64,000 nucleotides of DNA from Bacillus gaemokensis (GTDB lineage Bacteria; Bacillota; Bacilli; Bacillales; Bacillaceae_G): the NCBI RefSeq assembly GCF_001590835.1, contig NZ_LTAQ01000067.1, forward strand, positions 1 through 64,000, given 5' to 3'. The translations under genes were made by a program, and so were the position numbers. Positions 1 to 64,000 of the stretch are shown piece by piece. Numbering within the stretch: the stretch's first letter is position 1; every line of letters begins with the position of its first letter. The notes under the pieces were generated by a model. That model had not been told where the DNA came from, did not search any database, and saw only the letters and a program-made list of their open reading frames with translations.

Positions 1-44
1 AAAATCGCCAATTTTTCAGCTTTAGAATATTTCATTCGAGCCAT
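1..44 (-). CDS. Partial reading frame, probably IS3 transposase OrfA start
   Basis: Fourteen codons are visible, starting MARMKYSKAEKLAI, behind an AGGGGAG ribosome site 6 bases upstream. Short N-termini of this kind (basic residue, YS, K-E/A-KL) are typical of the HTH_Tnp_1 (OrfA) proteins of IS3 elements. The partial end repeat just upstream supports that reading. The rest of the protein lies outside the window, so the assignment is an inference. Confidence 0.45.
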   Translation of the reverse strand, partial: MARMKYSKAEKLAI

Positions 45-115
45 AAAAAATACTCCCCTTAGATAAGCAGATTTTTATATTTTATCTGTCTACCTAATGA
101 ATGGGGAGCATATCA
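1..115 (-). mobile_element. End of an IS3-family (IS150-type) insertion sequence, cut by the window edge
   Basis: Read on the minus strand from 115, the sequence begins TGATATGCTCCCCATT and continues with a TAGACAG motif. This matches the usual IS150-group end (TG..., GC(T/A)CCC, then a TTAGACA-like box) placed about 70 bp before a short helix-turn-helix reading frame. A good ribosome site (AGGGGAG) and an ATG at 44 follow, opening a frame that runs off the window. Identification is by layout and end sequence only. The opposite end and the target duplication are outside the window. Confidence 0.5.
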
Positions 116-230
116 AGATTGCTCAAATTGAATTCTACATTTTTGAGTACAAATGGAATTTTTATAAAGAAAAATCGAATGAACGAAAAAATATTTTTTA
201 GATTTATTCACCTGCTGTGCACAAAAATAA

Positions 231-266
231 AAAAGTCGTTCCCTTCTTTAAAGGAAAACGACTTTT
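231..266 (-). terminator. Terminator of the DEAD-box helicase gene
   Basis: AAAGTCGTT pairs with AACGACTTT around a short loop, with T-rich flanks on both sides. It lies just past the stop codon of the minus-strand helicase gene. Confidence 0.75.
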
Positions 267-288
267 CTATCTTGAAGTTTATTCTATG

Positions 289-1599
289 TTATCGCCCTCG
301 TCTTTGCTGACCTTGCTTTGCATCACTTTTCTTTTTACTTGATTTATGAAATGATCGTTGTTTTCCATTTTTGGATTCTTCACGATTGTCTCTTTGACGA
401 TATTGACCTGTTTTCTTTGGTTTCTTTGTGTACTCTTTTTTCTTATGCTCATTTTTTGCAGGTGCTTGATGTGCAGGTAGTTCCAATTCTTGTCTTTGCA
501 GAGTTGTACCAATGCCTTTTTCAATCTCTTTTAAATGCATTTCATCTTTCGCTGCAACAAATGTAATTGCAAGCCCCGTTCCGCCAGCACGACCAGTTCG
601 GCCAATTCGATGTATATAACTTTCTACGTCTTCAGGGACATCATAGTTAAATACATGTGTTACACCTTCTACATCTAATCCACGAGCAGCTACATCTGTT
701 GCGATTAAGTATTGAATTTTTGCATCGCGGAAACTCTTCATCACTCGTTCACGTTTTCCTTGCGATAAATCGCCATGAAGTTCATCGCAGTTATAACCGT
801 ATCCTTTTAAATCATCATATAATTTACTTGCTCTACGCTTTGTACGGCAGAAAATAACTGCTAAAAACGGCTGATCTCGGTCCATCACATGACGCAGTGC
901 ATCTTGTTTCGCACGATCCGTTGTTTCAATTACGCGTTGCTTTATACTATTTACCGTTACTTCTTCGCTTTGAATTTGAATTATCTCAGGTTCTTTCATA
1001 TAACGCTTCGCAAGTTTTTTAATATCTTTCGGCATCGTTGCTGAGAATAACATCGTTTGTTTACTCTCAGGTGTTACTTCTAAGATGTCTTCGATATCAT
1101 ATAAAAAACCGAAATGAAGCATTTGATCCGCTTCATCTAACACAAGCATAGAAACATTTGATAATACAATTGTTTCACGACGTAAATGGTCTAATAAACG
1201 TCCTGGTGTCGCTACAACAATGTGCGTATTTCCTTTTAGCTTTCTCATTTGCTGTGCAACATCTTGCCCACCATATATTGCAAGAACGTTAGTATCGTCT
1301 TTATGAACAAGCATCTTTTCAACTTCATTTGTAATTTGTAATGCTAATTCCCTAGTTGGTGCAACGATTAAAGCTTGTACATCACTTGACTCAGGGTCAA
1401 TTTTTTCTAAAATTGGCAAGACAAACGCAAGTGTCTTACCTGTTCCCGTTTTCGCTTGACCAATTATATCTTTTCCTGACATAACAATTGGTATAGCCTT
1501 CTCCTGGATTGGTGTAGCTTCAGCAATCCCATTTTCACGTAGTGTATGATTAAATGTTTCACTAATTCCTAGTTCTAAAAAGTTTTTCAAACAGATCAC
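289..1599 (-). CDS. DEAD-box ATP-dependent RNA helicase
   Basis: This 436-aa cytosolic RNA helicase unwinds RNA duplexes using ATP, as in ribosome assembly, RNA decay and cold adaptation. Visible motifs in order are the Q-motif region (ATPIQEK, about 28-34), Walker A AKTGTGKT (49-56), PTREL (81-85), DEAD (155-158), SAT (186-188), ARGLD (305-309) and HRIGRTGR (330-337). A lysine/arginine-rich tail follows from about 375 and is probably RNA-binding. The start is a GTG with AAGGA six bases upstream. The B. cereus group carries several Csh-type helicases. This one is shaped like CshA but has a shorter tail, so no symbol is given. It appears monocistronic. Confidence 0.95.
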
Positions 1600-1673
1600 T
1601 TCTTTTCCTTATTTTTCACATTAAGTTTTCATTGTACCATTTGTTTCACTAAATATGAAAAATAAGATAATTC

Positions 1674-1943
1674 TTATCTCCTTTTTTCCTGCTCGCTATG
1701 AATTAAGTGGATCAGTTCTTTCTGTTTCTCTTTTGATTTTGGTAGAAATTTCATATTTGCAGGCGACAAAATAAATTTCTTGATTTTTCTATTATTCCAT
1801 ATAAGCCATGTGTATCTTGAGTCTTCATGTAATTTTCGAAACCATTCTCCTTCACTTAGCTTTGCAATATGATGCTTTAGCTTCACGTCTGCTCTCGGAT
1901 AAAACAATATAATATCTGCTATCACATCAAACAAAATGCCCAT
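1674..1943 (-). CDS. Small conserved-type hypothetical protein
   Basis: An 89-aa protein, start MGILFDVIADIILFYP, with a good TAGGAGAAAG ribosome site six to seven bases before the ATG. The first 15 residues are hydrophobic and the remainder is basic, with a charged C-terminus (EQEKRR). I recognise no family. It lies just upstream of the helicase gene on the same strand, 74 bp apart, and could share its transcript. Cytosolic or membrane-associated placement cannot be decided from sequence. Confidence 0.7.
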   Translation of the reverse strand: MGILFDVIADIILFYPRADVKLKHHIAKLSEGEWFRKLHEDSRYTWLIWNNRKIKKFILSPANMKFLPKSKEKQKELIHLIHSEQEKRR

Positions 1944-2129
1944 ATTTCTTTCTCCTATCTTTTCCTTTTTTATCTTATGAAAATTAGCAACAAGAAAGAA
2001 ACAATAAAAAAGGTTATTTTATCGATTGTTTGTCTATCCTTTTAAAAACTCTAACTTTTAAATATTTTTACATAATGTTGAATATGCTTTTACAAAATTA
2101 ACAAAAAAGACAAAATGAGGAGTGGTTGT

Positions 2130-2459
2130 ATGGAGAAGCAGAAACTATGGAGAAAATTAAAGCACGGTGCAACAAAGTTAGGAAAGTCCGGTGCGTATGA
2201 GAGCATTATTTTATATTACACCTTACAAAAGAAAGGACTACCTACTAAAACCAAGATGATTATATTAGTTGCACTGTCCTATTACGTATGGTCAATAGAC
2301 TTAATCCCGGATCTAGCAGCTATTATTGGAATTGGTCTGTTAGACGATGTTATAGCAATTGCCTGGGCACACAAGTATATTATGGTACATACAGATGCAG
2401 GAGTTCGAGAAAAAGGGAAAATGAAAATGGAATCCTTATTTGGCTCAGCACATGCATAA
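2130..2459 (+). CDS. DUF1232 (YkvA-type) small membrane protein
   Basis: 109 aa. The central hydrophobic stretch contains the DUF1232 signature: a YYVWSIDLIPDL-like block followed by GLLDDVIAI. The family is widespread, probably membrane-associated, and of unknown function. An in-frame ATG five codons upstream (2115) is disregarded because the GAGGAG ribosome site lies between it and the ATG at 2130. The gene stands alone and ends at a bidirectional hairpin shared with the convergent gene remnant. Confidence 0.85.
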   Translation: MEKQKLWRKLKHGATKLGKSGAYESIILYYTLQKKGLPTKTKMIILVALSYYVWSIDLIPDLAAIIGIGLLDDVIAIAWAHKYIMVHTDAGVREKGKMKMESLFGSAHA

Positions 2460-2471
2460 TACACGAAATAG

Positions 2472-2499
2472 AAAAGACGGTTTTCATAACCGTCTTTTC
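2472..2499. terminator. Bidirectional terminator between convergent genes
   Basis: AAAAGACGG pairs with CCGTCTTTT around a short loop. It separates the DUF1232 gene from the converging minus-strand operon end. Confidence 0.85.
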
Positions 2500-2500
2500 A

Positions 2501-2881
2501 CTATACATGTACTTGTTCCACGTACATCTGTAAACTATTCAACATTCTTTTCATTTCACGTTCTTTATAATGATTTAAGCAAGCGATTTGAACCCAATTA
2601 TTTTGTTGCAAATAGGATGATTCATAATGGATGATGAATCCTTGTAACGCTAATGAGTCCCCTATTTCTTTAGACGAAAGTTCTCTACCTAGTGCGATTG
2701 TAAGAATGATAGGTGCAGCATGTTCCTTAGGTGAAACAAGTTGCAATCCCATATTATTGACAGCTTTTTCAATAAAAGCATACGTTTGATATATTTTTTT
2801 ATACTTATGTTCATCTTCAAATCTCTTTAATGCTTCTTGCAATGCATGAATTAAATTCCAAGACTGAGAATAACTTTCCAT
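2501..2881 (-). pseudogene. C-terminal remnant of a class V-type PLP aminotransferase
   Basis: Only about 126 codons remain. The block GLQLVSPKEHAAPIILTI, then QGFIIHYESSYL and NNWVQIACL, resembles the small C-terminal domain of class V aminotransferases that end in 'GF-L-Y-S-YL--RNW-QICL'. The PLP-lysine domain is absent. Its 5' end runs in another frame into a truncated PlsY-like gene, which points to a deletion joining two neighbouring genes. The ATG at 2881 has no convincing ribosome site. It is probably not functional. Confidence 0.6.
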
Positions 2882-3198
2882 TTAAAGAGAATAGGGTATA
2901 CATGCCCTATAATAACTGCTAATAACGAAAGTAATAAAAATATAGAATCCTCAAAGAAGAGGCTTGCTACATACACAACAATTACACCTTTAAGCGCATC
3001 CCCTAAAAATGTAGCAATAAAATATCCTTTTCCATATACCCTTCCCATATTACGGGCACCGGGATTTCCGCTACCAGCTTCTCGAATATCTATCCCATAT
3101 TTCCATTTTGTAATCATATCTGCCGTTAACATGTTCCCCACCATATAAGCGCCTATTACATATAGAAGCTGGTTCATACTGATCATGTAATCATTCAC
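2851..3198 (-). pseudogene. Truncated PlsY-like glycerol-3-phosphate acyltransferase
   Basis: PlsY proteins are membrane enzymes that transfer acyl groups from acyl-phosphate to glycerol-3-phosphate. This copy keeps the first motif (GSGNPGARN, about residue 42-50) and the next two membrane segments. It stops after FKWK, where the family normally continues with a GGKG loop. Full PlsY is about 190-200 aa; this frame is 115 aa with an unrelated tail. The break coincides with the start of the aminotransferase remnant, so one deletion has removed the rest of both genes. The core PlsY is expected elsewhere in the genome. Confidence 0.7.
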
Positions 3199-3225
3199 TT
3201 TCTAAATAAAAGTAGTTTGCTATTT

Positions 3226-3520
3226 TCATAAAATCCCCCATGTATACGAGGTATATTGGAAAGCGATAAAATAACATATAACACTCACTACTGTTGTAAT
3301 CACTATCAATTTCCATGCAATTACACGTAAAGATTTAAAATATTGTATACTATATCCTGCTAACCAGGCTACAAATACACTTACGGGTACTATAACTTGC
3401 AGTTTATACAATGGAACTTTATCGATTCCTATAATAGCTATAATATTTATAAATACTATAAATAAGAAAATTGGAAATAGAATTCTAAATAGCCCCCCCT
3501 ATTTTAACCCCAAGGCTCAT
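3226..3520 (-). pseudogene. Small three-helix membrane protein, frameshifted in a G7 run
   Basis: An ATG at 3520 with a GAGGG ribosome site opens MSLGVKIGG. The frame then stops just past a run of seven G (C7 on the plus strand, 3493-3499). With six G the frame continues as about 97 residues of hydrophobic sequence (FRILFPIFLFIVFIN, later VPVSVFVAWLAGYSI and LIVITTVVSVICYFI), ending WGIL. That is three likely membrane helices. Its place between the kinase and PlsY-like genes suggests operon membership. It may be a true mutation, a phase-variable tract or a sequencing error. Confidence 0.6.
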
Positions 3521-3558
3521 ACGATACCCTCTTTTTGTAAATAATATCAAATCCCTAT

Positions 3559-4458
3559 TTAAAATAAAGATAATCTTTTTGCCGCTAAAAAATAAGCGCC
3601 TTTAGCTGATGAGATTTCACTTTTGATAAAGTTTATTTTATTGATATGCTCCCTGCAGCATCTCTTAAATTCAGCATATATTTCCGGAACTGAACAAAGT
3701 ATTCCGCCTTTTACTGCAATGGAAATTGGCACTTCAAATGACATCTTCTTATAAACATCGACTGTAATTCTTGCTAATTCTTTACCAGCTTGCAATATAA
3801 TTTTGGACGCATCATTATTTCCTTTTCTAGCTTCTTCTATAACAAGAGGTACAATGGCAGCGACCTTATCTTTCGCTGAAGAATATACAAGCTGTTTGAT
3901 ATCAGATGGCGTGTGAATATGAAACTGCTCTTGTACTGCTTGACTAAGACTACAGAACGGAATGCCTTTATCGTATTCCATTGTCATTCTTTTTAATGCT
4001 TGCATGGCGATCCAATATCCACTTCCTGCATCTCCCAAAATGTGGCCCCAGCCCCCACTGTATTCGTAAGTCTCCCCCTTTTTCCCTAAACAGATTGCAC
4101 CTGTTCCGGCTATCGTTAAAATACCGTCTTTTCCTTTTAATAAGGCTGCATGTGCAATCATTGCATCATCATAGATTTCAATATGAGTTTGATACTTCTC
4201 TATTAAACGTTTCTTTAATCCTTCAATATCTATACTTTTGACACCTGCCAACCCTAAAATAATACAAACACAGTTCTCCTGAGGTAACCCTTGTTGACAT
4301 TGATTAATTGCAGTTATAATGTGTGATAGAGCTTTTTCATACTCTAGCAATACATTTCCAAAACGACTCATTCCTTTTGCAACTTCTTTCCCATTTTGAT
4401 TAAACGCTATTGCTTCTGTTTTCGTTCCACCACCGTCTACACCAATCATATACTTCAT
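3559..4458 (-). CDS. BadF/BcrA-type sugar kinase (GlcNAc/MurNAc kinase-like)
   Basis: A 299-aa ASKHA-fold kinase. The phosphate-1 motif GVDGGGTKTEA is at residues 6-16, the adenosine/phosphate-2 region GTGAICLGKKG is near 117-127, and a GGWGHILGDAGSGYWI block follows. These are hallmarks of N-acetylglucosamine kinases and the MurK branch that phosphorylates GlcNAc and/or MurNAc. It follows anmK by 18 bp on the same strand, which supports a role in amino-sugar or peptidoglycan-sugar salvage. Its exact substrate cannot be told from sequence. Cytosolic. Confidence 0.85.
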   Translation of the reverse strand: MKYMIGVDGGGTKTEAIAFNQNGKEVAKGMSRFGNVLLEYEKALSHIITAINQCQQGLPQENCVCIILGLAGVKSIDIEGLKKRLIEKYQTHIEIYDDAMIAHAALLKGKDGILTIAGTGAICLGKKGETYEYSGGWGHILGDAGSGYWIAMQALKRMTMEYDKGIPFCSLSQAVQEQFHIHTPSDIKQLVYSSAKDKVAAIVPLVIEEARKGNNDASKIILQAGKELARITVDVYKKMSFEVPISIAVKGGILCSVPEIYAEFKRCCREHINKINFIKSEISSAKGAYFLAAKRLSLF

Positions 4459-4476
4459 TGTTTCACCTGCTCTTTC

Positions 4477-5628
4477 TCATTTCACAGTTGGTGGAAATGT
4501 TATATTCCCTAAAACAACAGATTCTCTTGCACCTGTAGCACTTGGTACATTATTAGGATTACGATGATACGTTTCATTCGCTAACACAGCAAAAGCAATT
4601 GCTTCTTTTGCTTCGGAAGAATAACCCAAATCTTCTTGTATACATACTTTACAATCTTCTTTTAAACCTTCTTTTATCATTTCTACAAGCGCCATATTAT
4701 AACTTCCGCCCCCACCAAGAATCACTTCATCAATATGATAATGCGGGAAAATAAATTCTCGATAATGATGAACAATTGAAGCGGCTGTAAACATCGTCAC
4801 AGTAGTAACTATGTCTTCCTTTCGGTGCTCCTTAAATCGCTTAAGCAATTCATCGGTAAACTCTTTTCCAAATTGTTCTCTACCTGTTGATTTAGGTGGA
4901 ACCGTTATAAAAAACGGATGATTCATACAATACGAAAGCATTTCATTTACAACTTCCCCCTGTCTTGCTAGTTCCCCATTTTTATCAAAAGGCTGCTGAA
5001 ATAATTGCTGACATACTTCATCGATCACCATATTCCCAGGTCCCGTGTCAAATGCAATCACTTCTTGTTTAGATACTCGACTTGGAATGACAGTTACATT
5101 CCCGATTCCACCAATATTTTGGAGGATTCGGTTTTTCGTTGCGTCTCTATATAAAATGAGTTCTGAATACGGAACAAGGGGAGCTCCCTGTCCACCAGCT
5201 GCCATATCCATCGTTCGAAAATTTGAAATAACCGTTGTCGCTGTTTCATAAGCAATAACAGCAGCTTCTCCAATTTGTAGTGTCGATGAAACCATTTTGC
5301 CGTCTTGAAAAGGTTGATGATAAATTGTTTGACCATGTGAACCAATTAAATCTAACTGCTCTATTGGAAAATCAGCTTGTTTACAAATCATTTTCACCGC
5401 ATTCGCAAAACATAATCCAAGTTTAAAATTCAAACTGCATATGAGTTGCACATGAGAAGTTTCCAACGATTGCGCTTGCTGAATCTCACTTTTTATTTCT
5501 TTTGAAAACGGTACTGTAATAAAGTGGATGAGTTCCACTTTTGCATCCTCACCACTTCCTTCAACATGGACAAGGGCAACGTCTATTCCATCTAAAGATG
5601 TACCAGACATTAAACCGACAACATACAT
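4477..5628 (-). CDS. anmK: Anhydro-N-acetylmuramic acid kinase
   Basis: 383 aa, the usual AnmK length. AnmK hydrolyses the 1,6-anhydro ring of anhMurNAc and phosphorylates it to MurNAc-6-phosphate. Family blocks seen are [15 protein letters not shown] at the N-terminus, [23 protein letters not shown], and LGGGGSYN near the C-terminus. The ATG at 5628 was chosen over an in-frame start 18 codons upstream because GGAGG lies eight bases before it. It sits between two tiny membrane genes and the second sugar kinase in the PTS operon. AnmK is best known in Gram-negative recycling. Here the substrate probably comes from turnover products or from other bacteria. Confidence 0.95.
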
Positions 5629-5648
5629 AGCATTACCTCCGAATTTTA

Positions 5649-5915
5649 TTAAAAAGCAATCATATAAGTAAGCAATGTACAACCAACTAGAAAAGATACA
5701 AATCTAACAAACAATTGAATTTTTGATGAATACGTACCATCTATAAAAGATACAACGATTGTCAACATAATACTTGCTGAAATACTGGTCACGATCCATA
5801 TGCTATGCATTTGGGATACTTCTAGCATTTTTAAAAGAGGCGTAAACAGAAGATTTGAGCAAACAACTACAAATAGAAGTAAAAACACGCTTTTATAACT
5901 GAATTTTATACTCAT
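5649..5915 (-). CDS. Small membrane protein of the PTS/anmK operon
   Basis: 88 aa with three predicted membrane segments (about 8-28, 38-58 and 66-86) and almost no soluble part. AAGGTGA precedes the ATG. It lies 20 bp upstream of anmK. I recognise no family. Its size and hydrophobic pattern resemble the neighbouring 69-aa protein and the frameshifted protein at 3226-3520, so the operon may carry three related small membrane subunits. Function unknown. Confidence 0.65.
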
Positions 5916-5977
5916 ATCATTTCACCTTCTTCTATTGATATAATGAAGTATGAAACTATCAACTACTACAAGTGATT

Positions 5978-6187
5978 TTATATAGATAGTTCATCTCTTC
6001 TTTTCAAAAAATAAAATGCTATGATCATATAAACGATAGCTATCCCTATACCTAATTCTGTAGTAAATAATTTCGTATATTGATGATTAAACCCCTTACC
6101 AATTTCAACTTCAATCATGAAAGAAGTGATAGACGAATTGCCTATCACTAATACATAACTATATAATTTCTTCTTATTTACAATCAT
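5978..6187 (-). CDS. Tiny membrane protein coupled to the PTS EIIC gene
   Basis: 69 aa. Its ATG overlaps the TAA stop of the EIIC gene (TAATG), so it is probably translated by coupling. It has two hydrophobic stretches (about 10-25 and 44-60) and a basic C-terminal KRRDE tail. No family recognised. The tight overlap argues that it is a real gene and perhaps a partner of the permease. Confidence 0.6.
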   Translation of the reverse strand: MIVNKKKLYSYVLVIGNSSITSFMIEVEIGKGFNHQYTKLFTTELGIGIAIVYMIIAFYFLKRRDELSI

Positions 6188-7476
6188 TACACGTTCACAG
6201 AACCTTGTTCACCATTCCCATTCTTTTCAACTTCAATCATATTTTTATCGTACATTTTAAAGAATGGCAGATAGATAAGGAATGAGATTGCTATATTAAT
6301 AAAGACTAATACAACCGCTCTCCAGTCTCCACCTGTTGCCAAATAGGCACCTATTGGGGCCGGTAATGTCCACGGCGGCATAATATAGGTCGCTGTAACG
6401 AGCCCCATCGCAGTTGCAGTATATGCAATAGTGGCAGTCACAAGCGGTGTAATAATAAAAGGAATAATTAAAATAGGATTTAAAACAATCGGAAGTCCAA
6501 ATATAACGGGTTCATTAATATTGAAAATACCAGGCACAATACATGTTCTTGACAACGCTTTGGAATATTTTGATCTACCAAACACAATCATCGCTAACAC
6601 AAGTCCTAACGTCGCCCCGGAACCGCCAATCCATATAAACCATTGGTATAATGGTTCTGGTGCAATAAAAGGAATATTGCTTGCTCCACCAGCTACTGCC
6701 TCGGCGTTTTTCCCAATATAAACTTCCCATAACGGACGTGCAACCGTACCAACAACGGAAACACCGTGAATGCCAAAAGACCAGAAGAATGTAATTAAAA
6801 ACACCGGTAGAATAACTCCAAAGTAACTATCTCCAGCTTTCACTAATGGAGCAGCTAACTTATCGACTACATGATGTAAATCAATGCTAAAAACAACAGT
6901 AATCATACTCATAATAATAATAACGAAAGCAGCAGGTATAAGTGCTTCAAAGGAACGAGATACAGATGGTGGTACTTGTTCTGGCATCTTAATCATCACA
7001 TTTTTTGTCTTACAAAACCTTAAGATTTCAACTGATAAAATGGAAACAATCATCGTAACAAATAATCCATGCCCTCCAAGGTTTGTCATTGGGAGCATAA
7101 ATCCTTTCTTATCAATTAGTTCAGGTGTCAATGTAAGCAGTAGGGAACAGACTGCAAGTTGTGCTCCTGATAAAGCATCTAATTTGTAACTTTTCGCTAA
7201 ATTATATCCAATACCAAAGGCAATATAGAGAGACATAATAAACATCGTTAACCGATATGGTATTAAAATACTCGCTTGATGTTTTGCTGCCCAAAGTGAT
7301 ATAAAGCTATCCTTTGGAAGTGGTGGAAATGCTACTATTAAAAAGAAGCTTCCTACAATAATAAAAGGTAATGCTGAAATAACACCGTCACGAATTGCTT
7401 GTAAATGCCTTTGTTCAGAAAGCCTCGCCATTGGACCAGATAAGTTATTCTCAAGAAATGAGACAAACTTATTCAT
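6187..7476 (-). CDS. PTS lactose/cellobiose-family EIIC permease
   Basis: A 429-aa integral membrane permease of the phosphotransferase system, CelB/ChbC type. It begins with the family's short amphipathic helix (MNKFVSFLENNLSGP), then DGVISALPFIIVGSFFL and about ten membrane segments. The block GIHGVSVVG and the later FNINEPVIFGLPIVLNPIL are diagnostic of EIIC of this class. It lies 11 bp after the EIIB gene. The sugar is probably a beta-linked disaccharide or amino sugar, and the anmK/kinase neighbours suggest a peptidoglycan-derived one. No EIIA gene is present nearby, so EIIA must come from elsewhere. Confidence 0.93.
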   Translation of the reverse strand: MNKFVSFLENNLSGPMARLSEQRHLQAIRDGVISALPFIIVGSFFLIVAFPPLPKDSFISLWAAKHQASILIPYRLTMFIMSLYIAFGIGYNLAKSYKLDALSGAQLAVCSLLLTLTPELIDKKGFMLPMTNLGGHGLFVTMIVSILSVEILRFCKTKNVMIKMPEQVPPSVSRSFEALIPAAFVIIIMSMITVVFSIDLHHVVDKLAAPLVKAGDSYFGVILPVFLITFFWSFGIHGVSVVGTVARPLWEVYIGKNAEAVAGGASNIPFIAPEPLYQWFIWIGGSGATLGLVLAMIVFGRSKYSKALSRTCIVPGIFNINEPVIFGLPIVLNPILIIPFIITPLVTATIAYTATAMGLVTATYIMPPWTLPAPIGAYLATGGDWRAVVLVFINIAISFLIYLPFFKMYDKNMIEVEKNGNGEQGSVNV

Positions 7477-7487
7477 ACAACTCCCTC

Positions 7488-7793
7488 CTAACCAATTAAT
7501 TCATTTACAGCTTTTAATAGTGTCGGACCACCAAGCGGTGTATAAGCCTGCGGTGGAATCACCCCACAAGGAACAGACTGCTGATCTGCTATTTTTTTTA
7601 CGGTATCAAATCTATGCCTTACTTGCGGAGCTACCATTACAACATCCCAACCATTCTTCACCTCTTCTTCTACTTCACTCGTTCCAATTGCATGGACATC
7701 CATACTGATCCCTTTTTTCTCCGCCTCTTTTTTTAAAGCGTTTACAACAATTGAACTGGACATTCCTCCAGAACATACAAATAGAACCTTCAT
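7488..7793 (-). CDS. PTS lactose/cellobiose-family EIIB
   Basis: A 101-aa cytosolic phosphocarrier. The phosphorylated cysteine is C7 in the loop VCSGGMSSSIV, the normal position in EIIB of the lactose/cellobiose class. VVMVAPQVRHRFD and the C-terminal alpha/beta pattern complete the fold. The TAGGAGGAT ribosome site is strong. It is the first gene of the operon that includes EIIC, two small membrane proteins, anmK and a sugar kinase. Confidence 0.93.
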   Translation of the reverse strand: MKVLFVCSGGMSSSIVVNALKKEAEKKGISMDVHAIGTSEVEEEVKNGWDVVMVAPQVRHRFDTVKKIADQQSVPCGVIPPQAYTPLGGPTLLKAVNELIG

Positions 7794-7822
7794 TTCATAA
7801 TCCTCCTATATGCTTTAAGTAA

Positions 7823-7849
7823 TTTTTATCCCTTTTCAAGGATTGTCAA
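7823..7849 (-). promoter_or_regulatory. Possible SigA promoter of the PTS operon
   Basis: TTGACA (7844-7849) is followed after a short 15-base spacer by a weak TAAAAA -10 box, about 30 bases before the EIIB start. The -35 is perfect but the spacing is poor, so this is tentative. No clear cre or RNA antiterminator element was seen. Confidence 0.3.
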
Positions 7850-7943
7850 ACCACCAACTAAAGTAAGTTTCACGTTATTAAAAATCATATGAAGAATATA
7901 GACAAATTAGTTCTGATGAAATGAAATTTCAGCAAAAATATTT

Positions 7944-8098
7944 TTTATCCTGCATTAACGGGCTGTAAGACCCCCACCTCAAAATTGAGAAAAAACAAAG
8001 AAGTTAGGTGGGGATCAACTGCCCGTAAAAGCCCGATTCGTGAGGGCTGATAATCAGTGGGGATGAAGAAAACCCCACTGATTAAAGTTTCACTTTAT
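7944..8098 (+). repeat. Full-length bcr1 repeat element
   Basis: Exactly 155 bp from one TTTAT (7944-7948) to the other (8094-8098). Inside are self-complementary blocks: CCCCCACCT pairs with AGGTGGGG, and AATCAGTGGGG pairs with CCCCACTGATT. It ends AAAGTTTCACTTTAT. This matches the known bcr1 element of the B. cereus group, a non-autonomous mobile repeat with strong RNA structure and TTTAT target duplication. Two short derivatives with the same ends occur at 57802-57854 and 62872-62925. Confidence 0.85.
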
Positions 8099-8195
8099 AT
8101 TAAATAGAAGTTTTAGCACTTTACTTTCTCAATTGCGAATCTTACATTCACATGATATAGTAGTTTTAATAATAGAATATGTTAGGAGGCGTACG

Positions 8196-9755
8196 ATGAT
8201 TTTCAGAAGATTATTAATGAGTTGTTGTAGCGTCATCTTGTTTATCCCTTTCCTGTTCATAACCCCTAAGTCCACACATGCTGAAGTACCCACTACTTAT
8301 CAAAAACAAGAATTACGTGCCGCATGGATTGCATCTGTTCTCAATATTGATTGGCCCTCCAAACCAAACTTACCGATAGAAAAACAGCAACAAGAGTTTA
8401 GAAAATTACTAGATGATGTAAAAAATGTAGGTATGAACGCAGTTGTTGTACAAATTAAACCAACCGCAGACGCTTTTTATCCTTCCAAATATGGTCCTTG
8501 GTCCGAATATCTCACCGGTACACAAGGTAAAGACCCTGGCTATGATCCACTCGCATTTATGGTTGAAGAATCCCACAAAAGAAACCTTGAATTTCATGCA
8601 TGGTTTAATCCTTATCGAATAACCATGAACCACACCGATTTAAATCGTTTAGCAGAAACTCATCCCGCTAAACAACATCCTGATTGGGTTATACCTTACG
8701 GCGGGAAACTATACTATAATCCCGGTATTCCAGAAGTGAAAAATTTTATAACTGAAAGTGTATTAGAAGTTGTACAAAACTATAATATTGATGCAGTTCA
8801 CATGGACGATTATTTCTATCCCTACAAAATAGTTGGCGAGGAGTTCCCAGATCGAAGCACATATGAATCATATAATAACGGAAGATTCTCTACTATAGAA
8901 GACTGGCGCCGTGATAACGTGAACCAACTTGTAAGTGGTTTAAATACTGCTATTAAACAAGAAAAGTCGTATGTGAAGTTTGGAATTAGTCCATTTGGCG
9001 TATGGAGGAATATCGCTGACGACCCAACTGGTTCTAACACAACCGCTGGACAACGAAATTACGATGACTTATATGCCGACACACGAGAATGGATTCAAAA
9101 AGGATATATTGACTATATTACTCCTCAAATCTATTGGAATATCGGTTTTGCACCTGCAGCATATGACATCTTATTAAATTGGTGGGTGAAAGAAACCATA
9201 AACAAACCAATTCACTTATATATTGGCCAAGCTGCATATAAAATTAATAACAACTCAGTTCCCGCATGGTCAGACCCTGAAGAATATCCAAGACAAATTG
9301 CACTAAACCATCAATATTCACAAATAAAAGGAAGTATGCATTTTAGCCTTAAAGATATAAATAATAATCCATTAGGAATAAAAGATCGACTGCAAAATGA
9401 CATTTACGAACACCCTGCATTAATTCCACCAATGCCTTGGTTAGATAAAGATCCACCTGAGCAACCTACGTTAAAAGGTGCTATCTCTAGAAATGATGGT
9501 GTTGCTTTAGGAATCCTCGATGATAGAGACAATGACTCTACGTATTATGCAATCTATCGGGTAAATGGAAAGAACGACATTGATATTCAAAAAGCAGAAA
9601 ATCTCCTTACTACTGTACGAAAAACAAAATCTGGGGAAATTTACGTAGATAAGACCGCTACACCTGGTGAAACGTATACGTATGTAGTAACCGCACTGGA
9701 TCGATTGCATAACGAAAGCACTGCCTCGAACAAAACTACTATTAAAATGAAATAG
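8196..9755 (+). CDS. Secreted GHL10-family (DUF187, YngK-like) glycosidase
   Basis: 519 aa, starting at the ATG preceded by TTAGGAGGCG; an upstream in-frame ATG at 8133 has no ribosome site. A signal peptide (basic MIFRR, hydrophobic core, cleavage near THA-EV) leads into the family start LRAAWIASVLNIDWPS and the TIM-barrel blocks HAWFNPYRI, HMDDYFYPY, GISPFGVWRN and YITPQIYW. A fibronectin-like domain fills the last 90 residues or so. GHL10 proteins include E. coli DigH, which cuts peptide-free peptidoglycan strands. This is therefore probably an exported cell-wall glycan hydrolase, divergent from a peptidoglycan-sugar PTS operon. Confidence 0.88.
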   Translation: MIFRRLLMSCCSVILFIPFLFITPKSTHAEVPTTYQKQELRAAWIASVLNIDWPSKPNLPIEKQQQEFRKLLDDVKNVGMNAVVVQIKPTADAFYPSKYGPWSEYLTGTQGKDPGYDPLAFMVEESHKRNLEFHAWFNPYRITMNHTDLNRLAETHPAKQHPDWVIPYGGKLYYNPGIPEVKNFITESVLEVVQNYNIDAVHMDDYFYPYKIVGEEFPDRSTYESYNNGRFSTIEDWRRDNVNQLVSGLNTAIKQEKSYVKFGISPFGVWRNIADDPTGSNTTAGQRNYDDLYADTREWIQKGYIDYITPQIYWNIGFAPAAYDILLNWWVKETINKPIHLYIGQAAYKINNNSVPAWSDPEEYPRQIALNHQYSQIKGSMHFSLKDINNNPLGIKDRLQNDIYEHPALIPPMPWLDKDPPEQPTLKGAISRNDGVALGILDDRDNDSTYYAIYRVNGKNDIDIQKAENLLTTVRKTKSGEIYVDKTATPGETYTYVVTALDRLHNESTASNKTTIKMK

Positions 9756-9756
9756 T

Positions 9757-9787
9757 AAAATCCCCCACTCTATATGTGGGGGATTTT
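9757..9787 (+). terminator. Terminator of the GHL10 glycosidase gene
   Basis: AAAATCCCCCAC pairs with GTGGGGGATTTT around a seven-base loop, immediately after the stop. Confidence 0.9.
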
Positions 9788-9836
9788 ACTTTCCGTACAT
9801 TCTAAAAACAAACTACTATTTTCTTAATTCACTATA

Positions 9837-10052
9837 CTAAATGTGAATTCTATTTTCAGGATTTTTATCTACTGTATATAATACAAGTAAGAAAAACCAT
9901 TCCAACGGCTTCATTATGATATAAATGAAATCAGCTGACCATTTCGTATTGATGTGTTTACTAATTGGGTAACCATATTTATCGTAAAAATTACGAATGA
10001 CTTTATGCCATTTTCTCTCTACTCTTAAAAAATATAAATAAACTGAATCAAC
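9837..10052 (-). pseudogene. 3' fragment of an unidentified membrane-type protein gene
   Basis: On the minus strand about 71 codons stay open without a start codon: RKWHKVIRNFYDKYGYPISK, then TKWSADFIYIIMKPLEW, a hydrophobic FFLLVLYTV, ending NPENRIHI. This looks like the C-terminus of a larger conserved protein; a DUF6688-type protein is my tentative guess. The upstream part is missing and the frame is closed by a TAA. Otherwise the 420 bp between the glycosidase and xpaC holds only the two terminators. Confidence 0.45.
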
Positions 10053-10139
10053 TTAGTAATCTCAAATAAAAACAAACGAAACAACCATTTTTCAAACCAT
10101 TGTATTATAATACATCAAATAAACGTGTATTTATACTAT

Positions 10140-10174
10140 AAACCCCCTCTTGAATACTTATCAAGAGGGGGTTT
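10140..10174 (-). terminator. Terminator of the yaaN-xpaC operon
   Basis: A perfect 14-base stem, AAACCCCCTCTTGA with its complement around a seven-base loop. It lies two bases after the xpaC stop on the minus strand. Confidence 0.9.
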
Positions 10175-10176
10175 AA

Positions 10177-11007
10177 CTAGTTCTTAAACTTCTCCTTCGC
10201 CGCTCTCATTTTCACATTCAAATCATGATCAATGGAGTCTCGAATATCACGCTCTACTGCTTCCATTTCTTTTTGGAAGTTTTGTAAGTAGACCTGTAAT
10301 TCTTCTTCTTTTTCAGGACGTTGTGATGGTGGCAATTGCGCCACTAGTGACAACATATCCGTTAAATCTTTCATTAAGAACGTTTCCAATTTGTGTTGTT
10401 GTTCAAACATGCGCTGTTCTTGATAGTACGGAAGTGCATGTAATACTGAAATTGTAATTTCATCAACCGTTCTTTGTAATGAAGGATTAACTGAACGTTT
10501 ATACACTTGAATGGTATTTAACGCATCCGGATAACGGTCGTAAAAATACAATTTATAAAACGATAGATCCGTTGGTTTAGATGATTGTTGTGATTCTTGT
10601 CTTAAGAAACCCTTTACTTTCATCGCTGCTACATCAATATCTTCATTTGTAACCTTTTTCGTTTTTTTCGCCATTACGTGTACTTTTTTCTGTTTATCTT
10701 TCGGTAACATAGAGAGAACTTGTTCTCTTGCACGTTGATCCGCAGAACAGAAAAGAGTATTCAATGCTTTTTGTTCCTTTTTTCCCTCTGTACGGATCCA
10801 ACGATAAAAGAGTGGATGTTGCGTAAATTCGTGTAAAAACGGTGTTGATTTATTTGAGAGTTTTTCAATTGATTCGTGTGCTCTCTTATAAGGTTTCGTC
10901 CATGAAAAATAAAATTTCCGGCCGAAATACACAAGCAAGACAACGATTGTAAATCCAACTAAAAGCAACGTTCCAATTAGTATTAAAACCATTTTAATGA
11001 AACCCAT
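10177..11007 (-). CDS. xpaC: XpaC-like protein
   Basis: 276 aa with one N-terminal membrane anchor (about 5-28) and a long, charged, mostly helical cytoplasmic part. Family features are the YRWIRTEGKKEQKALN and VKGFLRQES blocks and the YDRYPDALNTI segment. The B. subtilis homologue was named for hydrolysis of an indolyl phosphate dye, but its true role is not settled. It follows a YaaN/TelA-type gene by 24 bp, the same pairing as xpaC-yaaN in B. subtilis, although here yaaN comes first. A membrane-stress role with YaaN is likely. Confidence 0.8.
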   Translation of the reverse strand: MGFIKMVLILIGTLLLVGFTIVVLLVYFGRKFYFSWTKPYKRAHESIEKLSNKSTPFLHEFTQHPLFYRWIRTEGKKEQKALNTLFCSADQRAREQVLSMLPKDKQKKVHVMAKKTKKVTNEDIDVAAMKVKGFLRQESQQSSKPTDLSFYKLYFYDRYPDALNTIQVYKRSVNPSLQRTVDEITISVLHALPYYQEQRMFEQQHKLETFLMKDLTDMLSLVAQLPPSQRPEKEEELQVYLQNFQKEMEAVERDIRDSIDHDLNVKMRAAKEKFKN

Positions 11008-11031
11008 CTTTTCACCTCCTCTAATGACCCT

Positions 11032-12141
11032 TTATTTCTTTGGACGCTGAATGAGCTTCTGCTTCATTTCATCATTAAATGTGTCAAGTTCAATAACAAA
11101 CTTCTTACTAGATTCAATAATGCGCTCTGATGATTTCTCAGATGCTTCAATAGCCGCAAACACATTTTGGAATGATTCTCTCAGCTTATCCATACTGATC
11201 GCAGGATTTTCAAGCAATTTAGTTGTTTCTTCTGTATTTTGTTTTAATGCTTGAGAGTTACTTAATACCATTGATTCAATTGCTTCATTCGTAGCATTCA
11301 CTGCATCAATCGTCTTACGTTGATTTGTCAATGCAAGCTGAATCGCTGCTGATACAGTAACTACGTTTTGCGTCATTGTAATCGCATTACGAATTGCTTC
11401 TGTTAACTTCTCATTGTTTTTCTTAATGATATCTACAGACGCGATAGATTGTAGTAATACACTTTTAGCTTGCTGCATGTTACGTGTACGTACAAGAATT
11501 TTCTCTAATGCATCATTAATTAATGGAATATCTTTTTGACGTTCTGGATTTTGCTTTTCTGCTTCCAACATGCCAGCAAGCTTCCGCCCTAGGTATACTT
11601 GTTTGTCAAGAGCATGAATTTTATCGTGTGATTGCTCTTTTAACATTTCTAAACCGACTGTATCTTCTTGTAAATTATCACGTCCAATAAGTAATGATCT
11701 TATAATCTCCTCAATTTGTTTATCGATGGATTGATATTTATGAACATATGTTTCAAGAGGATTTTTCTTAAAAACCTTAAACATAAATTTCTTCATACCT
11801 GATGCTTTTAGTGAATTTGGATCAAGTTCTGATACCACTTTACGCAATTCTAACAATGTATTTGGAATTTCTTCATTCTTTCCATTCATCATTGCAGTTA
11901 CCGGACGTTTTAGTGCTGATAATGTTTGTCCTGCAGCTTGTTGTTCTTTATCTCCTAAGTCTCCAAGTTGTGATAATACTTTTGAAAGGTCAGTATTTTG
12001 TTCACTATTTAACTTTTGTACATAGATATCGGCTTCTTTATTCAGTTCAACGAGTTCTTCATCTTTAATAACTGTATCAACAATTACTTCTACATTCTCC
12101 TTCACTACTGATACAGGTTCTTTTTTCTCTAATTCAGTCAA
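11032..12141 (-). CDS. yaaN: YaaN/TelA family protein (toxic-anion resistance)
   Basis: A 369-aa cytosolic, largely coiled-coil helical protein. TelA-family blocks include SALKRPVTAMMNGK, the central KKNPLETYVHKYQSIDKQI, and RNAITMTQNVVTVSAAIQLA. The family is linked to tellurite and other envelope stress, with unknown biochemistry. The TTG at 12141 is preferred because AAAGGAG lies eight bases upstream; an in-frame ATG at 12192 has no ribosome site. It is co-transcribed with xpaC. Confidence 0.85.
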   Translation of the reverse strand: MTELEKKEPVSVVKENVEVIVDTVIKDEELVELNKEADIYVQKLNSEQNTDLSKVLSQLGDLGDKEQQAAGQTLSALKRPVTAMMNGKNEEIPNTLLELRKVVSELDPNSLKASGMKKFMFKVFKKNPLETYVHKYQSIDKQIEEIIRSLLIGRDNLQEDTVGLEMLKEQSHDKIHALDKQVYLGRKLAGMLEAEKQNPERQKDIPLINDALEKILVRTRNMQQAKSVLLQSIASVDIIKKNNEKLTEAIRNAITMTQNVVTVSAAIQLALTNQRKTIDAVNATNEAIESMVLSNSQALKQNTEETTKLLENPAISMDKLRESFQNVFAAIEASEKSSERIIESSKKFVIELDTFNDEMKQKLIQRPKK

Positions 12142-12355
12142 CAAAATCGCTCCTTTATTTATATGTGCGAAATTATTTGCACTATATTTCATCTAAAATA
12201 TCGTATTCAACATGCATTACACTTGTTTGAAATCGATTTTTAATAAACGCCTGCTTATGCAGTCATTCCCTGTTTCTTATCATAAGTATACCTGTTCTCT
12301 ACATAATTTTCCTCAGACTTAAGACCTAGAAGGCTAGGTGCTGAAGGCGGATTCT

Positions 12356-13798
12356 TCACATGTTACACAGCTTATTACTCAATAATTCCGCTTTCAATTT
12401 CATTTTATCTACCTTCCCGTTCGGCTTCTTTGGTAATTGTCGTAATACAGTCCAATTTCTTGGTTGTTTATACGATATCAATTTTTGACGGCACTCTTTC
12501 TGAATATCTACTAATTCTCGAGAAAACTCTTTAACGATAACAGCCCATATGATTTCCCCGCGTTTCTCATCCTTTTCCGAAAATACTACTGCTTCTGTAA
12601 TCCCGGTGATTCCAAGTAATACATCCTCTATTTCACCAGCGTATACAAAACTCCCAGCAGCTTTTATAACGTCTCGGTCTCTGCCTACTAAAACAATTTT
12701 TCCATCTTCTCTTTGGAAACCAATATCATGTGATGTTACCCAATCTTCTATGAAAGTATTGTTCGTTTGTTCTTCAATTTCAATATATCCTTCAAAAGCT
12801 TGATCTGATCGAACAAATAATTTCCCAAAGTTTTCTGGATTAGTTGCTATTCGTTCTTTCTTCTCATTAAAGAAGGCAATCTCCACATCCGGAAATGGTA
12901 CTCCGACTGTTTCAGGTGCAGTTCTTGCATTTTCTGGTGTTAATAATGAGGCATATCCCATTTCTGATGATCCGTAATATTCATATAAAGATGATTTAGA
13001 AAAACATTCCTCAAATTTTTGTCTTTGTATAGGCAATAATTTTGTTCCGACTGAAATTACACATCCCGGAATTGTTTCCTGAACATTTCGTTTTTGCTTT
13101 GTATAACGAATTAAAGGTTCAATTAAAGCAGGTGTGATAGAAGCACATGATGCTTTTGCTTTGAAAAATGCCTCTGGTGTGAATTTGGATAATAAAGTAA
13201 CTTCAGCCCCAATAGCTAGCGCGTGAAGCGCTGGATATAACTGAGCTGAATAAGATAGATGTAACGGCACTACTACACGATCACTTTCAGTTAGCGAAAA
13301 CGCCTTACTCCATCCTTCAAAACTACAAATCCATGACCGATGACTTTTAACAAATCCTTTCGGTGTACCTGTTGAGCCAGAAGTATAACCAAAGAAATAT
13401 AACTCATCCGCTTTACTCACATGTCTAAAAGGAAATTGAATATTATTTTGCTCCATCGTTTGACATAGTGTCTCTTCACATGTGATAATCCAATTGGGCT
13501 TCGTTCTACTTATAATATCTTCCCATTCAATCTCTGTAACATCCGGATGAACAGGCATTAAAATTCCACCAATTTTTGAAATTGCAAGTGCATCTCGAAT
13601 CCATTCCATACAATTTTCTAACTTTATAATAAAAATCTGTCCTGGTATCGCTCCATCTTGCATAAGAGCTAATGCACGCTCTGAAACACATTTCGCCAAT
13701 TCATTGTAAGTCCAACTATTATGCTGTATCGAAAGTGCAACACGATTAGGATGTTTTTTTGCCTGTTCATAGAAATAAGAATGTATACGCATTTTCAA
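12356..13798 (-). CDS. AMP-forming acyl/aryl-CoA or carrier-protein ligase
   Basis: 480 aa, an ANL-superfamily adenylating enzyme. The P-loop-like YTSGSTGTPKGF (about 152-163), YGSSEMGYASL, the DIGF...GKIVLVGRDRDVIKAAG hinge region and the C-terminal catalytic lysine region PKKPNGKVDK are all present, so it should activate a carboxylate as an acyl-AMP. The TTG start has AAGGAG five bases upstream; an ATG two codons later is the alternative. It follows a SAM methyltransferase by 22 bp. The substrate is unknown. It is somewhat short for a typical acyl-CoA ligase (500-550). Confidence 0.88.
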   Translation of the reverse strand: MKMRIHSYFYEQAKKHPNRVALSIQHNSWTYNELAKCVSERALALMQDGAIPGQIFIIKLENCMEWIRDALAISKIGGILMPVHPDVTEIEWEDIISRTKPNWIITCEETLCQTMEQNNIQFPFRHVSKADELYFFGYTSGSTGTPKGFVKSHRSWICSFEGWSKAFSLTESDRVVVPLHLSYSAQLYPALHALAIGAEVTLLSKFTPEAFFKAKASCASITPALIEPLIRYTKQKRNVQETIPGCVISVGTKLLPIQRQKFEECFSKSSLYEYYGSSEMGYASLLTPENARTAPETVGVPFPDVEIAFFNEKKERIATNPENFGKLFVRSDQAFEGYIEIEEQTNNTFIEDWVTSHDIGFQREDGKIVLVGRDRDVIKAAGSFVYAGEIEDVLLGITGITEAVVFSEKDEKRGEIIWAVIVKEFSRELVDIQKECRQKLISYKQPRNWTVLRQLPKKPNGKVDKMKLKAELLSNKLCNM

Positions 13799-13820
13799 TT
13801 AATCTCCTTGTTTGTTATAG

Positions 13821-14411
13821 CTATATCTCTTCCTTTTTTCGGGCTACAAACGCTCCTTTTTGAAAAGCTAGTAAAACTGTTTCAAATGTATCGTCTTCTT
13901 CAATCATCTGAATGAATTCCGTTAACTCCTCTGCATGTGAAGTCGCATTATCAATTACAAGAATTCCTTTCAGCTCTAATATGCGCTTAATATTTTCCCA
14001 CCACCACATATATTGCGTACGCTCTGAATCTAAGAAAATGAAATCAAATGATCGATCTACTTGCACATCTAAAAAGGCTCCTGCTTCCTGATTATGAATG
14101 TCAATTCGATGTCTGAGTTTCGCCTTTTCAAAATTCACAAGTGCCTCTGCAACACGTTCCGAGGCAAGTTCAACAGTTGTAACATGTCCACTTGTTTCTT
14201 CAGCTGCATTTGCTAGCCATAATGTTGAATACCCATTGGAAGTACCAATTTCCAATACTCGCTTAGCGCTGCACCCTTTTACCAAAATGGATAAAAACTG
14301 TCCCATTTCACGAGAAATATTTCGTAATCCTTCTTCACGTTTTTCTTTTTTACTATCATGCTCTTCCCCGTATCTTTCAAGCTCTAACAAAAGTGATTCT
14401 AAGTAACTCAT
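13821..14411 (-). CDS. SAM-dependent O-methyltransferase (CCoAOMT-like)
   Basis: 196 aa. The SAM-binding motif VLEIGTSNGYSTLWLA is near 51-66, then VTTVELASER, and the post-motif FDFIFLDSERTQYMWWWE supplies the metal-binding aspartate region typical of class I O-methyltransferases of the caffeoyl-CoA type. GGTGAGG precedes the ATG. It probably forms a two-gene operon with the AMP ligase downstream, suggesting joint modification of a small aromatic or carboxylic compound. Substrate unknown. Confidence 0.85.
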   Translation of the reverse strand: MSYLESLLLELERYGEEHDSKKEKREEGLRNISREMGQFLSILVKGCSAKRVLEIGTSNGYSTLWLANAAEETSGHVTTVELASERVAEALVNFEKAKLRHRIDIHNQEAGAFLDVQVDRSFDFIFLDSERTQYMWWWENIKRILELKGILVIDNATSHAEELTEFIQMIEEDDTFETVLLAFQKGAFVARKKEEI

Positions 14412-14743
14412 GTGCTATTCCTCACCTTTCTAACAAATTTAATAATTAAAAAATTGATGAGAAAGTTGATTATGTTTGTCTACTTTCTATTATATTCGAA
14501 ACGAAATTCTTTTTCCTTCTATAAGACAAAAAATCGAATTTTTTTGTAGCATATTGTTTCATTTTTTGGTAAAGTTAATTTCTACGTGAAAATTATTGAA
14601 TCCACATTATTTTATATTCAAAATGCAATTATAAAAACCATTTACATCTTATTTATATGAATCGGTATTTCAGATCAAAGAAGCGCCTTTTTTGGACGCA
14701 TTTTCTTTTGTTTATAACTACATTTAAGGAAGGATGCTTTTAC
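14412..14743. other. AT-rich divergent intergenic region
   Basis: 332 bp between the methyltransferase and a small plus-strand gene. It is very A/T rich. No frame, clear repeat or strong promoter pair was found, though both flanking genes must start here. Confidence 0.5.
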
Positions 14744-14902
14744 ATGAACGTGATTAATTTAGATGCTGCTAGAAAACGTAAACAGCAAAAAAAGCACATG
14801 ATAACTATACCGATTATTAAACGTATTTACGAAGAGGACGGAGAAATTAAATTTGAGGTATTAGGTGAAAAAGACGTACCTCTTGAAATGTTAGAGAAGT
14901 AA
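14744..14902 (+). CDS. Small basic hypothetical protein (52 aa)
   Basis: Starts MNVINLDAARKRKQ, with AAGGAAGGA upstream of the ATG. An in-frame ATG further up (14657) lacks a ribosome site. The N-terminus is lysine/arginine-rich. The C-terminus is acidic and beta-like (GEIKFEVLGEKDVPLEML). Small proteins opening with VINLD-ARK are common in Bacillus, but I know no function. Confidence 0.65.
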   Translation: MNVINLDAARKRKQQKKHMITIPIIKRIYEEDGEIKFEVLGEKDVPLEMLEK

Positions 14903-15024
14903 CGTACATGACCCTAAATGTAATTCGTATTTCCCTTGTCTAATTAAAAATCAAGAGACTTCATAAATCACTTGGCAAAGAAATATTTATAAAATTTCGC
15001 ATATTATATAAGTGCTAAGAGAAT

Positions 15025-15066
15025 GATAGCTAAAGCAGAAAAGCATTAGGCCTTAGCTATCTTTTT
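15025..15066 (+). terminator. Terminator-like hairpin
   Basis: GATAGCTAA pairs with TTAGCTATC, followed by TTTTTT. It lies 120 bp after the 52-aa gene and is its likely terminator. Confidence 0.65.
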
Positions 15067-15250
15067 TGTACTACATATTACCTCATTTACTACCACACCC
15101 GTTAAGTTTTACCACAACAGAATGAACTTAATAACCGAAAGTAAACTTTAGTATATTAATCCGTATTATTTTTCTGAATTTTATCACAATTAATCTATAT
15201 TCTCTCAAACTACTAATCAAAATATATATTCAAAACATGATAAATAAAGG

Positions 15251-15439
15251 ATGGATAGGTTTCAAGGTGTAGCCACCAAATATTTTGATAACTACCTCTA
15301 TTGGTTCAGCTTCCTTCAACAAAGTAAGAAAATCGAGGAAAAAGAGCGAATAAATCAAATGCTGCTCAGTGCTTGTCAAAACTCGAACAGCATCACTGTA
15401 AATTTTTCGCGAGAGATAAAAAAACAGCCATTTCATTAA
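15251..15439 (+). pseudogene. C-terminal remnant of an IS1595-type transposase
   Basis: The 62-codon frame opens MDRFQGVATKYFDNYLYWF, matching the conserved tail of IS1595-family transposases ('-R-QGVATKYL--YL-WF'). A stop lies four bases before the ATG and no upstream transposase sequence is open, so only the last fifth of the gene survives. The remaining sequence between 14903 and 15470 holds only two terminator hairpins. Confidence 0.6.
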
Positions 15440-15450
15440 AGAAACAGCTG
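15415..15450 (-). terminator. Terminator of the HAD hydrolase gene
   Basis: On the minus strand AGCTGTTTC pairs (with G-U pairs) with GAAATGGCT, followed by TTTTTTT. It sits 20-50 bp past the HAD stop and overlaps the tail of the transposase remnant. Confidence 0.7.
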
Positions 15451-15470
15451 TATTCCTTATTACACTAAAG

Positions 15471-16148
15471 CTACCGATAGTTCAATAAGCTACTTTTGAT
15501 TTTGGGTAATATTGTTTTTAGCTCAATTAAGTCATCTATTACCAAATCAGCCTGAGCGAGTTCATCTTCTTGTGCAAAATCAAAATTACATCCAATTGCA
15601 ATTAAACCATTATCTTTAGCCGCATTTATATCAGACAGACGGTCTCCAACTACTGCTGCTTTTTTTATATCATATTTTTTTATAATTGTTTTAACTAAAT
15701 CGCCTTTATCAAGCGTTTGTATCTGCCCAATACTAAATATTTCAGTAACCCAATTATCCAAATTATAATAACTCACAATAGCTTTTAAATATTCCGTTAA
15801 ACCATTACTCGCTATGTAAATTGAACAATTATTCTCTTTTAAATAACTGAAAACTTCCTTTACATTAGGATATAAAGCACCTTTCCCATCCCTTATATTT
15901 TTAACTAATTTTTCCAGAAAATAAGCATCAGTTTGTTCTCGTACTTCATTGGAATGATTAGGTAATAAAGTTTCCCATACTTTTGGTAAAGGTACACCCA
16001 TAATTTCACGATACTTTCCAATGGGCGTAACTGTATCCCATAAATTTAGTGATCGTAAATGGTTAAAAGTATCCTCAAGTGATAGTTCTAAAATTTTATC
16101 TGTTTGAAATAGTGTTCCATCCATATCAAAAATCAGTGATTGTAACAT
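15471..16148 (-). CDS. HAD-superfamily phosphatase (phosphoglycolate phosphatase-like)
   Basis: 225 aa. HAD motif I is DMDGTLF (8-14), motif II is around YIASNG (about 112-117), the motif III lysine lies near DKGDLVKTI, and motif IV is GDRLSDINAAKDNG. The helical cap between I and II gives subclass IA. It is a cytosolic Mg-dependent phosphatase of unknown substrate. It stands alone between an IS remnant and a Nif3-like gene. Confidence 0.88.
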   Translation of the reverse strand: MLQSLIFDMDGTLFQTDKILELSLEDTFNHLRSLNLWDTVTPIGKYREIMGVPLPKVWETLLPNHSNEVREQTDAYFLEKLVKNIRDGKGALYPNVKEVFSYLKENNCSIYIASNGLTEYLKAIVSYYNLDNWVTEIFSIGQIQTLDKGDLVKTIIKKYDIKKAAVVGDRLSDINAAKDNGLIAIGCNFDFAQEDELAQADLVIDDLIELKTILPKIKSSLLNYR

Positions 16149-16343
16149 TGATTTCTCTCCCTTTTTACAATTGCTGAATAACTTCTGGTTTTACATAAAG
16201 ATAGAATAACTCAACTAATCTGAACGTTTAACGAGTAAACATCTTTAGCTATTATACTATAAAAAGTAAGTTTTTCCTTGTAATACTAACAAGCAACAAT
16301 TTTTACAAAAAGAGCTCTAATAAAAGATTAAAGTCATGTAGGA

Positions 16344-16847
16344 TTAGTGATTTAGTTCAAAATGCTCTTCTTTAAGTTCGACAATCTCAATGTCATCATT
16401 TAAGTCTCTTATACGTTCAACTAAACTTCTTACTCCATATATTTCAGTAAAAGTATGACTACCAACTATAAGGTTAATTCCTACAAACTGAGCATATTGG
16501 ATTGTGTATAAAGTTGCTTCTCCAGTGATATAAGCATCACATTCTGCTTCTACTGCTAGTTTGATATAATTTGAAGCATGCCCCGCACCAGTCAATACCC
16601 CTATTCTTTTTAGTTCTCTTTCGTTATTTTTCCAACTTCTTACTGGTTCATTTAGATTCGTTTGCATTCTTTGAACAAGTGTTGAAAAACTTATTGGTTT
16701 ATCGAATTCACCAATTCCAGGATTATCTCCATGATCATAAAAAGAATATTGTTTTATATAATCAACTTCAACAACATTCATAAATTCCTCTAACAATTCT
16801 TTTTTAAATAATTCTTTAATGGTATCCTCAAATCGTTTTAAGTTCAT
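16344..16847 (-). CDS. Nif3-like protein lacking its first metal-binding half
   Basis: 167 aa; the ATG at 16847 has AGGGG upstream. The C-terminal half of the Nif3/YqfO dinuclear-metal family is clear: RIGVLTGAGHASNYIKLA, DAYITGEATLYTIQYA, then GVNLIVGSHTFTE-like with the terminal metal ligands. Family members are 250-370 aa and carry an N-terminal lobe with an HHP-type ligand motif ('ISHHP'). Here, after about 30 residues (RFEDTIKELFKKELLEEF), the sequence jumps straight to the second part. An in-frame internal deletion is the likely cause, so metal binding is probably impaired. Confidence 0.65.
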   Translation of the reverse strand: MNLKRFEDTIKELFKKELLEEFMNVVEVDYIKQYSFYDHGDNPGIGEFDKPISFSTLVQRMQTNLNEPVRSWKNNERELKRIGVLTGAGHASNYIKLAVEAECDAYITGEATLYTIQYAQFVGINLIVGSHTFTEIYGVRSLVERIRDLNDDIEIVELKEEHFELNH

Positions 16848-16993
16848 GTTAAGAATCCCCTTCTGTGAAAAAGTCATTTTTTTCTAAATATTATAATCTT
16901 TAATAAGCGGACTGAAAATACAAAATGATTTTTTTATACATGTAATCTTTACTGTATTCATGTGAAGTTAACATCCTTCACTTATCAGACGTA

Positions 16994-17029
16994 CAAAAAA
17001 GTACACCACTACATGTATGAGTGATGTAC
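16994..17029 (-). terminator. Terminator of the ECF41 operon
   Basis: GTACATCACT pairs with AGTGGTGTAC (one G-U pair), followed on the minus strand by TTTTTTG, about 90 bases past the sigma-factor stop. Confidence 0.8.
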
Positions 17030-17117
17030 CCTATTCATATACTGCGCAACATTATATGCAAGATATTGTTTCTAACAAGCTCCTGTATGATTACAGAGTA
17101 AATTGCGGCTTTTCACT

Positions 17118-18008
17118 TTATATATTCCTATTTAAATGGATAAGCTTTTCTGGATTTGCCATCATATAAATAGAGGAAACCCCTTCATCTTCGAACTCAA
17201 ATGAAAGTACATATGCAACGCGGTCATTAACATGTACAATAATACCAGGGGTACCGTTTACCATTCTAAAATGAATAGAATGTTTCTCTGGTAATTTCTT
17301 AGCAATTCCAAAGAACAAGCTTACAATTCTTTCAGCAGTATAAATCGGTTTAATTGCTGTTGTAACTTTGCCACCGCCATCTGATTTAAATATAGCATCC
17401 GTTTTTAAGATTTCTAACATTCCTTCCACGTCTCCTCGCTGCAAAGATGCAACAAACTGTTCAACATACGTGGTCATCTGCTTTATATTCAATTTTGAAT
17501 TTTTGGGTTTATCTATTAGGCTCTTTCTTGCCCGCTGAAAAATTTTCCGGCAGTTCACACTATTTTTATCAACAATTGAAGCTATTTCATCATAATCATA
17601 TCCAAACACTTCTCGTAATATAAAAACTGCGCGTTCAACTTCAGATAATTGTTGTAAGAGTAAAAGATACGCTGTAGAGATAGATTCTTTCATCATATAT
17701 GTCTCAGATGGATCATCGCTTTCTTCAACCAGTGGTTCAGGTAACCACATGCCAACATAAACATTTCGTTTATGTGCTACTGAACGTAACTTATCAATCG
17801 CACGATTCGTGACCATCTTACATAAATACGCTTTCACATTATCAACAGATTCTATATCTTTTATTTGATTTAATGAAAGAAATGTATCATGAACGATATC
17901 TTCTGCATCCATGACACTCCCGAGCATACGATAGGCTAAAGAAAATAACAAAGGCTTATGTGCTTGATACAAGTGCTCTGTTTCCACACTCACGTGCCTC
18001 TCTTTCAA
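17118..18008 (-). CDS. ECF41-family (SigJ-type) RNA polymerase sigma factor
   Basis: 296 aa. Region 2 (FSLAYRMLGSVMDAEDIVHDTFL) and region 4 (LSEVERAVFILREVFGYDYDEIA) are followed by a SnoaL-like C-terminal domain of about 110 residues. ECF41 marks are all visible: WLPEP in the linker (about 88-92), DGGGKV in the extension and a terminal NPEKL, a variant of NPDKL. In this class the C-terminal domain tunes activity and no anti-sigma factor is needed. The gene overlaps the FAD oxidoreductase stop by four bases. Its own operon starts at a sequence identical to the ECF41 promoter consensus, so it is probably autoregulated. Confidence 0.92.
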   Translation of the reverse strand: MKERHVSVETEHLYQAHKPLLFSLAYRMLGSVMDAEDIVHDTFLSLNQIKDIESVDNVKAYLCKMVTNRAIDKLRSVAHKRNVYVGMWLPEPLVEESDDPSETYMMKESISTAYLLLLQQLSEVERAVFILREVFGYDYDEIASIVDKNSVNCRKIFQRARKSLIDKPKNSKLNIKQMTTYVEQFVASLQRGDVEGMLEILKTDAIFKSDGGGKVTTAIKPIYTAERIVSLFFGIAKKLPEKHSIHFRMVNGTPGIIVHVNDRVAYVLSFEFEDEGVSSIYMMANPEKLIHLNRNI

Positions 18009-19288
18009 TTTGTGACTTTACTCCATTCTAAAATTTGTAGTGCTGCTCGTTTGCCGCTAGCAACTGCGGCGTCAGCTAATAATTCATCATGACCAGCCCA
18101 ATCTCCTGCAACATACACTCCTGGCATTTCAGGAACAGCAGGTCCTGGATTTTCAGTACGACCAATATGCGGAAAATCATATACAACTGTTATTTTCGGT
18201 AAATATTGCTTTACAACTAATTCCTGTTGCCAATTAGGATGTAATCGATCCATTGTATGTTCTAACAAAATTTTATCCTCATCAGAATTACTAATGTGTA
18301 ATGTAGGATTCTGATATTTTATCAATCCCACTACTACAGTTCCATCATCGCTTAGCTTAGCGGCTCTTGATTGATTCGTAAAAAATACAGGTTGATCTAA
18401 CCCCAAGACAAATTGATGTGATGGATTTGGCAATTTTCTTAAACCGAGATCTAAGGCAGCTGCTGTAACTGGTACAGATTGTTCTTTCCATATATGCAAT
18501 GCGGTGTCTTTTGCACCTCTTACAATTTTATAGGCCTCTTTTGGTGGTATAGTGATGACAACCGTAGGAACTTCAACTGATTCATCGCTAGAACAACGTA
18601 TTCTTTGAATATTGGCACTGTGTTCAATTTCAATTACGTTTTTATTCGCTATAAACTGGACTCCAGCATTCATAGCTTCCTCTCTTAGTTTTGTTATAAT
18701 AGTCTCCCATCCACCATCTACATAAAAGACACCGTCTTTCATTGATCGCTGTATTTGTTTTAATACGGAAGATGCTAACTGTAATGTAGGCGCATATGTG
18801 TAGGTTGATGTCCGGCATAATGCATAAAACATATTTCTTATCATTGGGTCTCTTATTTCTTTCTCTGCCCATACACTTAAACTCATAACAGGAATTGTAT
18901 TTAAATCTAATTTTCCGAGTTTTAACATCAAATGAGAAAACTGTATTTTAGCAGACCATGAAAGTAATGGTGTAGATAAAATTGACCGAAAATCTGTTGG
19001 CACTATATACACATCATTTTTCCATATACCATGTGCAATAGTTGAAGGTATCCCTCCTGGAATACGGATCCCAAGTTCTTCAAAAGTCGATAATGCTTCT
19101 CCCCCTCGATATAAAGCATGTGCTCCAAGATTCATAAGAACGCCCTTTTTATTTGTTGTTATTGCTCTTCCCCCAAAGCGACTTGATTTTTCTAATACAA
19201 CAACCTTTTTACCTTCTCTAGCTAAATAAATTGAGGCTGTTAATCCTGCCAGACCTCCGCCAATAATGGCTACATCAAATTTATCCAT
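18005..19288 (-). CDS. FAD-dependent amine-oxidase/protoporphyrinogen-oxidase-like oxidoreductase
   Basis: 427 aa. The ATG at 19288 was chosen because GAAGGAGGG lies just upstream; a longer in-frame start (19318) would lie inside the promoter. The dinucleotide-binding motif AIIGGGLAGLTASIYLA is at residues 6-22, followed by the EKSSRFGGRA block and a C-terminal FAD motif GVYVAGDWAGHDELLADAA-like. Substrate unknown; phytoene-desaturase-like or amine-oxidase-like activity is possible. ECF41 sigma genes usually sit next to their target oxidoreductase or decarboxylase gene, and this is the probable regulatory target. Confidence 0.87.
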   Translation of the reverse strand: MDKFDVAIIGGGLAGLTASIYLAREGKKVVVLEKSSRFGGRAITTNKKGVLMNLGAHALYRGGEALSTFEELGIRIPGGIPSTIAHGIWKNDVYIVPTDFRSILSTPLLSWSAKIQFSHLMLKLGKLDLNTIPVMSLSVWAEKEIRDPMIRNMFYALCRTSTYTYAPTLQLASSVLKQIQRSMKDGVFYVDGGWETIITKLREEAMNAGVQFIANKNVIEIEHSANIQRIRCSSDESVEVPTVVITIPPKEAYKIVRGAKDTALHIWKEQSVPVTAAALDLGLRKLPNPSHQFVLGLDQPVFFTNQSRAAKLSDDGTVVVGLIKYQNPTLHISNSDEDKILLEHTMDRLHPNWQQELVVKQYLPKITVVYDFPHIGRTENPGPAVPEMPGVYVAGDWAGHDELLADAAVASGKRAALQILEWSKVTN

Positions 19289-19318
19289 GTAAATCCCTCC
19301 TTCTCGTTCTACACACAA

Positions 19319-19345
19319 GACGAATAAAGAAGAAGTGATGTGACA
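19319..19345 (-). promoter_or_regulatory. ECF41-type promoter (exact consensus)
   Basis: Minus strand: TGTCACA (19345-19339), a 16-base spacer, then CGTC (19322-19319). This equals the published ECF41 consensus TGTCACA-N16-CGTC. It lies 30 bases before the oxidoreductase ATG, in the right place to drive the oxidoreductase-sigma operon. Confidence 0.9.
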
Positions 19346-19376
19346 TTTTTAAAGATTTATTTTTCAATAAAAAATA

Positions 19377-19410
19377 AAAAGATCCTCTATTTCATATTAG
19401 AGGATCTTTT
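19377..19410 (-). terminator. Terminator of the beta-amylase gene
   Basis: AAAGATCCTCTA pairs with TAGAGGATCTTT around a short loop, 15 bases past the beta-amylase stop. On the other strand it would also stop transcription coming toward it. Confidence 0.85.
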
Positions 19411-19425
19411 GTTTACATAATATAA

Positions 19426-21060
19426 TTACCATAGACTTATATAAGTAGTAGACTGCAATGGAACTGGCTTCCAACTTTGTTGTATTGTTTGCCATGATTT
19501 TACTGTTCCATCTTTACCTTTAATAAACGCTTTAAATTCTATATTTCTCTCAGCTGGCAACACAACATTGCCTCTCCAATCATTATTATGAGAATCATAA
19601 GATAATCGAATTGGATACTGCTTCGTATCCCATATTCCTAATTCTGCACGATTCCCAGTAATATATACCGTATCGCCTACTGTTGTAGGAGCATTTTTTA
19701 CTACAACTGTTTGCATAACAGGAGTTACACCTAATAAGTCCTTAAATTTCCCCATTAATGAATTGTTATAAATTACGTCTTGATAACGAAGTAGTGTAAA
19801 TCCAGCAAAATTATAATTAAAGGCCATTTCTGCAACTCGTTTATACTCCGCCTCATTTCCCATACTTAAAGCATTTTCACCATTTAGTACAATTCCCTTT
19901 TCATTAGCTAATGTTGCAATCGTTTGTACCAATGTTTTTGGCATTGAATATTCCGGATAACTCCCTTTATCCGTCATTTCTAAACAAGTAAATGTTACAT
20001 CTAGCTTTGCATCTTTGAAAGCATCAAGTAAATGGCTATAATCATTATATCCTGCTGGCTTTTCAGCTCCGTGAGGTATGAGCGGATTATTATACTGCCA
20101 ATGTACACCTGCAATTTTTGCACCGATTGGTACTTGAAAGCTTGAATCAAAAGCGTTGTGGGCCAATTCACCAATCAATTTTGTATGACTTTCCAAAACA
20201 CCTTGATACCATTCTAAATAATCTTTTCCATATGAAGAGTTATATCCATTCATAAGAAACTGTTCTCCATTACTTGGTGGTAGAATCTCTGAGACCGAAG
20301 TAAGTTTTGTACTCCATACTTTGTTCACTTCATTTAAAGAACCATATTTATTTAATACCCAGGAACGAAATTTAGATTTTGCAAACTCTGTATATGCTTG
20401 AAGTTTTCCACGTGACGGATAACCAGTTCCATCAGCAGATGTATAGGAAGGATATCTCAGTTCTCCAGCTGGTCCTCCAGATAAATAGATTTTTGCGATT
20501 ACATCTTTATATGGTTTCATAGCAGCTGCAAATGCTGTATATAATTCGCCGTATTCCTTTCGAATTACATCAGAAGCTAATGGATTCAAAGTTTCTTTAT
20601 TAACGGTTCCTGTTTCAGATTTAAAATAAAGACTATCATCTGATTTTTGATTCCACACCCACGAAGGAATCGATACATTACAATCATCTCCAACATTTCC
20701 ACCGCATTGATGTGTGGACAGGATAGGAACCATTTTCATGCCCGCATTTTTTACCGATTGAGCAAACCGCTGCGCGTACGAAAAATCGAATTGTTGATCT
20801 CCGGCCTTTTCCATGTCTCCCCACCAAAAATCAACAGTAATTGCATAAAAACCATTTTGCTTCGCCCACCGCAAATCATTTTCAAATGTCTCCCAATTTG
20901 TTACTTCCGGAATCTTTTTTAATGGCGCCATTAAGTAAGCTTTGTAATCTTGATTCATTCCCTTTCCATTTACAGCTGCAAAACTTACTTGCGGACTTAA
21001 TGAAGATATACATAATATCAAGGCAAATAAAATGACAATACTATAAAACTGTTTTTTCAT
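19426..21060 (-). CDS. spoII: Secreted beta-amylase with starch-binding domain
   Basis: 544 aa. It cleaves maltose units from the non-reducing ends of starch. The order is a signal peptide of about 30 residues ending SFA-AV, a GH14 barrel and a C-terminal CBM20 starch-binding domain (about 445-544, with the NRAELGIWD and W-rich blocks). The two catalytic glutamates are in GPAGELRYPSY and LNGENAL, and the substrate-lid motif HQCGGNVGDDC is intact. The ATG at 21060 follows GGAGAG. Length and layout match the B. cereus spoII beta-amylase. A near-perfect cre site upstream suggests CcpA repression by glucose. Confidence 0.96.
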   Translation of the reverse strand: MKKQFYSIVILFALILCISSLSPQVSFAAVNGKGMNQDYKAYLMAPLKKIPEVTNWETFENDLRWAKQNGFYAITVDFWWGDMEKAGDQQFDFSYAQRFAQSVKNAGMKMVPILSTHQCGGNVGDDCNVSIPSWVWNQKSDDSLYFKSETGTVNKETLNPLASDVIRKEYGELYTAFAAAMKPYKDVIAKIYLSGGPAGELRYPSYTSADGTGYPSRGKLQAYTEFAKSKFRSWVLNKYGSLNEVNKVWSTKLTSVSEILPPSNGEQFLMNGYNSSYGKDYLEWYQGVLESHTKLIGELAHNAFDSSFQVPIGAKIAGVHWQYNNPLIPHGAEKPAGYNDYSHLLDAFKDAKLDVTFTCLEMTDKGSYPEYSMPKTLVQTIATLANEKGIVLNGENALSMGNEAEYKRVAEMAFNYNFAGFTLLRYQDVIYNNSLMGKFKDLLGVTPVMQTVVVKNAPTTVGDTVYITGNRAELGIWDTKQYPIRLSYDSHNNDWRGNVVLPAERNIEFKAFIKGKDGTVKSWQTIQQSWKPVPLQSTTYISLW

Positions 21061-21129
21061 CTCTTCTCTCCATTTCAAACTATTTTTATCATACCCTTAA
21101 TGTATGTGCTTTCATTATAAAACAGACAA

Positions 21130-21143
21130 CGAAAACGCTTGCA
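21130..21143 (-). promoter_or_regulatory. Candidate CcpA cre site of the beta-amylase gene
   Basis: Minus strand TGCAAGCGTTTTCG fits the cre pattern TGNAANCGNNNNCA with one mismatch at the last base. A TATAAT box is at 21119-21114, so the site overlaps the -35 region, where CcpA binding would repress. Confidence 0.55.
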
Positions 21144-21322
21144 TGCAATAATGCATATTTTAATTAAAAAACCTAAAGTAGTACTTCCATCAATAGGACT
21201 ACATCCCCCCCACTAATGATTCTCCCTTCCTAATCAAACTTTCACTAACAATCCCTACATCTAAGTCCTTCACTTTCGCTAAATTTTGCAGTATGGAGAT
21301 TGCTGTACGTTGTTAATATAAA

Positions 21323-21350
21323 AAAGAACTAGACATGTACCTAGTTCTTT
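21323..21350 (-). terminator. Terminator of the DUF5519 gene
   Basis: AAAGAACTAG pairs with CTAGTTCTTT around an eight-base loop, with a T tract on the minus strand, 15 bases past the stop. Confidence 0.85.
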
Positions 21351-21365
21351 ATTTATATACTAAAT

Positions 21366-21686
21366 TCATTTATTTTCTAACTTTTTTACAAATCTATCAT
21401 ACTGCATCCGGAAAAGTTCAATGAGTAATGGAAGATCCTCTTCACTTTTTATATGGTAACTAATCCATCCTGATTCAGGTAATACATGATGTGGCTGTGC
21501 TAAGCCTTGATTTATTAATTCATTACGTTTTGATTTTGGAAATGGCAGATCAGCTAATGTATCTCCGTGAAGATGACCTAATTCTTTCTTTTTATAATTT
21601 AATTCAATACCACCAAATCGATGTGGCTTTTCAGAAACACCTTCCCAGCTCAACACTTCTTTTCTAATCATTTCACTATATGACAT
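21366..21686 (-). CDS. DUF5519 (luciferase-domain) family protein
   Basis: 106 aa. The pattern W-G----PHRFGGIEL, then LGHLHGD and HHVLPESGWISYHI, is the DUF5519 signature, a small cytosolic family of unknown function found near many metabolic genes. The second ATG (21686) is chosen: the first leaves only three bases after the AAAGGAG ribosome site, the second nine. The gene is monocistronic. Confidence 0.85.
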   Translation of the reverse strand: MSYSEMIRKEVLSWEGVSEKPHRFGGIELNYKKKELGHLHGDTLADLPFPKSKRNELINQGLAQPHHVLPESGWISYHIKSEEDLPLLIELFRMQYDRFVKKLENK

Positions 21687-22154
21687 AACCATTCACTCCT
21701 TTATTAATCTGAATGTAAGAATAGGATATCTTTTTTCATGAAAAATTACTTCAATCAAAAGTATGAATGTATATGCGAAAATAGTTTATAACAAGGAAGA
21801 AGCAAATACGTTTTTATTTATTTTTCGTTTTCATTACTATTACACTCTTCAATATGTACGTTTGAAAGATTACAACGTTCAAATGTCATTTCTCCTCCCC
21901 TTGATTATGATGCCACCCTAAATTTATATCATTACAAATTAGCCAACCATCACCTATAACTTGAACCCATACCTCTTTCCAGTATGGGTTCAACATATGT
22001 TAGATTTAAGTGTTATACAAGATATTTACCCGCGTATAACACCTTCAATCCACGGGGAAGTGTTTCCAGTCTCATTTCTTACTGTTTCCATGTTTGAATA
22101 TTATATTAATGATTATTGATTACCTGTGGTAAAATTTTCAATTCAAAACACTGG
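21687..22154. other. Intergenic stretch with one hairpin
   Basis: 468 bp. An 11-base inverted repeat (21962-21992, TGAACCCATAC and its complement) is the only clear structure and has no T tail. A 21-codon minus-strand frame ending TSPWIEGVIRG sits near 22026-22091 without a ribosome site and may be a gene remnant. I see nothing else. Confidence 0.4.
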
Positions 22155-23192
22155 TTACAACACAGGTCCTACGTTATCTTGAAACCCTTTATTATTCCTA
22201 GTTGGATCATAGGCTCTTTGATTACTTCTGTTGGACTCGTAGGTTCTGTGATTATCCCTATCCAGACCATAGGCTCTTTGCTTACTCCTGTTGGATTCAT
22301 CAGCCCTGTGATTATCCCTATTCAGACCATAGGCTCTTTGATTACTCCTGTTGGATTCATCAGCCCTGTGATTATTCCTAATTGAATCATAGGCTCTTTG
22401 ATTACTTCTGTTGGACTCGTAGGTTCTGTGATTATCCCTATTCAGACCATAGGCTCTTTGATTACTTCTGTTGGACTCATCAGCTCTTTGCTTATCCCTA
22501 GTCGTACCATAGGCTCTTTGATTACTCCTGTTGAACTCATCAGCTCTTTGTTTATCCCTAGTCGGATCATCGACTCTATAATTACTCCTGTTGGATTCAT
22601 CAGCTCGTTTATTATTCCTAATTGAATCATAGGCTCTTTGATTACTTCTATTGAACTCATCGGCTCTTTGTTTATCCCTAGTTGGCTCGTATCCTCTTTG
22701 CTTACTCCTGTTGGATTCATCAGCTCGTTTATTGTTCCTAATTGAATCATAGGCTCTTTGCTTACTTCTGTTGAACTCATCGGCTCTTTGTTTATCCCTA
22801 GTTAGCTCGTATCCTCTTTGCTTACTCCTGTTGGATTCATCAGCTCTTTGATTACTTCTGTTGAACTCATCGGCTCTTTGTTTATCCCTAGTTGGCTCGT
22901 ATCCTCTTTGCTTACTCCTGTTGGATTCATCAGCTCTTTGATTATTCCTAGCCGAATCATAGGCTCTTTGATTATCTCTGTTAGACTCATAATCCCTGTG
23001 ATTATCCCTAGTTGGACCATAGGCTCTTTGATTACTTCTGTTGAACTCATCGGCCCCGTTGGTCCTATATCTCCTAATGACCTTACGACTTCTATTGCCC
23101 CTGTTCATCCTACGGCCCCTTCCTTTAGCTTCTGTTGATCTAAATTTAGGCAAAGGTACCGATATACATGGATCCTTTTTAAATTCACTCAT
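22155..23192 (-). CDS. Arg/Asn-rich decapeptide-repeat protein, probable spore-layer protein
   Basis: 345 aa. A unique N-terminus (MSEFKKDPCISVPLPKF, then the basic GRGRRMNRGNRSRKVIRRYR) is followed from about residue 48 by some 29 copies of a ten-residue unit close to (N/T)R(S/D)(N/K)(Q/H)RA(Y/D)xx. No signal peptide or membrane segment is present. The high charge and repetition recall CotG-like coat proteins, but the unit differs and I do not recognise it. A good SigK-like promoter lies 50-75 bases upstream and a cupin gene with the same promoter type is divergent, so late mother-cell expression is the best guess. Ribosome site GGTAGGTGG. Confidence 0.75.
   Translation of the reverse strand: MSEFKKDPCISVPLPKFRSTEAKGRGRRMNRGNRSRKVIRRYRTNGADEFNRSNQRAYGPTRDNHRDYESNRDNQRAYDSARNNQRADESNRSKQRGYEPTRDKQRADEFNRSNQRADESNRSKQRGYELTRDKQRADEFNRSKQRAYDSIRNNKRADESNRSKQRGYEPTRDKQRADEFNRSNQRAYDSIRNNKRADESNRSNYRVDDPTRDKQRADEFNRSNQRAYGTTRDKQRADESNRSNQRAYGLNRDNHRTYESNRSNQRAYDSIRNNHRADESNRSNQRAYGLNRDNHRADESNRSKQRAYGLDRDNHRTYESNRSNQRAYDPTRNNKGFQDNVGPVL
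22185..23048 (-). repeat. Tandem coding repeat, 30-bp unit with 60-bp higher-order period
   Basis: About 29 units of 30 bp that alternate in two flavours (a unit with RS(N/K)QRA and a unit with R(D/N)(N/K)(H/Q)RA), giving a 60-bp period aligned with the printed lines. Several adjacent units are identical at the DNA level, so the array is expected to change length by slippage or recombination. Confidence 0.9.
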
Positions 23193-23239
23193 TTTTCCAC
23201 CTACCTTATAGATAAAACAGTTTTCCTAACTACATACCA

Positions 23240-23268
23240 TAGCTTATGAATCTACAAATATACAAGTA
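23240..23268 (-). promoter_or_regulatory. SigK-like promoter of the decapeptide-repeat gene
   Basis: Minus strand: AC in the -35 position, 17 bases, then CATAAGCTA, which fits the SigK -10 CATANNNTA. The ATG is about 48 bases downstream. Confidence 0.6.
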
Positions 23269-23441
23269 TAAGGAAAGCATCTATAAAAACTATAAAAGAA
23301 CCATCAGATCAAGCCTTATTTTACATTTCAAAATAGAAAGCATATCATAAAAAAGAATACATTCTCCTCAAAACACTTTCAGTTGAATACTGTATTCATA
23401 TCAGACTTACATAACACATCATAATTAAATCATTTCCTCTT

Positions 23442-23492
23442 AAACCATACAGAACACATATAAACTTTACATGTGTTCTGTATGGTTTATTT
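23442..23492. terminator. Orphan strong hairpin in the divergent intergenic region
   Basis: AAACCATACAGAACACAT (23442-23459) is perfectly complementary to 23471-23488, an 18-bp stem followed by ATTTTT. A second A/T hairpin with a T tail follows at 23595-23626. No gene ends here, because the flanking genes diverge, so these may end an unrecognised short transcript. The rest of the 550-bp gap (23193-23743) shows only the two SigK-like promoters. Confidence 0.6.
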
Positions 23493-23674
23493 TTCAAATA
23501 TTGTTGATTACTACTTTTCTAATCAGCTACAACAAGTTAAAAACAGAAAGAAATGATACACTGTTAGCTAAATTAGGATTATTTTCTATAACCTAAAAAA
23601 CACCTATTTTAAAATAGATGTTTTTTACAAATAACTTAAAAAACTATAATTCTTGAACAAATATTCATTACCGC

Positions 23675-23702
23675 ACAATATATGAACTAGACTCATATCC
23701 TA
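23675..23702 (+). promoter_or_regulatory. SigK-like promoter of the cupin gene
   Basis: GCACA at the -35, then CATATCCTA (23694-23702), matching CATANNNTA with the same AC-N17-CATA spacing as the two neighbouring genes. Confidence 0.65.
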
Positions 23703-23743
23703 ATCCGTATACCTATTTCAAAATAGAAAGGCAGGAAAAGTGT

Positions 23744-24391
23744 ATGACTTCCTATATAGATTATGCTTCTCCCTCTGTTAGCTTCACTCATGATTTAAAC
23801 ACAAGTAATTTCTTTAAAAAGGATGCTCAAAACTATATAAACGTACTTGGTATTAAACAATTAAATACACTAGATAATACATCCTTATTAGATATTTTTT
23901 TAAGTACCGGTAATGTTGTTGAGCCTCATGTACATCAAAATGCAGCCGAACTTGTTTACTGTATATCTGGAGCTGCTGTCGTTTCTTTACTTAATCCGTT
24001 CACAAATCAAATTCTGAATCTCCCTATAAAACCAGGGCAAGTTGCCAATGTTCCACAAGGTTGGTGGCATTATGAAATTGCTTCTGTAGACAATACACAT
24101 TTATTAGCAATTTTCAATGCTCCTACGCCAGAAGTTATTTTTGGATCTGATATTTTAAGACTAACCCCATCAAATGTAATGGCCCATACTTATTGTCTTG
24201 ATGAACAGCAATGGAAACAAGCAATATCTCCTCTCCAATCTACTACTGTAATTGGTCCTCCAGCAAACTGTAATCAAAGTCAAAACCGAGATGGTATGCA
24301 TCATGCTGTATATTCAAATCAACCACCTGTACAACAGCCACCTTCTTATTACCAACAACAGCTTCCATTTGATCCATATTGGGGATATTAA
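23744..24391 (+). CDS. Cupin-domain protein, probable spore-associated
   Basis: 215 aa. Both cupin motifs are intact: HVHQNAAELVYCISG (H-x-H-x4-E-x6-G) and GQVANVPQGWWH (G-x5-P-x-G-x2-H), so a metal-binding beta barrel is expected. The last 45 residues are rich in Q, P, N and Y and end FDPYWGY, a low-complexity tail like those of coat or exosporium proteins. No signal peptide. It resembles oxalate-decarboxylase-type single cupins; activity is unknown. A SigK-like promoter and the neighbours suggest deposition on the spore. Confidence 0.8.
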   Translation: MTSYIDYASPSVSFTHDLNTSNFFKKDAQNYINVLGIKQLNTLDNTSLLDIFLSTGNVVEPHVHQNAAELVYCISGAAVVSLLNPFTNQILNLPIKPGQVANVPQGWWHYEIASVDNTHLLAIFNAPTPEVIFGSDILRLTPSNVMAHTYCLDEQQWKQAISPLQSTTVIGPPANCNQSQNRDGMHHAVYSNQPPVQQPPSYYQQQLPFDPYWGY

Positions 24392-24547
24392 TACAGAAAG
24401 CTCTGGTTAAAACCCCTGCGTAATAAATACTTTCAAAACCATATCATATCTCATTGCCAGTTGATCAATTCTTTTTCACTGTATTTTATAATTATAAACA
24501 ATATACTTACTGGCAATTATCCCTTTACCCCTATACCTTCTATCGTA

Positions 24548-24575
24548 ACGATTACTAAAGCTTGTACATATAATA
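24548..24575 (+). promoter_or_regulatory. SigK-like promoter of the 47-aa gene
   Basis: AC (24548-24549), 17 bases, then CATATAATA (24567-24575), an exact CATANNNTA match. The ribosome site AGGAGGTGA follows about 20 bases later. Confidence 0.6.
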
Positions 24576-24608
24576 ATATTAGTATGTTATATAGGAGGTG
24601 ATGTTAGC

Positions 24609-24752
24609 GTGAATAAAAATTACAACTCTAACAAAAATTCTTCGAACAATAAAAATAACCGTACTCAATCTTCCGATCAACGACGGTCCGAAAATTCATA
24701 CCAACAAGGATATGTAAAGAAAAAAGGTTGTAATTGTGGTAAAAATAAATAA
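24609..24752 (+). CDS. 47-aa Asn/Lys-rich peptide with CNC tail
   Basis: The GTG start lies seven to eight bases after a near-perfect AGGAGGTGATG ribosome site. The peptide is full of N, S, K, Q and R, and ends VKKKGCNCGKNK with two cysteines. It is too small for most gene finders. The strong ribosome site, clear SigK-like promoter and position after the cupin gene argue that it is real, probably a small spore-coat or exosporium component like other short cysteine-tailed spore peptides. No homologue comes to mind. Confidence 0.7.
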   Translation: MNKNYNSNKNSSNNKNNRTQSSDQRRSENSYQQGYVKKKGCNCGKNK

Positions 24753-24873
24753 ATCTTTATTTTATACCAAAAGAGCATTTTTCAACTATCAAATCATCCA
24801 TTGTATCATAATCAATGGCTTATTCTGATTCTCAACACTTTATCGTAAAGTTATCTTTATCAAATTGACCATC

Positions 24874-24909
24874 TAAAAAGGAATACTCATTTCTGAGAGT
24901 ACTCCTTTT
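24874..24909 (-). terminator. Terminator at the end of the FtsK/replication-relaxation operon
   Basis: AAAGGAGTACTC(T/A)CA-type stem around a four-base loop, with T runs on both strands. It marks the left limit of the phage-like region. Confidence 0.8.
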
Positions 24910-25181
24910 TAGATATTTTGCAAGTTAAATCTGTTAAAGTTAATGAAGCGAAAACAGTATATAATGCCACCTTTTTTCTTCACACTATATTGAATACTTT
25001 CAAATTTCGGCGCTTCCATCTCCGGAAAATCTTTTGTTTCATCTATTTCATATAGTGTTTCCGCATCAGACTTTGCCCCGTCAGCAAACGCTAACGTTTC
25101 TAATGCTATATCCATCACTTCCTCCTTACTTAACGTTTTCAGTAACTCTATTAATCCTCCCATAGTTTCTGGCATCCTCAT
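24909..25181 (-). CDS. Phage-like hypothetical protein
   Basis: 90 aa, acidic and helical (GGLIELLKTLSKEEVMDIAL), then a beta-like C-terminus. The second possible ATG (25181) is chosen because GAGGAGG ends nine bases before it. It is the last gene of a three-gene minus-strand unit with the replication-relaxation and FtsK-like genes. No family recognised. Confidence 0.6.
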   Translation of the reverse strand: MRMPETMGGLIELLKTLSKEEVMDIALETLAFADGAKSDAETLYEIDETKDFPEMEAPKFESIQYSVKKKGGIIYCFRFINFNRFNLQNI

Positions 25182-25201
25182 AACAATCATCCTCCTCTAG
25201 A

Positions 25202-25819
25202 TTAGAATGGGATTACATAAACTTTTACATATACACCATGTTTCATCGCAAATTGCTCCAATGTTTTTTGTCTATACTCAGTCACTGTAAAAAAATGAAT
25301 GATTGGTATTTTTCCGTTATATTTAATTTTATAATACATGGTAAACTCGCCATATCTATTCAGTTTCTCGCTATTCACATTCATCATCTGTGTACGATCA
25401 ATTTCCACTGCATTTAATATCCCTTCTTCATCTCGATACTTTACATCAGGAATAATTGTTTTCTTTTTATCATTTACTTTATAACGGATGGGTTCTTCTA
25501 TTCTCCAATCGTCAGGACAGAATAGATAGAACCACGCTTCATTTCTCATAAGGCTGTGTGCTAATCGAATTGTTGGTACTATCTTTTCTGTATCATCAAA
25601 TAGCGCACGCCCTTTTTTATTTAAATAATATACATACTCTTTTTTATAAACTGTACTATTCACAAAGGGATTTAGGTCTTTTAAAATTCGATTCGCATTC
25701 CTTATTCCCCCCATATCATGAATAGCCATTAAATGCCTTCTTGTTGCAAATTTTAGCTTTCTAATCGAGGTCAGAATCGTCATCTGACGGTTCAATTTGA
25801 TGTGTGTTTGAATGTTCAT
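25202..25819 (-). CDS. Replication-relaxation family protein
   Basis: 205 aa. An N-terminal winged-helix part (TILTSIRKLKFATRRHL) leads to the family core with IPDVKYRDEEG and AVEIDRTQMM, which together look like a nuclease-type fold. The family is named from a plasmid protein linked to replication and DNA relaxation, and is common in Bacillus phages and conjugative elements next to FtsK-like ATPases. Its first 59 bases overlap the end of the FtsK-like gene. AGGTGGAG precedes the ATG. Confidence 0.8.
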   Translation of the reverse strand: MNIQTHIKLNRQMTILTSIRKLKFATRRHLMAIHDMGGIRNANRILKDLNPFVNSTVYKKEYVYYLNKKGRALFDDTEKIVPTIRLAHSLMRNEAWFYLFCPDDWRIEEPIRYKVNDKKKTIIPDVKYRDEEGILNAVEIDRTQMMNVNSEKLNRYGEFTMYYKIKYNGKIPIIHFFTVTEYRQKTLEQFAMKHGVYVKVYVIPF

Positions 25820-26942
25820 GTTTCTCCACCTCGTATTGTTTTAATACATTCCACATCTTTTCATTAGAAATATAAGGGACCTGTATCTCTGTCAATCTAT
25901 CCGTTTTGAAAAGCGCACGTCCGGGTATGCTTTCAATGGATTCAAGACCAGCTTCATCAATTACAACTTGAGAAGCTATTTGAGTTGGTAACCTGAAACC
26001 GAGTTTTGCATCTGAATTTTGTTTTACTTGACGAGGTAATGTGTCACCAGTTGGATACTGTGTGCAAAAAATAAGCCTAAATCCAAGTGCTCCCCCTATA
26101 CGTGCGATGTGAGAAAGCATTTGTTGGCAAGCTCCTAATAGTTTTTGTTGCTCCTTCTCCATACTTTTATCTGGACAAAGTTCTGCTCCTTCATCCACAA
26201 TGACGAAATATCGTTCTTTTATATCTGTCTCCACAACATTTGTATAGTGCCTTCCCTTCATGTAACGCATCTTTTCTTCCATTTTTTCAAGGATTGTATT
26301 CAATACTTGAAAAGCTTGAATTGGTTTTTCTGCGACACATTCAACTTGTTTCAAATTTTGATATGATCCAAATTCTAAACCGTCTTTTAAATCGATAATA
26401 TACAAATAAGTATGATCTGCTTGTGCTGTAATAAGAGATGTCATCACATTCTTTAAAAAAACTGTCTTTCCCATACGTGTTAAACCACCTAATGTCATAT
26501 GAGGGGTTTTATCGAAATCATGATAAATTAATTGCTCTAAACTTTGCCCTATTGGTACAAGCCATTTATCTTTTTCAACTAACGTTTGTGACCACTCCCA
26601 CTTCTTAAGAATGTCTTTATTGAATACGCGGATACTTAGTTCATAATTATCATATTGAATCCGTACAGGTTTGTTTAATCCCTCACTTACCACATCTGCT
26701 ACCTTTTGTATAATCTTATTCGGCATTCCTACTGGTAAGCTGTATATAAAAGTGATACTCCTATCGTCTTCAATTTGTTTTTCGAATTTCGGATAATGTA
26801 ATTTATCATCCCTTTTAATAACTATGCCGGACACTTCAAAAAACACTTTGATTTTCTTTCTATCATCATCTTTTCGTTTGAACTTATCACTTACCAATGC
26901 GTAGGTAAGTGCTGCCGTTGGAACTAACAATAATTCCAACAT
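25761..26942 (-). CDS. FtsK/SpoIIIE-type DNA-translocase ATPase of a phage or mobile element
   Basis: 393 aa. One N-terminal membrane segment (LLLVPTAALTYALVS) is followed by an FtsK-family motor: Walker A GLTRMGKTVFL (about 155-165), Walker B YFVIVDEGAEL, and RIGGALGFRLIFCTQYPTG. It lacks the long linker and gamma domain of the cell-division FtsK, so it is the short mobile-element type that pairs with replication-relaxation proteins. The ATG at 26942 is immediately preceded by a ribosome site buried in a 17-bp hairpin, so translation is probably regulated. Confidence 0.85.
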   Translation of the reverse strand: MLELLLVPTAALTYALVSDKFKRKDDDRKKIKVFFEVSGIVIKRDDKLHYPKFEKQIEDDRSITFIYSLPVGMPNKIIQKVADVVSEGLNKPVRIQYDNYELSIRVFNKDILKKWEWSQTLVEKDKWLVPIGQSLEQLIYHDFDKTPHMTLGGLTRMGKTVFLKNVMTSLITAQADHTYLYIIDLKDGLEFGSYQNLKQVECVAEKPIQAFQVLNTILEKMEEKMRYMKGRHYTNVVETDIKERYFVIVDEGAELCPDKSMEKEQQKLLGACQQMLSHIARIGGALGFRLIFCTQYPTGDTLPRQVKQNSDAKLGFRLPTQIASQVVIDEAGLESIESIPGRALFKTDRLTEIQVPYISNEKMWNVLKQYEVEKHEHSNTHQIEPSDDDSDLD

Positions 26943-26943
26943 A

Positions 26944-26982
26944 AAAAATTCCCCCTTATATATCCTATAAGGGGGAATTTTT
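26944..26982 (-). promoter_or_regulatory. Hairpin that buries the ribosome site of the FtsK-like gene
   Basis: A perfect 17-bp stem (AAAAATTCCCCCTTATA and its complement) around the five-base loop. The AAGGGGGAA ribosome site is in the 3' arm and the ATG starts one base after the stem. It can act as an attenuator or a translational lock. Confidence 0.7.
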
Positions 26983-27049
26983 GGAATATTGCAGAACAAG
27001 CAATTCCTTTTGTATAGTGCGTTGTCTCATTCTTCCAAGTACTATTCCT

Positions 27050-27232
27050 TCATAGAAACAACATTAGAACATAACGTAGAAGGTATAAGAACGAGCCTGT
27101 AAGTGTGGTGTACAAAGTCACTTGTGGAAGCCAATGTGGAATACTCTTCCCCATTTTTCCCGCCACTTTCATCGTGATGACAGACAAGCCTGTCGCTGTC
27201 CAAATAATTACCGCTTCCGCTGCAAGTGTCAT
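27050..27232 (-). CDS. Small phage-like membrane protein
   Basis: 60 aa with two membrane helices (about 6-24 and 40-58). GAGGCGG precedes the ATG, which lies two bases after the stop of the upstream 100-aa gene, so the two are coupled. No family recognised. Confidence 0.6.
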   Translation of the reverse strand: MTLAAEAVIIWTATGLSVITMKVAGKMGKSIPHWLPQVTLYTTLTGSFLYLLRYVLMLFL

Positions 27233-27234
27233 AG

Positions 27235-27537
27235 CTATTCCGCCTCTTCTCTCTCACGAAATTTAATCCCTAACTTTGTAGCAACAACTTCATAACAATC
27301 CATTAAAATTTGCCAATTGAGAACATCCTCTTCTTCACCATACAAATCTTCTTCAACAACTTGCGATAAGCTGAAATAACCCTTGTATTCTTTGTTATTC
27401 AACACTTCATGATTTTTCATATGAGTTAAAATGGATTCTGTTTCCCCTCTTGATCTTGATTCATTGTACATATGACGAAGTTCTTTTGATGAATATAGAT
27501 ATGGAGTTGTATTGAGGTAACTATACTGCCAACGCAT
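27235..27537 (-). CDS. Phage-like hypothetical protein (100 aa)
   Basis: Acidic, helical, soluble. Starts MRWQYSYLNTTPYLYSS, with GGGAGAGGG in front. The middle is rich in E and D (EEDLYGEEEDV). It is the first gene of the unit that runs into the FtsK-like and replication-relaxation genes. I know no function. Position suggests a phage or plasmid accessory gene. Confidence 0.6.
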   Translation of the reverse strand: MRWQYSYLNTTPYLYSSKELRHMYNESRSRGETESILTHMKNHEVLNNKEYKGYFSLSQVVEEDLYGEEEDVLNWQILMDCYEVVATKLGIKFREREEAE

Positions 27538-27686
27538 ATATCCCTCTCCCTTCTTGATGTCCTTGATTCCTCGTAGTCTTCCAGGTGGAAGTAATATAGG
27601 TATATGAACTAGAAAGAAGGAATTTGCATGTCCAATTGAAAAAATAATAAAAAGAACTATTATTTTTTTATAAAGGGGGGGCCAAT

Positions 27687-27884
27687 GTGAATAGCCAATT
27701 AAAAGAAATTCTTGATAATAGAGGAATAAAATATGGATTTATAGCAAAAAAAGCTGGTATCACTAATGCCACCATGACAAACCTCATTAAAGGCGGTATT
27801 CCTACATTACCTGTTGCATACCGTATTGCTAAATTGCTAAATATGCACATAGAGGATATTTGGATTGAAGAAGATTTAGAATAG
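27687..27884 (+). CDS. XRE/Cro-type helix-turn-helix regulator
   Basis: 65 aa, a single HTH_3 domain: LKEILDNRGIKYGFIAKKAG, then ITNATMTNLIKGG as recognition helix, and LPVAYRIAKLLNMHIEDIW. The GTG start follows a run of G that serves as ribosome site. It is divergent from the FtsK-like unit and probably controls that unit and itself, as phage Cro-like proteins do. Confidence 0.85.
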   Translation: MNSQLKEILDNRGIKYGFIAKKAGITNATMTNLIKGGIPTLPVAYRIAKLLNMHIEDIWIEEDLE

Positions 27885-27920
27885 AAATCAACTGGGCATA
27901 CTCATATTGAGGTGAGGTAT

Positions 27921-28394
27921 GTGATTTGGGCTATCCTGTTATTAATACTTGTTTTTGTAATCGGAGCAACTATGCCAAATACAGAAGTCTCTAGCGAAGA
28001 ACTTCGTGTTGCCCAACTAAAAGTACAAGCAAATCGAAAGTATTTAGAAGAAATGGACCCACGAAAGTTTGAATATGTCGTCGCTGACTTGTTCCGTTCT
28101 ATCGGATACAAAGCACAAGTAACATCTGGATCTAATGATGGTGGAAAAGACATTATTCTACATAAAGGAAACGAAGTGAAGTACGTTGAGGTGAAACGTT
28201 ATACGAAGGGAACGATTGGCAGACCCTTCATTCAGAAACTCCACAGTGCTATTGTGGATACTGAAGCTGTCGGGGGGTATTTCGTTACGCTGAGTAATTT
28301 CAACAAAAACGCAAGACAATATGCAGCAAATAAAAATATAGAATTAATTGATGGAGATGCACTAATTCATATGATGAATTCGAAGCCAATGTAA
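27921..28394 (+). CDS. Membrane-anchored Mrr-like restriction endonuclease
   Basis: 157 aa. The GTG at 27921 is chosen for its GAGGTGAGG ribosome site. An N-terminal membrane helix (about 2-18) is followed by an Mrr_cat nuclease: FEYVVADLFRSIGYKAQVT, the catalytic D in NDGGKDIIL and the ExK pair in YVEVKRYTKG. Mrr-type enzymes cut modified or foreign DNA. A single membrane anchor fused to this domain recurs in Bacillus prophages and may place the nuclease at the DNA-entry site. It lies 27 bp after the XRE gene. Confidence 0.85.
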   Translation: MIWAILLLILVFVIGATMPNTEVSSEELRVAQLKVQANRKYLEEMDPRKFEYVVADLFRSIGYKAQVTSGSNDGGKDIILHKGNEVKYVEVKRYTKGTIGRPFIQKLHSAIVDTEAVGGYFVTLSNFNKNARQYAANKNIELIDGDALIHMMNSKPM

Positions 28395-28396
28395 TT

Positions 28397-28429
28397 AAAA
28401 AAAGCCGCCTCTACGAAAGAGACGGCTTT
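28397..28429. terminator. Bidirectional terminator between nuclease and amidase genes
   Basis: AAGCCGcCTCT pairs with GAGACGGCTT around ACGAAA, with A/T runs on both sides. Confidence 0.8.
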
Positions 28430-28433
28430 CAAC

Positions 28434-29484
28434 TTATTTCACATATACATAGACTTCATTTGCTGTTACATAATATGTTTTACCTTTACTATTGTGTACT
28501 TTGTATTGTGGTGATCCATTAACATTTACTTTCACATCAATTGCAAATCCTAGTCCTGAATCTAAAGTTCCAGCAACATCTTTATCTTGCCAAGATGGAG
28601 AATCATAGAAACGTAGGTTATTAACTTTAGAAACAACGCGCTTCTCTGCAACTGGATTTACAGGCTCTTTCTTTTCAAAGCGGATATATGATGGATTGTA
28701 TTTAATCCACTGATTTCCACCTAAGTTTAGCCAACCGTCTTTCTCTCCCCACACTTGATAAGCTTCAGGTTTATTCAGCTGACGAATAACGGAATAACTC
28801 GCACCTGGGCCTTTACGCAAATTAACGTTATTCCCTTGAATGTATGCAACTCCCTCAATGTTTGCAGTTGGTTCACCTGGTTGAGAAGGTTTATTCGGAA
28901 CAGATACGTCACCATTATTGTACGCACGTTGTACATCAGCGCGGAATTGAGCTTCAGAAACACCATGACTACGTAAGTAATCAAGTGGATCTTCATGATC
29001 TGTGCCGCCCAAATATTTCGTTACATCATAGTGAGTCCATAATCCTTTTTCGACTGATAGTTTGTTATCTTTCAAGATTTTTGCAAGTAACCTTACATAT
29101 TTATCATAGCTGCGTTTGAATTTCGTATAGTCTGCCGTTTCACATAACTCCACATGTACAAAACGTTTATTTGCTCCTGGTCCTGCTCCATATGCGATGT
29201 ACTTCGTATCAGCAATTTGAATTGTTTCATTCCAATCTACCGCATAATGAACAAATGCTGAACGCCATGTACAAGACTCATATTTTTGAATGTTAATAGC
29301 TGGAGCTTCTGGAGTTGCTGTAGAATGTGCCACAACTCCCTCATAAGCCCCTACACCGTAACGATATGGTGTTTTAGGTAAACCATCAATTAAGTGTTCT
29401 ATCAGCAAAAGCACTTGTTGAAAAAGAAACAGCAAGTACTAAAATCGTAAGAAGAGAAGTAAAATGTTTCATTGTCTTTTTCAT
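28434..29484 (-). pseudogene. Secreted N-acetylmuramoyl-L-alanine amidase with SH3 domains, frameshifted after the signal peptide
   Basis: The ATG at 29484 opens a classic signal peptide (MKKTMKHFTSLLTILVLAV, then SFSTSAFAD). One base later the frame must shift to continue with EHLIDGLPKTPYRYG and the Amidase_2 domain (VVAHSTATPEAPAI; zinc ligands in HST, ELCETAD and WTHYDVTKYLG). An SH3 domain (GVAYIQGNNVNLRKGPGAS) and a second binding domain end the protein. Without the shift only 32 codons are made. Its position after holin genes marks it as an endolysin-type enzyme. It may be a mutation or a sequencing error. Confidence 0.75.
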
Positions 29485-29720
29485 TTAGCATCAACATCCT
29501 TTTTCATAATTTTTGTGTGGTCAAATAATCCACTTGCTGACAGTCCAATGATGATTCCTTGAAATACATTCATTTTTAAGTCTTGTGGCAAAAATAAAAC
29601 GCCTAGCACAATGCCAAGCGTTAAATTTAATAACGGAATGTATTTTGTTTGTAATCCAACTGTTTTTGCAATCTGTGAAAGACCGACTACAATGCCAATC
29701 ATTACAGTAATTTCAACCAT
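29481..29720 (-). CDS. Phage holin
   Basis: 79 aa. The ATG (29720) overlaps the stop of the xhlA gene (TAATG) behind AAAGGAGGTGG. Two to three membrane helices (VMIGIVVGLSQIAKTVGL, LNLTLGIVLGVLFL, FQGIIIGLSASGLF) and a charged C-terminus (KKDVDAK) fit small Bacillus holins. Its stop overlaps the amidase start, making a fully coupled xhlA-holin-amidase lysis cassette. Confidence 0.85.
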   Translation of the reverse strand: MVEITVMIGIVVGLSQIAKTVGLQTKYIPLLNLTLGIVLGVLFLPQDLKMNVFQGIIIGLSASGLFDHTKIMKKDVDAK

Positions 29721-29911
29721 TACACACCACCTCCTTTCAAGAAGAAAGTGAGAGCTGCCCCAATAATTCCGCCAACAATAAGGCGTAAAATCCACGTTGT
29801 ATTGGCGCTGATTTTATCCAATTGTTTATTAATGTTGATGATACCCTTTTCATTTCCTGTAGTTCGCGTTTCTAAGCTTCGAATATCTAACCTAATTTCT
29901 TTTATTTCCAT
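29720..29911 (-). CDS. xhlA: XhlA-type hemolysin/holin accessory protein
   Basis: 63 aa. A heptad-rich helix (MEIKEIRLDIRSLETRTTGN, with further coiled coil) precedes one membrane anchor (TTWILRLIVGGIIGAALTFF), the XhlA layout. XhlA works with the holin to release the amidase. AAGGTGA lies in front of this ATG, so it can be made by itself even though the frame is also open upstream into an HNH fragment. First intact gene of the lysis cassette. Confidence 0.8.
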   Translation of the reverse strand: MEIKEIRLDIRSLETRTTGNEKGIININKQLDKISANTTWILRLIVGGIIGAALTFFLKGGGV

Positions 29912-30154
29912 TGGTTTCACCTTGCTATCACTCCAGCACAGTTGACATAGTCCGTTGTCTCTGTCCTTTACTCTCGCCCTTGTTAATCCCCAGGCTTTAG
30001 AGTTATAGAACTTCTGATTGTCTACATCAGTACGCTTAGCCTTATAGTCTTTGTGCCTTTGCTTCCTTCTCTTCTCGGTAATAGTAGCACACGCTTCACA
30101 CATACCTTGCTCCATCCGAACTGTCTTACCGCATCTACATATCTTGAGTAGCAT
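29912..30154 (-). pseudogene. 5' fragment of a phage HNH endonuclease fused in frame to xhlA
   Basis: 81 codons: MLLKICRCGKTVRMEQGMC with two CxC/CxxC pairs, a basic stretch, then FYNSKAWGLTRARVKDRDNG and LCQLCWSD, the N-terminal zinc-binding part of phage HNH endonucleases. The catalytic HNH histidines are absent, because the sequence runs directly into the XhlA start. In phages the HNH gene sits before terminase and the lysis genes follow the tail, so the junction marks loss of the whole head and tail block. Confidence 0.75.
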
Positions 30155-30168
30155 GACATCACCTACTT

Positions 30169-30203
30169 ATTTTTAATACTAAGTAAAACTAAGTATTAAA
30201 AAT
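30169..30203. promoter_or_regulatory. Inverted repeat between divergent phage remnants
   Basis: ATTTTTAATACT and its exact complement around an 11-base spacer, between the HNH fragment and the DUF4145 gene. It could be an operator or a weak two-way terminator. Confidence 0.4.
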
Positions 30204-30238
30204 ATTAATAGATTAAATTAAGAAAGGATTGTTTATTT

Positions 30239-30797
30239 ATGTCTATAACACATTATCCTCCAAAGTATCGCAGTAAAAGTTTTCATTGTCCGCATTGTCA
30301 GGTATACGCTAAGCAGACTTGGTATAGAACCCTTTTAGAAGGGGAGCTTCTTTTGAACGAATTGGAAGTATCTTTGTGCGCGCATTGCAATATGAAAGCG
30401 TTTTGGTTTAACAAGGTGCTAATAGTGCCTAATAGTTCATTAATTGCACCTCCCCACATTGATATGCCAGAATCTATTAAACCGGATTATACAGAAGCTT
30501 ATGGTTGAACTTGGAGAAAAAGGGAATAATATCAATGATGATATTGCTTCACTGGTAAAAAAAGGACTGCCAGTAGAAGTACAACAAGTCTTAGATACAC
30601 TAAGAGTAATAGGAAATAATGCCGTTCACCTTGGTGAATTGGATCTCTCCGCTGATGTTGAAACTGCTGTAGCTATCTTTGAATTAATTAACTTTATTAT
30701 TGAAGAACAAATAAGTAAGAAAATGAAAATTGCATCTCTCTTTGAGAAATTACCTGCAGGTGCAAAAGCAGCAATAGAAAGAAGAGATGCAAAATAA
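30239..30797 (+). pseudogene. DUF4145 protein gene broken by a short internal deletion
   Basis: The first frame (89 codons) has a zinc-ribbon start (HCPHCQVYAKQTW, then CAHCNMKAFW) and runs to PESIKPDYTEAY before a stop. The second frame holds the DUF4145 core: QKLMVELGEKGNNINDDI, LRVIGNNAVHLGEL and the helical end. In intact members the two are joined by about 20 residues between DYTEA and QKLM. The break falls at CAGAAGCTT, which fits a deletion between short repeats. DUF4145 is often linked to defence loci and phages. No functional full-length product is expected. Confidence 0.75.
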
Positions 30798-30798
30798 A

Positions 30799-30817
30799 AA
30801 GCACCCATTTGGGTGCT
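30799..30817 (+). terminator. Terminator of the DUF4145 gene
   Basis: AGCACCC pairs with GGGTGCT around ATTTG, directly after the stop. Confidence 0.7.
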
Positions 30818-31239
30818 CTATCTTCTACTATTTTTTTTAATTAATATACAGTAAATGAAGTTTTATCCTTTTCCCAATCACCTGATGTTTTTTCGTATAA
30901 GGTACACATTGAACAGTATCAAGTAACTGGAAGAAGAGCAAAAGCCCTTCCATGCTTCAATAGTCATTCAATCAGCTCCATTAAAGCTGTCGGAAATCAA
31001 GTTCTAAACCATGATATAAAATGAGCCGTTTATCATTATAAAGTTATCCTTGTGAGTTGTGTTTTCCGCCACTTCTCACAATACAAATATATCATGCTGA
31101 ATCCAAAACAACCGGCACATTTACTGCCAAAAAGCGGTCACGACTCTGCCACTTTATTTTAATTCGCCAATAACCTTTATTTCCCTAGACAAGCTCATTG
31201 CAACAACCATAAAGAATAAATTGGATTTCTATTAAGGTA
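30818..31239. other. Intergenic stretch with a possible gene fragment
   Basis: 422 bp. Near 30840-30905 the minus strand reads CTLYEKTSGDWEKDKTSF then VY and a stop, which could be the last codons of a lost phage gene. Nothing else stands out. Confidence 0.35.
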
Positions 31240-31755
31240 TTATGCTTGTTCTGATTGTTGAACATGTAATGGAGGCGGAATAATCCAACCTTTTTTCTTA
31301 TTCAGACGAAGTAATATAGCTCCAGCTTGTGCTTTTTTCATATGGAATTGACCAAACATCATTCCTACATCTTCTCGAAGAGATTGTCCCATTGCTTGGC
31401 TACATGCTACTAACCCAGCAGCAAGATCCATAGAAACTTTAGTTGCAATTTCTGCATCATTAATACGAGCACCAGGAGGAATCGTTTCAATAGATGCAAC
31501 TGGTCTTTCTGGAGGTGCTGGTGGTAATGCAACACCATTTAATTTTAATAAATTTTTTAATTCTTCAACTTCTGATTGGATATCGTTCTGTACAAGGTTT
31601 TCTAAAAATTTCTTTAAATCGTCGTCTCCTGTGTGATTAATAAGAACTTGATATCCAGCAATTGCACCTTGTGCTGCTGCAAGATAACTCCAAATCCCAA
31701 AGACTTCTCCGTAGTGCATTGGTTCATTTTGTGGATTTCCACTTAAAATACCCAT
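31240..31755 (-). CDS. DUF3231 family protein (CotF-like)
   Basis: 171 aa; the ATG at 31755 has AAGGAGGA upstream, while the frame stays open further without a ribosome site. One DUF3231 repeat: MHYGEVFGIWSYLAAAQGAI, a four-helix ferritin-like pattern, PPAPPERP in the loop, and DVGMMFGQFHMKKAQAGA at the end. Members are related to spore coat CotF and accumulate in Bacillus spores or the mother cell. Role unknown. It stands alone. Confidence 0.85.
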   Translation of the reverse strand: MGILSGNPQNEPMHYGEVFGIWSYLAAAQGAIAGYQVLINHTGDDDLKKFLENLVQNDIQSEVEELKNLLKLNGVALPPAPPERPVASIETIPPGARINDAEIATKVSMDLAAGLVACSQAMGQSLREDVGMMFGQFHMKKAQAGAILLRLNKKKGWIIPPPLHVQQSEQA

Positions 31756-32101
31756 TAAAATATTCCTCCTTAAAGAAATTAAACTCTTAACAAAAATGCT
31801 TACTATAGAAAAAATTTTCCCAACCATGTTCCTGATTAAAGAAAATAAGTTCTTATAACTCATAAGGAACACCTTACCCAAATATAGTAATTACACCTTA
31901 TAGAATGTACTGTTACAAAAAAATTATTCTTATAAATAACACATATATTTCAATTAACATAATCCATTATTATCAGTACTTTTAATAATAGAAATTAAAG
32001 ATATTTATCATAATTTTAACTCAAATGGATTTATAATATTTTTAAACGAATATTGTCTAAAGGAACGGGAGACATTACTAAATATGAAAGGAGGGAAAAC
32101 C
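31756..32101. other. AT-rich intergenic region
   Basis: 346 bp between divergent genes. The minus frame of the DUF3231 gene stays open for 42 more codons with hydrophobic content, but no start signal is seen. No repeat found. Confidence 0.4.
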
Positions 32102-32407
32102 ATGAAGAAAAAATTGTCATCTATTTTAGGTGCCCTATTACTAACTATTATGGTTTTTGGTACAAGTGTCCATGCTGAATACGATGGTAATAATATGGAT
32201 AGAGTTAACAATAATGATATTACAACCCGAGTTAATGACAATAACATGAATAGAGTTAATAATGATACTAGAACTCGAAATGTGAATACAACAAATGATT
32301 TGAATAATGATCGTGATGATAATAATAATTGGGCGTGGCTTGGTTTATTAGGACTAGCAGGTTTATTCGGTCTTAGAAGAAAAGAAAAAGAACCAGAAAC
32401 ACGTTAA
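32102..32407 (+). CDS. WGxxGW-type small secreted/membrane-anchored protein
   Basis: 101 aa. GAAAGGAGGG precedes the ATG. A signal peptide (MKKKLSSILGALLLTIMVFG, cleavage near VHA-EY) is followed by a disordered Asn/Asp/Arg region with repeats of RVNN, then NNWAWLGLLGLAGLFGLRRK and a charged tail. The C-terminal W-G-L-G-L-(A)G-LFGL-RR anchor is the mark of Bacillus WGxxGW-family proteins, thought to be sorted to or held in the membrane. Function unknown. Confidence 0.8.
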   Translation: MKKKLSSILGALLLTIMVFGTSVHAEYDGNNMDRVNNNDITTRVNDNNMNRVNNDTRTRNVNTTNDLNNDRDDNNNWAWLGLLGLAGLFGLRRKEKEPETR

Positions 32408-32475
32408 TGTAGAACATTGCATTTAACTTTAAAAGATACTTATTTATCAAAAGAATGCAAAATGAATAAACTATG

Positions 32476-32503
32476 AATCGCCTTTAATAAGGCGATTTTT
32501 TAT
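32476..32503 (+). terminator. Terminator of the WGxxGW gene
   Basis: AATCGCCTT pairs with AAGGCGATT around a four-base loop, followed by TTTTATTTTTT. Confidence 0.85.
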
Positions 32504-32927
32504 TTTTTCAAAATCAATAATAATTACATAAAAACGGATATTATTAATCGGAAACAATGAATTTCTTAATTTGATGGTAATGAAGCGTTACGTCCATTTG
32601 ACGAACTACGCTTCTTTTTTATGCCGTTGCTTCACTTACCCATATCTTATATTGTGTGTAACTGAGCCTATTGCTGAATCCCTTGGTATCAGTGAATTTA
32701 TAAGATTTTCTTTTCTAAGTTACACATTACAAAAATTATGGATAACTGTATAAAATATGAGCGTGTTCTCCGTAGTGATGTACGTTATCGATTCGTTATA
32801 GACATGTCTACTCTGTAACTATTAAGAGGGTTTAATTTTATCCCTTAATAGTTGGGCATATTTCAGGGCAATTTTTAATCGATAAATTATGCTAATTTAA
32901 CAAAATTCGGAAGTAAGAATTACTCAA

Positions 32928-33002
32928 ATGGAATATGAGAAATTTGGAAATACAGGATTAGATATATCTCGTCTTACCCTCGGTTGTATGAGCTTTTTAT
33001 AA
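32928..33002 (+). pseudogene. 5' fragment of an aldo/keto reductase gene
   Basis: MEYEKFGNTGLDISRLTLGC then MSFL and a stop. This is the standard N-terminus of aldo/keto reductases ('FG-TGL-VS-L-LG-M'). Everything after codon 24 is lost. Confidence 0.7.
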
Positions 33003-33201
33003 GAAAATTTAATCACAATTCACTTAGAATTCTTTATTTGAAGGGGCAGAAAAAGATATCTTTTTTAGAAGTGTCGCAACTTTCTTCAATATTTCGGACC
33101 GCTTTTACAAACATTACGACTTTATTTTAAAAGTGTAAAACTTTAATATTCTATGCATGCCCCGCCTCCTAAACAAATTGCCTATTTTATCACTATAATG
33201 A

Positions 33202-33229
33202 ACTATATTATTATATTCTTCATATATTG
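33202..33229 (+). promoter_or_regulatory. SigK-like promoter of the collagen/propeller gene
   Basis: AC, 17 bases, then CATATATTG (33221-33229). It has the same AC-N17-CATA spacing as the cupin cluster, with one mismatch in the last -10 base. Confidence 0.4.
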
Positions 33230-33291
33230 TTTAATGAATACTATTTTATAGATTCCCTATCATCACTTATTCTTTTAGAGGAGGAATATAT

Positions 33292-34629
33292 TTGGAAGCA
33301 AAAAGCTCAATACAAGAATATCTAAAAAGTCTTTTAATTCGCCTGAAAAATTTACAATGTACTGAAGTATCTCCACATAAGCAAAATAATTTAGGTAATT
33401 TATTAGAAAATCTTATATCCGTTTTACCAATAGATTGTTTCTGTACACTATCCGAACAAACTATTACAATGCTGAAAAATGCACTGAATGCATTATTAGC
33501 ATGGAGTATCCTTGCTCCTATCAGTTTTAGTTTAAAATCAGACCTACAAGCCGCTTTGAGTTCTTTGAAAAATCAATTACAATCAAATCATTTTTCTTGT
33601 TGTGCAACCATAAAAGCATTGCAAGTACTTGAGCTGGTATTAATAAAAATTATAAATCAACCTTTAGTTAGCAGCAGAAACAAATATAACTTACAAAATT
33701 TATTACAACAATTCCAAGGGATTATTACTCAATATTTGATTTGCCTTGCTTGCGAACTAGGACCAACCGGACCAACCGGACCAACTGGACCAACTGGACC
33801 AACCGGACCAACCGGACCAACCGGACCAACCGGACCAACCGGACCAACCGGACCAACCGGACCAACTGAATCACTTCTTTATATTTCAAATAACGGCGAT
33901 AATACTGTTAAAATCTTTGATCTAAATACGAATGCCATTATAGATTCTGTGAGCGGATTTAATGATCCGAACGAAATAGCAATTTCCTCAGATAAATCTA
34001 AAGCTTACATTGCAGACTCATCTAATAATAGAATAGTCATTCTCGACTTAACTACTAATGCCATTATTGATACTATTTCTGGTTTTTTTATAACGGAAGG
34101 AATAGCACTTAGCTCAGATGACACCACTGCTTATGTGCCCAATGCTGATACTATATCCATTGTTGATTTAAATACAAATACCATTACTGCTAATATTAAT
34201 GTATATGAATTTCCAAGCTCAATAGCAGTTACTTCAGATAACTCTAAAGCTTATATACCACAGTATTCATTACATGATGGTACTTTTATAACTATTTTAG
34301 ATTTAAATACGAATACCATTTCTGACATCATTTCAGGTTTTCCTGAAGCAATTATGAATGGCATTGCAATTACTTCAGATGATTCGATTGCTTATGTTGC
34401 AGCTTCAACTCTTGGTAAAGTATTCATTCTCGATTTAAATACAAAGGAGATTATTGGTTCTATATCAGGTTTTTCTTTCCCAACTGCAATTGCAATTACT
34501 TCAGATGATTCCACTGCTTATGTGACAAATTTTCAAAATAGCACTGTGTCTATTGTTGATTTAAATGCTGGAGTAATCACTGGTTCTATATTAGGATTTT
34601 CTCAACCATTTGGAATTGCAATCAAATAA
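33292..34629 (+). CDS. Spore-surface collagen-like protein with beta-propeller C-terminus
   Basis: 445 aa; the TTG start follows GAGGAGG by seven bases. Three parts are seen. Residues 1-156 form a Leu/Gln-rich helical domain with paired cysteines, built of similar segments ([20 protein letters not shown]-type). Twelve GPT triplets (157-192) make a short collagen stalk. From 196 on there are six or so YVTN/NHL-type blades ([27 protein letters not shown]). GPT collagen is typical of exosporium filaments such as BclA, where the C-terminal domain faces outward. A propeller head is unusual and suggests binding of a ligand. No sortase signal or signal peptide, as expected for a mother-cell product. 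Confidence 0.85.
33760..33867 (+). repeat. Collagen-coding 9-bp tandem repeat, 12 units
   Basis: Twelve perfect units of GGACCAAC(C/T), each coding for GPT. The nearly identical DNA makes length change by slippage likely, as in bclA. Confidence 0.95.
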
Positions 34630-34690
34630 ACACATTGGAATGTAGGAAATTCTAAAGAGTTCTTCATTAGTATGAACCTGCATTAAACTA

Positions 34691-34719
34691 AAAAATCCGC
34701 CTACAAGGGCGGTTTTTTT
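34691..34719 (+). terminator. Terminator of the collagen/propeller gene
   Basis: AATCCGCC pairs with GGCGGTTT around a six-base loop, then TTTTT, 60 bases past the stop. Confidence 0.8.
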
Positions 34720-35041
34720 ACGGTGCTATCGTCTCAAGTGTTAGAAACATGAGTATAGCAGAGACACAACGAATATTTTTAAGACGTATAAAACACGCTC
34801 TATCATAATACAAAAAGAATAGCATTTTCTGTGAATTATAAGTATAAATTTATCTTAGATTAATAGGAGGATGGTGAGACCTCAGTTGCACTTACATATA
34901 GGACAGTCTTATTTTTAGAGATTGGAAAAGAATTTTTGGATTTGTTGGGCTGTTCTTTTGATTTAAAATGAGAAGTAATGTTCTGAAAAATATAAAGAGT
35001 ATAGAGGTAAAAAAAATGAATGGTTTTAAAGATGGGAGATT
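34720..35041. other. Intergenic stretch
   Basis: 322 bp. An AGGAGG followed by a 15-codon frame (34873-34920, MVRPQLHLHIGQSYF) is noted but too short to call. Nothing else. Confidence 0.35.
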
Positions 35042-35535
35042 ATGATTATAAGTGAAATATTTAAAATAAATATTTTTTGTAGTTCACCTATAAGTAAAAT
35101 AAAGGTAAATAAAAAAGAAATAGATACTATGTTCCCAATTCAGATATTTGATCAGATAGTTAAAGAAGAGATTCAAGTTGATTTTGTAAACATATCTGTA
35201 GAGGAAGTCTTATTTTCTATAGAAAATGAAAAATTAGCCAAGGTAATTACAATTATCGAACAGTTAGACTATATTCCTGAAATCCATCCAGGGTGTATTA
35301 AGGTAACCATAGAAGGAGCAGCTGAATTTTTTTGGGTACCACCAGGAAACGTAACACAAGTCATTTCTGCTTTATGGAAAAAAGGTGTGCAAATCTTACA
35401 AGCTACTGATAGTCATAAGACAATTTTTACACCTGGAGATGCCAATTTTCTCTTTTTGGGGTATTTGCTGAATCTATACCAATAGAAGGAGTTATTTCAG
35501 GTCCAATACATTTTGAAGGAGCTCGAATAAGTTAG
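35042..35535 (+). pseudogene. ACT-domain protein resembling the aspartokinase regulatory region, frameshifted near its end
   Basis: The main frame gives 147 codons. IQVDFVNISVEEVLFSIE and the second half IKVTIEGAAEFFW...GVQILQATDSHKTIF follow the tandem ACT repeat of aspartate kinases (compare 'GIQILQTADSHTTIW'). The kinase domain is absent. At the T5G4 run near 35455 a one-base shift lets the protein continue as FGVFAESIPIEGVISGPIHF to a stop at 35535. That continuation reads smoothly, so I treat the gene as frameshifted. GGGAGATT precedes the ATG. It could be a stand-alone amino-acid sensor in relatives. Confidence 0.5.
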
Positions 35536-35627
35536 AACTAATTATTCCTCTAAACGTACAATTTTCTTTTTTGATATAGTTACTCACTATTTCCATAATT
35601 GTATCTTTTTTTAATTTCCTTGAAGAC

Positions 35628-37309
35628 GAGCAGTTAGCTTTTGCTATCTGCTCTTTTGTTTGCGTCGAATGGTCCAATATCTTCACCAATAGCACCTAAG
35701 TAATTCTTACGATCCATATCCCAACAACTGCGGCACATCTTTTTACTAGGAACGAAATCTAATAAGTGTGGTCCTCGTAATTCCTTACTGATACCACCAC
35801 ACCAATCACATTCACTGCCATTTTCATACTCTGCCATAATTTTATTCACTTGATGTTCTGAAAGCTCTATACTTCCAATTGGCTCTGTACAAGCTAGCTC
35901 GCCAGTATCATATTTACTTGGCATACCGTCATACGCTAATGACTCCATGTAATCATCTGTCATTTTGTTTAAATCGATAACCAATTTATGATCAATAATT
36001 TTAAGTTCATATTTTCCCATTTCCCTCTTCCTCCCTGAATAAAACTCAATATTTCGTCAATACTGTAGATAGGCCAACCAGCCAAAACTCATTTGAATTT
36101 CTTTCTCCTTGTTCCCCCTTGGAGATGAGCGGTTAGCTTTTGCTAGCTGCTCTTTTTTGGTTACATTTACCACTAGTAACTATTACAGTTACACTTTATA
36201 ATATAGAGGCTCGAATAAATCGAGCTGTTATACCCATTACCCTAGGAAACTAGGGTTTTGTTTTGTACAAAATGAAATTTTTGTTAACTAGCCTTCACTT
36301 CATGAATAATTCCCCAAATATTATCCATAATATAGATAAGCTGGTGAAACAGCTATACTACAATCCATAATGAATCTCTGATTTTCTTGAATTCTCCCTA
36401 AGACAAGGCAGTTAGCTTACGCTAACTGCTTTGTTGTATAAGTTTTCATCACAAGTACATACTATTTACGGGATGCTTGATTGATTGTCATTTGAGATGT
36501 TATTTAACTTCGACGCTCCCGCTCCTTTGGAGAACAGCTTATACAACTGTTCTCCTGTTTTTTATTTAATTTTCACCTTTGAATAAAAAATAAATATACT
36601 ATCATGAAGTTACCTATTAGGATACATCTTAACAAGAGCACTATTTGAAGGTGCTCTTTTTTCTTTATCAAATAAATACTTTGTCTTCCTTTACATATTT
36701 TTAGGAAAACTACACATACTAGCCATAAACCGTTTAAACTAGCGGTTTCACTCTTCTTGTAATGAGAAGGCAATTTATCTAATTGACCAACTCGTTCAAC
36801 CCACCGGCAGATAACTAAAAACGTTATCTGCCAAACCATTAACAATTTTTGTATACTAAGTATCAAACTTGTGCATACTTTTAAAGAGCTACATGTATTA
36901 ATATTTATATTCTTTCTAACGGATTCCCCTCCGTTACATAAGATCCTAATTAGCAGATAACTAAAAAGTTGTCTGCTATTTTTTGTATAGCTATATTTTT
37001 TTTACACATACTATCTACGAGCCAGCTTACCAATATGAGTCATTTGGACACTTGAGAGTCCTCCTAAATTATTTTACTTTTGATAGGGCAAGCAATTTCG
37101 CTTGTCCTATTCTCAATTAAATATTTATTTTTCCTCTTTCTCTACTTTCTACTCAAATGAAGTTTTTATTAAGTTCCCTTTCATTCCGCATAATATTTCC
37201 AATCCCGTTTATACTATAGTTGTAACTGTCCGTTACAAATCATTGCTTGTAAGCGCGGGTTTCTTTTGTACAACGAGCAGTTAGCTAATTGAGCTAGCTG
37301 CTTTGTTGT
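35628..37309 (+). repeat. Array of about ten terminator-like hairpins in gene-poor DNA
   Basis: Hairpins lie at 35628-35653, 36127-36152, 36240-36262, 36403-36436, 36530-36556, 36634-36660, 36805-36832, 36952-36977, 37083-37110 and 37270-37309. Four share GCAGTTAGC...GCTAACTGC (or near), and two share GCAGATAAC...GTTATCTGC. Most are followed by T runs on the plus strand. Between them the text ACATACTA(T) or TATAAT recurs 25-50 bases after a hairpin. From 36021 to 37437 no convincing gene is seen. Either an array of small transcripts or the decayed remains of small phage genes. Confidence 0.6.
35634..36020 (-). CDS. Hypothetical zinc-ribbon-like protein
   Basis: 128 aa. Two CxxC pairs (CDWCGG near 72 and CRSCWD near 98) suggest one bound zinc. 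The N-terminal half is acidic (LVIDLNKMTDDYMESLAYDG). GAGGGAA precedes the ATG. The stop codon falls inside a hairpin of the array described for 35628-37309. No family recognised. The phage-remnant setting suggests a phage or plasmid origin. Confidence 0.6.
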   Translation of the reverse strand: MGKYELKIIDHKLVIDLNKMTDDYMESLAYDGMPSKYDTGELACTEPIGSIELSEHQVNKIMAEYENGSECDWCGGISKELRGPHLLDFVPSKKMCRSCWDMDRKNYLGAIGEDIGPFDANKRADSKS

Positions 37310-37437
37310 GCAAAATAGCGTTTTTGTTCAAAAACTTCACAAACTCATTTCTACTAATATGGTTTCAAATTTTTCTATTGACAGTTATAATACTTTTACA
37401 CAATTGAAATTCTACAATCAATATCGGAGGCACTTTA

Positions 37438-37785
37438 ATGGTAAACACCCCTAAATTTTCATCACAACAATTGAATCCCAATACATATCAAAATAAGGGT
37501 AAGAATAAAAAACTCAGACGTCGTCTTTTATTAGCTTTAGCTTTTATGTTACCTCTAATTTTTTCTACTCAATATTCCATTTATCAGCAACAAAAAATGA
37601 TTAAAGAAAAACAAATCATACTTAATAAGGAAAAACAAAGATTATCTTCTTTAAAGAAAATTGGGCATGATCTTGAGTACGATATTAAAACTTTAACAGG
37701 AAGTGAAGAAGGTATTTTAAAATTCGCAAGGAAACTATATGGATTTTCTAAGCCAGATGAAACTATATTTCAAATAACTGAATAA
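37438..37785 (+). CDS. DivIC/FtsB-like septum-formation protein
   Basis: 115 aa. A basic N-terminus (NKGKNKKLRRR) is followed by one membrane helix (RLLLALAFMLPLIFSTQYS, about 29-47), a coiled coil (QQQKMIKEKQIILNKEKQRL) and the family end ILKFARKLYGFSKPDETIF. DivIC/FtsB proteins bind FtsL and FtsQ/DivIB in the divisome. The core divIC lies elsewhere in Bacillus, so this is an extra paralogue in an accessory region. It may interfere with or modify division, or be a phage-borne gene. CGGAGG precedes the ATG. Confidence 0.8.
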   Translation: MVNTPKFSSQQLNPNTYQNKGKNKKLRRRLLLALAFMLPLIFSTQYSIYQQQKMIKEKQIILNKEKQRLSSLKKIGHDLEYDIKTLTGSEEGILKFARKLYGFSKPDETIFQITE

Positions 37786-37925
37786 ATTTTTATGATATAT
37801 GAACGACCTTACGAAAATTACATATCCTACAAGTAAAATCAGCTTCAATCTAAAAGTGCTCGGCATTCCCCCAAAGGCGATATAATGATAATCGTCTTTT
37901 TATTTATCAGCAATCTATCAAATAA

Positions 37926-38105
37926 CTATTTTGTACTAATTGCATCCCAATCAAATGTTTCTAATATATTTAACAATCGTTCCACTTTCGGTGGTCTCCA
38001 AGCCATCATAGCATAGGTGTGAGCTTTTGAAGTATAGTGATAATCATTTTCCTGTGTTAGCAATTCCTGCTGCAGTTCCTTTAAAAATTGAATGTGCTTG
38101 TTCAT
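37926..38105 (-). CDS. Hypothetical 59-aa protein
   Basis: MNKHIQFLKELQQELLTQEN then DYHYTSKAHTYAMMAWRPPK and VERLLNILETFDWDAISTK. GGGGGAA lies eight to twelve bases before the ATG. Soluble and helical. It is unrecognised but has a well-formed ribosome site and a complete, balanced sequence. Probably a phage-type accessory gene. Confidence 0.6.
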   Translation of the reverse strand: MNKHIQFLKELQQELLTQENDYHYTSKAHTYAMMAWRPPKVERLLNILETFDWDAISTK

Positions 38106-38253
38106 TTCTCATTCCCCCAATTTGTATTAAAATAACGCTTTTGTTTAGTTTGCGTTTTATAGTCCTCTTCTTTCTTATCAACAAAAATTTGTTCATATTC
38201 CATTCATATTGTGCATTTAATAAGTACGATTAGAAATTTCTGGAGATGAAAAT

Positions 38254-38828
38254 ATGTCTGAAAAAGATGAATTGAATTCATCTGAAATTTTATATAGCGC
38301 TGCATTAAATCCAAGTTTAATCGGTCCCACATTACCATCTATTCCACCATTCGCTTTTCCATCAGGGTCAACTGGACCGACTGGACCAACTGGGTCAACT
38401 GGTTCTCAGGGAATAGTTAATGTTTTTTTGCCAGTGAAAGGAACTCCCTAAGTCCCATCCCAGCCACCACAACTTTAGTACTGCCTCCAATAACTGTAGC
38501 ATCAGGGCAAGTCGTAAAATTAGAAGCATTTGCTTTTGGTCTTTCCCTCCAAGCAGATCTAGATGTCACCTATACAGCTCGTTTTCGTCTAAGAATATTT
38601 AGGGACATAGTTACTATTGTAGATATAGAACAAGGGGTTAATTCTCAAACTTCTGATGGTGAAGCGGGAGTTTTATCTCTAAATCCATCTTTGTTTTGGT
38701 TAGATTCCCCATTACCAGGCACATACACTTATTCTCTACGAATTGATCTTGTAGGGCCTCCTTTTAACCTACTAGATTTTAGCTCACTAAGAGATCGAGC
38801 AATAATTGCAACACTAATTAATACGTAA
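38254..38828 (+). pseudogene. Collagen-like exosporium protein, frameshifted in a T7 run
   Basis: The N-terminus carries the exosporium leader (LNPSLIGPTLPSIPPFAFPS), then a very short collagen part (GPTGPTGSTGSQG). After a run of seven T (38423-38429) the frame stops at KGTP. With one more T it continues for about 130 residues: ERNSLSPIPATTTLVLPP, VKLEAFAFGLSLQADLDV, ending in a beta-rich C-terminal domain, stop at 38828. Leader proteins of this type attach to the exosporium basal layer. The shift may be real or a read error. Confidence 0.75.
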
Positions 38829-38942
38829 AAAAATTTTGTTAATAAAGATTCTATTAATGTAAAGTCTCTCTAAATCTTTTAGAGGGATTTTTTTATTTCT
38901 AGATACACATTTAATATTTCTTAACAAAATTCAAATTTGATC

Positions 38943-39353
38943 TTAATATCCGTTATCCTGACGTTGGTGATTTACTTCATTCTTTTTGATATACGCTTGT
39001 TCGATTTCATCAAATGTAAATCCTAATTTCTTACCTAAACCTAGGAAAGAATATAGTAATTCTTTATAGCACTCTATATCTTTTGGATTTGCACGAAATT
39101 CCGAAACCATTTCATATACATTATTAAACTGACTAACTAACGTACTTGATGTAAAAACATCCGCATTATGATTTAGTAATTTTAAGTTATACTCATTAGG
39201 ATTAAATTGAATTCCATTTCCTAATGATGCTATAAAATGCAATCCGTCAACATATTCCATTAAAATGACCTCTTTTTCACTAGGTCCTTTATTGCTCCAA
39301 TTTTTGAAACATCTTGTTTCATTTGCAAGTTCTCCATTTACTGTTTTTAACAA
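38943..39353 (-). pseudogene. N-terminally truncated dimeric dUTPase (dUTPase_2)
   Basis: Residues from GELANETRCFKNWSNKGPS through EEYVDGLHFI-like and the C-terminal helices (LLYSFLGLGKKLGFTFDEI) match all-alpha dUTP pyrophosphatases of phages and Bacillus. About 45 N-terminal residues, with the first metal-binding helix, are missing; the frame opens on MLKTVN without a ribosome site. It is convergent with an integrase remnant, so it is probably phage debris. Confidence 0.7.
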
Positions 39354-39503
39354 GGAATGACAAACTTATCCTATAACCTATGCTGTTTATATATAGTAAA
39401 ATAAATCCATCGCTGATATGTCCCAAAATGTAATTTTCATAACAGCAAAATTACAACTAGACTTACACAACATGATTCAAAATGAGATGAAGGAGTGTTT
39501 AAA

Positions 39504-40584
39504 GTGAAAGGGCATATTCGAAAAAGAGGAACAAAGTGGTGTATTATCATCGACATCGGTGCTGATTCAGAGACAGGAAAAAGAAGACAAAAAAAGAAGC
39601 GCAAGCGGATGTTGCGAAAAAGATTACTGAGTTGAATGAGGGTACTTTTGTTGAACCATCAAAAATCACAGTTAAATCCTTTTTAAACGAATGGGTTGAA
39701 ACAAAAAAATAAATGTTAAAAGTAGCACTTATAAAGGCTATCACTCTGTAATAACCAAGCATTTAACACCTAACTTGGGTGAAATTAAACTCGTAAAGTT
39801 AAATGCATTGCAAATTCAACATTTCTATAAAAAGATTAGTGAAACTACTCACCCTAATATGGCGCATTATATACACAGAATTTTGACCATATCATTAAAT
39901 CAAGCTGTAAAATTGAAATTGATTAACATTAATCCGACTACATTGGTTGAAATACCTAAAAAAGAAAAAACCTCATTCCAAGTGTGCGATGAGGATGACA
40001 TAAAACATTTCTTGAATATAACTCAAAAATCACGATATCATATCGCGTATATATTAGCAATCACTACTGGAATGAGATTAGGAGAAATATTAGGATTAAG
40101 ATGGCAAGATGTTGACTTGAAAAGCAAAACAATATCCATTAATCAAACTTTAAGTCCCGATAACCAATTGGTGTTAGATACAAAAACTTCAAGTTCTAGA
40201 CGTTTGATATCAATAGATGAAAGAACTATAGAAGCATTACAAAAACACAAATCAAAAATTAATATCGAAAAGATAAGGCTTGGTCCATCGTATATAGACC
40301 ATAATTTAATTGTTTGTACAAAGATAGGAAATATAATTTGTCGTGGTGGCTTTCATGATACTTTTAAAACTTATATAAAGAAGTCTGGGATCAAAGACAT
40401 TCGATTTCATGATCTACGCCATACTCATGCAATTCTACTCTTAAAACAAGGAGTACATCCAAAAGTGGTAAGTGAGCGGCTAGGACACAAAGATATATAC
40501 ATTACTTTAAATCGCTATTCGCATGTATTGCCTGGTATGCAGGAAGCAGCAATAAAAATGTTCTCTGAAAATCTGTTTGGATAA
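39504..40584 (+). pseudogene. Tyrosine-family phage integrase, decayed N-terminus
   Basis: The GTG with AAGGAGTG opens an arm-binding domain (VKGHIRKRGTKWCIIIDIG). A short deletion then shifts the frame within the AAAAAAAG region near 39590, and a second shift occurs at an A7 run near 39710. From 39775 the core-binding and catalytic domains are intact (269 aa), with R in TTGMRLGEIL, HDLRHTHA, LGHKDI and the tyrosine in NRYSHV. The N-terminal DNA-binding part can no longer be joined to the catalytic part. It marks the right edge of the mobile island next to a core ABC transporter. Confidence 0.85.
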
Positions 40585-40612
40585 CGAATGTTTGCAAAAT
40601 GTTTGCAATCGC

Positions 40613-40646
40613 AAAAAACGCGGTTTCTTCTATCAGCAGAAACCGC
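40613..40646 (-). terminator. Terminator of the ABC exporter operon
   Basis: GCGGTTTC pairs with GAAACCGC around an 11-base loop, with TTTTTT following on the minus strand. Confidence 0.8.
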
Positions 40647-40665
40647 ATTACATCAATGTTTTTAA

Positions 40666-42462
40666 TTAAATCTTAAACTGACTTGTATACAATCCATGAT
40701 AGAATCCTTGATTCTCCATAAGAGATTCATGGTTCCCTCTCTCAATAATCTCTCCATCTTCAATAACAAGAATTTGGTCTGCTTTTTCAATTGTCTTTAA
40801 TCGATGGGCAATTACAAAACTTGTGCGTCCTTTCATCAAGTTGTTTAATCCTGCTTGGATTTGTAATTCTGTTCTTGTATCAATATTAGATGTCGCTTCA
40901 TCAAGAATTAAAATATCTGCATCTGCTAAAATTGCTCTTGCAATTGCAAGTAATTGCTTTTGCCCCTGACTCAAATTCGATCCTTCCGAAGCAATCTCGG
41001 TTTCATATCGATTTGGTAAATGCTTAATAAAAGAATGTGCAGATGCCGCTTTCGCTGCCGCAATAACTTCATCATCACTTGCATCTAGTCGTCCATAACG
41101 GATATTATCCATAATCGTCCCGGCAAAAAGATATGTATCTTGTAAGACGACGCCTATTTTACTTCGCAAAGAGCTAATATCGTAATCTTTTATATCTCTA
41201 CCATCAATTTGAATTTGTCCCTTTTGAATATCATAAAAACGTGTTAATAAATTAATGATTGTTGTTTTTCCTGAACCAGTTGGTCCAACAAGTGCGATCG
41301 TTTCTCCTGGATTGGCATGCAAGCTTACATCTTTTAAAATTTCTTTTTCTTTCTCATATCCAAATGATACATGCTCAAAAGCAACATTGCCTTTTAGGTT
41401 CTTAACAACGATGGCATCTTTTTTATTTTGAATTTCTGGTACTTCGTCCATAATTTCAAAGACTCGCTCTCCTCCAGCAACTGCAGCTTGAATTGTATTC
41501 ATAAGCGTTGCAAACTGACTTAGCGGTCTTGAAAATTGGCGAGAATAGTTAATAAATGCTGCGATGACACCAACTGTTGTCATACCGTTTAAAACCATAA
41601 TTGCTCCTGCTCCGATAACAAGTCCCATTCCTAAGTTATTAATAAAGTTCATGCTCGGGAAGATAAATGCTGAAAAAGTGTCAGCTTTTGTAGCAGAAGA
41701 TCTAAGCTGTTCATTAATTACATGAAACTTATTGACAGTTTCTTTTTCTTTTCCATATAACGTAATAACATCTGATCCTGTAATGGCTTCTTCAATAAAA
41801 CCATTCAATTCACCTAAATCCTTTTGACGTTTTGCAAAGTTTTTACCACTATAGGCAACCAATTTTTTTGTAACGAAAAACATAATTGGGACTGTAATTA
41901 ATGTCACGATTGCTAAAATCCAATCTAGTGAAAACATCGCAATTGTTACGCCTACAAATGTTAAAGCAGACGAAATAATTTGGACAACACTTTGTGTTAG
42001 CGCTTGGTTTAAGCTATCGATATCATTTGTAACACGACTCATTAAGTCCCCTTGTGAACGTACATCAAAAAAACGAAGAGAAAGTGTTTGGATCTTCTCG
42101 AAAATATCTTGTCGTATTTTTTGTATCGTTTTCAGTGCAACGTTTATCATTACGAATGTTTGTAGCCATGTTAATAATACAGTCACACCATAAATTCCAA
42201 TGAGTAGCATACACATTCGCGCTGTACCATTTAAATCTCTTGGTACGATATATTCATCGATAATAACTCCCATATAATATGGACCTAGTAAACCAAGTAA
42301 TGTCGTAACAAATACGAGAACAATAACGAAGATAAGGGCTGCTTTTTGATATCCCATATAGTTCCATACCCGCATTACTGTTCCTTTTGTATTTTTGGGT
42401 TTGCCTGACTTTGGATTGTTACGTCCGTTTTTATTTCCGAATTGCCCTTGGAAATTACGCAT
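40666..42462 (-). CDS. ABC exporter subunit with canonical ATPase site (YfiC/BmrD-like)
   Basis: 598 aa, six-helix membrane domain fused to an ATPase. Walker A GPTGSGKTT, signature LSQGQKQ, Walker B ILILDEATSNID with the catalytic glutamate, and H-loop FVIAHRL are all canonical. The ATG at 42462 has GAAGGAGGGG upstream and overlaps the end of the partner gene by eight bases. Such half-transporters form heterodimers that export drugs or peptides. Substrate unknown. Confidence 0.93.
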   Translation of the reverse strand: MRNFQGQFGNKNGRNNPKSGKPKNTKGTVMRVWNYMGYQKAALIFVIVLVFVTTLLGLLGPYYMGVIIDEYIVPRDLNGTARMCMLLIGIYGVTVLLTWLQTFVMINVALKTIQKIRQDIFEKIQTLSLRFFDVRSQGDLMSRVTNDIDSLNQALTQSVVQIISSALTFVGVTIAMFSLDWILAIVTLITVPIMFFVTKKLVAYSGKNFAKRQKDLGELNGFIEEAITGSDVITLYGKEKETVNKFHVINEQLRSSATKADTFSAFIFPSMNFINNLGMGLVIGAGAIMVLNGMTTVGVIAAFINYSRQFSRPLSQFATLMNTIQAAVAGGERVFEIMDEVPEIQNKKDAIVVKNLKGNVAFEHVSFGYEKEKEILKDVSLHANPGETIALVGPTGSGKTTIINLLTRFYDIQKGQIQIDGRDIKDYDISSLRSKIGVVLQDTYLFAGTIMDNIRYGRLDASDDEVIAAAKAASAHSFIKHLPNRYETEIASEGSNLSQGQKQLLAIARAILADADILILDEATSNIDTRTELQIQAGLNNLMKGRTSFVIAHRLKTIEKADQILVIEDGEIIERGNHESLMENQGFYHGLYTSQFKI

Positions 42463-44209
42463 GCTCTTCCCCTCCTTCTTGATGCAAATTGCCACCTTGG
42501 GAAAGATAAATTTCCTGATATACTTCACATTTTTGTAACAGATTTTCGTGCGTATCATTTCCAACTAACTCACCATTATCTAAAACGAGGATCTGATCAG
42601 CATCGATGATAGATGATATTTTTGATGCAATTAAAAATGTCGTTGTTCCTGCATACTCATCGCTCAACGCTTCTTGTATAATTGCTTCTGATTTCGCATC
42701 AACTGCTGATGTAGAATCGTCTAACACAAGAATAGAAGGTTTTCGTACAAGTGCTCTTGCGATTGAAAGGCGCTGTTTTTGACCGCCAGAAAGATTCGTT
42801 GCACCTTGCGTTAAATTGTGCTGATATGCATCTTCAAGCTTATTAATAAATTCTGTTGCACAAGCAGCTGCAGAAGCCGTTTCTAATTCACTATATGTAG
42901 CTTCTTCTTTTCCATATCGCACATTTTCTTCAATACTTCCTGAGAATAACAATGCCTTTTGTGACACAAAACCGATTGAAGAACGCAGCATTTGTAAATC
43001 ATATGCTTTGACATTGACGCCATCAATAAAAACTTCACCTTTATCCACATCATACAGACGTGGAAGTAGTTTAACCAATGTAGACTTACCACTTCCTGTG
43101 GATCCAATAATCCCTATTTTTTCACCTTTACGTACGGTAAATGAAATATCTTTCAAGACATATTCATCATTTTTGCTATAACTGTAGCTGACATGTTTAA
43201 ACTCAACATTGCCGTTTACTTTTTCCGGTTCATACATATCCTCTTCATTTGTAATATCGACTTTCGTCTCTAACACTTGTTGTACACGATCAGCGGACGG
43301 AAAAGCACGAGCGATTTGAATAAATACCATACTGATAGACATGAGTGACATTAAAATAATATTTAAGTAGTTAATAAATGCTAAAATCGCCCCTACTTGT
43401 AGTGTACCGTTAAAGACTTTCACACCACCAATCCATAATGTAGCTACAATACCGCCATTTACAACGAGCATAATAATGGGCATCATTAATGAAATGATCT
43501 GCACTGCACGAATATTAATCCCTGTTAAATTCTTATTTACCTTCTCAAACTGTGAGATTTCATGATTTTGTCTTACATATGCTTTTACAACACGAACACC
43601 AGATAAATTTTCTTGTAGCTTTGTATTTACTTTATCCAGTGCTTCTTGCACCTTTTTAAATGACCCACTTGCTTGACCTGCAATTAAAACAATCGCAACT
43701 AATAAAATAGGTACAACTACAAGTAATATAGGAAATAAATCTCTCGCCGTTACAAAGACAATAATAATACTCCCTATAAATAATAAAGGCCCTCGAACAA
43801 GAACACGTAATGTCATCGTCATAGCTGCCTGAATGGATGTAATATCATTTGTTACGATTGTCAACAATTTTCCTGTTCCAAATGAATCACGATTTTTACT
43901 AGAAAACGTCTCGATTTTCGTAAAAACCTCTTTTCTTATATCCGTGGCAAAATTAACCGCAGCTTTCGTAGAATACATCATACATCCAAGACCACCAACT
44001 AATCCAAGCGCTGCCGCTCCTATCATGAGAAGTCCCATTTTGATGACATAATTAAAATCTTGGTTTGCAATGCCAACATCAATAATATGTTGCATAATAG
44101 TTGGTTGAATTAAGTCCATCGCAACCTCAAGTACCATAAACAGTGGTCCAATAACAGCGAAGAACGTGTATGGTTTTAAATGCTGTAACAATTTGCGAAA
44201 TGATTTCAT
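42455..44209 (-). CDS. ABC exporter subunit with degenerate ATPase site (YfiB/BmrC-like)
   Basis: 584 aa, six-helix membrane domain plus ATPase. Walker A GSTGSGKST and signature LSGGQKQR are intact. However, Walker B reads ILVLDDSTSAVD (Asp for the catalytic Glu) and the switch region reads FLIASKISS with no histidine. One ATP site of the dimer is therefore non-hydrolysing, as in BmrCD and TM287/288. GGAGAC precedes the ATG. Translationally coupled to the canonical partner. Confidence 0.93.
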   Translation of the reverse strand: MKSFRKLLQHLKPYTFFAVIGPLFMVLEVAMDLIQPTIMQHIIDVGIANQDFNYVIKMGLLMIGAAALGLVGGLGCMMYSTKAAVNFATDIRKEVFTKIETFSSKNRDSFGTGKLLTIVTNDITSIQAAMTMTLRVLVRGPLLFIGSIIIVFVTARDLFPILLVVVPILLVAIVLIAGQASGSFKKVQEALDKVNTKLQENLSGVRVVKAYVRQNHEISQFEKVNKNLTGINIRAVQIISLMMPIIMLVVNGGIVATLWIGGVKVFNGTLQVGAILAFINYLNIILMSLMSISMVFIQIARAFPSADRVQQVLETKVDITNEEDMYEPEKVNGNVEFKHVSYSYSKNDEYVLKDISFTVRKGEKIGIIGSTGSGKSTLVKLLPRLYDVDKGEVFIDGVNVKAYDLQMLRSSIGFVSQKALLFSGSIEENVRYGKEEATYSELETASAAACATEFINKLEDAYQHNLTQGATNLSGGQKQRLSIARALVRKPSILVLDDSTSAVDAKSEAIIQEALSDEYAGTTTFLIASKISSIIDADQILVLDNGELVGNDTHENLLQKCEVYQEIYLSQGGNLHQEGGEEHA

Positions 44210-44459
44210 ACATAGTCTCCTTTTCTTATGAAATTGTCATTTTATAATTCAAATACTCACTCCTTTTTATTCATCTATAAGTACATTTTCATCACTATTA
44301 CTATTATATTCTATAGATTAATATTTAACATGATTAAATGATAAATATTAATTTTGTATTCGTCAATCAATGTGCCCTACTTTTATGTAAGAGGAATCTG
44401 CTATCATTAGGATTTATATATTACTTAACTCTACACCTTTACCTTTCCAGCCATAAATA

Positions 44460-44490
44460 AAACCGCATTCTTTTATACTAGAATGCGGTC
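44460..44490 (-). terminator. Hairpin after the DUF1349 gene
   Basis: CCGCATTCT pairs with AGAATGCGG around an eight-base loop, just past the DUF1349 stop. The T run on the minus strand is short. Confidence 0.6.
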
Positions 44491-44498
44491 TACTTCAA

Positions 44499-45101
44499 TT
44501 ATATATATTGAATCGTAAAATTTAAAAATTCTGTTTCAAAACCACCATTTTTTGATGGACTACAAGTATAGAATCCTACCCTTATAGGATTATTCCCCTG
44601 ATCTTCCATAAGATGAGCGATGCGAATCTGTTCCCACTCCTGATTTTGTTGTTCCGTCTTCACATAGATTGAATAATCTCCGTTCTTTCGAATGATGCGA
44701 AATGAAAGATTTTGATTCACCAATTCATTTTGAAAATCTTGCGTCGACCAATCAGAGTATCCACTATTCGTCACAACAGCCCCTAAATGTGAGGGCCCCT
44801 CAGGAATATATTCAAGTGATGTTTTCAACCAGCACTCCTTAGATATCATTACAAAAAGTCCCGCTTGATCGTATGTTGCTTTCGGGTTCATACGTAATGA
44901 AACTTCAGCTTGAAAGTCTGCAGAAACCTCTTCATAAAACACATGACCATTCATCACTTCAAATCCGTAATGTGTTTTTAACCAAAAATCTGTTTCTTCT
45001 TTTGAATGAACAATAAGTGAATCATCTTTTCTCTCATGATATTTTGGTTCATTCATTATTGTAAGTTGTTCTATATGAGTTGGTACGTAAGATGTTTTCA
45101 T
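44499..45101 (-). CDS. DUF1349 domain protein
   Basis: 200 aa, concanavalin-like beta-sandwich expected. Family blocks: DFWLKTHYGFEVMNGHVF, then YDQAGLFVMISKECWLKTSLEYIP, VVTNSGYSDWS, and RVGFYTCSPSKNGGFE. Cytosolic; the function of the family is unclear. GGAGGAGCT precedes the ATG. It lies 33 bp after a GNAT gene and may share its transcript. Confidence 0.88.
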   Translation of the reverse strand: MKTSYVPTHIEQLTIMNEPKYHERKDDSLIVHSKEETDFWLKTHYGFEVMNGHVFYEEVSADFQAEVSLRMNPKATYDQAGLFVMISKECWLKTSLEYIPEGPSHLGAVVTNSGYSDWSTQDFQNELVNQNLSFRIIRKNGDYSIYVKTEQQNQEWEQIRIAHLMEDQGNNPIRVGFYTCSPSKNGGFETEFLNFTIQYI

Positions 45102-45134
45102 AGCTCCTCCATAAAAATCTTTTTACATTACACA

Positions 45135-46019
45135 TTAAAATTCAGTCAAAATCGGAAATTTATACCCATTGAAATGAATCTTATTACTGCTCCGAACCAT
45201 TAAATACTTATCAGACTGAAATTCTTTGTATGCTAACTTTTCAATTCCTAACTCATCAGGATAAAAATAAAACTCAATCTCTGTAAATACTTCAGGGATT
45301 TCAGCACATATTTCATCTAAAATTGGAAAAACAGATGCAAACACACCAAATAACTTTAGTGTTTGATCTTTTACTTCATATACAAAAAGTGCGTCCAATT
45401 TCTTTGAATAGTATAGTTTTTCATTCCACTTCGTATCATACATATTAAAATAAAAAGAAGATTGGTAGTTTAATGTCGAAAACATATTGGAAAGCGGTTG
45501 ACTATTTTCCAGTTTCTCCTTTATTAATTGTAAATCCTCTTCATCAGAAAAATTTAATTTTTGAAGTGATAAAGTTTTATGTTTCGTTTTATCATACGAT
45601 AATGTCATCAGATGTTCTTTTACAACTTGAAATCCAAACGCCTCATATAATTCTGGTTTTTCTGTGAATAACATAGCACATTCATAATGTTCATCTATTT
45701 TTTGTAACATCTCACAAAAAAGTTGTTTCATCAATCCTTTTCCACGATAATCAGGATGTGTCATTACAGATTGGATACCTGCCGCATTTACAAATTCTCC
45801 ATTTACAAAGAGTGGAAGTGAAAAACTAGATACATTCGCAATTACCTGTTCTCCTTGCATATATGCCACAGGTTTATATGTTTGATCCCAAAATCCCCTC
45901 GCATCAAAATTTTGCATTGTTTGCACAGAAATATCAAACACTTCTTCAAACAATTGAAATAACTGCTCCTTTTTTGGTTCTTGCACAAACAAATTTTCAG
46001 AAATAGTAACATTCTCCAT
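45135..46019 (-). CDS. GNAT N-acetyltransferase (Eis-like)
   Basis: 294 aa. The N-terminal GNAT domain has the acetyl-CoA loop HPDYRGKGLMKQLF (about 90-103) and the pattern ECAMLFTEKPELYEAFGFQVV. The rest resembles the C-terminal part of Eis-like acetyltransferases. The ATG at 46019 follows GGAGGGG; an upstream in-frame ATG at 46040 has no ribosome site. Substrate unknown; aminoglycoside-like or metabolite amines are possible. Confidence 0.85.
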   Translation of the reverse strand: MENVTISENLFVQEPKKEQLFQLFEEVFDISVQTMQNFDARGFWDQTYKPVAYMQGEQVIANVSSFSLPLFVNGEFVNAAGIQSVMTHPDYRGKGLMKQLFCEMLQKIDEHYECAMLFTEKPELYEAFGFQVVKEHLMTLSYDKTKHKTLSLQKLNFSDEEDLQLIKEKLENSQPLSNMFSTLNYQSSFYFNMYDTKWNEKLYYSKKLDALFVYEVKDQTLKLFGVFASVFPILDEICAEIPEVFTEIEFYFYPDELGIEKLAYKEFQSDKYLMVRSSNKIHFNGYKFPILTEF

Positions 46020-46402
46020 GTTGCCCCTCCATAAATTCATTCCATTAGTTTAATTGTATTGTATTTTATTGTATATATATGTAATAATAATCCTTTCAAA
46101 TCAATATAGTATCACATAATTTACCAAAAGAGTTTAATTTATTTTATGTTTCGATTGCTCCATGAAAATCAGAATAAAAGAATGTTACGATTTCAATACT
46201 TTCAGTTTTTTAGTTGATTCCTCCATAATCAATATCTATACTGTCATCTTCATCATGAGCTACACTAAGAAAAATAATTATAAAAAATGTGTCCCTCTGT
46301 CAGCTGTTCAGCCATTTTAAGGACACATTTTCTCCCATAATTATTCTATTAAGACCTAAAAAAGATTCTTCATCAAAGCTTTAAGAATCAAATATCCCTC
46401 CA
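46020..46402. other. Intergenic region with an inverted repeat
   Basis: 383 bp. AAAATGTGTCC (46284-46294) and its complement (46321-46331) flank a 26-base loop and may end the MOSC/gabT transcript. No gene seen. Confidence 0.45.
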
Positions 46403-47092
46403 TTACTCACTAATTCCTTCTAATCGCTCCTTCGTACTTACTTCTTCTCCTTTCAAACGTTTTTCAAATGTTTTTCTCCAACTTGCTGAAAGAGCCTCTA
46501 CTTCTAAAATTCTTCGTACTCCCTCAAAATTACGTTTTTCTTTATGCATCATGTGGTTTGCAAAAGCGATTGAGATACCTTTACAATCAGGCTCAAGCTG
46601 TATAAGAGCATCTGTTGGTGATACCCACCCCTCTTTTAGGACGCGAAAATAAAATCCCGTATAACCTGTATTTTGGAAGTACAGTGGTAATTGCGGTATA
46701 TCATACTTTTTGGCTAATTTAAAACAAGGTTGTCTTGGTTGGCTTACTTGTACCATCGCTTCGCCAATTTGAAATATATCCCCTATACAAACATCCTCTT
46801 CAAGCATGTCTTGTACGGTCATATTTTCGCCAAAAGCACCATATAGAAGTTTTCGATTTAATTCCTTTTCCCAATATGGATAATGGTTATAGGAATAAAC
46901 ACAAACAGCTTTATCTATTCCGCCATGATGAACTAAATCAGCTTGCCCATCTCCATTAAATTTTAATGATGATAAAAAGACAGGCTCACTTACCCGTGAT
47001 TTATTCATACCGGTTTGTATTATTTTCCCTCCATATGACACTTCTTTTGGCATGCCTAAATTAAGAGACATCAATTTATATAATTTTGACAT
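46403..47092 (-). CDS. MOSC-domain protein (YiiM-like)
   Basis: 229 aa. The MOSC core is clear: DLVHHGGIDKAVCVYSYNHY, GAFGENMTV, and the conserved cysteine in QPRQPCFKLAKKY. A C-terminal 3-alpha domain follows. MOSC proteins carry sulfur or handle molybdenum cofactor. YiiM-type proteins reduce N-hydroxylated bases. The ATG shares its A with the TGA stop of gabT, so the pair is coupled. Confidence 0.9.
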   Translation of the reverse strand: MSKLYKLMSLNLGMPKEVSYGGKIIQTGMNKSRVSEPVFLSSLKFNGDGQADLVHHGGIDKAVCVYSYNHYPYWEKELNRKLLYGAFGENMTVQDMLEEDVCIGDIFQIGEAMVQVSQPRQPCFKLAKKYDIPQLPLYFQNTGYTGFYFRVLKEGWVSPTDALIQLEPDCKGISIAFANHMMHKEKRNFEGVRRILEVEALSASWRKTFEKRLKGEEVSTKERLEGISE

Positions 47093-48444
47093 CACTCACC
47101 ACTCCTTTCACTATTTTGACAAAGTACTTCAAAAGCTTGATTTATTATCTCAAATCCCTTATCAATTTCCTCATTCGAAATTACAAGTGGTGGTAAGAAT
47201 CGAAGAACATTATCATATATGCCTGCCCCAATACTTATAAGTCCATTCTTCCAAAACTCCTCAATTAACTGCGTTGTTAATTCTTTTGCTGGTTCTTTCG
47301 TTACACGATTTGTCACTAGCTCCATCGCCACCATTGCACCAATTCCACGAACATCACCAATCACTTCATATTTCAGCTGCATTTGAAGCAGGTGCTCCTT
47401 CACCCTCTCCCCAATTTGCTGTGCTCGTTCAATTAAACTCTCTTCTTCCATTATTTCAAATACAGCAAGTCCTGCTACACATGACAGTGGACTTCCTGCA
47501 AAAGTACCTCCAATTTGTCCTTTTCCAGGCGAATCCATCAGTTCCGCCCGTCCGACAATAGCACTTAATGGAAGACCTGCTGCAATAGATTTTGATAGTG
47601 TCATAATGTCAGGTTCAATTTGAAAATGCTCTGTTGCAAACCACTTTCCAGTTCGCCCAAATCCGGTTTGCACTTCATCCATTATCATTAAAATGCCATA
47701 TCGATCACAAATTTTCCGAAGACGTTTCACAAATGTAACTGACGGAGTAATAAATCCACCTTCACCTTGTACTGGTTCCATCACAATTGCCGCCACTTTC
47801 TCAGGTGATACTTGTTCTAAAAAATTTTCGAATTGACTAATAACTTGATAATCGACTTCGTCAGGAGACATTCCTTCTTCAGCTCGATAATAATACGGGT
47901 AAGGTAATATATACATATCTGAAACAAAAGGACCAAATCCTGCTTTATATGGATTTTCCTTTGTTGATAAAGACATTGTCATTAGCGTTCTTCCATGAAA
48001 ACCACGTTCAAAAGATACAACCTTACTTCGCCCTGTTACTTTACGTGCTATTTTCACAGCATTTTCAATTGCCTCTGCACCACTATTAGCAAACATCGTT
48101 TTCTTTTTGCTTGTTCCAGGAGCTTTTTCATTTATTTTCTCTGCTAAAGCAAGATAACTTTCATATGGCGTTACATGGAAACATGGATGAATAAACAATT
48201 CCACTTGTTCTTGTATAGCTTTTACAACTTTCGGATGACAATGTCCAACATTTTGCATACCAATTCCACCCGCAAAATCAATAAAATCATTTCCATCTAC
48301 ATCTGTAATAATGGATCCTTTTGCCGCTTGTACGTACAAAGGAGTTAAATTGTATACCCCTGTTGGCACAGCTTGTTGATATCGTTTATAAAGTTCTTGA
48401 GAATAATTACCTGGTAATGCGCTAGATTTTAATCCTTGTATCAT
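47092..48444 (-). CDS. gabT: 4-Aminobutyrate aminotransferase
   Basis: 450 aa, class III PLP aminotransferase, converting GABA and 2-oxoglutarate to succinate semialdehyde and glutamate. Seen: ANSGAEAIENAVKIAR, FHGRTLMTMSLS, MDEVQTGFGRTG, and the PLP lysine in LSKSIAAGLPLSAIVG. It is divergent from a LysR regulator, with a 23-bp perfect palindrome between them. Close relatives act on other omega-amino acids, so the substrate is likely but not proven. Confidence 0.9.
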   Translation of the reverse strand: MIQGLKSSALPGNYSQELYKRYQQAVPTGVYNLTPLYVQAAKGSIITDVDGNDFIDFAGGIGMQNVGHCHPKVVKAIQEQVELFIHPCFHVTPYESYLALAEKINEKAPGTSKKKTMFANSGAEAIENAVKIARKVTGRSKVVSFERGFHGRTLMTMSLSTKENPYKAGFGPFVSDMYILPYPYYYRAEEGMSPDEVDYQVISQFENFLEQVSPEKVAAIVMEPVQGEGGFITPSVTFVKRLRKICDRYGILMIMDEVQTGFGRTGKWFATEHFQIEPDIMTLSKSIAAGLPLSAIVGRAELMDSPGKGQIGGTFAGSPLSCVAGLAVFEIMEEESLIERAQQIGERVKEHLLQMQLKYEVIGDVRGIGAMVAMELVTNRVTKEPAKELTTQLIEEFWKNGLISIGAGIYDNVLRFLPPLVISNEEIDKGFEIINQAFEVLCQNSERSGE

Positions 48445-48545
48445 TTCATCACCTCGTCTATTTTTTTACAATGATTACATTACTTTTCTACTAATGTGAG
48501 TATAATTTCAAGATAATCATTGTTCAATTCAATTATTTATATGAT

Positions 48546-48568
48546 AATGATAGGTAAAACCTATCATT
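48546..48568. promoter_or_regulatory. Palindromic operator between gabT and its LysR regulator
   Basis: AATGATAGGT, AAA, then the exact complement ACCTATCATT, ending 13 bases before the LysR ATG. It contains the T-N11-A core expected for LysR regulators. Confidence 0.65.
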
Positions 48569-48581
48569 AGAGGTGATTTTG

Positions 48582-49478
48582 ATGGAATTAAGACAATTAG
48601 AATATTTTTTAGCTGTTTCGAAAGAACTGCATTTTACAAAAGCAGCCGAAAAATTAAATATTTCACAGCCTTCACTTAGTCAACAAATTCGTGCGCTTGA
48701 GCATGAATTTGGCATGCCTCTTTTTGATCGAATTGGCAAAAAAATCTCTTTAACAGAGGCAGGGAGAATTTTGTTTTCACACAGTAAAAAAGTCTTTCAC
48801 GAAATAGAACAAGCGCGTACTGCAATTCAAGAGTTAAACGGACTACAGCAAGGAAATTTAACCGTTGGTGCTTTATTGACGGTCATAAACTACTTATTAC
48901 CACCAGCCATTTTGAATTTTAATGCGTTATATCCCAATATTGAACTTTCTGTGTTAGGTCTTCGTACGGGAGAAATCCGTGAAAAATTATTACAAAACGA
49001 ACTAGATATTGGCATTACGTTTCTTCCTGTTCAAGATAAAGAAATCATATCTATTCCACTTTATCAAAGTGAACTTACTTTAGTAGTACCAACTGGTCAC
49101 GAATTAACACAACACACTACTGTGACGATGGAAGTATTACAAAAATATCCTGTCATCCTCCTACCGAAAAATTTCTTTTTAACACAGCTTATTACTTTAC
49201 ATTGCCAGAACTTTAACTTTACACCGAAACCAATTTTAGAAATAAGTACAATGGAATCATTAATTCATATGGTATCAAAAGGCATGGGAATTACAGTTTT
49301 ACCTAAACCATATATAGACTTTCTACAGAGTAACTCTATTCAAGCTATTAAAATCAAAAATCCTACTCCCACGATAGAAATTGGAATTATTTATAGAAAA
49401 GATAAATATATGTGTGCTGCTACACGTGAGTTTATTGAGCAATTAAAAAGCATTGTAGGTTCTTTTTTAAAAATATAA
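48582..49478 (+). CDS. LysR-family transcription regulator
   Basis: 298 aa. The N-terminal winged helix (MELRQLEYFLAVSKELHFTK, then AAEKLNISQPSLSQQIRALE) and a periplasmic-binding-like effector domain with TVGALLTVINYLLPP are intact. AGAGGTGA precedes this ATG; an earlier in-frame ATG at 48573 is too close to it. By position it probably controls gabT-MOSC and itself. Confidence 0.92.
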   Translation: MELRQLEYFLAVSKELHFTKAAEKLNISQPSLSQQIRALEHEFGMPLFDRIGKKISLTEAGRILFSHSKKVFHEIEQARTAIQELNGLQQGNLTVGALLTVINYLLPPAILNFNALYPNIELSVLGLRTGEIREKLLQNELDIGITFLPVQDKEIISIPLYQSELTLVVPTGHELTQHTTVTMEVLQKYPVILLPKNFFLTQLITLHCQNFNFTPKPILEISTMESLIHMVSKGMGITVLPKPYIDFLQSNSIQAIKIKNPTPTIEIGIIYRKDKYMCAATREFIEQLKSIVGSFLKI

Positions 49479-49486
49479 AAATAAAG

Positions 49487-49512
49487 AGAGTATGTTTACC
49501 ACACTCTCTGTT
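49487..49512 (+). terminator. Terminator of the LysR gene
   Basis: GAGAGT pairs with ACTCTC, followed by a T-rich stretch. Confidence 0.65.
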
Positions 49513-49578
49513 TTTATATTTTCTATTATTCACTTTTGTTATGAATGAAACTTACAAAAACATCACTTAAATAGAAGA

Positions 49579-49627
49579 AGGCCGCTCTAAAAAATCGTTG
49601 AATGACAATTTTTTAGAACAGCCTTTT
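49579..49627. terminator. Long bidirectional hairpin
   Basis: GGC(C/T)G(C/T)TCTAAAAAAT-type arms with a few mismatches, a loop of about eight bases, then TTTTTAT. It serves the small membrane-protein gene on the minus strand. Confidence 0.7.
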
Positions 49628-49648
49628 TATGAAAAATTTTCTCTACTA

Positions 49649-49915
49649 TTAATGAACTTTCTTAGATATTGGAATATACTTTGTACAATACGCACCCACT
49701 AACAATAAAATCATTGACGTTAGCCAAGTGACTATCCCTACAAAGTTAAGCCAATATGCAAGTAAGTTTAAAATTGCAATAAGAAAGCAACAAATAGAAG
49801 TTAATGCACTTTTTACTCCTGTTAGTCCTGCATTTTTTCTTTTTTTATAAACCAAATACATTGAAACCAAAAGAGAAATAATAAGAACAATTGATAATAT
49901 GAAAGGTAACAACAA
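49649..49915 (-). CDS. Small membrane protein
   Basis: 88 aa with three membrane helices (about 4-22, 36-52, 60-78) and a basic loop KKRKNAG between the first two. The TTG start follows GGAGGGAG. It lies 49 bp after the PAF-acetylhydrolase-like gene. No family recognised. Confidence 0.65.
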   Translation of the reverse strand: MLLPFILSIVLIISLLVSMYLVYKKRKNAGLTGVKSALTSICCFLIAILNLLAYWLNFVGIVTWLTSMILLLVGAYCTKYIPISKKVH

Positions 49916-49964
49916 ATCTCCCTCCTATACAATTCCATTCACGTATACATTTTATATTACCACC

Positions 49965-51479
49965 TTATTCCTTTTTTAGAGTGACTTTTTCATTATTCAA
50001 GAACTTAACCTCAGGAAAATTTGCATTCGGTCCCGAGATCAGTTGTCCTTCTGTTCCTTTTAAATGTTTATTAAAGAAGTCTAGTACATATTGATTTACA
50101 ATATACATACCTCTTTGGCCATCTATTTCTCCAGTCATCTTTGTTAGTTTAATAAGATCAGAAAACAATTGTAAGTCAGTGAAATTATAATGCGCCGTTC
50201 CTTTTATAGAAATCATGATCCCCCCATCAGCAAGAACCTGATCTATTCGTTGATACTCCTTTTCTTTTTGCTGTCTTATCATATTGAACTTATCTTCTGA
50301 TAATTGCTTTGGTTTTATTTCACCATCAGAATGAATCTTACCTTCGATCTTCTCCCGGTTTAACATAAAATCTTCAGTTTCCATAAGCATAAAGGGCTTT
50401 TTTAAACTTTGCTTCAGTTCTAACTCATAAAGTGACCCATCCATATTTATCCCTGCCTTTACTTTCTCATTTACATACATAGCATTTAGTGCGGTTGCCC
50501 CACCAAACGAATGACCCATTACTCCAATATTATTCATATCTATATTCCCTTTAAACTTACTTTGAATGATTCCTGAATTCATCTTTTCTAATTGATTTAT
50601 AACGAATCCAATATCTTCTGTCCATATCTTCCCAAGTTTACTACCATCCTCATAGAAGTTATCCAAATTAAGTGCTGTCCTAAAACCAGTCACCTTACCG
50701 TCTGGAAATGCTGTTGCAGCTGTACTATAGGTATGATCTATAGCTACAACGACAAAACCATGACTTGCAAGATTTTCAGCTTGAGCGTAGTGTAACCTGT
50801 TACTTGTACCAAGACCGTGACTAATTAATACTACGGGATAAGGATTTCTGACAGACAAACTCTCTGTTTCTTCATAAGAATTACTTTTTATATACTTCCA
50901 GTAATCTAATGTAAACTTAGGAACACTTAATTTTCCAGAAAATGATTGCATGTACTTGTTAAATATCCCTTTATCTTCTGGAAAAAGTAATTTACGTTTT
51001 TTATCTTTCATGTTTTGTGCAGGATACCAAACTTGCATCATTAACTCTCTTTTATCCTGTATATTTTCTGTCAAAACTTCATCTCTAGCATTATCTACTA
51101 AATGAAATGTTTGTGTCCCTACCGGATATAAGCCATCAGGTTTTGGTAATGTGAAAACTGGAAGGTATATTGCAGCGCAAACAGAGAAGAGAATGAAAAC
51201 AAAAGCGATACAATACAAAATATAAATGAACTGTTTCCATATTTTTATTCCAAGAAATCTTTTGGATTTACAAAACATAATAAGAAGAATCAATACAATT
51301 GAAATCATATAAACAAAAAACAACTGCCATCGATATCCTTCATATAACAATTGCAAAATTAATATAAGGCTACTAATCACACACAAAAAAATTCTATTTT
51401 TTTGTGTTACTCTTTTCGAAAAAGAAATATATAACAAAAGAATCGAACATATAATCAATAATGCTTCAAGTAATCTCAT
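49965..51479 (-). CDS. Membrane-anchored PAF-acetylhydrolase-like alpha/beta hydrolase
   Basis: 504 aa. About four N-terminal membrane helices (1-115) anchor a catalytic domain of the platelet-activating-factor acetylhydrolase isoform II/dienelactone-hydrolase type. The oxyanion block VVLISHGLGTSNRLHY, nucleophile GHSFGGATA, acid in INMDGSLYE and histidine in KGTAHYNFTD are present. It is probably a surface-facing lipase or esterase. Substrate unknown. Confidence 0.85.
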   Translation of the reverse strand: MRLLEALLIICSILLLYISFSKRVTQKNRIFLCVISSLILILQLLYEGYRWQLFFVYMISIVLILLIMFCKSKRFLGIKIWKQFIYILYCIAFVFILFSVCAAIYLPVFTLPKPDGLYPVGTQTFHLVDNARDEVLTENIQDKRELMMQVWYPAQNMKDKKRKLLFPEDKGIFNKYMQSFSGKLSVPKFTLDYWKYIKSNSYEETESLSVRNPYPVVLISHGLGTSNRLHYAQAENLASHGFVVVAIDHTYSTAATAFPDGKVTGFRTALNLDNFYEDGSKLGKIWTEDIGFVINQLEKMNSGIIQSKFKGNIDMNNIGVMGHSFGGATALNAMYVNEKVKAGINMDGSLYELELKQSLKKPFMLMETEDFMLNREKIEGKIHSDGEIKPKQLSEDKFNMIRQQKEKEYQRIDQVLADGGIMISIKGTAHYNFTDLQLFSDLIKLTKMTGEIDGQRGMYIVNQYVLDFFNKHLKGTEGQLISGPNANFPEVKFLNNEKVTLKKE

Positions 51480-51637
51480 TTGTTTCCCCCTTGTTATCTA
51501 TAAAATTACTTCCCCACAATTTTCATCATAATCGTTGAAGTTTAAACTGCAGAATCATTTTGTTTAAAAATTGTTTAAATCCCTTTAATTTAGAACCTAT
51601 TCTTCTTTATTTGCTATACTTTTATCCAAAATAAAAA

Positions 51638-51662
51638 AGAGTTATCTTTTATAGATAACTCT
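51638..51662 (-). terminator. Terminator of the C45-type acyltransferase gene
   Basis: AGAGTTATC pairs with GATAACTCT around a seven-base loop, with TTTTTT on the minus strand. Confidence 0.85.
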
Positions 51663-51674
51663 CTTTTTATTACT

Positions 51675-52781
51675 TTAATTATTTTCTACTCTCCAAAAAT
51701 CAGCGTATGTTTGATTTACAAAATTCACATCTACTTCAGAAAACGGAAGCTCTTCCCCCACTTTCAATGAGTACCATTTATTTAAGAGTGGTGATCCAAA
51801 ACAAACATCAATTGTTCGTTCATGTAAATCAAACAATAATGAGTGCAATGTCCCAAACCATTCTTGATAGTTATGAACTGTTAAGCCAGCAGGATATTCA
51901 CGCTCTACTAAATTTTTTAATGAGTCCATACTTATATATTCATTTTGAACCAGGTAATCATGTAACATATGAAATCTCTTAGCCGAGTGTTCTAATTTCC
52001 TACTATTTAACTTCTTAATTGTGGAACTAACTGCATGATTAGTTGATACGATAAAAGCTTGGTTATCTTCTTCTATTCTTGTTACATATTTATGACCATC
52101 AAATATTTCAATCCTTGCTGCCTCAAAACAATCAGATATAATTACATTTATATTAGCCGCAATTGGCATTTCTTCTATTAATAAACTCGCTTCCTTTACA
52201 TTCTTACATTTTTCTAATAAAACACGAATTACAGCAAAACACTGTAAACCATTTACCATCGGCTTCTTTAACCCCTCAATATTTCCAACGGGTTGACCAC
52301 ATGCAGAAAAAGTAACAGATAATCCATGTTCATTTATACCTTCAGTTCTCCCAAAAAACTGAGTGGAAAATCCGCTATGATAATAGGAACCTGTCACATG
52401 AGTCGAACAAAAACGCATATCATCAATTTGTGGTGATAAGTCATAATTTCTTAATACATATGTATGTTTTGAATCTGTTTTCTGAGGTAATATTGCACAA
52501 TGACTACATCCCGCTTTTAAATAAGTTTGATAATAATACATGATTTGTCTAGGAACTATCTTTAACACATCACAAAACCCTTCAATTTCTTCATTAATCC
52601 CTGGACAATATTGCTCTAATATATTTCTAGATTCTCTCCAATGCTCGTCCGATATAAATTTTTCTTGTTGTAAAAATGAAGGTAAAAGATACAAATTATT
52701 TCTAACAAATTCACCTTGCTGTCTCCCCATTTCATAATGACTTCCACTTAGTGATGCAAAATGCCCCTTTACTTGATACAA
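51675..52781 (-). CDS. C45-family acyltransferase/peptidase (penicillin acyltransferase-like)
   Basis: 368 aa, Ntn-hydrolase fold. The self-cleaving cysteine is in KAGCSHCAILPQ (about residues 89-100). Further blocks are YVLRNYDLSP, GINEHGLSVT, and NINVIISDC...VSTNHAV. Family members cleave or form amide bonds of small acylated substrates (6-aminopenicillanate, bile salts, acyl-amino acids). The TTG start follows AAGGGGG. It is monocistronic, with terminators on both sides. Confidence 0.88.
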   Translation of the reverse strand: MYQVKGHFASLSGSHYEMGRQQGEFVRNNLYLLPSFLQQEKFISDEHWRESRNILEQYCPGINEEIEGFCDVLKIVPRQIMYYYQTYLKAGCSHCAILPQKTDSKHTYVLRNYDLSPQIDDMRFCSTHVTGSYYHSGFSTQFFGRTEGINEHGLSVTFSACGQPVGNIEGLKKPMVNGLQCFAVIRVLLEKCKNVKEASLLIEEMPIAANINVIISDCFEAARIEIFDGHKYVTRIEEDNQAFIVSTNHAVSSTIKKLNSRKLEHSAKRFHMLHDYLVQNEYISMDSLKNLVEREYPAGLTVHNYQEWFGTLHSLLFDLHERTIDVCFGSPLLNKWYSLKVGEELPFSEVDVNFVNQTYADFWRVENN

Positions 52782-52886
52782 CTTTATAACCCCCTTGTAT
52801 ATTCTGGTTATGTATATCGTATCAAATGAATATTTTTTATCCTTGATGTTTTTTGCTATATATGACTTACTTTCTACTCATAGAAA

Positions 52887-52927
52887 ACGCTATTCTTCGT
52901 ATATATTTCTACAAAAAGAATAGCGTC
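52887..52927 (-). terminator. Terminator of the asd copy
   Basis: ACGCTATTCTT pairs with AAGAATAGCGT around a 19-base loop, with T runs on the minus strand. It sits 75 bases past the asd stop. Confidence 0.7.
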
Positions 52928-53001
52928 TTTAATTATAAGGATACAACTTCTTAGCTTAATTATGATGTAGCGATTGATCCCATAGTTATTATGGTTAAAT
53001 A

Positions 53002-54045
53002 TTAAATAATGCCTTTCTCCACCATCGTCTCCGCAATCTGAACTGAATTCCAAGCTGCTCCTTTTAACAAATTATCTGATACAATCCAAAGGTGGAATCC
53101 TTTTGGATGATCCGGATCTTTTCGAATTCTTCCAACAAACGTGTCTATTTTACCTGCTGCAGATAACGGCATTGGATAAATCTGTTCACTTGGATTATCT
53201 TGCAAGATAACACCTGGGGCACTGGATAATACTTCTCTTATTTCATCAACAGTTGTAGATTTTTCCAACTCAATATATACAGATTCTGAATGCCCCGATA
53301 CAACTGGAACTCTAACGCAAGTCGCTGCCATCTTAAGATTCGGATCCTCTAAAATTTTCTTGGTCTCTTGAATCATCTTTACCTCTTCAAACGTGTAATC
53401 ATTATCAGTAAACACATCTACTTGAGGCAATACATTAAATGCAATTGGATAGTGTTTTTTATCCTTCTTTGCAGGCAGTATGGCGGACTTTGTCTCATTA
53501 CCCGCAAGTATTGCCATTGATTGTTCTTTCAACTCATTGATGGCATGGATTCCTGATCCCGATACTGCTTGGTACGTAGAGACAATAATTCGCTCTAAAC
53601 CAAATGATTTCCGAATTGGCTGGAGAGCAATTACCATCTGTAAAGCGGAACAATTCGGGACGGCAATGATGCCTTTATGGTCAGTTAGAGTATGGGCATT
53701 CACTTCCGGAACGACAAGTGGAACATTAGGTGACATCCGATATTCGCTCGTATTATCAATAACAATTGCACCACTGTCAACTGCGTAGGTTACAAATTGT
53801 CTTGACACTTCTCCGCCTGCGCTGAAAAAGGCAATATCAATACCTTTAAAACTTGTTGGTTTCGCTTCTTGTATGATGATTTCTCGTCCCTTAAATGATA
53901 TTGTCTTACCAGCAGATCGTTTTGACGAAAGAAGTGTGACTTCTATTATGTCAAAATTGGTTTCCTGCTCCAACAAATCTATAATTTTTTATCCTACTGC
54001 ACCTGTGGCCCCTACTACAGCGACATGGTATTTCTTTTTGCTCAT
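53002..54045 (-). pseudogene. asd: Aspartate-semialdehyde dehydrogenase with an early in-frame stop
   Basis: From the ATG at 54045 (GGAGGAG upstream) the frame reads MSKKKYHVAVVGATGAVG, then TAA at 53991-53989, then KIIDLLEQETNFDII in the same frame to the end, 347 codons in all. The stop replaces the usual Gln after GAVG (CAA to TAA). The rest is intact: catalytic cysteine VPNCSALQMV, substrate HYPIAFNVLPQ, QAVSGSG. A TTG at 53976 has no ribosome site. The dapG-linked asd is expected elsewhere, so this extra copy could be lost without harm. Confidence 0.85.
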
Positions 54046-54210
54046 TACATTCTCCTCCAATGCCCTTAAATAGTTTGATAACCATGTTTCATGCATAACA
54101 AACAACTTTTACTTTCTTAATTTTATTTTAAAAGAAGTATTACCATTTGAGAAATTGAAATATATGATATAATCGTTCATAAATCATGATACTAAAAAGA
54201 GGGTTTATCT

Positions 54211-55092
54211 ATGGAAATGAGACATGTAAAAACATTTTGTGCTGTCATCAAATATGGTGGATTCTCAAAGGCGGCTCATGCATTAGACTATGCACAATCT
54301 ACTGTGACAACACACATTAAAGCACTAGAAAACGATTTACACACTCCTCTCTTCGATCGATTAGGAAAAAAAGTACTTCTCACGAAGGCAGGACACCATT
54401 TTCATCCGTATGCATTAGAATTACTAGCTATATACGAAAAAGCACAAGAAATACCACAAGATAGCAATCATCCTAAAGGGACACTTACCATTACAGCAAA
54501 TGAATCTTTAGCTGTTTACCGATTACCTCACGTATTACAAACATATAAGCAGAGGAATCCTAAAGTAAATATTATTCTTGAGACAGCTACGAATGAACAA
54601 GCACTTAAAAAGCTACGAGATGCTGAAACAGATATCGCCTTCTTGATTGAAGAATCTATGGAGTACGATGAGTTCTCTACAACAATATTAGTTAATGAGA
54701 CGTTCGGATGGATTTTGCCTACTAATTTAGCCTCACGTGAAAATCCATTGGATCTTTTAAGGGACTATCAATTTATTTATACAGAGAAAAGTTGTGGATA
54801 CAGGGCAATGGTAGATCACTATTTACATATAAACGGAAAACTTCCTGAGAGAACATTTGAAAGTTCGAGTGTTGAAGTCATTAAACAATCCGTTATGTGT
54901 GGATTAGGCATTGCTATCCTCCCTTATATCGTTGTAAAAGAGAACTGTAACAAAAAACAATTAGCATTTAAACCTATCGAAGTACCACTGCCTATAAAGA
55001 GTCATGCTATCCATCATAAATCCAGATGGATATCGCCCGTGTTACAATCTTTCCTTACAATATTAGGAGAGCTGGAAACGGAGCCAAATTAA
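54211..55092 (+). CDS. LysR-family transcription regulator
   Basis: 293 aa. Winged helix at 1-65 (FCAVIKYGGFSKAAHALDYA, then QSTVTTHIKALE), effector domain to the end with the CGYR-like block KSCGYRAMVDHYL. It is divergent from the asd copy, 165 bp apart, and may once have controlled it. GAGGG precedes the ATG. Confidence 0.92.
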   Translation: MEMRHVKTFCAVIKYGGFSKAAHALDYAQSTVTTHIKALENDLHTPLFDRLGKKVLLTKAGHHFHPYALELLAIYEKAQEIPQDSNHPKGTLTITANESLAVYRLPHVLQTYKQRNPKVNIILETATNEQALKKLRDAETDIAFLIEESMEYDEFSTTILVNETFGWILPTNLASRENPLDLLRDYQFIYTEKSCGYRAMVDHYLHINGKLPERTFESSSVEVIKQSVMCGLGIAILPYIVVKENCNKKQLAFKPIEVPLPIKSHAIHHKSRWISPVLQSFLTILGELETEPN

Positions 55093-55109
55093 AAAATAGA
55101 TTATTTTAC

Positions 55110-55165
55110 ATAAAGTGAAACCTTCCATCAACGAAGATTTTCTTCACCCTTCGCGGTTGGTTAAC
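55110..55165 (-). repeat. Possible degenerate bcr1-like element
   Basis: Read on the minus strand the segment ends GGAAGGTTTCACTTTATG, like the 3' end of the bcr1 copies at 8094 and 57850, with TTAAC near the other end and a GAAGATTTTCTTC hairpin inside. No TTTAT at the far side. Weak. Confidence 0.3.
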
Positions 55166-55567
55166 TCTCGTCCATATTCTAGCTAATTTATTTATTACTC
55201 TAGCTAGATTAACAATAATGTTTCAATATCTTAAGATTAAAAAAATCTCAAAAAACGATAGTTTTTGAGATTTTTTAGTTTACCCCACACGCTCCGGAAT
55301 CTGAATAAAACGAGCAGCAAACCTCTAATTCAAAGGATATCAAATCATTGTTTCATTTTTTGAATTAAGCGGCATTATTATGAGATGCGAAACAATAATA
55401 TAGGAAACACAAGATATTATTGTTTTCCTTTCATATCAATGTAATTTCTGTCCGTTTCTCTCCTAAAGATAAAAAATGAAGAAAAATCTTTGATAATTGT
55501 AGGATAATTCTATATTAATTCATACCCTACTTACTTTAATAAATTGATTTCATTCAATTATAATTAC
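55166..55567. other. Intergenic stretch with a terminator
   Basis: 402 bp. It contains an 18-bp hairpin (55241-55276; AAAAATCTCAAAAA and complement) that ends the LysR transcript. Nothing else is seen. Confidence 0.5.
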
Positions 55568-56527
55568 CTAGCTCCCTTCTTTTTTTACTAATAAATTTTC
55601 TACATCTAACCACTCTTCTATAGATCCCGCATCTGGAAAAACTGTAACAACATTAAATCCGGCCCCTTTTTCTCTCCCAATTTGTTTAGCAGCTAATAGG
55701 TTTGCTGCAGCAGACGTACCTATTTTAATTCCAGTTTCATTATAAAAACGTGCCATTTCATACAAAGTATCTTCATATGAATAATTCCATTGCTTATTTA
55801 TCAAATAATCTTCCTTTTCTAAAAAATGTTATTTCCTACCTAAACCCAATCCGCCTGATCCAGCATATTTCTTTAAGCCGTTTGGAGGCTGTTCAGAACC
55901 GTAAGGTAGTTCCGCAGGCATGACCAAATGTAGCTCAATACTTGGTGTATACTCCTTTACCACTTGATATACTCCCATTAAAGTTCCACCTGTTCCAGCA
56001 GATGCAACCCAAGCGTTAACTGATTTCCCATCCATTTGACTAATAATTTCTCGGCCCGTTCCCTCTATATGACTTAAAAGATTAGCATTATTATAGTGTT
56101 GAAATAAAAAATAGTAATGTGGGTTTTGTTTGCTAATCTCTATTGCCTTCTCAATAACTGAATAAAAGCCCTTTGATTTATCAACCAAAACAGTTTTAGC
56201 TCCATAATTATCTAATTCATTTAATAGAGATTTCCCTGACCCGGAACTTAACACTAAGGTACACTCAATACCTAGGTGATAGCAAATCTGACCTATGGAT
56301 TTCGCTAAGTTCCCCCCACTGTACTCTAAAATGTGTAGTTTTTTATTCGTTTCTTCCATATATTTTTTTATCATTCCAAGTGCTGCTCTATCTTTGATTG
56401 ATCCTGTAGGATTATGCCATTCACATTTAGCATAAATAGAAAAATCCTTTGTTTCTTCACACTCTAATTTAATTAGAGGTGTATTTCCGACTTTTCGAGA
56501 AAATTCTTCAAAGTGGTTTAATATCAT
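55568..56527 (-). pseudogene. Cysteine-synthase-family PLP enzyme with an in-frame stop
   Basis: A 320-codon gene interrupted by a single TAA at 55831-55829. Before it: TPLIKLE, the PLP lysine in NPTGSIKDRAALG, the SGGNLAKSIG loop and the GTGGTLMG phosphate cradle. After it, in the same frame: YEMARFYNETGIKIGTSAAA and the C-terminal VTVFPDAGS block. AAGGAGG precedes the ATG. The stop removes the PLP-ring serine region, so the product is probably inactive. By sequence it could be a cysteine synthase or a diaminopropionate-synthase-type enzyme. Confidence 0.8.
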
Positions 56528-56736
56528 ATTCCCATACCTCCTTAACTTCTCATTCTTACTAATTTAATGTCTGGTCAAGTGATCTTTATATTTTAGAAAA
56601 TCATTTGGCCAGATTTATTTATTTCTTTTATATAATAGACCACATTTATTGATACTGATTTAAACCGCATTATCTTAATAGTAATATATCTTTATGTTCA
56701 AAAGTATGCTCAGAATAATGCTTTTTTTACATAAAA

Positions 56737-56759
56737 ATCCCTACAAATGTTGTAGGGAT
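56737..56759 (-). terminator. Terminator of the VOC gene
   Basis: ATCCCTACAA pairs with TTGTAGGGAT around three bases, followed on the minus strand by TTTTTA. Confidence 0.85.
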
Positions 56760-56821
56760 GAAGAACAAAAATTTTGCTACATTCTGTTATTACTAGAGTC
56801 ATTACTTTATAAAATCTTACT

Positions 56822-57211
56822 TTATCCATCTGTATTCATTAATACAATTCTCCAACCATCAGGGTCTTCTATTGTAGTTCCTTTTTCTTTCCAATACGGG
56901 TTTTCTGGTTCGACTTCATAATATCCTATTTTATTTAGTCTATTAGTCATTTTTTCAATTTCATCTTTATCAGGCATATAAAAAACAAGTAAGTTATCTT
57001 TTGTGGGAGCAGGACATGGACTCCCATTAACATGTCTTGTAAACTCTAAATGATATTCTACATCAGGTAATCCAAACATTACCCCGTCGTAACCTTCATT
57101 ATTTTGAAACTCCCCTATACGTTTTAAGCCCAATCCTGTTTCATAGAAATTTATCACTTCTTCAAATTTATCTGTTGGTCTTGCAACTCTAAACTGAACC
57201 CAATTTTTCAT
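56822..57211 (-). CDS. VOC/glyoxalase-family protein
   Basis: 129 aa, two beta-alpha-beta-beta-beta modules: VQFRVARPTDKFEEVINFY, then YHLEFTRHVNG, and TTIEDPDGWRIVLMN with the C-terminal glutamate/aspartate ligands. This is a metal-dependent glyoxalase, bleomycin-resistance or dioxygenase fold; the function cannot be told. The ATG at 57211 has GAGGAGGGA upstream. Confidence 0.88.
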   Translation of the reverse strand: MKNWVQFRVARPTDKFEEVINFYETGLGLKRIGEFQNNEGYDGVMFGLPDVEYHLEFTRHVNGSPCPAPTKDNLLVFYMPDKDEIEKMTNRLNKIGYYEVEPENPYWKEKGTTIEDPDGWRIVLMNTDG

Positions 57212-57387
57212 GCAATTCCCTCCTCATAAATTTAAAAATCCTTTCATTTGCTATTATAAGCTAGAAATATACTATTTAAATCCCCCATTAGGATTAGGAT
57301 TAAGTAAGACAAAAGGCCTATAGATTAATAAACAGTAAAACTTTATCTTGCTGGAGATGTGGGCATACCCACTATCCTCTTTCCATC

Positions 57388-57742
57388 TTACATGCCAATT
57401 GGATTTTTCTTAGGTACCGCCTTCTCCTTAACAAGAAAATAAATCATCGGCAAAACAAGTAAACTAGCAATTGCGCAAACAACCCCTAAGGAAACAAATG
57501 GTAACCCCTGACTCAAAGCAAACGATGCAGTCCCAGAAGCAATCGTCATTCCCACATACATTGCTAAACTATTTAACGCCATAACAGTCCTTCGTATATG
57601 CTGTAATGAAAAGCACACCCTTTTCAGCAGGAATTCCTGTTGTTTGTGCAATAGCTGGCAATAATGGTGAAACAATTAAAGAATCTAAACCGATAAAGAA
57701 TGCGACAACTGCTAAGATACGTAACATAGATTTCATTTGCAT
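57388..57742 (-). pseudogene. MFS transporter collapsed by a large internal deletion
   Basis: The ATG at 57742 (AAGGAGAG upstream) opens MKSMLRILAVVAFFIGLDSL and SPLLPAIAQTTGIPAEKGVL, the first helix and loop of an MFS drug exporter. Around 57593 it jumps out of frame into RRTVMALNSLAMYVGMTIAS and the last helices, ending KKNPIGM. About 250 residues in the middle are missing. It follows a marR gene, which is the usual partner. Confidence 0.8.
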
Positions 57743-57763
57743 TTCTAACTCTCCTTATTATTT

Positions 57764-57779
57764 ATTTCATATATGAAAT
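57764..57779. promoter_or_regulatory. MarR-type operator upstream of the MFS remnant
   Basis: ATTTCATATATGAAAT, a perfect 16-bp palindrome. Near copies ATTTCATATATGAAT and ATTTCATATGTCAAAT stand before marR at 58324-58338 and 58352-58367. Confidence 0.65.
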
Positions 57780-57801
57780 ATTATATAAAGAAAAATGTAA
57801 C

Positions 57802-57854
57802 TTTATCCCGCGTTAACGAGCAGCACACCCCCACTGATGGAAGTTTCACTTTAT
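57802..57854 (+). repeat. Short bcr1 derivative (53 bp)
   Basis: TTTATCCCGCGTTAACG at the left and ATGGAAGTTTCACTTTAT at the right match the two ends of the full element at 7944-8098. About 100 internal bases are gone, while the TTTAT flanks remain. Confidence 0.75.
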
Positions 57855-57880
57855 GTTACACTTTTACTTCCCTACTAAAA

Positions 57881-58303
57881 TCAACTTAAATAACGCTTCC
57901 ATTTTAATAACAACTCTTGTAACTTTTCTTCCTCTTCATCCGTAAAGCCACTACAATTTTCTTGTAAAAAGCGTACATATTTTACATCTACCTTTTCTCT
58001 TGCCTGTTCTCCCTTTTCTGTTAAATAGACGAGTGTTTCACGTTGATCATTTGGATTTTTTTCTGTTGCAACATAACCATCTCGTTTCATCCTTTGAATC
58101 ATCGTTGTCATATTACTCGGAACACACCCCATATTTTCAATGAGCTTAGACATAGAAACCTTTCCAGACTTCGCAAGCACTTGAATAACACCAAATTGCA
58201 CATAGCTTATATCATACTCTTCAATTGCCTTATCCAAATTTTTTTGCAGTTGATGATAGACATCTCGAATATTTCCATATAATTCTCTTTTATTCATATT
58301 CAT
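57881..58303 (-). CDS. MarR-family transcription regulator
   Basis: 140 aa. Winged helix: VSMSKLIENMGCVPSNMTTM for the HTH and KNPNDQRETLVYLTEKG for the wing, with dimerisation helices at both ends. It lies upstream of the MFS remnant and is flanked by three copies of an ATTTCATATATGAAAT box, so autoregulation and control of the exporter are likely. GGATGG precedes the ATG. Confidence 0.9.
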   Translation of the reverse strand: MNMNKRELYGNIRDVYHQLQKNLDKAIEEYDISYVQFGVIQVLAKSGKVSMSKLIENMGCVPSNMTTMIQRMKRDGYVATEKNPNDQRETLVYLTEKGEQAREKVDVKYVRFLQENCSGFTDEEEEKLQELLLKWKRYLS

Positions 58304-58323
58304 TTAATAAGCCATCCTTTATT

Positions 58324-58367
58324 ATTTCATATATGAATCTTATTCCTGTTTATTTCATATGTCAAAT
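58324..58367. promoter_or_regulatory. Two MarR-type boxes upstream of marR
   Basis: ATTTCATATATGAAT and, 13 bases later, ATTTCATATGTCAAAT. These are the same motif as the palindrome before the MFS remnant. Confidence 0.6.
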
Positions 58368-58451
58368 AAAATAACCTTTTCTTGGTAAATTTTTTCTCAT
58401 CCACCAAGAAAAGGTCTGCAACAATCTAATCTTTTCAAAATTATTTATAGG

Positions 58452-59057
58452 TTATTTTTTATCTTGTTCACCACTTGCGATTAATGTACTTCCTGAAAAT
58501 GTCCCCTTTTGCATAAAAACTTTATGAATCAACTCTTTCTGTTCATCTTGTGACATTACACCTTTACCCTCACCAAGATTTCCACTTTGTAATTTCCAAA
58601 TCGTATTATGATCTGCATCTGCCTTCTCGTATTTTCCTTGTTTCCATCTCTCTAAAATATCTACATATGTATTTTTATGATTCATATCACTACTCTTAAT
58701 AATTCCTAATAAACTCTCAATTCGTTCTTGCGTTATGAAAATATATCCCCACTTTTGGTCCGCTTTTGCTTTTTGATGTGCCATTTCATGCAATGCAGTT
58801 TGTACTTTTTCATCAGTCCACTTAAAGCTTTTGTTGAAGTCACTATTTGGCAGCGAATAATTACCATTCTCTAAAAGCTTCGCATTTTCTGCTTTCACTT
58901 TACTATCAGCTAATACTTCTACTGCTGGAGCAGCTGTTGATGTTTTTTTAGCAGTTGATTTACTATGATTGAGATAATATAAGATTCCATAAGTAAGTGC
59001 CCCCCCAACTACTGCCATCCCAGCAATTATCCCTAGTATTTTAAATAGTGTTCTCAT
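58452..59057 (-). CDS. Membrane-anchored DUF6241-like protein
   Basis: 201 aa. One N-terminal membrane helix (ILGIIAGMAVVGGALTYGIL, about 8-27), a Ser/Thr/Ala linker, then an extracellular helical domain with the repeated His/Asp/Glu-rich blocks ALHEMAHQKAKADQKWGYIF and WKQGKYEKADADHN. It resembles Bacillus DUF6241 proteins; function unknown. It ends with a charged GEQDKK tail. Monocistronic. Confidence 0.65.
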   Translation of the reverse strand: MRTLFKILGIIAGMAVVGGALTYGILYYLNHSKSTAKKTSTAAPAVEVLADSKVKAENAKLLENGNYSLPNSDFNKSFKWTDEKVQTALHEMAHQKAKADQKWGYIFITQERIESLLGIIKSSDMNHKNTYVDILERWKQGKYEKADADHNTIWKLQSGNLGEGKGVMSQDEQKELIHKVFMQKGTFSGSTLIASGEQDKK

Positions 59058-59526
59058 TGTGCATGTTTCCTCCCCTGTATTCCATCACTCATTCTCTTCA
59101 TGCCCATCTCATTTCACAACATCATTCACTATACATTCCCCATTGAAAATATTTTCCCATCAAATGTCTTTTATCTATTCCCACTCCTCTGCAATACTAT
59201 TTTACAGGAATATTCATATATTTCCTTATATTGTATTTCTTTTCAGGATAATATTGCAAGATTATTCTGAAAAAATAGCGCGATTTTATTTAATATAACT
59301 CATCATCCTTCACTTGCTTCATTTTACATTGGAAATACTCCCCCTCTTTCATAAGAAACACATTGTTTTTGATTCAAATTTGTGGTGAGATTCCCTTTTC
59401 ACCGTCTCAACTATTTTTACTACCATACCAGGAAGCTGTTGCAAAGAATGAAAAAGCAAATATACAAATCTTAAAAACCATCTACCAAACATCTAAACAT
59501 TATAGCCATACATAGTAATCAATAAT
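59058..59526. other. Intergenic region, no gene seen
   Basis: 469 bp, AT-rich. No frame with a ribosome site, repeat or promoter pair stands out. Confidence 0.4.
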
Positions 59527-59566
59527 AAAACAACGAGTGCATCGTATCGATGTACTCGTTGTTTTA
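59527..59566 (-). terminator. Terminator of the P-loop kinase gene
   Basis: AAAACAACGAGT(G/A)CATCG-type arms, about 18 bp, around a short loop, with T runs on both sides. Confidence 0.8.
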
Positions 59567-60208
59567 TTATGCACAATTTTTTTGTAACCACTTCGTAATA
59601 GTCTTCAACATAAAAACATCATACCGCTGTTCTAGATTTACTTGCCTTCCTAACAAGTCTTTCATTATTTCTGTTTCATTTGTTTTCACACTTTTTGCTT
59701 CTATCATCTTACAGTAGCTTTCTTCAATCGTATTTAAATTGTTATACTACTCTTTATGCGCTTTAACAATATGTATATGCTTTTCGAAATTCCTTCTTTT
59801 TCTTGTATAATCAAAATCTTTTCGTTTTCTCAACTCACTATCTGTTGTATACAAATAAAAATATTGGTCTGGAAACCCAATTTCTCTTTTCATCATGCTT
59901 TTTTTATAAAATTCTTCTAAAAAAGACAACGGTTGATCAAATATTCCGAAATGAAAACACCAATTATAACTTAGCGGTTGAAAAACATCCCCATCAAGTA
60001 TAACAATTTCATAATTCTTTGATTGTCGTACCGCCATATTCCATCGCTCAACTTGTCTCTCTAAATACCATGTTTTGTGTTCGTTCTTAGGACGTTCAAA
60101 TAGAAGATTGACCTCAGGAATAATATACGCACCATAATCTTCTTCTAACTGCTGACATGTCGTCGTTTTCCCAACCGCACTCGGTCCCTCTAAACAAACG
60201 ATAGCCAT
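59567..60208 (-). pseudogene. P-loop nucleotide kinase with an in-frame amber stop
   Basis: MAIVCLEGPSAVGKTTTCQQ carries the Walker A, then LEEDYGAYIIPEVNLLFERP and VILDGDVFQPLSYNW. The frame reaches HKE, meets TAG at 59749-59747, and continues in the same frame as YNNLNTIEESYCKMIEA through TKWLQKNCA to a TAA at 59569, about 213 codons in all. Either the last 60 residues are lost or the stop is a CAG to TAG error. The family resembles chloramphenicol/zeta-type kinases. Substrate unknown. AGGGGATGAG precedes the ATG, loosely spaced. Confidence 0.7.
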
Positions 60209-60230
60209 GATGTAACTCATCCCCTATAAA

Positions 60231-61133
60231 TTATCCAATATTACGCTGCTTTTCCTTTTCCCTTCTTCCCCATATTTGCCTCCATAATACGATTGAAGCA
60301 ACAGCAAGCATAATTGTTGTAATTACACTTCCTTCAATTCCAAATGCTCCTCCATGCAATGCTTCTTGCCCATTCGTTACAGACTTAAATATTGGTGTAG
60401 AGTGGATTGTTAAACCGCTCACCGCAAAACCATATACATTGTATTGAGCCCAGTTCCATATAGAATGCCACGCGCATATTCCCCACAGACTATTCTCTTT
60501 TAATACATAAAAGGCGGCGAATACACCAACTAATATGATATTTGAAATTGAAAGGATGGTTATACCAGGATTGAGTAAATGAAGAAATCCAAATAAAAAA
60601 GAAGTAACTACAACCCCTACCCATATCCGACTTCTAACTGAAATAACTGGAAATAACCAACCACGAACAACAATTTCTTCTGTGGCACCTTGTACTAAAA
60701 ATGCAACTAAAGAGCTCAGAATACCTAAAATAACTGTGCTTGTAAATTGCTGTATTTGCAGTTGTACAATTCCTGTTACTACAAGTAATAATACCGGTAT
60801 TGATATGAATATAAACCCTACTAAAGCTCCTCTTACATAATTTCTCAAAAATCCTTCTTTCCAAAGACCAATTGATGAAAACGACCTTTTTTCCACAAAC
60901 CGAACCCATAGAAATACAATTAAAATTGCTCCTCCAAACGTTAATATCATTCCTAAATTATCATAAATCCCTTTCATAAATGTCGTTTCTGCTTTTGGTA
61001 AAAATAACATAAATAGCATAAACAACTCACCGAGAGTTAAAAATACAACCGATAATATTACTGCTAAAATGGGATGTACTTTCTTTCTACCTTCCTTTGC
61101 TGCATGAATCGTTTTAAAATGGCTACTATTCAA
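60231..61133 (-). CDS. CPBP-family intramembrane protease
   Basis: 300 aa, eight or so membrane helices. The three ABI/CPBP catalytic motifs are present: TEEIVVRGWLFP (EExxxR), LFGFLHLLNPG (FxxxH) and WHSIWNWAQ (HxxxN). Family members cleave within the membrane and include bacteriocin self-immunity and CAAX-processing-like proteins. The TTG start follows AAGGAGCG by eight bases. It lies 22 bp upstream of the P-loop kinase gene. Confidence 0.9.
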   Translation of the reverse strand: MNSSHFKTIHAAKEGRKKVHPILAVILSVVFLTLGELFMLFMLFLPKAETTFMKGIYDNLGMILTFGGAILIVFLWVRFVEKRSFSSIGLWKEGFLRNYVRGALVGFIFISIPVLLLVVTGIVQLQIQQFTSTVILGILSSLVAFLVQGATEEIVVRGWLFPVISVRSRIWVGVVVTSFLFGFLHLLNPGITILSISNIILVGVFAAFYVLKENSLWGICAWHSIWNWAQYNVYGFAVSGLTIHSTPIFKSVTNGQEALHGGAFGIEGSVITTIMLAVASIVLWRQIWGRREKEKQRNIG

Positions 61134-61627
61134 AGTTATCGCTCCTTCCTTTTATCCCTTCATAAACATTTCCTATTTTACGATTAATTAACAATTTTTA
61201 ACACACTCATGTTTTTTGTTACTTTCTAGAAGAATAAACCTTTGAGTTTATCATTCTTTTCCATTCCTGCTATCAAATAACTACAAGTCACATACGTAAA
61301 TTCGATTAAGAAATTATAAATACATAGTAAGAGACTGTTTTAGATCACCTTATTTATAAAAGAAGTACGTACATGGAGTTGTATAGCCCCCTCTATTTAA
61401 TCAATAAACCACACTTTCTTTTCCAGCACTTGCTATTTCTCTCCATTTGTTGTAAGATGTGTTGTAGGGTCAAATTCATCCAGATTTCACTTTACATATT
61501 ATCAAGCATCAATTAGGAATAATAAGTGTTCCTCATGGATTTTTGATAATATGTGAATTTTTATTTCCGTTGAAATAAGACGGATCATATTGTAATTTAT
61601 TTTTCTTATTTTTAGGAGGCATTTACC
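61134..61627. other. Long 5' region of the cold-shock gene
   Basis: 494 bp. The 150 bases before the csp ATG probably form the structured leader typical of csp mRNAs. I could not delimit a cold box or promoter. No gene seen. Confidence 0.4.
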
Positions 61628-61831
61628 ATGACATTAACAGGTAAAGTAAAATGGTTTAACAGCGAAAAAGGTTTCGGTTTCATCGAAGTTGAAGATGGTA
61701 ACGATGTATTCGTTCACTTCTCTGCTATCACTGGTGATGGATTCAAATCTCTTGACGAAGGTCAAGAAGTTAGCTTCGAAGTTGAAGATGGCAACCGCGG
61801 ACCTCAAGCTAAAAACGTTGTAAAGCTATAA
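61628..61831 (+). CDS. CspA-family cold-shock protein
   Basis: 67 aa, a single OB-fold RNA chaperone. RNP1 KGFGFIEV and RNP2 VFVHFSAI are intact, and the protein starts [19 protein letters not shown] lies seven to nine bases before the ATG. It binds single-stranded RNA and melts structures at low temperature. Bacillus has several near-identical copies, so the letter is not assigned. Confidence 0.97.
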
Positions 61832-61842
61832 TTTAAACAATA

Positions 61843-61878
61843 AAAAGGTTGTTACCATCGCACGGTTAACAACCTTTT
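61843..61878 (+). terminator. Terminator of the csp gene
   Basis: AAAAGGTTGTTA pairs with TAACAACCTTTT around a 12-base loop. Confidence 0.9.
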
Positions 61879-61919
61879 TACTTATATAATTAAAATTTTT
61901 ACATAAAAGGAGTGGTCCC

Positions 61920-62105
61920 ATGTATCGAAATAGAAAGAACGATGTGGCAGAAGTACCACCAGAACAAACACCTGTCTGGGAATGTGAAGCCGAGGATTGT
62001 TTAGGATGGATGAGAAAAAACTTTTCATTTGAAGAGGAGCCAAAATGCCCTTTATGTAAAAGTAGCATGAAAAGCGGAGAACGTTTATTACCTAAATTAG
62101 GCTAA
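61920..62105 (+). CDS. Cold-inducible YdjO-like zinc-ribbon protein
   Basis: 61 aa. WECEAEDCLGWMRKNFSFE and PKCPLCKSSMKSGERLLPKL give the two cysteine pairs and the C-terminal E-R-LP-L pattern of B. subtilis YdjO, a cold-inducible protein of unknown role. AAGGAGTGG precedes the ATG. It follows a csp gene, which fits cold regulation. Confidence 0.9.
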   Translation: MYRNRKNDVAEVPPEQTPVWECEAEDCLGWMRKNFSFEEEPKCPLCKSSMKSGERLLPKLG

Positions 62106-62115
62106 TGATTTCATT

Positions 62116-62144
62116 ACCCCTCTTACCTTTTGGTAAGGGGGTTC
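62116..62144 (+). terminator. Terminator of the ydjO-like gene
   Basis: CCCCTCTTAC pairs with GTAAGGGG around a short loop, followed by a T-rich stretch. Confidence 0.85.
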
Positions 62145-62244
62145 TTTATTTTTCATTTTCTTCAAACCAATTATTCATACAAAAAAATGATGAATAACTA
62201 TTTTTAAACGCTGTATGTTGCTCACTTATCTGCTTGATTCCTTT

Positions 62245-62799
62245 TTACATTTCAAAATCTTTTATCCAATCCGTTCGTAAAATAGAATATATAAAAGCAT
62301 CATGCTGCTGTTCCCCTTGATTAATATATCCACGTAATAGTCCCTCTTTATGAAATCCTATTTTGGATAGCATCTTACAAGAAGCCACATTTTCAGGATA
62401 TGTAATCGCCCCTATTCTAAATAAGCCTAATTCCTGAAAACTATAAGTAATAATTTCTTGAGCAGCTTCTGATGCATACCCCTTCCTCCAATAAGTAGGA
62501 TGTAGATCATATCCAATCTCAGATCGTTTACTCCAAAGTTGTAAATTGTTTAACCCAATTGTACCTATTAAAGTATTCGTTTCTTTTAAAACCATTCCCC
62601 ACCGAATTGCGCGTTTCCCAAAATAATTTTTTGAAAAAGATTCAATCATACGGGAAGCTTGGCCAAACTCTGTAAAAGAATTCATTCCATAATAACGAGT
62701 TACTTCTTTATGCGAAAAAATCTCATATATTTTTTGACAATACGATTGATCAATCTCAACCAATCGTAATCGTTCTGTTTCTAAAACAGGAAATGTCAT
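62245..62799 (-). CDS. GNAT acetyltransferase, RimJ/RimL type
   Basis: 184 aa. FPVLETERLRLVEID at the N-terminus, IGTIGLNNL, GYDLHPTYWRKGYASEAAQEI (acetyl-CoA loop) and NVASCKMLSKIGFHKEG are the standard RimJ/RimL blocks. It acetylates N-terminal or side-chain amines of proteins or small compounds; substrate unknown. AGGAGGG precedes the ATG. Confidence 0.93.
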   Translation of the reverse strand: MTFPVLETERLRLVEIDQSYCQKIYEIFSHKEVTRYYGMNSFTEFGQASRMIESFSKNYFGKRAIRWGMVLKETNTLIGTIGLNNLQLWSKRSEIGYDLHPTYWRKGYASEAAQEIITYSFQELGLFRIGAITYPENVASCKMLSKIGFHKEGLLRGYINQGEQQHDAFIYSILRTDWIKDFEM

Positions 62800-62871
62800 T
62801 AAAACCCTCCTTTTCTTTCTACTAATTTATTATAGCAGAAAAACCTCCTTTCCTTTTGAATTCATCGCATA

Positions 62872-62925
62872 ATAAAGTGAAACTTCCACCAGTGGTGTTC
62901 TTACTACCCGTTAATGCAAGATAAA
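62872..62925 (-). repeat. Short bcr1 derivative (54 bp)
   Basis: On the minus strand TTTATCTTGCATTAACGG at one end and GGAAGTTTCACTTTAT at the other match the full bcr1 ends, with the centre deleted. It sits 15 bases past the tyrosyl-tRNA synthetase stop and may also act as its terminator structure. Confidence 0.75.
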
Positions 62926-62940
62926 CTCTTCCATTATGTT

Positions 62941-64000
62941 TTATTCATTCATACTTATTCTTACAAATTTTCTTTTTCCAACTTGCACGATCGTACCATC
63001 TTGGATGCTTGTTAATAATTCCGTGTCCTCAACTTTTTCTCCGTTCATTTTAATTCCACCATTTTTTATCATTCTTCTCGCTTCACTTTTTGAACTTTGC
63101 AAGTCGAGTGTTACTAGCAAATCTATAATAGGTACCTCTTTTTCTCCGTTCCAAGCAACACAGGGTACGTCTTCTGGAAGATTTCCTTTTTGAAATACAT
63201 TTTTAAAATGTTGTTCTGCTTTTTCTGCCAACTCTTCCCCATGGTACATCCTTACAATCGTTTTGCTTAAAAGCATTTTTGCATCACGTGGATGTAACGT
63301 ACCTATTTCCAGCTGTTCTTTTATTTGATTCTTCTCTTCTAAAGAAAGATCTGTTACAAGTTCAAAATACTTCACCATAAGTTCATCTGGTACAGACATT
63401 GTTTTCCCATACATTTCATTTGGCCTTTCATCAATCCCGATGTAATTCCCTTTCGATTTCGACATTTTTTCAACGCCATCTAATCCTTCTAGTAACGGAA
63501 GTAAAATCACGACTTGTTTCCCTTTTCCAAACTGCTCTTGCAGATGTCTTCCCATCAAGACATTAAAGTGTTGATCATTCCCACCTAATTCCACATCACT
63601 TTCTAATTCTATTGAATCGTAACCTTGCATTAGCGAGTAGAAAAATTCATGTAATGAAATAGGTTTCCCAGTAGATAATCGTTCCGAAAAATCATTTCGT
63701 TCCAGTAAACGAGCTACAGTTATTTTTCCTGCTAAATGAATAATATCCTCCAAATTTAATTTTGTAAGCCATTTTCCGTTATAATGCAGTTCCACCTTCT
63801 CCATATTTAATACTTTTCCAAATTGTTCAAAGTACGTTTTCGCATTCCGCCTCACTTCTTCATCCGTTAATTGTTTTCTAGCAACTGATTTCCCTGTAGG
63901 ATCACCTATTTTCCCTGTGAAATCACCAATAATTAATTGAATGATATGACCATTCTCTTGAAATTGACGTAATTTATTTAATACGACCGTATGACCAATA
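62941..64000 (-). CDS. tyrS: Tyrosyl-tRNA synthetase (TyrZ-type), 5' part outside the window
   Basis: Charges tRNA-Tyr. Visible from [14 protein letters not shown] (the HIGH motif, its first residue beyond the edge) through [25 protein letters not shown] and the KMSKS loop ([11 protein letters not shown]), to a C-terminal S4 RNA-binding domain ([15 protein letters not shown]). The [13 protein letters not shown] wording and spacing are of the TyrZ branch rather than the main Bacillus TyrS. About 352 codons are seen of an expected 410 or so. The upstream T-box region, if any, is outside. Confidence 0.96.

What the first reader, a model, noticed from the sequence alone, without database searches (positions are those of the whole stretch)
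2501..9755. Divergent peptidoglycan-sugar release and uptake module
A secreted GHL10 glycosidase (family of DigH, which cuts denuded glycan strands) faces an operon with lactose-class PTS EIIB/EIIC, AnmK, a GlcNAc/MurNAc-type kinase and small membrane proteins. AnmK in a Gram-positive operon with its own PTS suggests import of an anhydro-muropeptide-derived disaccharide or of GlcNAc-anhMurNAc. I know of no described system with exactly this set.
Basis: partly seen in the sequence, partly recalled or inferred. Interest (0 to 1): 0.7.

Follow-up and report, generated by a model that had tools for sequence, protein, structure and literature searches.

The report
Cell-wall sugar recovery operon, trimmed version
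This looks like a slimmed-down copy of a recurrent bacterial gene cluster, for which I found no description, that would cut cell-wall sugar chains outside the cell, import the pieces and feed them back into metabolism.

Summary
The genes are real. A secreted GHL10 enzyme (8196-9755, +) diverges from a tight operon of lactose-class EIIB, EIIC, two small membrane proteins, AnmK and a BadF-type kinase (7793-3559, -). The stretch 2501-3411 is truncated PlsY and PhnW pieces, not part of it. The GHL10 protein's only solved relative is the lytic transglycosylase Cwp19 (53% identity over 353 residues, 13 of 13 pocket residues kept), whose products carry anhydroMurNAc ends: AnmK's substrate class. In 32 genomes of one order with the EIIC ortholog, nearby genes are: kinase 32, EIIA 32, MupG family 31, AnmK 30, GH4 30, MurR-like 30, MurQ 21, GHL10 17. 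The window keeps EIIB, EIIC, the small protein, AnmK, kinase and GHL10; MurR, GH4, EIIA, MupG and MurQ were not found in its 64 kb. Best reading: a PTS that recovers peptidoglycan disaccharides with anhydroMurNAc ends, the missing steps coming from elsewhere in the genome. That is untested: the closest EIIC found is 79% identical and no genome of the window is held. Substrate and catalysis are inferred. My searches found no paper on the set.

The parts
8196..9755 (+). GHL10 family secreted glycosidase, Cwp19-type, predicted lytic transglycosylase (ORF opens at 8133; likely ATG 8196 after GGAGG; by eye a signal peptide ending THA before E)
   Evidence: PF02638 364 bits; Cwp19 5oq2 E 1.2e-125; 13 of 13 Cwp19 pocket residues kept; start and signal peptide read by eye
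7488..7793 (-). EIIB, lactose/cellobiose class PTS, Cys7 in MKVLFVCSGGMS
   Evidence: PF02302; EIIB found in 55 of 55 relatives' loci with EIIC at about 66% or more
6187..7476 (-). EIIC, lactose/cellobiose family
   Evidence: TIGR00410 397 bits; only solved relative 3qnq
5978..6187 (-). 69-aa small protein, membrane-like by eye; its start overlaps the end of EIIC by one base
   Evidence: no family; no tblastn hit in the loci held
5649..5915 (-). 88-aa small membrane-like protein of a family found beside EIIC
   Evidence: tblastn from L014 E 1e-15; 38% identity to the L005 and L133 proteins; family in 51 of 55 loci; no Pfam or NCBIfam match
4477..5628 (-). AnmK, anhydro-N-acetylmuramic acid kinase (likely ATG 5628)
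   Evidence: NF007142 695.5 bits, cut-off 435
3559..4458 (-). BadF/NagK/MurK-type amino sugar kinase
   Evidence: PF01869; closest solved chain 8zo3, N-acetylmuramic acid/N-acetylglucosamine kinase, E 1.2e-31
7794..8195 (.). divergent intergenic region holding a structured repeat at about 7930-8100
   Evidence: folding z-score -5.84 on + and -6.77 on -; partial copies elsewhere in the window

Best explanation
A peptidoglycan-disaccharide recovery system in reduced form. Proposed path: the secreted GHL10 enzyme cleaves wall glycan as a lytic transglycosylase and leaves 1,6-anhydroMurNAc ends (inferred from Cwp19). After amidases strip the peptides, the lactose-class EIIB/EIIC imports the disaccharide, most likely GlcNAc-anhMurNAc, and phosphorylates the outer sugar at C6 (inferred from how this PTS class works). 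A 6-phospho-glycosidase splits it; in relatives a GH4 enzyme and a MupG-family (GH170) enzyme are encoded in the cluster, here one must come from elsewhere. AnmK turns anhMurNAc into MurNAc-6P and the second kinase phosphorylates the free amino sugar (GlcNAc or MurNAc). MurQ, near the cluster in 21 of 32 relatives, converts MurNAc-6P to GlcNAc-6P. Shown: gene content, layout, family assignments, conservation of the set. Inferred: every catalytic step in this organism, the imported sugar, and supply of EIIA, glycosidase and MurQ in trans.
For: GHL10 is identical to the Cwp19 catalytic domain at 187 of 353 aligned residues, with 13 of 13 named pocket residues kept; Cwp19 releases anhydro-muropeptides (PMC6016235, passages). 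Of 299 genomes of one order, 32 have the EIIC ortholog (one of them, G001, is the centre of the draw and was known to have the locus); 30 of these have AnmK, each within 12 kb; 27 have GHL10, 17 within 12 kb. Neighbourhoods of these 32: EIIA 32, kinase 32, MupG 31, GH4 30, MurR-like 30, MurQ 21; without G001, of 31: 31, 31, 30, 29, 29, 21. Over 111 distinct loci AnmK is present in 28 of 29 with GHL10 and 40 of 82 without. A Priestia megaterium plasmid, annotated by others, has the set plus murQ, anmK and a separate glucose-class PTS next to murQ, so the lactose-class PTS likely has another job. In G609 (L022) AnmK-EIIB-EIIC stand alone and the genome gave no MupG-family match but one GH4 match, which fits a GH4 route. 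The kinase's closest solved chain is named N-acetylmuramic acid/N-acetylglucosamine kinase. A C. difficile paper lists the MurNAc-6P etherase and anmK under locus tags 15565 and 15590 (PMC11633334, passage).
Against: No activity or uptake is shown for any of these proteins. EIIA, MupG, GH4, MurQ and MurR were not found in the window, and no genome of it or of close kin was at hand to look elsewhere. The reduced cluster of G617 (no GH4, no MupG) has only the C-terminal half of MurQ, so it may itself be decaying. Lactose-class EIIC is known for chitobiose and cellobiose, and the only solved relative is annotated cellobiose-specific. A MupG-family enzyme serves diacetylchitobiose in L. paracasei. 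GHL10 is not near the operon in 15 of 32 relatives. AnmK is not tied to this PTS: 39 of 69 AnmK genomes lack the EIIC ortholog, and 13 of 50 GHL10 genomes have neither. Among the 55 closest loci the GHL10-AnmK link is weak (23 of 24 against 23 of 31, p 0.03). DigH, a hydrolase, is also said to release anhydro-muropeptides from anhydro-capped strands (PMC12288456, passage), so AnmK does not by itself require a lytic transglycosylase. AnmK scores better to levoglucosan kinase (258 bits) than to solved AnmK (218 bits). The statistics are not corrected for shared ancestry.
Confidence: 0.57

Rival explanations
1. The main imported sugar is MurNAc-GlcNAc, as in the S. aureus MurP-MupG pathway: MupG splits MurNAc-6P-GlcNAc, the kinase phosphorylates GlcNAc, and AnmK with GHL10 are side branches.
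For: MupG is near the EIIC ortholog in 31 of 32 genomes and the kinase in 32; some clostridial loci have EIIA, EIIB, EIIC, MupG and kinase without AnmK or GH4 found (L025, L028, L038, L070). MupG of S. aureus does this reaction (PMC6262408, abstract and passages).
Against: The window keeps AnmK without MupG, and so do G617 and L022. P. megaterium has a separate glucose-class PTS beside murQ.
Confidence: 0.2
2. The PTS is a chitobiose or cellobiose transporter and the wall-sugar genes merely lie beside it or share its regulation.
For: The only solved EIIC relative is 3qnq, annotated cellobiose-specific; the best solved GH4 relatives are 6-phospho-beta-glucosidases; a GH170 enzyme serves diacetylchitobiose in L. 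paracasei (PMC12791066, passages).
Against: AnmK, MurR-like and MurQ genes are near the EIIC ortholog in 30, 30 and 21 of 32 genomes, hard to explain for chitin sugars. That 3qnq is the B. cereus chitobiose EIIC, hence a different paralog, is recalled.
Confidence: 0.12
3. The window copy is a dying remnant: five partner genes are gone, so it no longer works as a pathway.
For: MurR, GH4, EIIA, MupG and MurQ were not found in the 64 kb; the neighbouring PlsY and PhnW genes are truncated; the similar reduced locus of G617 has a truncated MurQ.
Against: The six operon genes and GHL10 are open, with tight spacing and the motifs I looked for by eye.
Confidence: 0.1
4. AnmK here is a kinase for another anhydrosugar such as levoglucosan.
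For: Best solved match is levoglucosan kinase, 258 bits, against 218 for AnmK.
Against: The AnmK model is passed by 260 bits; MurQ, MupG and MurR-like neighbours in relatives.
Confidence: 0.02

Closest known systems
S. aureus mupG-murQ-murP-murR pathway (Kluj 2018, PMC6262408; abstract and passages seen)
   Same: PTS import of a peptidoglycan disaccharide, 6-phospho-glycosidase of the MupG family, MurQ and MurR-type regulator in one cluster (as in the window's relatives)
   Different: A lactose-class EIIA/B/C instead of MurP, plus AnmK, a BadF kinase, a GH4 enzyme, a small membrane protein and often a secreted GHL10; in the window MupG, MurQ, MurR and EIIA were not found
Cwp19 of C. difficile (PMC6016235 and PMC5765458; passages seen)
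   Same: GHL10 domain, 53% identity over 353 residues, 13 of 13 named pocket residues
   Different: Cwp19 carries three CWB2 cell-wall-binding repeats; the window protein has another C-terminal part (fibronectin-III-like by eye). The cwp19 gene is reported in the anionic polymer locus
Gram-negative AmpG-NagZ-AnmK-MurQ recycling (PMC5061867, passages seen)
   Same: AnmK acting on anhMurNAc from lytic transglycosylases
   Different: Uptake by a PTS rather than the AmpG permease, hence phospho-glycosidases rather than NagZ
chb cluster of L. paracasei (PMC12791066, passages seen)
   Same: A PTS for a beta-1,4 amino sugar disaccharide with a GH170 enzyme
   Different: Serves diacetylchitobiose; the word AnmK does not occur in its main text

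Membership tests
Lactose/cellobiose class PTS | EIIC and EIIB of the family, EIIB with a Cys near the N terminus | tested here: met
   TIGR00410 and PF02302 above cut-off; Cys7 read from the sequence
Lactose/cellobiose class PTS | cognate EIIA encoded with it | tested here: not met
   none found in the 64 kb by tblastn with relatives' EIIA; present near EIIC in 32 of 32 relatives
AnmK | NCBIfam equivalog model above curated cut-off | tested here: met
   695.5 bits, cut-off 435
AnmK | phosphorylates anhMurNAc | not testable with these tools
   needs an enzyme assay
GHL10 lytic transglycosylase (Cwp19) | GHL10 domain and Cwp19 pocket residues | tested here: met
   13 of 13 residues; the numbering offset of 5 was set by me from the first Trp and fits the other 12
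GHL10 lytic transglycosylase (Cwp19) | anhydroMurNAc products | not testable with these tools
   needs assay and mass spectrometry
GHL10 hydrolase (DigH) | closer to DigH than to Cwp19 | not tested
   no DigH sequence was at hand; that DigH is a GHL10 protein is recalled
MurP-MupG-MurQ-MurR pathway | mupG, murQ, murR in the locus | tested here: not met
   not found in the window; near EIIC in 31, 21 and 30 of 32 relatives
MurK/NagK-type kinase | BadF family and closest solved relative a MurNAc/GlcNAc kinase | tested here: met
   PF01869, 8zo3 best
NagK_SO3507 equivalog | model cut-off of 370 bits | tested here: not met
   107 bits

The most novel reading that the evidence does not exclude
A PTS route for anhydro-disaccharides in Bacillota: a lytic transglycosylase, a lactose-class PTS and AnmK together take the place of the AmpG permease of Gram-negatives, and paired 6-phospho-glycosidases (GH4 for GlcNAc-6P ends, MupG for MurNAc-6P ends) let one transporter salvage disaccharides of both polarities, helped by an unnamed small membrane protein that travels with the EIIC.
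Probability: 0.4. Interest if true: 0.75.

Novelty: new variant of a known kind. Interest (0 to 1): 0.6.

Why it matters
In the papers I saw, sugar recycling in Gram-positives is worked out for MurNAc and MurNAc-GlcNAc. How they would recover anhydroMurNAc products, such as those of lytic transglycosylases, I did not find described. This recurrent set gives a concrete, testable uptake route, suggests a role for GHL10 enzymes and for AnmK in Bacillota, and points to an unstudied small membrane protein family.

Tried and rejected
DigH as the model for the GHL10 protein: set aside because the only solved hit was Cwp19; no direct comparison was made. The span 2501-3411 as part of the module: rejected, truncated unrelated genes. 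Rfam match in 1-16000: none at E 0.1. CcpA-type site by a recalled consensus, exact match, in the window: none. Promoter-like sites: no more than in shuffles, 22 against 24.9 expected. Near-identical plasmid copies of 4477-9755: none. Viral contigs with this AnmK: none. The MupG tree asked whether the B. cereus structure 1x7f is the ortholog of the cluster enzyme: it fell outside the Bacillaceae cluster clade, joined to one Sebaldella row with weak support (93/57). Of nine added paralog rows in that tree only two (L153, L155) were clearly the intended protein; my longest-ORF rule took wrong or doubtful frames for the rest. Quick EIIC tree: the window sits among relatives, most with complete clusters, in no starred group. 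Structure prediction of the 88-aa protein gave no result. The hhalign probability of 99.6 between the 88-aa protein and its family is not used, since that family alignment held the window protein itself.

Dropped before counts: G278 (E 4.5e-103), one of 33 order genomes, left out as a paralog; nine duplicate loci; loci L081-L132 and L153-L169 were not in the 111. In the 111, loci near contig ends can miss neighbours. On re-checking I found that MurQ in G617 is truncated and that DigH can also release anhydro products; I therefore lowered the best explanation from 0.6 to 0.57 and raised the remnant rival from 0.07 to 0.1.
Full report
What is there. The window is 31-38% GC in 2-kb steps and reads to me like a Bacillus cereus-group chromosome; this is recognition from its genes (for instance a protein with GPT collagen repeats), not a tool result. 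No whole genome is held for it and the closest EIIC found is 79% identical, so the species is undetermined. On the minus strand lie EIIB (7488-7793), EIIC (6187-7476), a 69-aa and an 88-aa small protein, AnmK (4477-5628) and a BadF-type kinase (3559-4458), with gaps of -1 to 62 bases. Facing them is a GHL10 protein with a signal peptide by eye (8196-9755). The left end of the finding, 2501-3411, holds truncated pieces of PlsY and a PhnW-type aminotransferase and is not part of the module.

The glycosidase. The only solved relative is Cwp19 of C. difficile, E 1.2e-125: 187 of 353 aligned residues are identical, and 13 of 13 residues discussed in the structure paper as pocket or conserved residues are the same (passages of PMC5765458). 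Cwp19 was shown to release anhydro-muropeptides, with some reducing-end products too (PMC6016235, passages). A lytic transglycosylase would make AnmK's substrate class.

The neighbourhood in relatives. A scan of genome contigs with the EIIC kept 80 loci of 585 relatives. tblastn and gene clustering showed a recurring cluster, and Pfam and NCBIfam named one representative each of its further members: EIIA, a MupG-family 6-phospho-N-acetylmuramidase, a GH4 enzyme, a MurR/RpiR-type regulator and MurQ. Fictibacillus gelatini (L005) has EIIB-EIIC-small-GH4-AnmK-EIIA-MupG-kinase-GHL10 on one strand: the window's order with three further genes. Four genomes with 78-79% EIIC (G170, G196, G244, G287; L133-L136) show GHL10 divergent from MurR-EIIB-EIIC-small-GH4-AnmK-EIIA-MupG-kinase-MurQ, the window layout with its gaps filled.

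How strong the association is. In a draw of 299 genomes of one order, 32 have the EIIC ortholog (one weaker hit dropped), 69 have AnmK and 50 have GHL10. The order was chosen through G001, itself a genome with the locus, which is one of the 32. EIIC and AnmK co-occur in 30 of 32, each within 12 kb; EIIC and GHL10 in 27 of 32, within 12 kb in 17; Fisher p about 7e-20 each, not corrected for ancestry. The reverse is looser: 39 of 69 AnmK genomes lack this EIIC, and 13 of 50 GHL10 genomes have neither. I looked at the neighbourhoods (14-19 kb) of all 32: EIIB 32, EIIA 32, kinase 32, small protein 31, MupG 31, GH4 30, AnmK 30, MurR-like 30, MurQ 21, GHL10 17; without G001, of 31: 31, 31, 31, 30, 30, 29, 29, 29, 21, 16. 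Over 111 distinct loci, AnmK accompanies GHL10 in 28 of 29, against 40 of 82 loci without GHL10 (p 1e-6); within the 55 closest it is 23 of 24 against 23 of 31 (p 0.03). GHL10 lies upstream and divergent, as here, in 9 of 28 loci that have both it and EIIB, on the same strand in 6, otherwise placed in 13.

An independently annotated example. Plasmid pKNU_01_2 of Priestia megaterium carries a family 10 glycosylhydrolase divergent from EIIB, EIIC, 6-phospho-beta-glucosidase, EIIA, DUF871 (the MupG family), BadF-type protein and a MurR/RpiR regulator, followed by a GntR regulator, a further PTS gene, murQ and anmK. That further PTS protein has glucose-class EIIA, EIIB and EIIC domains, as a MurP-type importer might, so the lactose-class PTS probably carries something else. 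A 116-aa ORF similar by eye to the small protein sits between EIIC and the GH4 gene.

What the window lacks. MurR, GH4, EIIA, MupG and MurQ were not found in its 64 kb. Reduced clusters occur elsewhere. G617 has MurR, EIIB, EIIC, small protein, AnmK, EIIA and kinase without GH4 and MupG, but only the C-terminal half of MurQ; its genome gave one MupG-family and one GH4 match at other places. G609 (L022) has AnmK-EIIB-EIIC only, no MupG-family match and one GH4 match in the genome. Two loci (L023, L183) have EIIB-EIIC with none of the partners I searched for nearby. So loss of the partners recurs; whether the rest still works is open. For the window's presumed group, Kluj et al. report three MupG-family paralogs in Bacillus anthracis and a B. 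cereus structure, 1x7f (PMC6262408, passages); 1x7f fell outside the cluster-type clade in my tree, with weak support. Supply in trans is plausible but untested.

Mechanism. Secreted cutting to anhydro ends, uptake with C6 phosphorylation, splitting by a 6-phospho-glycosidase, then AnmK and the second kinase, then MurQ. GH4 enzymes act through the C3 hydroxyl of the outer sugar (recalled), which MurNAc lacks, so GH4 would suit GlcNAc-6P ends and MupG MurNAc-6P ends; this is my inference for why both are present. The kinase is closest to a solved MurNAc/GlcNAc kinase.

The small protein. The 88-aa protein belongs to a family found in 51 of 55 loci with EIIC at about 66% or more, in the gene order next to EIIC, distantly related to a second family in Clostridia and Enterococcaceae (hhalign probability 96.3) and not detectably to a third. 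No Pfam or NCBIfam model matched the representatives tested.

Literature. Searches for AnmK with Bacillus and PTS, the full kinase name with Bacillus cereus (no paper), MupG (30 of 33 listed), GHL10/DigH (25 of 92 listed), GlcNAc-MurNAc with PTS, AnmK/MupG/MurK, GlcNAc-anhMurNAc and recycling in Firmicutes, MurK (12 of 20 listed) and AnmK with lytic transglycosylase terms (12 of 143 listed) showed no paper describing this set. I saw listings and, for the papers cited, passages only; most subscription papers are not in the library, so this is a limited negative.

Noticed in passing
7930-8100: Strongly structured repeat between GHL10 and EIIB (folding z-score -5.84 and -6.77 on the two strands), with TTTAT near both ends; it resembles the bcr1 repeat of the B. 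cereus group, by recall. Partial copies in the window and in L003, and a 75% match on a Pseudalkalibacillus plasmid.
   Followed up: partly
2501-3411: Truncated PlsY and PhnW-type genes side by side, apparently decayed.
   Followed up: partly
33292-34629: Protein with a GPT collagen-like stretch and propeller-like repeats by eye, like spore surface proteins.
   Followed up: no
22155-23192: Highly repetitive 345-aa protein of RADESNRSNQRAYD-type units.
   Followed up: no
L190: The wall-sugar cluster lies on a P. megaterium plasmid (typed non-mobilizable), so it may move between strains.
   Followed up: partly
L023 and L183: EIIB-EIIC pairs with EIIC 78% identical to the window's but none of GH4, EIIA, MupG, AnmK or kinase found nearby.
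   Followed up: partly
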